34,920 nt of DNA, from contig JANXQL010000011.1 in the NCBI GenBank assembly GCA_025356815.1, positions 1 to 34,920 on the forward strand. The letters run 5' to 3'. This DNA comes from Pseudomonadota bacterium (lineage in GTDB: Bacteria; Pseudomonadota; Gammaproteobacteria; Steroidobacterales; Steroidobacteraceae). Positions 1 through 34,920 of this stretch are shown here, one piece after another. Each line of letters opens with the position of its first letter. Positions within the stretch are counted from its first letter, which is position 1. A program made the translations under genes and the position numbers. The notes beneath the pieces are model-generated. The model was not told the DNA's origin. It saw only the letters and a list, made by a program, of their open reading frames with translations, and did no database searches.

Positions 1-1
1 G

Positions 2-235
2 CAGGGTCGCGAGGCCGAGTTGCAGGCGCTGCGCTCACCGGAGTTCTTCGACCGGTACTTCATGCCGCTGCTGGAGCGCGCCCGGCTGCAGCACGCGCTG
101 CCGAAGTTCCGCTCGCTGGTCGACGGCCAGCTGCGCGCGATTCCGATGATCGACCTGCACGCGCTGAAGGATCTAATCGAGGCGTTCCGCCTGCACCCGC
201 CGAGCGCGCCGCAGCAGGCGGCCGAGCATCGCTGA
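2..235 (+). CDS. C-terminal end of an unrecognised protein (partial)
   Basis: An open frame enters from the left edge in frame 2 and ends at a TGA at 233-235, giving the last 77 residues of a protein. The peptide looks genuine: it is rich in Leu, Arg and Phe in a helical pattern (SPEFFDRYFMPLLERAR, then a predicted helix around DLHALKDLIEAF) and ends in a short Pro/Ala/Gln-rich tail. I do not recognise the family and there is no catalytic motif to go on. It converges on the amidohydrolase gene that ends at 282, so it is not part of that operon. Confidence 0.5.
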   Translation, partial: QGREAELQALRSPEFFDRYFMPLLERARLQHALPKFRSLVDGQLRAIPMIDLHALKDLIEAFRLHPPSAPQQAAEHR

Positions 236-249
236 CGCCCGCTCGCGCC

Positions 250-264
250 GGCCCGCGCCGGGCC
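250..264. terminator. Short GC hairpin between convergent genes
   Basis: GGCCCG at 250-255 pairs with CGGGCC at 259-264 around a 3-nt loop. It lies in the 46-bp gap between two genes that end towards each other. There is no T-run on either side, so it is at best a weak or factor-assisted terminator. Confidence 0.25.
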
Positions 265-281
265 GCCGCGAACGCTCCCGC

Positions 282-1556
282 TCAGCGCGCGCGTCCCGCG
301 CGCAGCTTCTCAAGATAACGATCCCGCAACTCGGTCTGGCGCGTGCGCAGCGAGCGCTCGTGGCCGTCCAGCCACTGGGCCTCGACCATGCTGGTGACCT
401 CGAGCGGATCGCCGCTCCACACGACCAGGTTCGCCGGCTCGCCGACCGCGAGGGCGCCGAACTCCGCCGTGGCGCCAAACAGCTCGGCGGGGGTCGTGGT
501 AATCGCGGCGAGCCCCGCCGCCCACGGCAGGCCGTTCGCGACCGCGATGCCTGCCGCCTGACGCAGCTTCCTCGCATCGTGCGGCGAGGCGCGCAGCGTG
601 AACGCAAGCGTGACCCCGGCCGCGTGCAGGCGGGCCGCGTTTTGCAACGTCGCCCCGATCTGGTCGAAGGATTCCGGTAGGTCGTCGAGCGGATTGAGCA
701 CGACCGGGACGTGCGCGCTCGCAAGCAGCGGTGCGACGCGCCAGGCTTCCGCGCCGCCGACGATCATGATCTTGAGCTTCTCGCGCGCGGCGAAGGCGAC
801 GGCCGTGCGGATATCCGCGGCCCGGTCTAGCTCGATGAGGAACGGGCGCTGCTCGGCGATGAAGCGCGCCAGCACCCGCCGACCGGCCGCCGTCAGCAGC
901 CGCTGCTCGCCCGGCGCGGTCTGGCCGCCGCGAGCCTCCTCCAGTGCCTGCGACAGCAGCATATACGCCGCAGCGCGGCTGTCGCCTGCGAGCGGACCTG
1001 CGTCCTGGCCGAGGGTGACCGACAGCGCCACCGGCGCGAGCGGCCCGCGGCCGTCGGTGCTGGTGAGGCTCGCGAGCCCATGCAGGATCGAGCTGCCCGG
1101 CGCGCCCTTGGCGCCGGCGCTCGCGCCCGGCACCAGCACGGCGAAGCCGACCCCGTCGACGCGCGCGACCGAGACCGGGACGGAGTCCGGGTTGAACGCG
1201 TAGGACGGATCGAACTCCGGCCGCATCTGCCCGAGGTGCAGCGTGCTGTCGTCGGTGACCGACTCCTCGCTGACTTCGAGCACGCCGAGCTGGCCGAGTC
1301 CGCCGAACAGCGCCGGCGTCACCGCTCGGCCCTTCAGGTCAACCACCCGCGTGCCGGCGGGCGCGCTCAGGTGCTCGCCGATGGCACGGATCCGACCGTC
1401 GACGATCAGCACGCTGCCGCCCTTGAGCGAACCGGCTGGGCCCTGGGTGTGGATCAGACCATTCTCGAGCAGCACGCTGTCGGCGTGCGCGGTGAAGGCG
1501 AACGGCAGCGTGCCGAGCAGGAAGCTCGCGAGCAGGGCGGTGCGCGGGACGTTCAT
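282..1556 (-). CDS. Exported amidohydrolase-fold protein lacking the HxH metal motif
   Basis: The 424-residue protein starts with a signal peptide (residues 1-25, ending FTAHA). It then shows the N-terminal beta-sandwich strands typical of imidazolonepropionase-like amidohydrolases (SVLIVDGRIRAIGEHL) and the C-terminal amidohydrolase signature (TTPAELFGATAEFGALAVGEPANLVVWSGDPL). Where active members have TPGLIDxHxH, this protein has TPALFGGLGQLGVLEV, so both first-metal His ligands are missing. The start ATG overlaps the TGA of the upstream amidohydrolase by 4 nt (ATGA), implying translational coupling. I infer a catalytically dead or altered partner of the upstream enzyme, perhaps a hetero-oligomer subunit. 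Substrate unknown. Confidence 0.85.
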   Translation of the reverse strand: MNVPRTALLASFLLGTLPFAFTAHADSVLLENGLIHTQGPAGSLKGGSVLIVDGRIRAIGEHLSAPAGTRVVDLKGRAVTPALFGGLGQLGVLEVSEESVTDDSTLHLGQMRPEFDPSYAFNPDSVPVSVARVDGVGFAVLVPGASAGAKGAPGSSILHGLASLTSTDGRGPLAPVALSVTLGQDAGPLAGDSRAAAYMLLSQALEEARGGQTAPGEQRLLTAAGRRVLARFIAEQRPFLIELDRAADIRTAVAFAAREKLKIMIVGGAEAWRVAPLLASAHVPVVLNPLDDLPESFDQIGATLQNAARLHAAGVTLAFTLRASPHDARKLRQAAGIAVANGLPWAAGLAAITTTPAELFGATAEFGALAVGEPANLVVWSGDPLEVTSMVEAQWLDGHERSLRTRQTELRDRYLEKLRAGRAR

Positions 1557-2971
1557 GGCGTGGCTCCGCTGGTCGCCGGCTGTCCGAGCAGGAAGTCCGA
1601 TCGGGGCGGCCCGCTCGCGCCGCGCTGGTACTGGAGCACGCCGTCGATGTAGACCTGCTCGGCGTGCGCGTAGACGCTGAACGGATCATGGTCCCAGACG
1701 ACCAGGTCCGCCATTTTGCCTGGCTCCAGCGTGCCGGTCTGGCGCTCGATGCCGAGCGCCCGGGCGGGATTCGAGGTCAGCCAGGTGATCGCGCGCTCCG
1801 GCGGGATCGAAAGCCCGGCGGCCGCGCCGCGCGCCTGCGCCTTGGCGGCCTCCTGGTTGAGGCGCTGGACGTCTTCCTGCGAGTCGGAGTGCACGATCGC
1901 GCAGCCGCCCGGGGCCGCGTCGACGATCGCGATGTTCTCCTCGATGCCGTCGTTGGACTCCATCTTGAAGCCCCACCAGTCGGCCCACATCGCGGCGCAC
2001 ACGCCGTGCTCTGCGAGCAGGTTTGCGATCTTGTAGGCCTCGGTCGCATGGTGGAACGCGGCAATGTGGAAACCGAACTCGCGCGACATGTCGAGCATGA
2101 TCGCCATCTCGTCGGCGCGGTAGCAATGCATCTGCACCGGGATCTCGCCCTTGAGCGCGCCGGCCAGCGTCTCCAGGCGCAGGTCGCGCTTGGGCGCTTT
2201 CGCATCGTCCGCAGCCTTGCCGCCGGCCCGCTTCTTGGCCTCGTATTCCTTCCAGTCGCGCAGGTACTCGCTCGCCTCGATCCACTGCGCGCGGTAGCCT
2301 GCGACATTGCCCATGCGGGTCATGGGCGCTACGCCCTTGGTTCCGTAGACGCGCTTCGGATTCTCGCCGCAGGCCATCTTCAGCCCCTGTGCCGCGCCGG
2401 GAAACTTCATCGCCTGGTAGGTGACCGCCGCGACGTTCTTGAGGACGACTGAGCGGCCACCGATCAGGTTGCCGGAGCCTGGCAGGATCTGCAGCGTCGT
2501 GACGCCGCCCTCGAGCGCGGTCTCGAAGCCCGGGTCGATGGGCCATACGGAGTGCTCGGCCCAGACGTTCGCGGTCACCGGCGCGGTCATCTCGTTGCCG
2601 TCCATGTGCGCCGATACGGCGGGGCTCGGATAGACGCCAAGGTGCGAGTGCAGGTCGATCAGGCCCGGGGTCACCCAGCGGCCGGTGCCGTCCACCAGGC
2701 GCGCGCCGACAGGCGCGACCAGCGCCGTCCCGACGGCGGCCACGCGGCCGTCGACGACCAGCACGTCGGCGCGATCAAGGCGCGCGCCGCTGCCGGTCAG
2801 CACCGTCGCGCCGCGGATCAAGAGCGCCGGCGTCGGGGAGACGGCGTAGGTGGACGGATACGGATCGGGGCTGTCCGCGGCAAGGGCGGCTGTCGTCGAC
2901 AAGGCGACCAGCGCGACGCCGGCGAAGAGCGGCGTCGCGCGCCGCGCCAGCCAGGTGTTCGGGTTCAGCAT
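1553..2971 (-). CDS. Exported metal-dependent amidohydrolase (imidazolonepropionase-like)
   Basis: With the start at 2971 the protein has 472 residues. An ATG 39 nt further upstream (3010) is possible, but 2971 is preferred: it places GGAGAG about 6 nt before the codon and a clean signal peptide (residues 1-31, ending TTAALA) at the N-terminus. The body is an amidohydrolase: TPGLIDLHSHLG supplies the HxH metal ligands (His108 and His110), and later come VQMHCYRADE, a candidate third ligand, AFHHATEA and IVHSDSQED. The C-terminal beta-sandwich reads LEPGKMADLVVWDHDPF. It is expected in the periplasm, hydrolysing a cyclic amide or peptide-like substrate that I cannot name. It is coupled by a 4-nt overlap to a degenerate paralogue downstream. 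Confidence 0.88.
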   Translation of the reverse strand: MLNPNTWLARRATPLFAGVALVALSTTAALAADSPDPYPSTYAVSPTPALLIRGATVLTGSGARLDRADVLVVDGRVAAVGTALVAPVGARLVDGTGRWVTPGLIDLHSHLGVYPSPAVSAHMDGNEMTAPVTANVWAEHSVWPIDPGFETALEGGVTTLQILPGSGNLIGGRSVVLKNVAAVTYQAMKFPGAAQGLKMACGENPKRVYGTKGVAPMTRMGNVAGYRAQWIEASEYLRDWKEYEAKKRAGGKAADDAKAPKRDLRLETLAGALKGEIPVQMHCYRADEMAIMLDMSREFGFHIAAFHHATEAYKIANLLAEHGVCAAMWADWWGFKMESNDGIEENIAIVDAAPGGCAIVHSDSQEDVQRLNQEAAKAQARGAAAGLSIPPERAITWLTSNPARALGIERQTGTLEPGKMADLVVWDHDPFSVYAHAEQVYIDGVLQYQRGASGPPRSDFLLGQPATSGATP

Positions 2972-3115
2972 GCGACTCTCCGTGCGCGGCGTGGGTGCCG
3001 TTTGGGCCAAGTGTAGCTAAAGCGTCAGGCACTGCGACGCATCGATGCGCATTCAGATCAGCGCGCGTTCGCGTTGCGGGTCGCGGCGTCGACGGCGGGC
3101 GGCCCAGGCCCTGGA

Positions 3116-4900
3116 TCAACCGGCCGCGAGCGCCGCGGCGAACTGCCTGGCCCGGTCGCCGACGATCAGGTGCCGGATCGTCGGGGATACCGCAAGCACG
3201 CCCATCACGCCGGCGAGGCGGGCGGCGGCCTCGTCGAAACGGCTCGCGTCGGCAAGTTCGATGCGCAGGCGGGTCAGGGCCACCGCATCGAGCGAGCGCA
3301 GGTTGGCGCGGCCGCCGAGGGCGACCAGCAGCGGGCCTGCCGCCTCGCGGACCCAGGCCTCGATCGGTTCCGCGGACGGCGGGGTGCCGGGCGCCTGCAT
3401 CGGGCGCGGCATCGGCGCCGGTGCCGGTGCCGGCGTCGGCTGCGACGCGGCCGCGGCGCCAGTGGAGCGCAGGTAGTCCTCCATGTCCGACTTCAGGTTC
3501 TCGGACAAGGGGCCGAACACCGCCTGGACGCCGTCGCCGACCGTCATCACGCCGCTGGCCCCGAGCGCCTTCAGGCGCGCGGTGTTCACCGCCGCCTGGT
3601 CGCGCACGACCACGCGCAGTCGGGTGATGCAGGCGTCTAGGCTCGCGATGTTGGCGCGGCCGCCGAAAGCCGCCACCAGCGCCGCGGCGCGCTCATTGCC
3701 GACGCCGCCCACGGCCGCCACGGTGCTCTCGTCCTCGCGCCCGGGTGTCTTCAGGTCCAGCCAGCCGATCACGACGCGGAACAGGCCGTAGTAGACGGCC
3801 GCGTAGACCGGGCCGAGCACCAGCACCAGCCACCAGTTCTGCGCGTTCTTGCCCAGCACGTTGAAGATCAGGAAGTCGATGCCGCCCTGCGAGAACGTGA
3901 AGCCCATGTGCATGTTCAGGGTGTTGGCGACGAACTGCGTGGACGCGGCCAGCATCGCGTGCAGCACGTACAGCGCCGGCGCCACGAACAGGAACGCGAA
4001 CTCGATCGGCTCGGTGATGCCGGTCAGGAACGAGGTCAGCGCGGCCGAGATCATGATGCCGCCGACGGCGACGCGGTTCTCGGGGCGGGCGCTGTGCCAG
4101 ATCGCGATCGCGGCGGCCGGCAGGCCGAACATCTTGAACAGGAAGGCGCCTGCGAGTACGCCCGCCGTGCGGTCGCCGGCGAAGAAGCGATTGATGTCGC
4201 CGTGGACGACGTGGCCGGCGGCGTCGGTGTAGGTGCCCATCTCGAAGAAGAACGGCACGTTCCAGATATGGTGCAGGCCGAACGGGATCAGCAGCCGCTC
4301 GACGAAGCCGTACAGCGTCGCCGCCGTGCGCGGATCCGCGACCGCGGCCCAGTGCGAGAAGGTCTTGATCTGGTCCTGGATCGGCGGCCAGACCAGCGAC
4401 AGCACGACCCCGAGCCCGATCGCGGCGATGGCCGTGATGATCGGCACGAAGCGCTTGCCGGCGAAGAAGCCGAGATAGGGAGGCAGCGAGATGCGGTAGT
4501 AGCGCTGGAACATGGCCGCGGCGAGGCCGCCGGCGAGAATGCCGCCGAACACGCCGGTCTGCATGGTCTTAAGTCCCATCACCGTGTCCGGCGTCACGTG
4601 CAGCACGCCTGCCATGACGCCCATCGTCGTCGTCAGCACCAGATAGCCGATGCTGGCGGAGATCGCCGCGACACCGTCGTTCTCGGTGAAGCCGACCGCG
4701 ACGCCGATCGCGAAGATCAGCGGCAGGTTGCCGAAGATGACGTCGCCGGAGTTCTTCATCAGCGCCGAGACGATCTCCGGCAGCCATTCGAACTTGGCGG
4801 CGCCGATGCCGAGCAGCAGGCCGGCGACCGGCAGCACGGCCACCGGCAGCATCAGTGCCTTGCCGATCTTCTGCAGGAACGTGAACGCGTTCTTGAACAT
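3116..4900 (-). CDS. Glucose-family PTS permease EIICB with a second, Cys-less EIIB domain
   Basis: This 594-residue inner-membrane protein takes up and phosphorylates a hexose, probably glucose; N-acetylglucosamine is the alternative. Residues 1 to about 390 form the multi-span EIIC domain, with [18 protein letters not shown] and the sugar-site motif [15 protein letters not shown]. The first EIIB domain follows, with the phosphorylated Cys424 in [13 protein letters not shown]. After an Ala/Pro-rich linker (residues about 475-510) comes a second EIIB-like domain in which the matching segment reads [14 protein letters not shown]; Val540 sits where Cys should be, with a one-residue insertion. 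That copy cannot carry phosphate. The gene lies 9 nt after the EIIA-HPr-EI gene and an AGGA precedes its ATG, so the two form an operon. The symbol could be ptsG or nagE; the sequence does not decide. Confidence 0.9.
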
Positions 4901-4909
4901 GGAGCGATC

Positions 4910-7447
4910 CTAGGCCTCGCGGCCGTCATAAGGATGGGCAGCGAAACAAGCAAGCGCGGCACGGACCTCGGCGGCCGTGCCCATCTCGAGCAGGGACGTC
5001 GCCACGCGCGCGCAGTCCTGCCGCGCCAGGCTGCGAACCTGGGCCTTGATGGTGGGCACCGACACGGCCGACACCGACAGCTCGTCGACGCCGAGGCCGA
5101 CGAGCGCGGGCACCGCGACCGGATCGCCCGCCAGGCCGCCGCAGACCCCCACCCAGCGACCGTGACGGTGCGCCGCGGTGACGGTCATCGCGATCAGCCG
5201 CAGCACGGACGGGTGCAGGCCGTCGGCCTGCGCGGCGAGCTGCGGATGGCCGCGATCCATGGCCAGCGTGTACTGGGTCAGGTCATTGGTGCCGATGGAG
5301 AAGAAGTCGACCTCGGCCGCGAGGCGCTCGGCAATCAACGCGGCCGAGGGCACCTCGATCATCACGCCGACCTCGATGGCTCGGCCGGTCGCCTGCGCGA
5401 TCGGCTCGAGCAGCGCACGCGCCGCGCGCAGCTCCTCCAGCGTCGCGATCATCGGGAACATCACGCACAGTTTGGTCGCGGCGGCGGCGCTTGCGATCGC
5501 GCGCAGCTGCGTCGTCAGCAGCTGCGGGTGCGCGAGCCCCACGCGGATGCCGCGCACGCCGAGGAAGGGGTTTTCCTCGTGCGGCAGCGGCAGGTACGGC
5601 AGTGGCTTGTCGCCGCCGACGTCGAGCGTGCGCACCACCAGGCGTCGCCCGGGCCCGACCGCCCGTGCGACCGCCTGGTAGGCGGCGGCCTGCTCGGCCT
5701 CGCTCGGCGCCGTGTCGCGCTCGGCGAACAGGAACTCCGAACGCAACAGGCCCACGCCATCGCCGCCCGCCTGCATCGCGGTCGCGGTCTCGGCGGCATC
5801 GCGCACGTTGGCGCCGACCTCGATGCGATGTCCATCGCGGGTGACGGCACTGTCACCGGCCACCGCCTCGGCGCCTGCGCGGGCATCCGCTGCGCGGGCG
5901 AGGGCGGCGTGCGCGGCCTCGATCGCGGCGGCATCCGGCGCCGTGTCGAGCGTGCCGCGGTCGCCGTCCAGGATCACCTGCAGGCCGTCGGCGAGCCGGC
6001 GTGCGCCGGCATCGATGCCGCAGATTGCGGGAATGCCGAGCGAGCGGGCGAGGATTGCGCTGTGGCCGGTCGCACCGCCGCCGGTCGTGCAGAAGCCGAC
6101 CACGCGCCGCACGTCGAGCGCGGCGGTCTGCGACGGCGTGAGTTCATCGGCAACCAGCACCGAGCCTGCCGCGACCTCGACCGCCGCGGGGCGCGCGCCG
6201 GCGAGCAGAGCGAGGACCCGCTCGCCGACGTCGCGGATGTCGCCCGCGCGCTCGCGCAGCAGCGTGTTGGACAGGGCCGCGACGCGCGCCGCGTAGTCGG
6301 TGTAGGCGTCGCGCCACGCGTACGCCGCGCTGTGGCCGCCGGCCACGCCGCTGCGCGCGCCGTCCAGCAGGCCGGGATCGGCGAGCAGTTCGCGGTGCGC
6401 GGCGAGGATCTGCGCCTGGCTTGAGGAGTCGCGTCCGGCGCCGAGCGCGGTGAGTTCGGCCGCCGCCGCCGCCAGTGCCGTCTCGAGCCGGGTGCTCTCG
6501 ATCGCCTGGCCCGCACCGCTCACCGCGACCTCGAATTCGTGGCGCCGCAGCTGCACGATCCGGCCGATCGCAAGTCCTGGCGAAGCGGCAACGCCTGCCA
6601 GCAGGCCCTCGCGTGCCGCGGCGGCAGGGACCGGGGCGGCGATCGGCGGCGGCGCTGCAGCCGCGGCGCCGGGCACCTCGCCGCTGCCCGAGGCCAGCAG
6701 TTGCGCCAGGTGATCGACGGCGGCCTGCGCATCGACGCCACGACCCTCGATATCGATCGCGTCGCCGTGCCGGGCACCCAGCAGCATGATCGAGATCACC
6801 GAGCGCGCGTCGGCCGCGGTCGAGCCGAGTGCCAGGCGCAGGCTTGCCTTGTGCGTGCGGGCCGCCGCCGCGAGCAGCGCGGCGGGACGCGCGTGCAGGC
6901 CGTCGGCGTTGGGCAGCGTGATGCGCGCACGGGCGACCGGTCCGGCCGCATCGGCCGCGCGGGCGTCGGTCGCGGCGACGAGGGTCGCCTCCAAGACCGC
7001 ATCCTGGCCCGCCCGCACCTCGCCGAAGCCGTGCTTCAGCGCGCCGACGACGTCGGGGGAGGTCACGACGACCATCGTGATCAGGCTGACGGCACGCCGC
7101 GCGACCACATCGGCGTCGAAGCTGATCAACGCTTGACCGGCGAGGACGCTGTCGCCCTGGCGGACCTGCGCGTGAAAGCCCTCGCCGCGCAGCGCCACCG
7201 TGTCGATGCCGACGTGGATCAGCACCTCGACGCCGCCCGGGCCACGCACGGCGACTGCGTGGCCGGCGCGGTGTAGTTGCGTGACGATGCCCGCGAACGG
7301 GGCACGCACGTCGCAGGAGGTCGGGTCGATCGCGATGCCGTCGCCGACCGTGCCTGCGGCGAAGACTGGATCGGGAACGCTCGCGAGCGGCATCAGCACG
7401 CCGGACAGGGGTGCGAGGATGACGACCTTCGCGGGGGTAACGCTCAT
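4910..7447 (-). CDS. Fused PTS protein EIIA(Glc-type)-HPr-EI
   Basis: The 845-residue cytoplasmic protein carries the soluble PTS relay in one chain. Residues 1 to about 145 are a glucose-type EIIA, with His63 (RAGHAVAV) and active-site His78 (VLIHVGIDTV). Residues about 172-253 are HPr, with His185 in GLHARPAALL. An Ala/Pro linker (about 255-280) leads to enzyme I: phospho-His462 in GGGATGHSAILARSLGIPAI, PEP-binding segments VVRTLDVGGDKPLPYL and FLGVRGIRV, FFSIGTNDLTQYTLAMDR, and the catalytic Cys769 in GVCGGLAGDP (Gly where Glu is usual after CG). Phosphate would pass from PEP through EI, HPr and EIIA to the EIICB encoded next. A promoter and a possible operator lie about 70-125 bp upstream. 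Confidence 0.95.
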   Translation of the reverse strand: MSVTPAKVVILAPLSGVLMPLASVPDPVFAAGTVGDGIAIDPTSCDVRAPFAGIVTQLHRAGHAVAVRGPGGVEVLIHVGIDTVALRGEGFHAQVRQGDSVLAGQALISFDADVVARRAVSLITMVVVTSPDVVGALKHGFGEVRAGQDAVLEATLVAATDARAADAAGPVARARITLPNADGLHARPAALLAAAARTHKASLRLALGSTAADARSVISIMLLGARHGDAIDIEGRGVDAQAAVDHLAQLLASGSGEVPGAAAAAPPPIAAPVPAAAAREGLLAGVAASPGLAIGRIVQLRRHEFEVAVSGAGQAIESTRLETALAAAAAELTALGAGRDSSSQAQILAAHRELLADPGLLDGARSGVAGGHSAAYAWRDAYTDYAARVAALSNTLLRERAGDIRDVGERVLALLAGARPAAVEVAAGSVLVADELTPSQTAALDVRRVVGFCTTGGGATGHSAILARSLGIPAICGIDAGARRLADGLQVILDGDRGTLDTAPDAAAIEAAHAALARAADARAGAEAVAGDSAVTRDGHRIEVGANVRDAAETATAMQAGGDGVGLLRSEFLFAERDTAPSEAEQAAAYQAVARAVGPGRRLVVRTLDVGGDKPLPYLPLPHEENPFLGVRGIRVGLAHPQLLTTQLRAIASAAAATKLCVMFPMIATLEELRAARALLEPIAQATGRAIEVGVMIEVPSAALIAERLAAEVDFFSIGTNDLTQYTLAMDRGHPQLAAQADGLHPSVLRLIAMTVTAAHRHGRWVGVCGGLAGDPVAVPALVGLGVDELSVSAVSVPTIKAQVRSLARQDCARVATSLLEMGTAAEVRAALACFAAHPYDGREA

Positions 7448-7514
7448 CAGTGGCCTACCGCCCTTGTTGGCTGGCTGCGAAAGGGAGGTCTCGGCAGGCG
7501 CTGGCGGGAATGAT

Positions 7515-7530
7515 TGGAAACGCTACCGGT
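7515..7530. promoter_or_regulatory. Possible LacI-family operator before the PTS operon
   Basis: TTGGAAACGCTACCGG holds an imperfect palindrome (GGAAAC against GCTACC, 4 of 6 positions paired). It lies just downstream of the predicted -10, where a repressor would block transcription. The sequence differs from the GAAAGCGCTTTC sites elsewhere in the window, so a different LacI-type protein may bind here, or none. Confidence 0.4.
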
Positions 7531-7541
7531 CACGGCAAATT

Positions 7542-7571
7542 ACTATAGCATCCGTCCAAAATTTGGGCCAA
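7542..7571 (-). promoter_or_regulatory. Predicted promoter of the PTS operon
   Basis: Read on the minus strand, TTGGCC (7566-7571) and TATAGT (7542-7547) are separated by 18 bp. The hexamers match sigma-70 boxes at 4 of 6 and 5 of 6 positions. Transcription would start near 7535, about 90 bp before the EIIA-HPr-EI start codon. Confidence 0.5.
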
Positions 7572-7848
7572 CGCGGCGGCTTTACTGGCAATCTTTTCGC
7601 GGCGCCGGGGGATCGGTCTTTTCGCTCTGCAAGATCCTTACTTCAACGCCGTATCCTGGCCGCGCGCGCATCGATCGTGCGCGGCACGCCGCTGCGAGAT
7701 TGTGTCGCCTGATCGCTGCCTGGCAACATCGAGCGGGTCGACGGCGATGCCCGTCGCGTCGGGCTCACCTGCGCCAGGGCCGAGACCCCGCGCCGTGGTC
7801 CGAAGGCGAGTGGCAATCGGTATCGAAAATTCCTGAGGGCCGAGCAAC
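7572..7848. other. Intergenic region before the GH3 gene
   Basis: This is the remainder of the 401-bp gap between the divergent PTS operon and the GH3 gene. I see no convincing gene. A GC-rich imperfect dyad surrounds ATCGAT near 7659-7684. I could not identify a credible sigma-70 promoter for the GH3 gene, and the only purine run before its ATG (GAGGG) is rather distant. Confidence 0.4.
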
Positions 7849-9801
7849 ATGACACATCGACGATTCCTGTCCGGACTGTGGACCTTGCTCGCCTGCGCGG
7901 CGACGGTCGGCGGCGCTGCGCTGGCGGCCGGCGCAGGCGAGCCGACGGTCCATCCGCAGCTGTGGCCCAAGGCCAGGAGCGCGGGCCTAGTGGATCCGGC
8001 GACCGAAGCGAGCATCACGGGACTGATCAGGCAGATGTCGCTGCGGGAGAAGGTCGGTCAGGTGATCCAGGCCGACATCGGGCACGTCAAGCCCTCGGAC
8101 CTGCGCGAGTATCCGCTCGGCTCGATCCTGGCCGGCGGTGATTCCGGACCCGACGGCGACGAGCGGGCCTCGCCCCAGGCGTGGCTCAAGCTCGCTTGTG
8201 ATTTCCACGCCGTCGCCCTCGAGACGCGCCCGGGACACGTGCCGATTCCCGTCATGTTCGGCGTCGACGCGGTGCATGGTCACAACAACGTGGTCGGAGC
8301 CGAGCTGTTCCCGCACAACATCGCGCACGGCGCCGCGCACGACCCGGATCTGGTGCGCCGGATCGGCGCCGCGACCGCGGAGGAGGTCGCCGCGACCGGC
8401 ATCGACTGGGCGTTCGCGCCGACGCTGACGGTGCCTGCGGATGTTCGCTGGGGTCGAAGCTACGAAGGGTATTCGTCCGACCCGGATCTGGTTCGTCGCT
8501 ATGCCGGGCCCGCGATCGAGGGGCTGCAGGGCGCGCCTGCGAGCGGTGGCAGGCTGCAGCCAGGGCACATCGCGGCCACCGCCAAGCACTTTCTGGGGGA
8601 CGGTGGCACGGCGTTCGGCGAGGACGAGGGCGACACCGCGCTCGGCGAGGCAGATCTCGTGCGGCTGCACGCCGCGGGCTATCCGCCTGCGATCGAGGCT
8701 GGCGTATTGACCGTGATGGCCTCGTTCTCGAGCTGGAATGGCGACAAGATGCACGGCCACCGGCCGCTCCTGACCACGATCCTGAAGGAGCGGATGGGCT
8801 TCGATGGCTTCGTCGTTGGCGACTGGAACGGTCATGGCCAGCTGTCCGGCTGCAACAAGGATCGCTGCCCCGCTGCGTTCAACGCCGGCATCGACATGTT
8901 CATGGCGCCGCTGACCTGGAAGGTCCTGTACCAGAACCTGCTCGACGAGGTCACGTCCGGGCAGATCCCGATGGCGCGCCTTGAAGATGCCGTGCGTCGC
9001 ATCCTGCGGGTCAAGTTCAAACTCGGCCTGTTCGAGGCGGCGCGTCTCTACGAAGGGCGGCTCGAACTGCTCGGCAGCGATTCCCACCGCGCGATCGCGC
9101 GCGAGGCGGTACGCAAGTCGCTCGTGCTGCTCAAGAACGACGGCGTGCTGCCGATTCGCCCGTCGGCGCGCGTGCTGGTCGCGGACTTCTCCAGTTTCGC
9201 GATGCAGGCCGGCGGTTGGACCCTCAGCTGGCAGGGCACCGATGCCCGCAGGCGGGATTTCCCCAACGCCGAGATGATCCATGCCGGTATCAAGGCGGCG
9301 CTGCTCGCCGGTGGCGGCAAGCTGGTCGAGGGGACGGACGACCTCGTCGCCACAAAGCCCGATGTCGCGATCGTCGTGTTCGGCGAGGCGCCGTACGCGG
9401 AAATGTTTGGCGATATCAAGCTGCCGCTGTACAACCAGCGCACCGCGTTGCGCGAGATCAACCACCTGAAGTCGCTCGGCATCAGGATTGTCTCAGTGTT
9501 CCTCTCGGGTCGGCCGCTGTGGGTCAGCCAGGAGATCAACGCCAGCGACGCGTTTGTCGCCGCCTGGCAGCCGGGCAGCGAGGGCGGCGGCGTGGCGGAC
9601 GTGCTGATCGGCGACGCGACGGGTGCGCCGCGGTACGATTTCACCGGTACGCTGTCCTTCCCGTGGCCGCGCGCGGCCACTGCCGCGCCGTTCGCGCGCG
9701 AGGGCGATGTGCTGACGCCGCAGTTCCCGCTCGGCTACGGTCTGAGCTACGCGCACGCGGGCAAGGTCGGCCGGCTCAGCGAGGAGCTGGCCGGACGCTA
9801 G
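7849..9801 (+). CDS. Secreted GH3 beta-glucosidase / exo-beta-glucanase
   Basis: The 650-residue protein begins with a signal peptide (residues 1-27, ending AALAAG), so it works in the periplasm or outside. It has the (beta/alpha)8 domain of GH3 (VPVMFGVDAVHGHNNVVGAELFPHN-type region, KHFLGDGG) and the catalytic Asp325 in GFDGFVVGDWNGHG. The second alpha/beta domain shows SLVLLKNDGVLPI and AGGWTLSWQGT, the latter typical of exo-1,3/1,4-beta-glucanases. The ending PQFPLGYGLSY closes the core; the extra C-terminal domain that lengthens many Gram-negative relatives to over 800 residues is absent. It should release glucose from the non-reducing ends of beta-glucan fragments, feeding the adjacent PTS. 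Family call is firm; linkage preference is inferred. Confidence 0.95.
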   Translation: MTHRRFLSGLWTLLACAATVGGAALAAGAGEPTVHPQLWPKARSAGLVDPATEASITGLIRQMSLREKVGQVIQADIGHVKPSDLREYPLGSILAGGDSGPDGDERASPQAWLKLACDFHAVALETRPGHVPIPVMFGVDAVHGHNNVVGAELFPHNIAHGAAHDPDLVRRIGAATAEEVAATGIDWAFAPTLTVPADVRWGRSYEGYSSDPDLVRRYAGPAIEGLQGAPASGGRLQPGHIAATAKHFLGDGGTAFGEDEGDTALGEADLVRLHAAGYPPAIEAGVLTVMASFSSWNGDKMHGHRPLLTTILKERMGFDGFVVGDWNGHGQLSGCNKDRCPAAFNAGIDMFMAPLTWKVLYQNLLDEVTSGQIPMARLEDAVRRILRVKFKLGLFEAARLYEGRLELLGSDSHRAIAREAVRKSLVLLKNDGVLPIRPSARVLVADFSSFAMQAGGWTLSWQGTDARRRDFPNAEMIHAGIKAALLAGGGKLVEGTDDLVATKPDVAIVVFGEAPYAEMFGDIKLPLYNQRTALREINHLKSLGIRIVSVFLSGRPLWVSQEINASDAFVAAWQPGSEGGGVADVLIGDATGAPRYDFTGTLSFPWPRAATAAPFAREGDVLTPQFPLGYGLSYAHAGKVGRLSEELAGR

Positions 9802-9864
9802 CCCCGGACGCCTCGGGCGCGCCGTCGGGTGCGGCCGAGGTGGCTCATTGGTTCGGAGACCCGC

Positions 9865-11175
9865 ATGCACTGTCTGCCCCGCATCGCCGCGATCGACGCC
9901 TGGCAGGTCGATGGCACCGTCAAGGGTTATCCGGGCACTGCCGCACCGCAGCCGCTCGCGGCGCTCGCCCGCAGCGGCTGGAACCTGCTTGCACAGGACC
10001 TGCCGCTACCGGTCGCCGTGCTGCGTGCCAGTGCGCTCGCCCACAACCGCCTCTGGATGCGCCGCTTCCTCGCCGCGAGCGGCGCGCGGCTCTGCCCGCA
10101 CGGCAAGACCACGATGAGCCCTCAGCTATTTGCGGCACAGCTCGAGGACGGTGCGTTTGGCATCACCTGCGCGACGGTGAGCCAGCTGCAGGTGTACCGC
10201 AGCTTCGGTATCCGACGGGTGTTCATGGCCAATCAGGTCATCGACCGGCAGGGGCTTGCCTACGTCATGGCCGAACTCTCCCGCGACGCGGACTTCGAGC
10301 TTTACCTGATCGTGGATTCGGTCGAAGGCGTGCGGCGCCTCGCCGCTGCCGCGACCGCAGCCGCCCTCGCGCGTCCGGTGCGCGTGCTGGCGGAGGTCGG
10401 TGCGCCCGGCGCGCGCACGGGGGCGCGTTCGCTGGCGGCGGCCGAGGAGATCCTCGCCGCCATCGATGCGGTGATGCCGCGTCTGGCGTTGCATGGGGTC
10501 GAGGCCTATGAGGACGTCATCCGCCTCGAGCCGCCGGCACGCGAGCTGGCGATGCGCTCGATGTTCGCGCTGCTGCGTGCGGTCGATGCGCACGCGCGCG
10601 TGCGACCTGCGGCCGTCGGCGCGACGCCGTGGCTGCACAGTGCGGGCGGTTCGGCGTATTTCGACCTGGTCATCGACGAGCTCACCGCCGGCGCCGGCGA
10701 GCAGCCCGCGACGCTGCTGCTGCGCAGTGGCTGCTACATCACGCACGACCACGCGCACTACGAGCGCGCGCAGTCGGCCCGCATCGCCCGCAGCCCGGTC
10801 TGGGCCGCGCTCGGCGAGGGGCTGCGGCCGGCGCTGGAGGTATGGTGCTGCGTGCAGTCCCGGCCGGAGCCGGGCAAGGCGCTGCTCAGTGCCGGCAAGC
10901 GCGACCTGTCATTCGACATCGACCTGCCGCGACCCGTCGGTTGGTATCGGAGCGGCGGTGCAGGGCAGGTCGAATCGCTCGGGGTGGATCACCAGATCGT
11001 CGCCCTCAACGACCAGCACGCGCACCTCGTGCTGCCGCCGTCGTCGCCGCTCGCGGTCGGTGATCTGGTGTGCCTGGGGATCTCGCACCCGTGCACGACG
11101 TTCGATCGCTGGCAGCTGCTGTACGTGGTCGACGACGACTACACGGTCATCGACGCGATCCGCACGTATTTCTGA
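9865..11175 (+). CDS. D-serine dehydratase/D-threonine aldolase-like PLP enzyme (amino acid deaminase)
   Basis: The 436-residue cytoplasmic enzyme has the alanine-racemase-like N-terminal barrel of the DSD1/D-threonine aldolase family. The PLP lysine is Lys81 in CPHGKTTMSPQLF, and the zinc-binding HxC near the C-terminus is His408-Pro-Cys410 in ISHPCTTFDRW. Start chosen at ATG 9865, with GGAG 6 nt upstream; a GTG 36 nt earlier has no such site. Members act on D-serine, D-threonine or other beta-hydroxy amino acids. It sits 63 bp after the GH3 gene in the same direction and may share its transcript. Why such an enzyme belongs with glucan genes is unclear; a role on an amino-sugar acid is speculative. 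Confidence 0.85.
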   Translation: MHCLPRIAAIDAWQVDGTVKGYPGTAAPQPLAALARSGWNLLAQDLPLPVAVLRASALAHNRLWMRRFLAASGARLCPHGKTTMSPQLFAAQLEDGAFGITCATVSQLQVYRSFGIRRVFMANQVIDRQGLAYVMAELSRDADFELYLIVDSVEGVRRLAAAATAAALARPVRVLAEVGAPGARTGARSLAAAEEILAAIDAVMPRLALHGVEAYEDVIRLEPPARELAMRSMFALLRAVDAHARVRPAAVGATPWLHSAGGSAYFDLVIDELTAGAGEQPATLLLRSGCYITHDHAHYERAQSARIARSPVWAALGEGLRPALEVWCCVQSRPEPGKALLSAGKRDLSFDIDLPRPVGWYRSGGAGQVESLGVDHQIVALNDQHAHLVLPPSSPLAVGDLVCLGISHPCTTFDRWQLLYVVDDDYTVIDAIRTYF

Positions 11176-11182
11176 GGTAGGC

Positions 11183-11199
11183 GCCGCGGTTCCCGCGGC
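11183..11199. terminator. Hairpin between convergent genes
   Basis: GCCGCGG (11183-11189) pairs perfectly with CCGCGGC (11193-11199) around a TTC loop. It lies in the 36-bp gap between the stops of the deaminase and GH81 genes, so it could end transcription from both sides. No T-tract follows. Confidence 0.45.
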
Positions 11200-11211
11200 T
11201 CCTCGCAGGGA

Positions 11212-13578
11212 TCAGTGAGCGCGGCCCAGCGCGTGGGGTGCCACGTCCAGCACCTTGCCGTCGCTGAAGGTGACCTTCAGCGGCGTGGCGTGTGCGTTGT
11301 AGGCAAGGTAGGTGCGCGTGCCACTGGCGGTGCGGAACACCGAGTACAGCGCGGTGTCGGCGGTCAGCGAGAAATCGGGATTGCCCATCTCCTTCAGGCT
11401 CAGCAGCCAGAACAGCGTGCGCGTGCGCGTCTCGCCACTCTCGACGTTGCCCTGCTTGTTCCAGCGCGCGTAGCCGGCATCGGCATCGGCGAGGGCGAGC
11501 CAGGAGGCGAGGGCATCCTGCCAGATGTCGTCCGGCGGCGGGTTGCTCGGGATGTTGCCGTGCTCGTGGTAGTGCTTCTCTTCGGCCGGTAGGGACGCGA
11601 ACACGGAGCGCACGTAGGCGGGATCTGCGCCGAGGTAGGTCGATGCCGGCGTGAACGGCAGTGCGTTGATGCCGTACATCTGGTGCGGCTCCTCGGTCCA
11701 CCAGGTGTTGTACGAGAACTTGCCACCGAACACCTGCACGGCGAACGGCTTGCCGAAGTCCGGCCCGAGAACCTGGTGGTCGAGGTCGAACCAGTACTGC
11801 TGCACCGCGGCGACCTCGGTCGTGTAGAGGTAGATGCCGAGGTCCCGCAGCGCGCGGTTGCCGGTGGCCTCACCCCACAGGATGAGGCCCGCCCAGGCGT
11901 TGACCGCCTCGGACGAGGATTCCTGGTTGTTGCCGTTCTCGAACACCGGCCCGCCGGTGGAGGTGCCTGACGCCCACGCGTGTCCCTCGTAGCTGTCGAA
12001 GTTGCGCAGGAACGGGAACTCGGCGCCACTGCGGTCGCTCGTGGCGATATCGGCGACGATCTTGCCGACCATCGCGCCCCACTTCTCCTCGCTTGCCCAG
12101 GCCGGGTCGCGCAGCGCGATGTTCGCCGCACCCATCAGCCAGTACCCGTAATGGAAGTGGTGGTCGTTCATGCTCTGGTAGCTGTGGAACTCCTGCGGGA
12201 AACCGACCACCGTACCGAGCGTCTTGTCGTGCACGAAATGCGTCGCATGGCGCGCATCGAACCAGTTTTCGAACCGGCGCTTGAGCTTGGCGAGCAGCTC
12301 ATCGCGCGCCGAGCCGCGGCCTTCTGCCTCGGCGACATTGATCAGCTGGGCGGTGGCACCGATCGCCTTGCCGATCCAGTACGTGCCACGACCCTGTTGA
12401 TGCGTGTACAGCTCGTCGGCCTTGGCGACGTCGCCGCTGAGCAGACTGTCGACCTGCGAGCGGTGCGCGGGGTCCTCCAGGGCGGCCCACATGGGCAGGA
12501 TGCCGTGGAAGGTACGTTCGACCACGAAGCTGTTGCCGGCGATCAGGCGGATCGCGCCGCGCACCGAGTCGTACTTGTAGGGCGACGCCGTGGCGGTCGG
12601 CAGGGCCGACCACTGGTGCGGATAAAGGCCCATGAACGTCTTAAGGCCCTTGCCTTCGCGCGCGACGGTCTCGACGGTGTAGGTCGTGCGGACGCGGCTC
12701 GACTTCTCGTCATAGCTCCAGTCCGTGCGGGTGGTGGTCGGGAACGCGTAGGCGACGCCGAGGAAGTCCGCCACCGTGGCGGGCTTCGCGTCTGGCAGCC
12801 CGGCGACGGAGAAATAGCGCGTCGTCGCCGGCAGGTGCAGGACCAGTTCGGTCGGCCCGCTCCATTCCCAGCTTGCGCCGGTGGGTGCGAAGAACGCGTA
12901 CGCATGGCCTGCGACGGTCACCACGACGACCCGCGGGTCATTGCCAGGGCTGCGCGGGTCGACGTTTGTCTCGGGCTTCGCCCCGAGCGTGACGCGCACA
13001 TCGCCACTGTCGCATTCGAAGTAGCTGAACGGGCTGCCATGCAGCACCGTCGCGTGCAGCGCGGGGCCATCGGGCGTGCCCATTCGGATGCCGACGAGCC
13101 AGTCCGAGAACTGTTCGAGTCGGGCGTCCTGTGGCTTGAAGCCGGTCGGTGCGATCACGATCGCCGCGGTGTGCGGATAGACGATGTCGCGCTGGAACGC
13201 ATCCGGTGATTCGGCGTGCCGGTCGGGCAGACCCAGCTCGAAGCCCCGCTCGCTGGGGCGGTAGGTCATCGGGTGCGCGTGCAGCGGGTACGCCCAGCGC
13301 TCGAACATGACCGATGAGTACCACTGGTTGGTCGGTACTGCGCGACCCATCGCCGCGCCGCTGCGGTACTCGGCCACCGGCGGTCGCTCGTCCGGGCCGA
13401 GCGAGCCGCGCGCCTTGGTAAAATAGGCGCCGGCACCTGCTGCGACCGCGCCGTCCGGCGTGTCGGCTAGCGCCGCCGGCGAAAATGCGAACGCTGTCAG
13501 GCAGCCGGCGGCGAGAAGCGCGGCCAGACGAGTGCTAACGGCGCCGGCGATGCCGGCCATCGAGTCAGGTCCGCGCAT
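11212..13578 (-). CDS. Secreted GH81 endo-beta-1,3-glucanase
   Basis: The 788-residue protein cuts internal beta-1,3 bonds of laminarin-like glucans. A signal peptide ends at about residue 38 (SPAALA). GH81 hallmarks are present in order: VPTNQWYSSVMFE near the N-terminus, DHHFHYGYWLMG, NFDSYEGHAWASG, and the catalytic cluster NGNNQESSSEAVNAW with Glu553 and Glu557, followed by NTWWTEEPHQMYGINALP. An alternative ATG at 13560 keeps the signal peptide and is equally plausible; a GAGG about 10 nt before 13578 gives it a slight edge. The gene follows the porin by 12 bp and closes the operon that begins with the GH17-like lipoprotein. The length is normal for the family. Confidence 0.95.
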   Translation of the reverse strand: MRGPDSMAGIAGAVSTRLAALLAAGCLTAFAFSPAALADTPDGAVAAGAGAYFTKARGSLGPDERPPVAEYRSGAAMGRAVPTNQWYSSVMFERWAYPLHAHPMTYRPSERGFELGLPDRHAESPDAFQRDIVYPHTAAIVIAPTGFKPQDARLEQFSDWLVGIRMGTPDGPALHATVLHGSPFSYFECDSGDVRVTLGAKPETNVDPRSPGNDPRVVVVTVAGHAYAFFAPTGASWEWSGPTELVLHLPATTRYFSVAGLPDAKPATVADFLGVAYAFPTTTRTDWSYDEKSSRVRTTYTVETVAREGKGLKTFMGLYPHQWSALPTATASPYKYDSVRGAIRLIAGNSFVVERTFHGILPMWAALEDPAHRSQVDSLLSGDVAKADELYTHQQGRGTYWIGKAIGATAQLINVAEAEGRGSARDELLAKLKRRFENWFDARHATHFVHDKTLGTVVGFPQEFHSYQSMNDHHFHYGYWLMGAANIALRDPAWASEEKWGAMVGKIVADIATSDRSGAEFPFLRNFDSYEGHAWASGTSTGGPVFENGNNQESSSEAVNAWAGLILWGEATGNRALRDLGIYLYTTEVAAVQQYWFDLDHQVLGPDFGKPFAVQVFGGKFSYNTWWTEEPHQMYGINALPFTPASTYLGADPAYVRSVFASLPAEEKHYHEHGNIPSNPPPDDIWQDALASWLALADADAGYARWNKQGNVESGETRTRTLFWLLSLKEMGNPDFSLTADTALYSVFRTASGTRTYLAYNAHATPLKVTFSDGKVLDVAPHALGRAH

Positions 13579-13590
13579 GTCTTGTCAGCC

Positions 13591-14943
13591 TCAGAAGACG
13601 AAGTTGGCTCCGATCGTCACCGCGTTGCCGGACTTCACCGTGCGCGGATCCCAGCCGCCGTTGGCGGTGTTGCTCGCCATGCTCAGCGGCGCAGGCCCCT
13701 GGCGCCCGAACATCACCCGGCCGATGCCGCCGTAGACCTCGATGTGCTTGTCGAGTTCGGGGAGCTTACGGTAGATGCCCAGGTTCACGAAGGTCGCCGA
13801 GTTGCTCTGGCCCCATTCGGTCGGCGTGTGCACGTACGCCTTGTTCATGCGCACGCCGGCGAGGGTGAAGGTCCACAGCTTGCGCGTGTAGCCAACGCCC
13901 AGCAGCGCATCCCACTCGATCGCGTGGTGGGCGATGTTGCCGGTGGAGTAGTTGAATCCGGCCTGGTCCCAGAAGCACGCGCTGGTGACGAGCGCGCCGT
14001 TGACGACCTTCGGGGCGACGGGGCCGTAGTCGCACTGCTGCTCCTGTCCCGACCATTCGCTGCGCTTGAGGCCGTAGGTCAGCTTCCAGGTCGGGTTGTA
14101 CCAGTGGGTACCCTGGATGACCAGCAGGTCCTCGGCAGGCGTGCGGTAGGACGCGGTCAGGCCGTTGGTGTTGCCCTGCGCGCCGTAGAAAGCGCCCTTG
14201 GAGAACGAGTTCTGCAGGCCCCCGGTCGAGTCCTGGAAGATCACCTCGACGAGGTTCTTCTCGTTGGAGTACTGCACGAAGACTTCGAGCGCCTGCGGCT
14301 TCGGCGGCGACGCGACGCTTGAGGTCGCGTTCAGCGGCATGCGGGTCTTGGCCCGCGAGGCGGTGACCTCGAAGCGGATCTTGCCGAGCTCGATCTCGTA
14401 CTCGCGCGAACCGAGTCGCACGGATTCGGGGAAGTCGCCGTAGCCGGCACCGGACTCGGCCCACCACACTGACAGGCCCATCGGATACGCGAACGAATCG
14501 GAGCGCGTCCAGGAGCGGGACGCCATCTTGCCGGCCTGCAGCGAGCCGTACTTCGGGTGGGAGATGCCACCGTACAGGTCGATCAGGTAGTTGCCGTAGA
14601 TGTCCGGTCCGTTGTTGCGCTCGCGGCCGCTCGCCTTGCCTTCGACCTTGATCGCGTTGTCGAACTCGTGCGACAGGCCGAGCGTCACCTGGACCAGACC
14701 GAGGTTGCTCGAGCGGGTGCGGGTGAGGCCGCCTTGGTTGACCATCGGATCCGGCGGGTTGAGCACGCCGCGTGGGTCGAACGAGGAGGGGTTGACGAGC
14801 CCTGCGGAGCAGCTGTCGCAGACGGAGAACTCCTCCTTGGCGAAGCCCAGCACCTCGAGCGGGCCGTACTTTTCGGCCAGCGCCGGCGCGGCGACCAGGA
14901 CCGTCGCCACCGCCAGCGATCGACTGAAGCAGAGGATGTTCAC
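13591..14943 (-). CDS. Outer-membrane porin, probably for glucan oligosaccharides
   Basis: The 450-residue protein has a signal peptide (NILCFSRSLAVATVLVAAPALA) and a body of alternating amphipathic strands (SNLGLVQVTLGLSHEFDN, KIRFEVTASRAK, QALEVFVQYSN). It ends in GANFVF, the C-terminal Phe used for outer-membrane assembly. The start is the GTG at 14943: GGGAG lies 6 nt upstream and the signal peptide follows directly, whereas the longer frame upstream is Arg-rich with no export signal. Position between GH17-like and GH81 genes implies uptake of beta-glucan oligosaccharides. There is no TonB-dependent receptor in the window, so this porin may replace one. The mature N-terminus has a CDSC pair, unusual for a porin. 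The exact porin family was not determined. Confidence 0.82.
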   Translation of the reverse strand: MNILCFSRSLAVATVLVAAPALAEKYGPLEVLGFAKEEFSVCDSCSAGLVNPSSFDPRGVLNPPDPMVNQGGLTRTRSSNLGLVQVTLGLSHEFDNAIKVEGKASGRERNNGPDIYGNYLIDLYGGISHPKYGSLQAGKMASRSWTRSDSFAYPMGLSVWWAESGAGYGDFPESVRLGSREYEIELGKIRFEVTASRAKTRMPLNATSSVASPPKPQALEVFVQYSNEKNLVEVIFQDSTGGLQNSFSKGAFYGAQGNTNGLTASYRTPAEDLLVIQGTHWYNPTWKLTYGLKRSEWSGQEQQCDYGPVAPKVVNGALVTSACFWDQAGFNYSTGNIAHHAIEWDALLGVGYTRKLWTFTLAGVRMNKAYVHTPTEWGQSNSATFVNLGIYRKLPELDKHIEVYGGIGRVMFGRQGPAPLSMASNTANGGWDPRTVKSGNAVTIGANFVF

Positions 14944-15031
14944 AGCGGTCTCCCGAAGCAACAAATAGAGGCAGTCTGAGGTTCGATGGCGGCCGGTCGC
15001 CCACGCGACCGGCCCACGAGCTGCGCGCCGA

Positions 15032-16753
15032 TCAAGGCGAGTAGCCCGCGCCCGGATAGGTCTCGGGGCTGTTGCAGGCCGGTGCGGCCGGGTAGGTGAC
15101 TCCCGAGTAGCTGAAGCTCGAGTACACGTCGCACAGGGCATAGCGCGGCGGCTGCGTCCGGTCCGTGCTCCACAGGCCCCAGCCGTCGTCGGCGCCCTTC
15201 CAAGTCTCGTCGAACGCCTCGAAATAGAAGATCGTGACCGGGCCGCCGGCCGATCCCTGCCAGGCCGGGTAGGCCTGCGGCGCGCCCGCGACCGAGCCGT
15301 ACATCAGGTCTACGTACCACTTGGCGTTCATCGGCAGCGCGGCATAGCCTTCGATCTGCGAGTTGAAGTTGGTCTGGCGGGCCTTCCAGCCGGTCTCGCC
15401 GACGACGATCGGCAGCGTCGCACCGACGCTGACCGACACGCCGTCCGAATTTCGGTACATGTGGCGCGCGACCTGCGCGTAGGTCGACTTCAGGCTGCCG
15501 TCGTCGACGTTCGGCGTACCGTTCAGCGCCGTCTGCATCATCGCCTGAGCGCGCGCGGGGCCGGCAGCGGAGGACAGCTGCTGCCAGTTCCAACGAGTCG
15601 GATTGCTCATCGGATAGGAGTGGATCGAGACGAAATCGCTCGTCGCGAGCACGGCGTCGGAACTTGCGTCCGTGTAGTAGCTGTAGTCGTCGTCGGCCGT
15701 GACCGGCTGCGTCACCTGGCTGCGGACCGTCTGGATGTAGCTCACCAGGCAATTGACCGGCATGTAGGCGCGGAAGAACGAGGTCTCATTGCCGACGCTG
15801 ACGGTGGCGACGATGCCCGAGTACTGAGCGGCCAGGCGGATACCCGTGCTGATCTGCGCGGTATTGGCCGAGTTGCTGTCGCAGGCCGCCTGATGGGGCG
15901 TATCGATGCCGAAGATGTAGACGCCGAGCTGGTAGCGCATGTCGGGGAAGTTCGCCGCCGACAGTCGCAGGATCTGCTCGCTGGCGGGGTCCGAACCGAA
16001 CAGCCGCAGCAGCCGGTAGCCTGCCGCATGCAGCAGCGCGAGGTCCTCGTTCACCTGTGCGTCGGTCGGCGCCTCGGCGCCCGGGCCGCCGGCACGATAC
16101 GGGCTGTAGTTGATCGCCTTGCCGGTCGTGTACACCGCCGGCAGCGGGCGCAGGGTGAACGGCGCGCACACGATCGCGACGTTGGTGACGTCGGTGGTGG
16201 CGGTACCCGACCCGTTGGTCACGCCGCAATTCTCGCCAGCGGGTGGCGTCTGCACCGTCACCAGGTAGCTCGAGCCCGGCGCGATCGCCGTGGAGAAGGT
16301 GAAACTGCCGTTCGCGGCGGTCGCGAGGGTGTCGCCGGCATTGTTCTGCAGCACGACCGCGCCGGTGAGGCCGGAGACGGTGCCGCCGATGCGAACGTAG
16401 GACGCGCACGTCACATGCACGCCGTGAACGTTGCCGGTGGCGGTGCCGGAAGCCGCAGCGACGCTGCAGACCTGCCCGTTAGGCTGGTGCTTGATCGTGA
16501 CCGAGTAATTGGCGCCGTTGGCGATCTGCAACGGGAAGCTGAACGATCCGTTGGATCCGATGCTCAGGTCGTCCTTGGCGTTGTTCTGCAGCACCACGGT
16601 GCCGGTCAGGCCGGCGACATCACCGCCGATGCTGACGTACCCCGGCTGGTCGTGCCAGGTCTGGCCGCATGCCGCGAGGGCGAGCGTTGCGGTGCAGACG
16701 GCGGCTCGGCCCAGGCAGCGGAGTGCCGAAGTGACGGACGGATTGGTATTCAC
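15032..16753 (-). CDS. GH17-like lipoprotein with two N-terminal repeat modules
   Basis: With the GTG start at 16753 (AGAGG about 10 nt upstream) the 573-residue protein has a lipoprotein signal with lipobox LAAC, so it is membrane-anchored. Two similar modules of about 80 residues follow (VSIGGDVAGLTGTVVLQNN and VRIGGTVSGLTGAVVLQNN), each a small beta-sandwich. From about residue 240 comes a GH17-like barrel: YRLLRLFGSD, acid/base candidate Glu323 in VSVGNETS, nucleophile candidate Glu453 in VVGETGWK, and FYFEAFDETWKG. It should hydrolyse or transglycosylate beta-1,3-glucan at the cell surface or in the periplasm. It is first in an operon with porin and GH81, preceded by a TTGACA promoter and a LacI-type operator. 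GH17-like is firm; specificity is inferred. Confidence 0.87.
   Translation of the reverse strand: MNTNPSVTSALRCLGRAAVCTATLALAACGQTWHDQPGYVSIGGDVAGLTGTVVLQNNAKDDLSIGSNGSFSFPLQIANGANYSVTIKHQPNGQVCSVAAASGTATGNVHGVHVTCASYVRIGGTVSGLTGAVVLQNNAGDTLATAANGSFTFSTAIAPGSSYLVTVQTPPAGENCGVTNGSGTATTDVTNVAIVCAPFTLRPLPAVYTTGKAINYSPYRAGGPGAEAPTDAQVNEDLALLHAAGYRLLRLFGSDPASEQILRLSAANFPDMRYQLGVYIFGIDTPHQAACDSNSANTAQISTGIRLAAQYSGIVATVSVGNETSFFRAYMPVNCLVSYIQTVRSQVTQPVTADDDYSYYTDASSDAVLATSDFVSIHSYPMSNPTRWNWQQLSSAAGPARAQAMMQTALNGTPNVDDGSLKSTYAQVARHMYRNSDGVSVSVGATLPIVVGETGWKARQTNFNSQIEGYAALPMNAKWYVDLMYGSVAGAPQAYPAWQGSAGGPVTIFYFEAFDETWKGADDGWGLWSTDRTQPPRYALCDVYSSFSYSGVTYPAAPACNSPETYPGAGYSP
16160..16636 (-). repeat. Two tandem 80-residue modules in the GH17-like lipoprotein
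   Basis: Module 1 (16636 down to about 16397) and module 2 (16396 down to about 16160) share IGGxVxGLTGxVVLQNN, then NGSFxF, then a Tyr-x-Val-Thr strand, and end at a Cys. They probably present the enzyme away from the membrane or bind glucan. Confidence 0.8.
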
Positions 16754-16986
16754 CGGTGTACTGCCTCTGGAAAGATGAAGCGGGTCGCGCTCGACGCGTA
16801 ACGGCCGCAGGTCGCGCGGCGTCGGAGGGAGGGTGGAGTTGCAGCCGCGCACCGATGCTCGGCTGCAAGGCGTCGTGAGATCGAAAGGACCCATTCGCGT
16901 CTGCCCCCCCTCGTCGACGCGCCGCACTGCGGCCGCTGCCTACACGCGCCTACCTGCGACATGGGTCGCGGCGGGCTTGAATCTTT

Positions 16987-17000
16987 TGAAAGCGCTTGCA
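16987..17000. promoter_or_regulatory. LacI-family operator at the GH17-porin-GH81 promoter
   Basis: TGAAAGCGCTTGCA is a near-perfect copy of the TGAAAGCGCTTTC palindromes at 19343 and 26454. It starts 1 bp after the predicted -10 of the minus-strand operon and would cover the transcription start. It also lies about 150 bp upstream of the LacI-family gene, so it could autoregulate that gene. Confidence 0.8.
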
Positions 17001-17001
17001 G

Positions 17002-17031
17002 AACCTAACGAACTGCCGCGGTCTTTGTCAA
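17002..17031 (-). promoter_or_regulatory. Predicted promoter of the GH17-porin-GH81 operon
   Basis: On the minus strand a consensus TTGACA (17026-17031) is followed after 18 bp by TAGGTT (17002-17007), a weak -10. The LacI-type operator follows immediately. The remaining part of the 16754-17150 gap shows only the long 5' leader of this operon and the upstream region of the regulator; I see no small gene in it. Confidence 0.55.
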
Positions 17032-17150
17032 TCGCGTTTGCAGTTCTAACGCGATAAGATCGTTTGTGCACTGCGTTTGCTGCGCCGCGGCGCAAAGCGC
17101 CGACAGCCGGCGTGACGTCGCCGGTCACCGTCACTGGGAGCGACTACCGA

Positions 17151-18197
17151 ATGCGTCGATCAGACCTCGAACGCCGCGTGACGGCGGCGGCGGCGGGTTC
17201 TGCCGTGACGCTGGAGATGGTGGCGCGCGAGGCCGGCGTCTCGCCGAGCACCGTCTCGCGAATCCTCAATGGCACCGCCAAGGTTCGTGATGCGAAGGTG
17301 CGCGCGGTCAACGCGGCCATCTCCAAGCTGCAGTTCATGCCCGATCCCGTGGCGCGCTCGCTGGCCGGGGGCAAGTCCATGAGCATCGGGGTAATGATCC
17401 AGACCCTTGACAGCCCATTCTTCGGCGGTGTGGTCGCGGCGCTCGAAAAGGGCCTGATGCGGGCCAATTATTCGGGTCTGTTCGTCAGCGGCCACTGGCG
17501 TGAGAACGACGAGCGACGCTGCATCGGCCACCTGCTGAGCCGGCGCGTCGAAGGCATCATCCTGGTCACCAGCTGCCTGCCCGATGCCGAGATCCTCCAC
17601 CTGTCGCGCAGCGTCCCGGTAGTGCTGACCGGCCGCTCGCTGGTCGGCGAAAACGTCTACTCCGTCGACGTCGACAGCACGCAGGGCGCGCGCCTGGCGA
17701 CCGACTATCTGATCGGGCAGGGGCACCGCCGGGTCGCATTCATCGCGGGCCCTGTCGACCATCCTGACGCGATCCAGCGCCTGGCGGGCTACAAGGCCTC
17801 GCTCGCGACCCACAAGCTGCCTTTCGCGAAGAAACTGGTGGCGGTCGGCGACTACACCGACTTCGGCGGACAAGCCGCGATGAACCAGCTGCTCGATGGC
17901 GGCGAGCAGTTCACCGCGGTGTTCGCCGCGAACGACCAGACCGCGTACGGCGCGATGCTCGCCCTCTACCGCCGCGGCGTGAAGGTTCCCAACGACGTCT
18001 CGGTGGTCGGCTATGACGACCTGCTGACCTCGGCTTTCACCATTCCTCCGCTGACCACGGTGCATCGCTCCATCGAGGGCATCGGCGAGTGTGCAGCGCA
18101 GGCGATGCTCGATCTGATCGACCGGCGCGCGCCGGTGGCCAAGGTGTCCCCCGCAACGCTCGCGGTACGCGAGTCGGCGCGTCCACTGCGCAGTTGA
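17151..18197 (+). CDS. LacI-family transcriptional regulator
   Basis: The 348-residue protein has an N-terminal helix-turn-helix and hinge (VTLEMVAREAGVSPSTVSRILNG, residues about 19-41). A periplasmic-binding-protein-like sugar domain follows (SIGVMIQTLDSPFFGGVVAALE, VEGIILVTS, VDSTQGARLATDYL, HRRVAFIAGP, VFAANDQTAYGAMLAL, VSVVGYDDL). The start is ATG 17151 (GGGAG 10 nt upstream); a TTG 87 nt earlier is open but unlikely. It lies beside a GAAAGCGCTT palindrome and is the only regulator in the glucan locus, so I infer that it represses the three units carrying that palindrome and is released by a glucan-derived sugar. About 18 extra residues precede the usual HTH start. Confidence 0.95.
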   Translation: MRRSDLERRVTAAAAGSAVTLEMVAREAGVSPSTVSRILNGTAKVRDAKVRAVNAAISKLQFMPDPVARSLAGGKSMSIGVMIQTLDSPFFGGVVAALEKGLMRANYSGLFVSGHWRENDERRCIGHLLSRRVEGIILVTSCLPDAEILHLSRSVPVVLTGRSLVGENVYSVDVDSTQGARLATDYLIGQGHRRVAFIAGPVDHPDAIQRLAGYKASLATHKLPFAKKLVAVGDYTDFGGQAAMNQLLDGGEQFTAVFAANDQTAYGAMLALYRRGVKVPNDVSVVGYDDLLTSAFTIPPLTTVHRSIEGIGECAAQAMLDLIDRRAPVAKVSPATLAVRESARPLRS

Positions 18198-18206
18198 GCG
18201 GCGCCC

Positions 18207-19124
18207 TCAGTGGCCCGGCGGGAGGAATCCCTGCGTTTGCATGAACCGTTCGACCGCCGGCTGCCAGGCGGGCGGATTGCGGTTGAAGATGTAATGGCCA
18301 TTGTTCTTGTCCGCAGGCAGTTCGATGAACTCGCCTCGCCCGCCGGCAGACTTGAACGCGGCAAACCACTGGCGCGGGTAGGTGCGACCCCACAGTCGGT
18401 CATTGGCGCTGTATAGCCACAGCGTCGGCAGGCGGTTGGTCTGACCATAGCGCGCGAAGGCGTCCGCCATCAGGTCGGGTCGGCACGGCTGATCGACATG
18501 GCGCTGCGAGTCCCCGCCGTCGCCGCCGGCGATACTGATCACCGCGATAACCCCGTGCAGGTCGCTGGCCGCGATCGCAACGGCCACCAGGCCGCCGAAC
18601 GACTCGCCGAGCACGATGCCGCGGTCGGCATCGACATACGGCAGCCGGGCGGCATAGTCGAGCAACTGGCGGGTCTGGGCAACGGCTGCGGCGACGCCAT
18701 CTGCGTAGCGCTTGGCCGCGCACTCCCCGGTGTACTCGACGTCGGGCCCGCCTGATACGCCATAGCCGATGCGGGTCGGGATCAGCACCGCGAAGCCGCG
18801 GCTGGCGAAATAGCGCGCATTGGCCGGGTACGCCTGGACGCCGACCGCCGTGCGCGCCGCCGCGTCCACGCCGCGGCCGTGCTCCAGCACGAGGATCGGC
18901 CGCCGCCCGGGGACATCCTCGCGGACGACCGTGACCACGATGTCTTGGCGGACCTCCCCGGCGCCGACCTGTTGGACGCGCGTGGGGACATGCAGCGTCT
19001 GCTCGACGATCGGTGCGGCGAGGGCGTGCTGACCCAGCAGCAGCGCGGTGAGGATCAGGCCAACGCACCTGCTGTGCTGCGACGCACGGCGTGACGGGGC
19101 GAGCGATGCAAGATCGGGCGGCAT
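18207..19124 (-). CDS. Exported alpha/beta hydrolase (dienelactone hydrolase/esterase-like)
   Basis: With the start at ATG 19124 the protein has 305 residues and an N-terminal signal peptide (GLILTALLLGQHALAA); an ATG at 19223 would add an Arg-rich stretch with no clear role. The alpha/beta-hydrolase core shows the oxyanion region VLEHGRG, then RGFAVLIPTRIGYGVSGGP, the nucleophile elbow VLGESFGGLVAV (Ser175), the probable acid in YSANDRLWG and the catalytic His in NNGHYIF. Likely substrates are esters, perhaps acyl decorations of polysaccharides, in the periplasm; this is inference. Its 3' end faces the LacI-family gene with a 9-bp gap. Its start lies back to back with the lipoprotein promoter at 19306. 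Confidence 0.85.
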   Translation of the reverse strand: MPPDLASLAPSRRASQHSRCVGLILTALLLGQHALAAPIVEQTLHVPTRVQQVGAGEVRQDIVVTVVREDVPGRRPILVLEHGRGVDAAARTAVGVQAYPANARYFASRGFAVLIPTRIGYGVSGGPDVEYTGECAAKRYADGVAAAVAQTRQLLDYAARLPYVDADRGIVLGESFGGLVAVAIAASDLHGVIAVISIAGGDGGDSQRHVDQPCRPDLMADAFARYGQTNRLPTLWLYSANDRLWGRTYPRQWFAAFKSAGGRGEFIELPADKNNGHYIFNRNPPAWQPAVERFMQTQGFLPPGH

Positions 19125-19305
19125 GCGGCGGCTTTGAGGGCCCTGAGAGTTGGAATTCCGGCCGCGGCGGCTGGCGAGGGAGTGCGCGTCGGCACCGTAG
19201 CATCGCAGCGTCGCTCGCTCCAACGCCGCAGTGCGCTGGGTGGCGCAGGGCGGCGATGGTGGTCGCGGTTGACGCGTTGCAGCAACGGCCGTCTCGCGCG
19301 GCGCA

Positions 19306-19336
19306 TTGACACAGGCGCGGATCGCTGTGCTAGATT
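19306..19336 (+). promoter_or_regulatory. Promoter with 19-bp spacer and internal dyad (lipoprotein-GH1-GH16-transporter operon)
   Basis: TTGACA (19306-19311) and TAGATT (19331-19336, preceded by TG as in extended -10 boxes) are separated by 19 bp. CACAG (19310-19314) and CTGTG (19325-19329) form an inverted repeat within that spacer. The same layout occurs at 26416. The rest of the 19125-19457 gap contains the upstream region of the hydrolase and a leader of about 115 nt. Confidence 0.7.
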
Positions 19337-19342
19337 TGATTT

Positions 19343-19354
19343 GAAAGCGCTTTC
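19343..19354. promoter_or_regulatory. LacI-family operator (perfect palindrome)
   Basis: GAAAGCGCTTTC is a perfect 12-bp palindrome that begins 6 bp after the predicted -10, so a bound repressor would block initiation. It matches the site at 26454 exactly and the site at 16987 closely. Confidence 0.85.
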
Positions 19355-19457
19355 TTCAACGCGCTCCACAAATCGCCCGCGCACGCGTCGGACCGACGCC
19401 TGCAGCGGAACGCGAGCATCGATTCTGGGGGCCTCAATGTCCGGTAAGGAGCAAGCA

Positions 19458-20342
19458 ATGACGACGTCAAGAGTGTCGACAGACTGGCGTGGCGCGCTAT
19501 TGCCGGGCTTGGTCGGCGCAGCGGCACTCGCCCTCGCGGCCTGCGGCGGCGGCGGCGTTGAAGGGGTCGCCGGCGGTGGCAACAACGGCGGTGGCGGCGG
19601 CGGTGGTGGTGGCGGGACGACAGTGACCCCAACGGCCTACGCGCTGTTCGCGTCGAACTACGTGGCGTACAGCTCGCAGACCAACGGTGCCTTCCTGCAC
19701 TCGGTGCAGGGCGGCGACGTGTACGCGTTCTTCGCCGGCAACGTCAACTACGGCTGCTACTCGTTCACTCAGGCCAATATGGACTCGACGCAGTTCTATG
19801 GCATCCAGGCGCAGGCGGGCTCGAACGGCGGTTCCGCCGGCGCCAACTGCCAGGTGACCGGGGCGGTCGCCCCGACCGCGGCCTCCGACGTCGCGGGCGT
19901 GACGATCAAGGCGCCGGGCACCAACTCGCCGACCGCGACGAGTGTCGCGCCGCTGGACATCAGTCAGGCGACAGCGCTGCTCGTGCAGATGGGCAACATC
20001 TATACGCAGGGTGACGTGCCCGGCGCCAATGGCGGCAACGCCAAGGTGTTCACGATCCTGCTCAACAACGACACGTCGGCGGCGCAGGACAAGTCAGCCC
20101 AGACGGCGCTGTGCGCGGTCGATCAGACGCTGGCAACGATCGGTCGTGGCGCGGCGGCACCGTTGGGTATCCTGAATTACGTGATTCCGCTGAGCTCCTT
20201 CACCTGCTCGAAGGGCTCGGTCGCGACGCTGCAGACCACCGGCGTCACGTCGGTCACGGTGCAGTACTCGGGCGACAAGAATCACATCAACGTCGCTGAT
20301 CTCGACGTGATCGCCATCGGCTACGTCGGCTTCACGAAATAA
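19458..20342 (+). CDS. Secreted lipoprotein of unknown function, glucan-locus associated
   Basis: The 294-residue protein starts at ATG 19458, with AAGGAG 6 nt upstream, which rules out the longer frame. A lipoprotein signal ends in lipobox LAAC. A glycine-rich linker (residues about 33-54) leads to a domain of about 235 residues rich in Thr, Ser, Asn and aromatic residues (YALFASNYVAYSS, VYAFFAGNVNYGCYSF, LLVQMGNIYTQG, KVFTILLNND, VTVQYSGDKNHINVADLDVIAIGYVGF). The pattern suggests a beta-sandwich like a carbohydrate-binding module, but I do not recognise a family. Being first in the operon with GH1, GH16 and the GPH-GH17 fusion, and under the shared operator, it is a candidate surface glucan-binding protein. 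Confidence 0.8.
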   Translation: MTTSRVSTDWRGALLPGLVGAAALALAACGGGGVEGVAGGGNNGGGGGGGGGGTTVTPTAYALFASNYVAYSSQTNGAFLHSVQGGDVYAFFAGNVNYGCYSFTQANMDSTQFYGIQAQAGSNGGSAGANCQVTGAVAPTAASDVAGVTIKAPGTNSPTATSVAPLDISQATALLVQMGNIYTQGDVPGANGGNAKVFTILLNNDTSAAQDKSAQTALCAVDQTLATIGRGAAAPLGILNYVIPLSSFTCSKGSVATLQTTGVTSVTVQYSGDKNHINVADLDVIAIGYVGFTK

Positions 20343-20343
20343 C

Positions 20344-20380
20344 GTCCGTTGCCACGGACCCACGCCGACATCGGCATGGG
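20344..20380 (+). promoter_or_regulatory. Two adjacent hairpins after the lipoprotein stop codon
   Basis: GTCCGT (20344-20349) pairs with ACGGAC (20354-20359). Next, CCCA-c-GCCG pairs with CGGC-a-TGGG (20359-20380) around ACAT. No T-tract follows. Placed right after the first gene, these could stabilise its mRNA or partly end transcription, giving more lipoprotein than enzyme. They also bury the ATG at 20376. Confidence 0.45.
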
Positions 20381-20435
20381 TTCGCGGCCGGAGCGCCCGT
20401 CAGCGGCGCGTCTTGCGCAGGGCCTGCCGCATCCG

Positions 20436-21839
20436 ATGAACGCAGTCGATCGAATTCCGGTCATCGCCGGCGACTCCGTCGCTGCAGCGCTCGTGCGACG
20501 CTTTCCGGCGGACTTCGTCTGGGGCGTCGCGACCAGTGCGTTCCAGATCGAGGGTGCCGCGCTTGAGGACGGTCGTGGCGATTCGATCTGGGACGAGTTT
20601 TGCCGCCGCCCGGGTGCGATCAAGGACGCCAGCAACGGCGATGTTGCCTGCGACCACTACCATCGGATGGAGGAGGACATCGCGCTCGTCGCGAGCCTCA
20701 ATGTCAGCGCCTACCGGTTCTCCATTTCCTGGCCGCGCGTGCAGCCGCTGGGATCGGGCGCATGGAACGAGAAGGGCTTCGACTTCTACGAACGACTCGT
20801 GGATGCATTGCTTCGCCACGGGATCGCGCCGCACGTCACGCTCTACCACTGGGACCTGCCGCAGGCCCTGCAGGAGGGCGGCGGCTGGCTGAACCGCGGG
20901 ACCGTAGACCGGTTCGTGGAGTACGCCGCGGAAGTCGCGCGGCGGCTCGGTGACCGGGTGGCATCGATTGCCACCCACAATGAGCCCTGGGTCGTCTCGG
21001 TGCTTGGCCACGAAGCGGGCATCTTCGCCCCCGGCCTCAAGAGCCAGCGGGCGGCCATGCAGGTCTCCCATCACCTGCTGCTGAGCCACGGCCTCGCTGT
21101 GCGGGCGTTGCGCGCGCAGCGCGCCGCCTTGCCGCTGGGCATCGTGCTGAACCAGTCGCCGATCCACGCGGCGACCGACTCCGCCGAGGACCTGGCGAAG
21201 GCGCGCCTCGACGACGGCCTGACGATCCGCTGGTACATGGACGCGCTGCTGCATGGGCGCTACCCGGATGACGTGCTCGCCTTCCTCGGGGCGGATGCAC
21301 CGACCGTCGCTGGCGGCGACATGGAGTCGATCCGTCAGCCGCTCGACTTCCTCGGCATCAACTACTACACGCGCAATGTCTCCGGCACCGGCGCGCCGCG
21401 CGATCCGGTGGCGGCCGGCACGGAGGTGACCGACATGGGCTGGGAAGTGTTCCCGGCCGGCCTGTCGGAGTTGCTCAACCGGCTGCACGTGGACTATGCC
21501 CTGCCGCCGATCTACATCATGGAGAACGGCGCGGCCTATCCCGATCGCGTGGTCGACGGCGAGGTGGCGGATCCGGACCGCATCCGCTACCTGAGCTCGC
21601 ACATCGCCGCGATGGCGGATGCCGTGGCCAGCGGCGTGAAGGTATACGGCTATTTCGTCTGGAGTCTGCTCGACAACTTCGAGTGGGCGGACGGTTACCA
21701 GAAGCGATTCGGAATCATCTACGTTGACTATCCGACGCAGCGGCGCATACCGAAGCACAGTGCGCTGTGGTACCGCCGGCTGTGCGCGGAGCATCGCCTG
21801 CGCAACACTTCGACGGCGCGAGTGCCAGACGGCCCATGA
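20436..21839 (+). CDS. GH1 beta-glucosidase (cytoplasmic)
   Basis: From ATG 20436 the protein has 467 residues, normal for GH1. Motifs occur in the expected order: FVWGVATSAFQIEGA at the N-terminus, YRFSISWPRVQP, TLYHWDLPQAL, acid/base Glu183 in THNEPW, GINYYTRN, nucleophile Glu363 in IYIMENGAA (Met where Thr is usual) and the aglycone-side VWSLLDNFEWADGYQKRFG. No signal peptide is present, so it should split imported beta-glucosides such as laminaribiose into glucose. The start is uncertain: no strong ribosome-binding site precedes 20436, and the earlier TTG (20349) and ATG (20376) lie inside hairpins. It lies 93 bp after the lipoprotein gene and 70 bp before GH16. Confidence 0.95.
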   Translation: MNAVDRIPVIAGDSVAAALVRRFPADFVWGVATSAFQIEGAALEDGRGDSIWDEFCRRPGAIKDASNGDVACDHYHRMEEDIALVASLNVSAYRFSISWPRVQPLGSGAWNEKGFDFYERLVDALLRHGIAPHVTLYHWDLPQALQEGGGWLNRGTVDRFVEYAAEVARRLGDRVASIATHNEPWVVSVLGHEAGIFAPGLKSQRAAMQVSHHLLLSHGLAVRALRAQRAALPLGIVLNQSPIHAATDSAEDLAKARLDDGLTIRWYMDALLHGRYPDDVLAFLGADAPTVAGGDMESIRQPLDFLGINYYTRNVSGTGAPRDPVAAGTEVTDMGWEVFPAGLSELLNRLHVDYALPPIYIMENGAAYPDRVVDGEVADPDRIRYLSSHIAAMADAVASGVKVYGYFVWSLLDNFEWADGYQKRFGIIYVDYPTQRRIPKHSALWYRRLCAEHRLRNTSTARVPDGP

Positions 21840-21909
21840 CCATCGTCGCCGACGCTCCCGGCAGTCGTGAACGGATCCGTGGCCACGCAGGCCTGGCGGA
21901 GGGATGCCG

Positions 21910-22866
21910 ATGACACGCAAGACCCGATCGCGCAAGTCTGGGTCTGCCCCGGAGCACAACCCGGATCCCTCGCAGTGGACGCTCGTCTGGAACGACGAGT
22001 TCGAGGGCACCGAGCTTGACCGTAGCAAGTGGGACTTCGACCTCGGCAACGGGTTCTTCGACTACCGCACGCACCAGTGGGTCCCGGGGTGGGGCAACGA
22101 GGAGTTGCAGTACTACACCGACAACGCCGACAACGTCCAGGTGCGAGATAGCCTGCTGTACATTCGCGCGTTGCGTGAGCCGCTGCATGGCTGTGGCTAT
22201 ACCTCGGCGCGGCTCAAGACGCGACGTCGCGACGGGACGGCGCTGTTCACGAAGCTCTACGGGCGCTTCGAGTTCCGCGCCCGCGTGCCGCACGGCAAGG
22301 GCCTGTGGCCGGCACTGTGGATGCTGCCGCAGGACGAGACCTACGGCACCTGGGCCGCATCGGGCGAGATCGACGTCATGGAGATCGTCGGCGAGCGTCC
22401 GGGCCAGTACCTCGGCTCGATTCACTTCGGCGGCTCGTTCCCGAAGCGCGAGCTGGTGACCCACGTCCACGAGTTCCCAGACGGCGGATCGGTGGCGGAC
22501 TTCCACGTGTACACGGTCGAGTGGGAGCCTGGAGAGCTGCGCTGGCTCATCGACGGGGTGTTGTGGGCGACGCAGCGCTTCTGGTGGTGCAGCAGCCGTA
22601 CACGCGACGGCAAGGGGGTCGCCGTGCGCTCCGCCAAGGGCCTCAATCCGTGGCCCGCGCCCTTCGACCAGCCGTTCTACCTGCTGATGAACGTGGCCGT
22701 GGGCGGCAATTTCCCGGGCGTGCCGAATCCGGCAACCCGCTTTCCAGCCGAACTCGTGGTCGACTACGTCCGCGTATACGACCGCGTCGGCGGCTACGCG
22801 GCACCGAAGCCACGCGCCGCAGGGCGCTTCCCGTATCAGAAGAAGAATCAGACGAAGAAGCGCTGA
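21910..22866 (+). CDS. GH16 endo-beta-1,3-glucanase (laminarinase) without a signal peptide
   Basis: The 318-residue protein has the GH16 jelly-roll from about residue 22 (WTLVWNDEFEGTELDRSKW). WVPGWGNEELQYYT and GRFEFRARVPHGKGLWPALWML follow, and the catalytic ExDxxE is Glu153, Asp155 and Glu158 in SGEIDVMEIVGE. The end is YLLMNVAVGGNFPG and VVDYVRVY plus a basic tail. ATG 21910 is preferred because GGAGGG sits 6 nt upstream, whereas the in-frame ATG at 21904 touches it. The N-terminus is polar and basic (MTRKTRSRKSG) with no hydrophobic segment, which is unusual for a laminarinase and implies a cytoplasmic enzyme or non-classical export. It would cut imported beta-1,3-gluco-oligosaccharides. 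Confidence 0.93.
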   Translation: MTRKTRSRKSGSAPEHNPDPSQWTLVWNDEFEGTELDRSKWDFDLGNGFFDYRTHQWVPGWGNEELQYYTDNADNVQVRDSLLYIRALREPLHGCGYTSARLKTRRRDGTALFTKLYGRFEFRARVPHGKGLWPALWMLPQDETYGTWAASGEIDVMEIVGERPGQYLGSIHFGGSFPKRELVTHVHEFPDGGSVADFHVYTVEWEPGELRWLIDGVLWATQRFWWCSSRTRDGKGVAVRSAKGLNPWPAPFDQPFYLLMNVAVGGNFPGVPNPATRFPAELVVDYVRVYDRVGGYAAPKPRAAGRFPYQKKNQTKKR

Positions 22867-22892
22867 CCGACCGGCAAAGACGAGGGGGTTCG

Positions 22893-25349
22893 ATGAACGA
22901 CAACACCGGCAAGCTGACCGTCACCGAGAAAATCGGCTACGGCTTCGGCGACATGGCTTCGAACCTCTTCTGGCAGATGTTCTCGATCTACATCCTCAAG
23001 TTCTACACCGACGTGTTCCTGCTGGGCGCGGCGGCGGTGGGCACGATGATGCTCGTGACGCGCTTGCTCGACGCGTTCATCGACCCGCTGATCGGCACGC
23101 TCGCAGACCGCACCAACACCCGCTGGGGGCACTTCCGGCCCTACCTGCTGTGGATGGCGATTCCGATGGCGGTGAGCGCCGTCCTCACCTTTACGACGCC
23201 GAGCTTCGGCGGAACCGCGCGCCTCGTGTACGCGTACGTGACGCTGATCCTGATGATGATCGCGTACTCGGGCATCAACATCCCGTACTCCGCGCTGCTC
23301 GGCGTGCTCACGCCGGACAGCAAGGAGCGCACCAGCGCCTCCTCTTACCGCTTCGTGATGGCCTTTCTGCCGATCTTCGTCATCGCGTTCACGGCCCCGC
23401 GGCTGGTGGCCTACTTCGGTGGGTCGGACACCGCGCCCTTCGGCTGGCAGATGACGATGGTGGTCTATTCGCTCATCGCGGTGGTGCTGTTCTTCGTGAC
23501 CTTCGCGATGACCAAGGAGCGCGTCCAGCCGCCCGCGTCGCAGCATGCGGCGCTCGGCAAGGACGTCGGCAACCTGTTCCGCAATGTCCCGTGGGTGGTG
23601 CTCTGCATCGTCGGCATCGCGGCACTGACCTACGGCAACATCCGCAATGGCGTGATGGTCTACTACTTCGACTATGTCGTCACCGACGGCAAGGAAGGGT
23701 TCAAGTGGGTCCTGTCGGCCGGCGCCGCGGCCTTCATGATCGGCGTCATGGCGACCGCGCCACTGTCGAAGCGCTTCGGTAAGCGCCGCTTCTACATGTT
23801 CTCGATGGCGATCTCGGCGGTGCTGTCGGTAGCCTTCTACTTCGTGCCGACGAACAAGGTGTGGTTGGTCGTGGGGGCCAACACCCTGATCAGCCTCTTT
23901 ACCGCGCCGACCGCGCCGCTCGTCTGGGCAATGTACGCCGACACGGCGGACTACTCGGAATGGAAGTGGGGCCGTCGTGCCACCGGGCTGATCTTCTCGG
24001 CCGCCTCCTTCGCGCAAAAGCTCGGCTGGGCGATCGGCGGTGCCGGGACGGCATGGCTGCTCAGCTACTTTGGCTACGTTGCGAACGTCCCCCAGAGCGC
24101 GCACACGATCAAGGGCATGATGCTGATGACGAGCGTCATCCCCGCAGTCGCGGCCGTGATCGCGGTGGCGGCGCTGTGGTTCTACAAACTCGATGACTCG
24201 GTCGTCGAGACGATGGGGGCGGAGCTCGCGGCCCGACGCAAGGCCTCCTCCGACGGTGAGACGGTTGCAGTCGACATGCCGGCACCACCCGGGCTGCCGA
24301 GTGTTGGATCGGTTCTGGAGGGTGTCATGGGCGAGAGCAAGCAACCGGCTGCGGCCGCAGAGCAGGCCGCGCATCGTGCGGTGGGTGTAGGTTCGGCGCC
24401 GGGCGTGACGATGACGCGCTCGGGCCCGGTGGATGCGGCCGGAGGCGGCTGGACGCCGGGACATCCCGATGCCCGCCCGCTCGGAGTCACGGCGGAACCG
24501 CCGCTGCTGACGTCTGAGCAGGAGGCTGCGCTACGCATTGAGTTCGCGGCTGTCCTCAACGCCGGCGTGCACGGCCTGTGTTTCAGTCCCTATCTCGAGG
24601 GTCAGGCGCCGGGCTCGCTCGTCAGCGAGCAGCAGATCCGCGAGCGACTCGCCGTCATTCAGCCGTACACGCGCTGGGTGCGGACCTTCTCCTGCACCGA
24701 GGGCCATGAGCAGACGCCGGAACTCGCGCACCGCGCGGGTCTCAAGACCCTCGTCGGTGCGTGGCTCGGCACCGACCGTGCGATCAACGAACGCGAGATC
24801 GAGGGCGCGATCGCGGTTGCCCGCGCAGGCCATGCCGACCTGCTGGCGGTGGGCAACGAAGTGCTCCTGCGCGGTGACCTCACCGAGGACGAACTGCTCG
24901 CGTACATGAAGCGGGTGAAGGACGCGGTGCCGCACATTGAGGTGGGTTACGTCGACGCCTACTTCCTCTTCGAAAAGCACCCGCGCGTGACGGCGGCCTG
25001 CGACGTGGTGCTGACGAACTGCTACCCGTTCTGGGAAGGCTGCCCGCGCGACCAGGCGATCGCCTACATGCAGACCATGCACCGGCGCACCGTCGCTGCC
25101 GCTGCGGGCAAGCGGGTCATCGTGTCCGAGACCGGCTGGCCGCACACGGGCAGCGCCTTTCACGGCGCGGTGCCGTCGGTCGAAGGCGCGATGCGCTACT
25201 TCATCGACACCTGCCGCTGGGCGCAGCAGGATGGCGTCGAGGTCTTCTACTTCGCGGCGTTCGACGAGGCCTGGAAGGTGGGCGCCGAGGGCGATGTCGG
25301 CGCGTACTGGGGGCTGTGGGACAAGGACGGCAGGCCCAAGTACCTGTGA
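22893..25349 (+). CDS. GPH-family sugar:cation symporter fused to a GH17-like glycosidase
   Basis: One uninterrupted 818-residue frame, preceded by GAGGGGG, joins two proteins. Residues 1 to about 430 are a 12-span GPH (MelB-type) symporter: GYGFGDMASNLFW, the cation-site region DAFIDPLIGTLADRTNTRWG, HFRPYLLW and late MYADTADYSEWKWGRR. A linker of about 100 residues, rich in Ala, Gly and Pro, follows. From about residue 535 comes a GH17-like barrel with acid/base candidate Glu656 (LAVGNEVLL), nucleophile candidate Glu746 (VSETGWPHTG) and FYFAAFDEAWK. GPH carriers have both ends inside, so the glycosidase should face the cytoplasm and act on sugars as they enter. A strong internal ribosome-binding site could also yield a free GH17-like form. 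A 4-nt overlap couples it to the next GH17-like gene. Confidence 0.9.
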   Translation: MNDNTGKLTVTEKIGYGFGDMASNLFWQMFSIYILKFYTDVFLLGAAAVGTMMLVTRLLDAFIDPLIGTLADRTNTRWGHFRPYLLWMAIPMAVSAVLTFTTPSFGGTARLVYAYVTLILMMIAYSGINIPYSALLGVLTPDSKERTSASSYRFVMAFLPIFVIAFTAPRLVAYFGGSDTAPFGWQMTMVVYSLIAVVLFFVTFAMTKERVQPPASQHAALGKDVGNLFRNVPWVVLCIVGIAALTYGNIRNGVMVYYFDYVVTDGKEGFKWVLSAGAAAFMIGVMATAPLSKRFGKRRFYMFSMAISAVLSVAFYFVPTNKVWLVVGANTLISLFTAPTAPLVWAMYADTADYSEWKWGRRATGLIFSAASFAQKLGWAIGGAGTAWLLSYFGYVANVPQSAHTIKGMMLMTSVIPAVAAVIAVAALWFYKLDDSVVETMGAELAARRKASSDGETVAVDMPAPPGLPSVGSVLEGVMGESKQPAAAAEQAAHRAVGVGSAPGVTMTRSGPVDAAGGGWTPGHPDARPLGVTAEPPLLTSEQEAALRIEFAAVLNAGVHGLCFSPYLEGQAPGSLVSEQQIRERLAVIQPYTRWVRTFSCTEGHEQTPELAHRAGLKTLVGAWLGTDRAINEREIEGAIAVARAGHADLLAVGNEVLLRGDLTEDELLAYMKRVKDAVPHIEVGYVDAYFLFEKHPRVTAACDVVLTNCYPFWEGCPRDQAIAYMQTMHRRTVAAAAGKRVIVSETGWPHTGSAFHGAVPSVEGAMRYFIDTCRWAQQDGVEVFYFAAFDEAWKVGAEGDVGAYWGLWDKDGRPKYL
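24317..24329 (+). promoter_or_regulatory. Internal ribosome-binding site and ATG within the fusion gene
   Basis: GGAGGG (24317-24322) lies 4 nt before an in-frame ATG (24327) in the linker of the symporter-GH17 fusion. Initiation here would give a separate 340-residue protein starting MGESKQ that contains the whole GH17-like domain. It may be a relic of two once-separate genes or a working second start. Confidence 0.5.
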
Positions 25350-26308
25350 GTACCGAGATCCCCCCGAAGCTCGAGCTGCCCGCCGGCAACGCGATCTGCT
25401 ACTCCGGGTACCGGCGCGGCCAGAGCCCGGGCGACAAGCTCTACCCGACGCTCGCGGAAATCCGCGAGGACCTGTTGATCCTGCAGAAGCACTGGACACT
25501 GCTGCGGCTGTACGACTGCAGTGCGCACGCCGATCGCGTGCTCGAGGTCATCCGCCGCGACGGCCTCGACTTCAAGGTCATGCTCGGCGCCTATATCGGC
25601 CCCGAGATGAACAATTTCGGCTGCCCGTGGGGTGCGACCTACAGCGAGGAGCAGCTCGAGGCGAGCATCGCCGAGAACGACGCGGAGGTCGGCCGCCTGG
25701 TCACGCTTGCCGGGCGCTACCCGGACATCATCTTCTCGCTCGCGGTCGGCAACGAGGCGACCGTCGACTGGAGCGATCACTTCGTGCCCGTGCCGCGGAT
25801 GATCGAGCTGGTGCGGCGCGTCAAGGCCTCCGCTGCCCAGCCGGTGACGTTCTGCGAGAACTACGTGCCGTGGCAGTACAAGCTCGGTGAACTGGTCGAG
25901 GAACTCGACTTCATCTCGCTGCATACCTACCCGGTGTGGGAATACAAGCACATCCACGAGGCGATCCACTACACCAAGGACAACTACCACAGCGTCGCGC
26001 GGCTCTATCCGCAGAAGCCGGTGGTGATCAGCGAGGCGGGCTGGGCGACGAACTCCAACGGCCGGGGCATCCAGCCGCACAACACCTCGGAAGAGCTGCA
26101 GGAGATCTACTACGCCGATCTGATGGAGTGGACGCGGGCAGAGGGCATCCTGACGTTCGTGTTCGAGGCCTTCGACGAGCCCTGGAAGGGGTCTCCGGAT
26201 CCGATGGAGCCGGAGAAGCACTGGGGTCTGTTCACGGTCGACCGGTTTCCCAAGCGCGTCATGCAATCGCTCTACCCGGAGCTTTTGCCGCGTCTGAGGG
26301 CCGGGTAG
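25346..26308 (+). CDS. GH17-like glycosidase/transglycosylase (cytoplasmic)
   Basis: The 320-residue protein starts at a GTG whose last bases form the TGA of the fusion gene (GTGA, 4-nt overlap), typical of translational coupling. It has GH17-like features: LLRLYDCSAHADRVLEVI, KVMLGAYIGPE, acid/base candidate Glu137 in LAVGNEATVDW, DFISLHTYPVWEYK, nucleophile candidate Glu230 in VVISEAGWATNS and FVFEAFDEPWKG. No signal peptide is visible. It is a distant paralogue of the fusion's C-terminal domain and of the lipoprotein at 15032. It may trim imported beta-1,3-glucan chains or transfer glucosyl units between them. It ends the operon; the next gene has its own promoter. Confidence 0.88.
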   Translation: MSTEIPPKLELPAGNAICYSGYRRGQSPGDKLYPTLAEIREDLLILQKHWTLLRLYDCSAHADRVLEVIRRDGLDFKVMLGAYIGPEMNNFGCPWGATYSEEQLEASIAENDAEVGRLVTLAGRYPDIIFSLAVGNEATVDWSDHFVPVPRMIELVRRVKASAAQPVTFCENYVPWQYKLGELVEELDFISLHTYPVWEYKHIHEAIHYTKDNYHSVARLYPQKPVVISEAGWATNSNGRGIQPHNTSEELQEIYYADLMEWTRAEGILTFVFEAFDEPWKGSPDPMEPEKHWGLFTVDRFPKRVMQSLYPELLPRLRAG

Positions 26309-26415
26309 GGCGAGCGGGCCCGGGAAGCGAGCCTTGGGTCCGCGCCACGGCGCCTGGGCGCCTCGGAACCCTAGGAATTGCGGCTCTGCAGCAAAGTCGC
26401 CTCGCGCAAGTTTGA

Positions 26416-26446
26416 TTGACACAGGCAGTAATTGCTGTGATAGATT
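26416..26446 (+). promoter_or_regulatory. Promoter with 19-bp spacer and internal dyad (repeat lipoprotein)
   Basis: TTGACA (26416-26421) and TAGATT (26441-26446) are 19 bp apart. CACAG (26420-26424) and CTGTG (26435-26439) form the same N10 inverted repeat as at 19306. The first 11 bases, TTGACACAGGC, are identical at the two loci, while the dyad loops differ. Confidence 0.7.
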
Positions 26447-26453
26447 CATTTTT

Positions 26454-26465
26454 GAAAGCGCTTTC
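26454..26465. promoter_or_regulatory. LacI-family operator (perfect palindrome)
   Basis: GAAAGCGCTTTC lies 7 bp after the predicted -10. Identity with the site at 19343 extends outward to TTGAAAGCGCTTTCTT. Confidence 0.85.
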
Positions 26466-26543
26466 TTGGAGGGGGACTCCTATGCCAGCAGCATCGCGGG
26501 TAAACCTCGCCGTCGCATCGCACACCGCATCGGGAGGCATCGT

Positions 26544-29006
26544 ATGAATGTCGTTAGGCAGTTGGCCCTGCTGGCACTAGCCGTCTGCTCGGGTCTCGTA
26601 CTCGCAGGCTGTCAGCCCTCCACCAAGACCGCGAGCGCGCAGCCGACGCTGACCTCGGTGGCCTTCGCCCCGGCGTCCGCCACCGTGACGATCACCGGCA
26701 CCCAGCCGCTGGTGCTCACGGGCACGTTCAGCGATTCCTCGACGCTCGATTTGACCTCAGCGGCGGCTTTCAGCTCCGACAACCTCGCGGTAGCGACCGT
26801 CAGTTCCTTCGGTATCGTCCGTGCCATCAGCTCGGCAAGCACGTCGGCGTCCGGCGTCGCGCACATCACCGGCCTCGTCAACGGAAAGGCGGCGACGGCG
26901 ACGATCACGGTGCCGCCACCTGCGCTGGTGTCAATCGGCATCGCCCCGAAGGGCGTGCCGCTGTTCGTCGGCGGATCGCAGCCGCTGTCGGTACGTGCCA
27001 TCTACGACCAGGGTTCCAGCGCCGCGTTGACCTCCGGTGTCACGTTCGTGTCCGACCATCCGAACATCGCGACCGTCAGTGGCAGCGGCGTAGTGACCGC
27101 CGTCACGACCGGCACCGCCATCGTTACTGCGACCGACACGGTGTCGGGCCGTAGCGATACGACGATCGTCACCGTCACGGTCGCACCCGTGGCGACCCTG
27201 CTGTCGATCTCGGCGACCCCAACCTCGGTGTCGCTTGCGCCTGCGGCCACGCAGCAGCTGACCGTCAAGGGCACCTTCAGCAACGGTGCGCAGGTGCCTC
27301 TGGCGCCCGCCAACGAGACGTTCGTGTCGTCCAACCCGGCCATCGCATCCGTTGACGCGGCGGGACTTGTGACCGCGCACACCGCGGGAACGGTCAGCAT
27401 CGCTGTCACCGACACGGCCAGCGGCCTCGTCGCGAGCCCATCACCCTCGGTCACGGTCACTGCGGCTGGCTGGGCGACGATCACCTTTGATGATCTGTCG
27501 ATCACCTACGGCCTGACTGACTTCGGTGGTGTCACCTCGTCCGTCGTCGCCGATCCGACCGGCGGCAGCAACAAGGTCACGATGGTGGTCAAGCCGAGCA
27601 GCGCGCAGCCCTGGGGCGGCACTACCGTGTCTACGGTTGCCAACGCCTCGGTGCCGGTGATTCCGCTGACGGCGTCGGTCACGAAGATGACGCTGCGCGT
27701 CTACTCGCCCGGTCCCGGCATCCACGTCCGCCTGAAGGCCGAAGATGCCGCCGATCCGACCCATAGCGTCGAGACCGAGGCGCTGACGACGCTGACCAAT
27801 ACGTGGGAGACGTTGACGTTTGATTTCGCGAGCCAGGCGGCGGGCACCGCCGCGCTGAACCCGGCATTCACCTTCGACCGGTTGTCGCTGTTCTTCGACT
27901 TCAACACCGTGCCGGGCGCGACCGAAACCTTCTACTTCGACGACCTCGCGCTGGGCGCGGCGGCCGGCGGCGGTGGTGGCGGCGCATGGAGCCCGATCAC
28001 CTTCGACAGCGCCTCGATCACCTACACGTTGACCGACTTCGGCGGGGTCACCTCGTCGGTGGTCACCGATCCGACGGGCGGCAGCAACAAGGTCACGATG
28101 GTCCAGAAGCCGGCCTCGGCCCAGCCGTGGGGCGGCACGACGGTGTCTACCGGTGCGAACGCTTCGGTGCCGACCATCCCACTCTCGGCGAGTGTCACCA
28201 CCATGACGGTGCGGGTCTATTCGCCTGGCCCCGGGATCCATGTGCGGCTGAAGGCCGAGGACGCCGCGGATCCGACGCATAGCGTTGAGACCGAGGCGCT
28301 GACGACGCTGACGAACGCGTGGGAGACGCTGACCTTCAACTTCGCGAACCAGGCGGCGGGCACGGCGGCGCTGAACCCGGCCTTCACGTTCAACAAGCTG
28401 TCGTTGTTCTTCGACTTCCTGACTGTGCCGGGCGCGACCGAGACGTTCTACTTTGACGACATCACGCTCGGCGCTGCGGCCGGCGGTGGCGGTGGCGGCG
28501 GCGGGGGTGGCGCGGCCTGGGCTGCGATCACCTTCGACAACGCGGCGCTGACCTACACGACGTCCGACTTCGGCGGCGTGACGACCACGATCGTCACGGA
28601 CCCGGCGGGCGGCAGCAACAAGGTCGGCATGCTCATGAAGCCGAATTCGGCCGCGCCCTGGGGTGGCGTGACGGTGTCCACCGGCGCGAACTTCTCGGTG
28701 CCGACGATCCCGTTGACGGCGAGCCGCGCGACGATGACCGTGCGCGTCTACTCGGCAGGGCCCGGCTTTCATATCCGGCTGAAGGCCGAGGATGCCGCGG
28801 ATCCGACCCATTCGGTGGAGACGGAGGCGCTCACGACGCTCACGAACACGTGGGAGACACTGAGCTTCAACTTCCTGAACCAGGCGGCCGGTACCGCGCA
28901 GCTCAATCCTGCGTTTACCTTCAACAAGACGTCGTTGTTCTTCGACTTCAACACCACGCCTGCGGCGACGGAAACGTTCTACTTCGACGACATCTCGTTC
29001 CCATGA
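26544..29006 (+). CDS. Lipoprotein with Ig-like (Big2) domains and three tandem sugar-binding-like repeats
   Basis: The 820-residue protein starts at ATG 26544, with GGGAGG 6 nt upstream, and has lipobox LAGC. Residues about 35-310 hold three bacterial Ig-like (Big2-type) domains, marked by repeats such as SSDNLAVATVSSFGIV, SDHPNIATVSGSGVVTA and SSNPAIASVDAAGLVTA. Residues 313-820 are three near-identical repeats of about 160 residues, each running from ITFD...TDFGGV to TETFYFDD and joined by polyglycine linkers. Each repeat has a beta-sandwich-like pattern with conserved Trp and Asp (PWGG, RLKAEDAADPTHSVETEAL). No enzyme motif is visible. With its LacI-type operator, it is probably a surface glucan-binding protein that holds the polymer for GH81 and GH17. 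The binding role is inferred. Confidence 0.88.
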   Translation: MNVVRQLALLALAVCSGLVLAGCQPSTKTASAQPTLTSVAFAPASATVTITGTQPLVLTGTFSDSSTLDLTSAAAFSSDNLAVATVSSFGIVRAISSASTSASGVAHITGLVNGKAATATITVPPPALVSIGIAPKGVPLFVGGSQPLSVRAIYDQGSSAALTSGVTFVSDHPNIATVSGSGVVTAVTTGTAIVTATDTVSGRSDTTIVTVTVAPVATLLSISATPTSVSLAPAATQQLTVKGTFSNGAQVPLAPANETFVSSNPAIASVDAAGLVTAHTAGTVSIAVTDTASGLVASPSPSVTVTAAGWATITFDDLSITYGLTDFGGVTSSVVADPTGGSNKVTMVVKPSSAQPWGGTTVSTVANASVPVIPLTASVTKMTLRVYSPGPGIHVRLKAEDAADPTHSVETEALTTLTNTWETLTFDFASQAAGTAALNPAFTFDRLSLFFDFNTVPGATETFYFDDLALGAAAGGGGGGAWSPITFDSASITYTLTDFGGVTSSVVTDPTGGSNKVTMVQKPASAQPWGGTTVSTGANASVPTIPLSASVTTMTVRVYSPGPGIHVRLKAEDAADPTHSVETEALTTLTNAWETLTFNFANQAAGTAALNPAFTFNKLSLFFDFLTVPGATETFYFDDITLGAAAGGGGGGGGGGAAWAAITFDNAALTYTTSDFGGVTTTIVTDPAGGSNKVGMLMKPNSAAPWGGVTVSTGANFSVPTIPLTASRATMTVRVYSAGPGFHIRLKAEDAADPTHSVETEALTTLTNTWETLSFNFLNQAAGTAQLNPAFTFNKTSLFFDFNTTPAATETFYFDDISFP
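27480..29003 (+). repeat. Three tandem repeats of about 516-531 bp
   Basis: Units begin at 27480, 27996 and 28527, each at ATCACCTTYGA. Protein identity between the units is very high, including a shared block of about 30 residues from HVRLKAEDAADP onward. Units 1 and 2 are closest; unit 3 differs more at its start. The spacers encode 6 to 10 glycines. The arrangement suggests recent duplication and possible copy-number change by recombination. Confidence 0.92.
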
Positions 29007-29012
29007 CCCGGT

Positions 29013-29044
29013 TTCCGGCCTGCTCCTTCGGGAGCCGGCCGGAA
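29013..29044. terminator. 14-bp stem hairpin with TTCG loop between convergent genes
   Basis: TTCCGGCCTGCTCC (29013-29026) pairs with GGAGCCGGCCGGAA (29031-29044) with one mismatch, closed by the very stable TTCG tetraloop. It lies in the 78-bp gap between the stop codons of the repeat lipoprotein and the GH30 gene. No long T-run is present, but position and strength suit a bidirectional terminator. Confidence 0.75.
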
Positions 29045-29084
29045 GCGGAACGGGACGTGATGGTGCCGTCGTGGCGCCGCGGCC

Positions 29085-30428
29085 TCAGCCCAGGTAGGTC
29101 GCGATGGACCGGGGCGGCAATACGGTCGGGTGGCGTCTGCCGTCGACCTGTAGCCAGAACGGCTGCGGCTGTTCGCTGCAATTCAACACCACGATGCTGA
29201 TTTCGCCGGTCGTATCCACGAACGCGCTCGCCTCGAGGGGACTACCGGTCGAGATGCAGTGAACGCGCCGCGCGCCAGGCCTGACATAGCGCGCGAAATG
29301 CCCGAGGTAGAAATACGAGCTCTGGCGCAGCAGGGTGCCGCGTGCCGTGTCGACCAGCACCGGGGCGCTGCAGTAATTGCCCACGTGGTTCGGCCCGCCC
29401 TGGGCGTCCAGCGCTAGGTTCCAGTCGATCCAGCCGACCGTCCAACGGTTCAGATCGTTGATCATCGACCGGGCGTAGCGCTCGCCCAGTTCCCATGAGC
29501 CATGGTGCGGCCCGCCTTCCTGGCATCCCTCGGTGAACAGCAGCTGCTTGTCCGGCCAGGCGTCATGGACGGCCTGCACGTTGTCGAAGCAGTCCTCGCC
29601 GTACCAGTGAAAGCCCGTTCCCCACACGTAGGCGGCGGCCGCGGGATCGGCGAAGATCGTGCGTGCGCGCTCCACCATCAGGTCGCGGTTGTGGTCCCAG
29701 ATCACGATCTTGACGTGACCCAGGCCCGCTGCCGCCAGTTCCGGCCCGAGGAAGTCGCGGACGAAGTCGCGCTCCTCTTCGGCGGTGTAGAGACAGGAGT
29801 CCCACGCCTACGTGGCCATCGGTTCATTCTGGACCGTGACGCCCCAGATCGGCACGCCCTCGGCCGCGTAGGCGGCGATGAAGCGCGCGTAGCAGCGTGC
29901 CCAGGTCTGGCGGTACTGGGGCAGCAGCGCGCCGCCGTTGTTCATCCGCCGGCTGGTCTTCATCCACGCCGGCGGGCTCCAGGGCGATGCGAGCAGCCTG
30001 ATATCGCGTCCGGCGACCTGCCGCGCGCCGCGGATGAAGGGCAGCAGCGATTCGCGATCGCGCGCGATCGAGAAGCTCTCGAGCGCCACATCGCCCTCGA
30101 GCTCCAGGTGCGAGTAGTTGCCCAGTGCGAAGTCGCAGCTGCCCATGTGGACCCTGCACAACGAGTAGCCGTGACCGTCGCGGGGGTCGAAATAGGCGCG
30201 CAGCAGCTCCTCCCGCGCCTGTGGCCCGAGGCCCTGCCAGGTGCGGGCGGCGGACTCGGTGAAAGCGCCGCCGAAGCCGAGGACGGTCTGGAAATGACGC
30301 GTCGAATCGACCGCGACTTGCGCCTCTCCCGGTGCGCCATCGGCAGCGGGGAGCAGCGCAAGCAGTTGGAGGCGCGCTTGGTCGTCGCGGCTGGTCAGCA
30401 CGCAGCGGATCGGCGGGGACGAGATCAT
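29085..30428 (-). pseudogene. GH30 beta-glucosidase/beta-1,6-glucanase gene with one in-frame TAG
   Basis: Read from ATG 30428 the frame encodes a complete GH30 protein of about 446 residues except for a TAG at 29808-29810 (codon 207). GH30 motifs lie on both sides in the same frame: VLGFGGAFTESAA, LLASPWSPPAWMKTS and acid/base Glu202 in TVQNEP before the stop; AWDSCLYTAEEERDF, VWGTGFHWY, nucleophile Glu300 in LLFTEGCQE and the C-terminal strands ending PRSIATYLG after it. The family usually has a Gln-type residue where the TAG stands, so CAG to TAG is the simplest cause. No indel is needed. There is no signal peptide. If restored, it would cut beta-1,6 branches or glucosides inside the cell. 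It may be a fresh pseudogene or a sequence error. Confidence 0.88.
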
Positions 30429-30508
30429 GCGAAGTTCCGGTCGGCGCTCAGCGCGCTACCCGCGCGACGGCTGATTGTCCCATCCGGGACGCGCCCCCGC
30501 CAGTGAAT

Positions 30509-30531
30509 GGGCGCGGCGCGCGGGCGCGCCC
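30509..30531. terminator. GC hairpin between methyltransferase and GH30 genes
   Basis: GGGCGCG (30509-30515) pairs with CGCGCCC (30525-30531). On the minus strand it follows the methyltransferase stop (30544) and precedes the GH30 start (30428), so it may separate the two transcripts. No T-tract is present. Confidence 0.4.
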
Positions 30532-30543
30532 GTCGTCCGCGGG

Positions 30544-31167
30544 TCAGCGGATCGTGTAGACGTAGATCCGGTTGCGCACGTGCGGCTCGGCGAGCGGTAG
30601 CGACTGGAACTCCGCGCCCTCGCGCAGCAGGTCCCAGCACCCGGCGTCGATCAGGCGGCGGATCTCGGCGTCGAATCCCGGTGGCGGCTGGTCACTGCGC
30701 AGCGAGAAGATCGCAAGCCCCCCGGGCCGGGTCACGCGCAACAGGTCCTGCAGGGACTGCGGCGGCGCGTGCTGCGGCGTGAAGGCGCCCGAGACGAGGA
30801 AGGCATCGAAGTGATGGTCCGCATAGGGGAGCGTGCCGCCGAGGGCCGCCAGCGTGAGTCCGCGGTAGACCCGCTTGCGGGCGGCGACCGCCAGCATGCC
30901 CGACGACAGGTCCAGGCCGTGCAGGTCGGTGAAGCCAAACCGCTTGAGGCCCTCGCCGACGAGGCCCGTCCCGCAGGCCGCGTCGAGCAGGCGCGCCTCG
31001 CGGGGCAGCAGCCACGCGGCGAGTCCCGCCATGATCTCAGGCATCCGCCAGTCATGATCCTCGATCAGGGCCGCGTCGTAGGCCTCGGCCACCCGGTCGT
31101 ATTCGGCGGTGAGCTCCTCGCTCGTGGTGGCCGCGTACAGGCGCTCGACGTCGAAGGGGTTTGGCAC
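30544..31167 (-). CDS. Class I SAM-dependent methyltransferase
   Basis: The 207-residue protein has the Rossmann-type methyltransferase core. Motif I is RLLDAACGTGLVGEGL and binds SAM, the acidic second strand is LHGLDLSSGMLAVA, and FDAFLVSGAF and TRPGGLAIFSLRSD are the later strands. The N-terminus (TAEYDRVAEAYDAAL) resembles small-molecule methyltransferases of the Williams-Beuren region 27 type. Substrate unknown. The start is GTG 31167, with GGAA about 8 nt upstream. It follows the PH-domain gene by 20 bp on the same strand, so they probably share a transcript. Confidence 0.9.
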   Translation of the reverse strand: MPNPFDVERLYAATTSEELTAEYDRVAEAYDAALIEDHDWRMPEIMAGLAAWLLPREARLLDAACGTGLVGEGLKRFGFTDLHGLDLSSGMLAVAARKRVYRGLTLAALGGTLPYADHHFDAFLVSGAFTPQHAPPQSLQDLLRVTRPGGLAIFSLRSDQPPPGFDAEIRRLIDAGCWDLLREGAEFQSLPLAEPHVRNRIYVYTIR

Positions 31168-31187
31168 GGCGACAGTTCCGGGCTCGG

Positions 31188-31622
31188 CTAGAGGGTGGCG
31201 GACTGCACCGCACGGCGGAATTCGAGCGGGCCTGCGATGCGCTCGAACGACTCGCGCGTGCCGCCGCTGCCCACCACGACGATCGTGCCGTAGTCGAGCA
31301 TGCGCCCGGCCAGGCCCTGGTCGACCGAGATCGCCTCAACCTTCGACAGCAGCATCTCAAGCGTGCGCCGGTGGAGGATGCCGACCTTGATGATGACGCG
31401 CTTGTCGGTGACCGCGAACTCCGACGAGTGGTAGCGCAGCCAGACGCCGAATCCGTGCAGCAGCGCCACCGCGAGCACCACGGCGCCGCCCGGGGGCGAG
31501 GCGAATGCCACGCCCACGGCCACCAGCGCGAGCACGACGGGTCAGAAGAACATGATCTTGTGCAGCCGCGTCTGGTGGGTCACCTGCTCACCGGAAAGCA
31601 GGCTGTTGCTGACGTAACTCAT
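31188..31622 (-). pseudogene. Bacterial PH-domain (bPH_2/YdbS-like) membrane protein with one in-frame TGA
   Basis: A 144-residue frame from ATG 31622 (GGAG 7 nt upstream) is interrupted only by TGA at 31542-31544, codon 27, within KIMFF-stop-PVVLALVAVG. A Trp is expected at this membrane edge, so TGG to TGA is the simplest change. After the stop comes a membrane hairpin (VVLALVAVGVAF, then AVVLAVALLHGFGVWL) and a PH-like domain: EFAVTDKRVIIKVGILHRRTLEMLLSKVEAISVDQGLAGRMLDYGTI-type strands and GTRESFERIAGP. Restart at the GTG at 31535 could give a 115-residue protein that still has both membrane segments. Function of this family is not known in detail. It may be a pseudogene, a sequence error or a truncated functional gene. 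Confidence 0.82.
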
Positions 31623-31817
31623 CGTCGTCTCCGGAGGCAGGCGGGAGTATAAGCCGCACCATCTTGCCCAATTCCGGCGGCCGCGCCTACCCGAAGGTCA
31701 GGATCGGCAAGCCCGCGGCCCCGTCTCGACGGAACCGGCGGGGTCGGCGATACTTCGCTCAAGCGCGGCCCTGGAACAAGTCTGCGCACCGGCCGGACCA
31801 GGACAGGGGAGCGTCTG

Positions 31818-33773
31818 ATGAAGGCTTGGCGTGCCGTGTCGGTGCTGTGGCTGGTATCTACGGGGATTTTCGTTGCGCCGTGCGCCGGCGCCGCCGACTG
31901 GCCGGTACTCACGCCCGAAGACCTCACGATGGCCACCGAGCCGAACGCCCCGGGAGCGCCGGCCGTGTTCCTCTACCGGCAGGTCGATCGCGACGATGAG
32001 ACTGGCAGCGAGGTGAGCCTGCAGGTCATCAAGGTGCTGACCGAGGAGGGACGCAAGTACGCAGACGTCGAGATCCTCTACCGGCGGTACGCGGAGTCCA
32101 TCGGCGGCATCGAGGCGCGCACGATCCGGCCCGACGGCACGATCACCAAGTTCGCCGGCACGATTTATGAGACGCAGGTGGTCAAGGCGCACGACGTCAA
32201 GTACATGACCAAGACGTTCGCGCTACCGGACGTGCAGGTCGGCACCATCATCGAGTACCGTTTCAAGCGCTACAGCGCCAATGGCTACGTCTACGACTCG
32301 CAGTGGCTGCTCAACGACGATTTGTACACGCGCCACGGAGTATTCACGCTGCGCGCGAACCGGAGCTATCCGCTGGTCTGGCGCTGGCCCGTCGGCCTGC
32401 CCCCCGGCACCGTGCCACCCGAACGCAAGGGCACCCGGATTACGATGGAAGTCCGCGACGTCCCGGCGTTCGTCACCGAGGAGTACATGCCGCCGGAGAA
32501 CGCGCTCAAGTGCCGGGTGGAGTTTGTCTACCAGTGGGAGGCGCCGGAGCAGGATCCGCAGCGCTACTGGAAGCAATACGCCAAGCAGACCTACCATCGG
32601 GTCGACCGATTCATCGATCACCGACGCGCGATGGAAAAGGCGCTTGCGCAGATCGTCGAGGCAGGCGACTCGAAGGCGACGAAGCTCGCCAAGATCTATG
32701 CCCGCGTGCAGCGCTTGCGCAACGTGAACTTCGAGCCATCGCGCTCCGATGCGGAGCGCGAGCGCGAAAAGGTCCGTGACAACGACGACGCCGCGGACGT
32801 CTGGGAGAGGGGCTACGGCAACGGCTACCAGATCACCTGGCTGTTCCTCGCGCTGCTGCGGGCGGCCGGCCTGGATGCCGATCCGGTCGAGGTCTCCTCG
32901 CGCAGCGAGCACTTCTTCATCGCGGCGGCGCTTGATTCGCGCGAACTGAACACCAATGTCGTGCGTATCCGGCTCGATGGCAGGGAGATCTACGCCGACC
33001 CGGGCACCAAATTCGCGCCGCTGGGCCTCCTGCCGTGGGCCGAGGCCGGGGTCGTCGGGCTCGTGATCGGCGAGGACGGCGGCACCTGGATCACGACGCC
33101 CCTGCCGAGCTCTACCGAGTCGCGACTCGAGCGCGACGCGGTGTTCAAGCTCGACGAAAGTGGCGCGCTGGAGGGGAAGCTCACGGTGGCTTTCCAGGGA
33201 TTGGCCGCGTTGACGCTGCGGATCGGCGGGCGAAACGAGGACGCGGCGGCTCGCAAGGAGATGCTCGAAAACCTGGTCAAGCGCTTCGTGTCGACCGGTA
33301 TCGACGTCAGTCTCGTCAACTCGCCGGACTGGGACAGTTCGTCCAGCACGTTCAAGGCCGAGTTCGAGCTGCGCGTGCCGGGCTGGGCGGACCTCGCCGG
33401 CAGTCGGATGCTGCTGCCGATGGCGGTATTCCGCGCCGAGGAGAAGTCCATGTTCACCCACAGCACGCGTGAGCATGCGATCTACTTCGAGTTTCCGTAT
33501 ACGCATGAGGATCAGGTTTCGATCACGGTACCTGCCGGCCTGCAGCCGGCGGCGATGCCGGACCCGCTGTCGACCGACCTCGGCGCGGTCAAGTACCGGG
33601 CGATCGCCGACTTCCACGACGGCACACTGACCGCGCGCCGCCACGTGCAGGTCGACGGCTTCCTCTACCCGGCGTCGAGCTACCAGGGGCTGCACAACTT
33701 CTTTCAGGCGGTCAGGAGCGGTGATGAACAGCAGATTGTGCTTTCGCGCCAGAAGCCCGCAGCGGCGCGCTGA
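31818..33773 (+). CDS. Exported DUF3857/transglutaminase-like protein lacking the catalytic Cys
   Basis: The 651-residue protein has a signal peptide (residues 1-25, ending CAGAA) and a GGGGAG site before its ATG. The N-terminal part is a DUF3857 domain (VSLQVIKVLTEEGRKYADVEI, TIRPDGTITKFAGTIYE, ALPDVQVGTIIEYRFKRY). The middle is a transglutaminase-like domain (KIYARVQRLRNVNFE, then GYGNGYQITWLFLALLRAAGLDA). Active relatives have YGDCKDKATLL here; this one has YGNGYQITWLF, with Gly336 in the Cys position, so it is probably not a protease or transglutaminase. A C-terminal beta-rich domain follows. Its last 50 bp overlap the start of a second DUF3857 gene that does have the Cys. Likely periplasmic partner of that protein; role unknown. 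Confidence 0.88.
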   Translation: MKAWRAVSVLWLVSTGIFVAPCAGAADWPVLTPEDLTMATEPNAPGAPAVFLYRQVDRDDETGSEVSLQVIKVLTEEGRKYADVEILYRRYAESIGGIEARTIRPDGTITKFAGTIYETQVVKAHDVKYMTKTFALPDVQVGTIIEYRFKRYSANGYVYDSQWLLNDDLYTRHGVFTLRANRSYPLVWRWPVGLPPGTVPPERKGTRITMEVRDVPAFVTEEYMPPENALKCRVEFVYQWEAPEQDPQRYWKQYAKQTYHRVDRFIDHRRAMEKALAQIVEAGDSKATKLAKIYARVQRLRNVNFEPSRSDAEREREKVRDNDDAADVWERGYGNGYQITWLFLALLRAAGLDADPVEVSSRSEHFFIAAALDSRELNTNVVRIRLDGREIYADPGTKFAPLGLLPWAEAGVVGLVIGEDGGTWITTPLPSSTESRLERDAVFKLDESGALEGKLTVAFQGLAALTLRIGGRNEDAAARKEMLENLVKRFVSTGIDVSLVNSPDWDSSSSTFKAEFELRVPGWADLAGSRMLLPMAVFRAEEKSMFTHSTREHAIYFEFPYTHEDQVSITVPAGLQPAAMPDPLSTDLGAVKYRAIADFHDGTLTARRHVQVDGFLYPASSYQGLHNFFQAVRSGDEQQIVLSRQKPAAAR

Positions 33774-34920
33774 TCTGCTGCGCCGGGCGGCCGGTGGCGC
33801 GCTCGCGCTCTTCGCGCTCTGGCTGACGGGCATGCCCTGCGCCAGCGCGGCCAGCGCCCCCGACTGGATGCACGCGCTCGTGAACGCGCCGGTGCCGGCG
33901 CACGATGACAAGGCCAGTGCCGCGCTGCTGCTGTCCGAGACGACGCTGACGGTCCGTTCGGACGGCCGGATGCGCGAAGTGGTCAGAGTCGCGTATCGGA
34001 TCCTGCGGCCGGATGGCGACAGCTATGGCAGGGTGACGATCTACTTCGACCCGCAGAGCAGGATCCTCGATCTGCACGGCTGGTCGATACCGGCCACCGG
34101 CAAGGACTACGCCGTGCGCGAAAGCGATTCGATCGAGTCATCGCTGCCGGGAGTCGAGAATGGCGAGCTCGTCTCGGACCTGCGCGCCAAGGTGATGCTC
34201 ATCCCCGCGACCCTGCCGGGCAGCATCATCGGCTATGAATACGAGCAGGAGCTGCATCCGTTCCTGCCGGGCGACGAATGGGACTTCCAGGACTCGATCC
34301 CGGTGCGGGAGGCGGACTTCGCGCTGAATCTGCCGGCCGGCTGGAGCTACCGGACCTCCTGGGTCCATCACGCGCCGATCGAGCCGACCAGCCCCGCCGC
34401 CGGACAGTTCCGCTGGAGCATGCGCGATCAGCCGGCGGTCAAGATCGAGGAGGGCATGCCGCCGTGGCGCGGCATCGCCGGGCGGATGGTGCTTGCACTC
34501 GTGCCGCCGGCCGGTGGCACTCCCGCGCTGTCGTCCTGGCGCGACCTCGGCAACTGGTACCTGACCCTGGTCGGCAACCGGCGCGACGCGTCCCCCGAGA
34601 TCCGCGAGCGGGTGGCCTCGCTGACGGCGGCTGCCGCGACGCCGCTGGCGAGGATCGCGGCGCTCGCGAAGTTCGTGCAGAGCGATGTCCGCTACGTCGC
34701 CATCTCGCTTGGCATTGGCGGTCACCAGCCGCACCTGGCGACCGACGTCTTCAAGCATCGGTACGGCGACTGCAAGGACAAGGCGACGCTGCTCGGCTCG
34801 ATGCTGCGCGAGATCGGCATCGATTCCTACTACGTGCTGATCAACACCAATCGCGGCGAGATCACGCGCGAGGAGCCGCCGGGATTGCACTTCAATCACG
34901 CGATCCTCGCGATCCGGCTG
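33724..34920 (+). CDS. Exported DUF3857/transglutaminase-like protein (3' end beyond the window)
   Basis: The frame runs from ATG 33724 to the right edge (399 codons, no stop). AGGAG lies 5 nt before the ATG, inside the end of the preceding gene, giving a 50-bp overlap in another frame. A basic N-terminus and hydrophobic segment (GALALFALWLTGMPCASAAS) form a signal peptide. The DUF3857 domain follows (VVRVAYRILRPDGDSYGRV, PGSIIGYEYEQELHPFLPGD). Then comes a transglutaminase-like domain with DVRYVAISLGIGGHQPH, the catalytic Cys350 in HRYGDCKDKATLLGSMLRE and a His392 in HFNHAILAI; the final Asp lies beyond the edge. It is the active-looking partner of the Cys-less protein upstream. Confidence 0.9.
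   Translation, partial: MNSRLCFRARSPQRRADLLRRAAGGALALFALWLTGMPCASAASAPDWMHALVNAPVPAHDDKASAALLLSETTLTVRSDGRMREVVRVAYRILRPDGDSYGRVTIYFDPQSRILDLHGWSIPATGKDYAVRESDSIESSLPGVENGELVSDLRAKVMLIPATLPGSIIGYEYEQELHPFLPGDEWDFQDSIPVREADFALNLPAGWSYRTSWVHHAPIEPTSPAAGQFRWSMRDQPAVKIEEGMPPWRGIAGRMVLALVPPAGGTPALSSWRDLGNWYLTLVGNRRDASPEIRERVASLTAAAATPLARIAALAKFVQSDVRYVAISLGIGGHQPHLATDVFKHRYGDCKDKATLLGSMLREIGIDSYYVLINTNRGEITREEPPGLHFNHAILAIRL

Follow-up and report, generated by a model that had tools for sequence, protein, structure and literature searches.

The fused gene and its surroundings

The window analysed here, a stretch of 34,920 nucleotides of contig JANXQL010000011.1, carries at 22893-25349 (+ strand) a single open frame running from an ATG at 22893 to a TGA at 25347-25349 and encoding 818 residues with no internal stop. 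The product consists of a GPH-type sugar carrier, a linker and a GH17 domain (GH17a). The gene is surrounded by genes for beta-1,3-glucan degradation (GH1, GH16, GH17b, GH81 and GH3), which supports the beta-glucan setting previously proposed for it. The main features are:

7849-9801, + strand: GH3 protein with a signal peptide by eye (PF00933, 245.9 bits)
11212-13578, - strand: GH81 protein with a signal peptide by eye (PF17652, 165.4 bits)
15032-16927, - strand: GH17-related protein, lipoprotein-like by eye (PF00332, 20.4 bits, under the cut-off of 28.2)
17064-18197, + strand: LacI-family protein, a possible local regulator (PF13377, PF00356)
19134-20342, + strand: conserved protein upstream of GH1, no Pfam or NCBIfam match
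20349-21839, + strand: GH1 beta-glucosidase, no signal peptide by eye (TIGR03356, 611.8 bits, cut-off 478.5)
21904-22866, + strand: GH16 protein immediately upstream of the fusion, no signal peptide by eye (PF00722, 66.3 bits)
22893-24248, + strand: GPH cation:sugar symporter domain, residues 1-452 (TIGR00792; MelB 4m64)
24249-24527, + strand: linker, residues 453-545 (P/A/G/S/T fraction 0.58), with no transmembrane-like stretch
24528-25349, + strand: GH17a domain, residues 546-818 and stop (PF00332; 4wtp; E656 and E746)
25346-26308, + strand: GH17b, a second GH17 protein, no signal peptide by eye (PF00332, 31.6 bits, cut-off 28.2)

In the fusion protein, Pfam detected MFS_2 at residues 15-435 (351.8 bits) and Glyco_hydro_17 (PF00332) at residues 741-817 (46.9 bits against a cut-off of 28.2), the best stretch of the latter corresponding to profile positions 225-302 of 306, i.e. 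the C-terminal quarter of the profile. PF13347 was matched along its whole length (1-427 of 427), as was the NCBIfam gph model TIGR00792 (1-437 of 437), which covered residues 13-448 with 419.4 bits for a cut-off of 231.35. By phmmer, MelB (4m64) was found across residues 8-443 and the beta-1,3-glucanosyltransferase 4wtp across residues 581-804. These three types of search confirm the claim, made in an earlier note on this DNA, of a complete symporter and a GH17 domain on one chain. The linker announced in that note is also present, at about 93 residues rather than about 100.

The next gene, GH17b, starts with a GTG at 25346 and overlaps the stop of the fusion by 4 nt, as the earlier note described; by eye it has no signal peptide. 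The actual start of the GH1 gene may be further in than 20349. The order GH1-GH16-fusion-GH17b was found in only 4 of the 10 fused relatives described below (L033, L035, L039 and L070). Within the retrieved stretches of L034 and L036 the order was GH16-fusion-GH17b, the short contig of L041 showed fusion-GH17b, and the arrangement differed in L037, L038 and L071. A LacI-type gene lay within the retrieved stretch of six of the ten.

Several other proteins of the window were recorded. Those encoded at 19134-20342 and 13591-15141 are conserved in the beta-glucan loci of several relatives, where the former adjoins GH1; neither has a Pfam match. Directly after GH17b, the protein at 26334-29006 contains Big_2 domains and, in its C-terminal part, three repeats judged similar by eye, and partial relatives of it occur in the loci of several relatives. 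On the - strand, positions 282-7447 encode a PTS EIIC-EIIB protein and an EIIA-HPr-EI fusion adjoining two amidohydrolases, a set which we take to resemble one for N-acetylglucosamine uptake.

The carrier half

MelB, whose helices are numbered I-XII, aligned to residues 8-439 of the fusion (E 3.4e-48). The 12 spans claimed earlier for the carrier are predicted from this full-length homology. A plain hydropathy scan (threshold 1.5) returned only 9 strong spans in the carrier half, and none in the linker. D60 and D64 of the fusion align with MelB Asp55 and Asp59, the acidic cation-site residues of helix II, and neither varies among the 11 fused ORFs. MelB Asp19 and Asp124 are replaced by N24 and N129, and these asparagines are also invariant. 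The retained helix II aspartates together with the two asparagines fit a symporter of another sugar. Cation-coupled transport by the GPH half is predicted.

According to a figure legend, a C-terminal tail helix closes the cytoplasmic ends of MelB, and the MelB C-terminus therefore lies inside. By analogy, GH17a would be located on the cytosolic side of the membrane, which supports the cytoplasmic placement that the earlier note had drawn from GPH topology.

The GH17a half: hydrolysis or transfer

Both catalytic glutamates expected for GH17a were identified, the acid/base E656 in a GNE motif and the nucleophile E746 in SETGWP, and all 11 fused ORFs retain the two of them. The closest solved relative by sequence is 4wtp (E 2.6e-35), itself a beta-1,3-glucanosyltransferase. 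This raises the question of whether GH17a, like MlGH17B and RmBgt17A according to published proposals, is a transglycosylase that rebuilds or branches oligosaccharides after their import. MlGH17B also has no signal peptide, has an MFS gene beside it and is 53% identical to the GH17 domain of a Formosa fusion. In RmBgt17A, Tyr102, Trp157 and Glu158 matter for transfer, and the Tyr102Ala replacement abolished transglycosylation (PMC11005184). The equivalents of Trp157 and Glu158 are retained in GH17a (W714 and E715), but the Tyr102 equivalent is L659. Of 33 aligned GH17a rows, 32 have Leu here and the remaining one has His. Moreover, FbGH17B, the GH17 domain of the Formosa fusion, has Met at this position while keeping Trp and Glu, and was reported to release glucose, although transfer activity that escaped detection is left possible in the same paper (PMC11005184). 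Transglycosylation is less likely in GH17a because of the leucine, and we consider a transglycosylase role improbable. GH17a is better described as a hydrolase first, with hydrolysis likelier than transfer; this reading draws on a small number of residues and on remote relatives. Thus, between the cleavage and transglycosylation offered as alternatives in the earlier note, the second has lost ground.

Fused ORFs in related genomes

Including the window, 11 distinct ORFs displayed the identical domain order in one frame, records of identical sequence being counted once (L033 = G008, L034 = G378, L035 = G033 and L041 = G292). Seven belong to the window's family (one record, L034, is titled Steroidobacteraceae) and four to MAG records titled Rubrivivax or betaproteobacteria (L036-L039). 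A contig end cuts the first residues off the fused ORF of L041. In the contig search, 15 loci were obtained, of which 8 were fused by ORF calling (L033-L039 and L041). In the order-wide search, with two candidates scored per genome, 84 of 396 genomes matched at 1e-60 and at least seven had the two parts joined in a single frame (G000, G008, G378, G033, G292, G351 and G354). In the order of the Rubrivivax-titled genome G762, 14 of 399 genomes matched and one was fused, G762 itself. In the class sample, 50 of 369 genomes matched at 1e-25; the only whole-span match was the window's own genome, no second one being found among these 369 genomes, in most of which two candidates were scored. Plasmid records matched in 435 cases, none over more than 80% of the query; a Persicobacter region from this search carried no annotation. 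Among viral contigs, 28 stretches fitted a pattern and none encoded a relative.

The 925-residue frame of G769 was listed with both parts, but the DNA of this locus (L044) has stops between two ORFs and the GH17 protein there has, by eye, its own signal peptide. It was therefore discarded as a fusion.

The two domains evolve under constraint. For the window against L033, dN/dS was about 0.08 for GPH (0.034/0.43), 0.21 for GH17a (0.135/0.63) and 0.59 for the linker (0.255/0.43). In all ten comparisons with the window, dN was lower than dS in both GPH and GH17a, and the linker had the highest dN. Both domains are under purifying selection, with a linker that drifts yet keeps the frame.

The fused frame might in principle result from an assembly error or a recent frameshift joining two ordinary neighbour genes. 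The assembly is a draft of 207 contigs, and some relatives do have two genes. However, the same joint was found in 11 distinct ORFs from different genomes, by which an assembly artefact was ruled out, and dN below dS in both halves in every comparison also speaks against such an error, which we regard as extremely improbable. The related-genome search suggested in the earlier note thus returned fused ORFs, alongside other relatives with separate genes: the two genes are not always separate in relatives, and no stop interrupts the linker. The fusion is real but patchy among relatives.

Separate genes and the history of the fusion

GPH frames of 457-497 residues with no GH17a on the chain were found in G009, G014, G006, G027, G191, G310 and G230. 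In G235, GPH and GH17a are separate genes on two contigs (L073 and L072), and in L040 a GH17a gene is followed by a separate GPH gene; thus, the fusion is not required. Two loci (L037 and L038) contain both the fusion and a free GH17 copy, with separate GH17a and GH17b genes upstream of the fused one. Finally, L045 has intact, separate GH17a and GH17b genes, whereas of its GPH gene little more than the N-terminus is left, roughly the first 55 residues across a frame break (L045:10379-10524).

Trees were built from the fetched loci only, dropping GH17a rows below 50% identity or 220 residues and GPH rows below 40% identity or 400 residues. In the GH17a tree (33 rows), the 11 fused domains grouped with 5 separate ones in a single clade (support 100/100) that excluded the other 17 proteins, all of them separate. 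An exclusive clade of the fused GH17a domains was rejected (AU p 0.0015), with G354, a long branch in this tree, among the rows. The fused or separate label requires at least four changes on the GH17a tree and at least six on the GPH tree (28 rows), which was poorly resolved in this region. We favour a single ancient fusion, followed by duplication and splitting, over several separate fusions.

Long-frame GH17 matches were considered as further MFS-GH17 fusions and rejected: 14 loci were retrieved, 12 of them with a GH17 ORF, and the order was reversed in all 12, the other two having GPH with no GH17 match. In these 12 ORFs (L168-L176 from class genomes, L178-L180 from the same family), GH17 is followed by 2 to 8 predicted spans and, in 11, preceded by one. 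The GH17 domain of this architecture is probably outside the cytoplasm.

Two further GH17 arrangements were noted. The window's own genome has an extra GH17 domain (L002, G000:C51:4800-5582) that shares 30% identity with GH17a and lies in an open frame of some 984 residues; similar frames occur in several genomes of the same genus, and this may be a GT2-GH17 beta-glucan enzyme. At L044:6484-7507, a GH17b-like protein adjoining a GPH gene has an apparent signal peptide by eye, from which the GH17b type may be exported elsewhere.

A possible second product from the linker

Besides the full fusion, the gene could also yield a free GH17a, translated from a start codon in the linker that would be a relic of a time when GH17a was a separate gene. 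In the window, the ATG of linker codon 479 is preceded, 4 nt upstream, by CTGGAGGG, a good Shine-Dalgarno-like site. Moreover, the first in-frame ATG reads MS in all ten separate GH17a genes checked, and an ATG reading MS lies inside the linker of 3 of the 11 fused ORFs (L036 at codons 484 and 519, L039 at 495 and L070 at 482); here and below, the rows are related and the counts are not independent. MS is also present at codon 441 of four ORFs (L034, L035, L038 and L071), within the conserved GPH tail; MS alone therefore says little. Strong Shine-Dalgarno-like sites were more common at linker ATG or GTG codons than at other linker codons (7/41 vs 60/838, p 0.03), but at a stricter threshold the difference was 5/41 vs 41/838 (p 0.057), and such sites are abundant throughout the linker relative to the rest (p 3.7e-7). 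The internal starts also occur at differing places across homologues. Taken together, a second product appears unlikely.

Proposed function

The reading that we favour, with a probability of roughly 0.7, is that of a cytosolic beta-1,3-glucanase tethered to an importer of laminari-oligosaccharides. The exported GH81, GH3 and GH17-like lipoprotein would shorten laminarin-like beta-1,3-glucan outside the cytoplasm, and the resulting oligosaccharides would be brought in by the GPH half through cation symport. GH17a, kept at the carrier's inner mouth by its flexible linker, would cleave them on arrival and so maintain a steep inward gradient. Cytosolic GH17b, GH16 and GH1, on which the absence of export signals was judged by eye only, would then complete the breakdown to glucose. 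Here, we infer the cytosolic side of GH17a, the substrate, the direction of transport, the order of the steps and the dominance of hydrolysis over transglycosylation. Several observations were counted against this tethered-glucanase reading: a Pfam scan of 19 window proteins gave no TonB receptor, SusC/D or SusD match, some relatives have separate genes, and the full gene order is kept in less than half of the fused relatives.

A different origin can be imagined, in which the GPH-GH17 fusion of these Steroidobacteraceae-like and betaproteobacterial genomes arose independently of the marine ones by read-through into an adjacent GH17 gene, with the old start codon kept in the linker and a carrier-bound and a free enzyme made from a single message. 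We consider this quite unlikely. If true, such repeated invention would mean that tethering a hydrolase to an importer is itself selected. For the tethered glucanase that we favour, the relatives constitute natural controls (fused, unfused, and fused with a free copy), which would allow asking whether tethering really speeds oligosaccharide use.

Comparison with known systems

MelB shares homology with the carrier half over the full domain, including the two helix II aspartates, but has no catalytic domain, and its Asp19 and Asp124 correspond to Asn in the window. Another GPH carrier, LacS, ends in a cytosolic IIA domain, which is regulatory and not a glycosidase.

The earlier note knew of no described transporter-GH17 fusion; such fusions have in fact been published. 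An MFS-GH17 fusion, FORMB_24740 (FbGH17b), was described in 2018 from Formosa strain B and as common in marine Flavobacteriia, with coupled hydrolysis and uptake put forward there as a proposal (PMC6246565). Like the window protein, it combines an N-terminal MFS carrier (12 helices predicted) and a C-terminal GH17 domain in one frame, within a laminarin locus. In both, a hydrophobic residue replaces the transglycosylase Tyr (Met there, Leu here), Trp and Glu being kept. An exo-beta-1,3-glucosidase activity on debranched laminarin, as of the Formosa type, is a putative one for GH17a. The Formosa system, compared here by description, differs in belonging to marine Flavobacteriia and in having SusD/TonB receptor genes.

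Further GH17-MFS fusions were reported from bloom Bacteroidota and Gammaproteobacteria of the North Sea, where most of the variant 1 laminarin PULs are stated to carry one (PMC10108472). Among the active MAGs, 11 of 15 bacteroidetal ones and 7 of 18 gammaproteobacterial ones (SAR92, Luminiphilus and SAR86) expressed variant 1 PULs; the wording of that report leaves unspecified which of the seven gammaproteobacterial PULs carry the fusion. By description, these fusions are of the same kind as that of the window, but they occur in marine clades, and the window locus is distinguished by its LacI regulator, GH1, GH81 and second unsecreted GH17 beside the fusion. In the laminarin PUL of Muricauda lutaonensis, the transglycosylase MlGH17B, a GH17 protein with no signal peptide, is encoded next to an MFS carrier gene (PMC11005184, PMC13188888). 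This arrangement resembles that of the window gene, but involves two separate genes and a transglycosylase that retains the Tyr.

Literature searches covering open-licence papers listed no such fusion for Steroidobacteraceae or Burkholderiales, and the parts consulted of PMC8371827, PMC6298971, PMC11573768 and PMC11345257 describe no fusion. Altogether, the fusion is of a kind already known from marine laminarin users, and the window protein is a further member, extending this transporter-glycosidase fusion into further proteobacterial groups.
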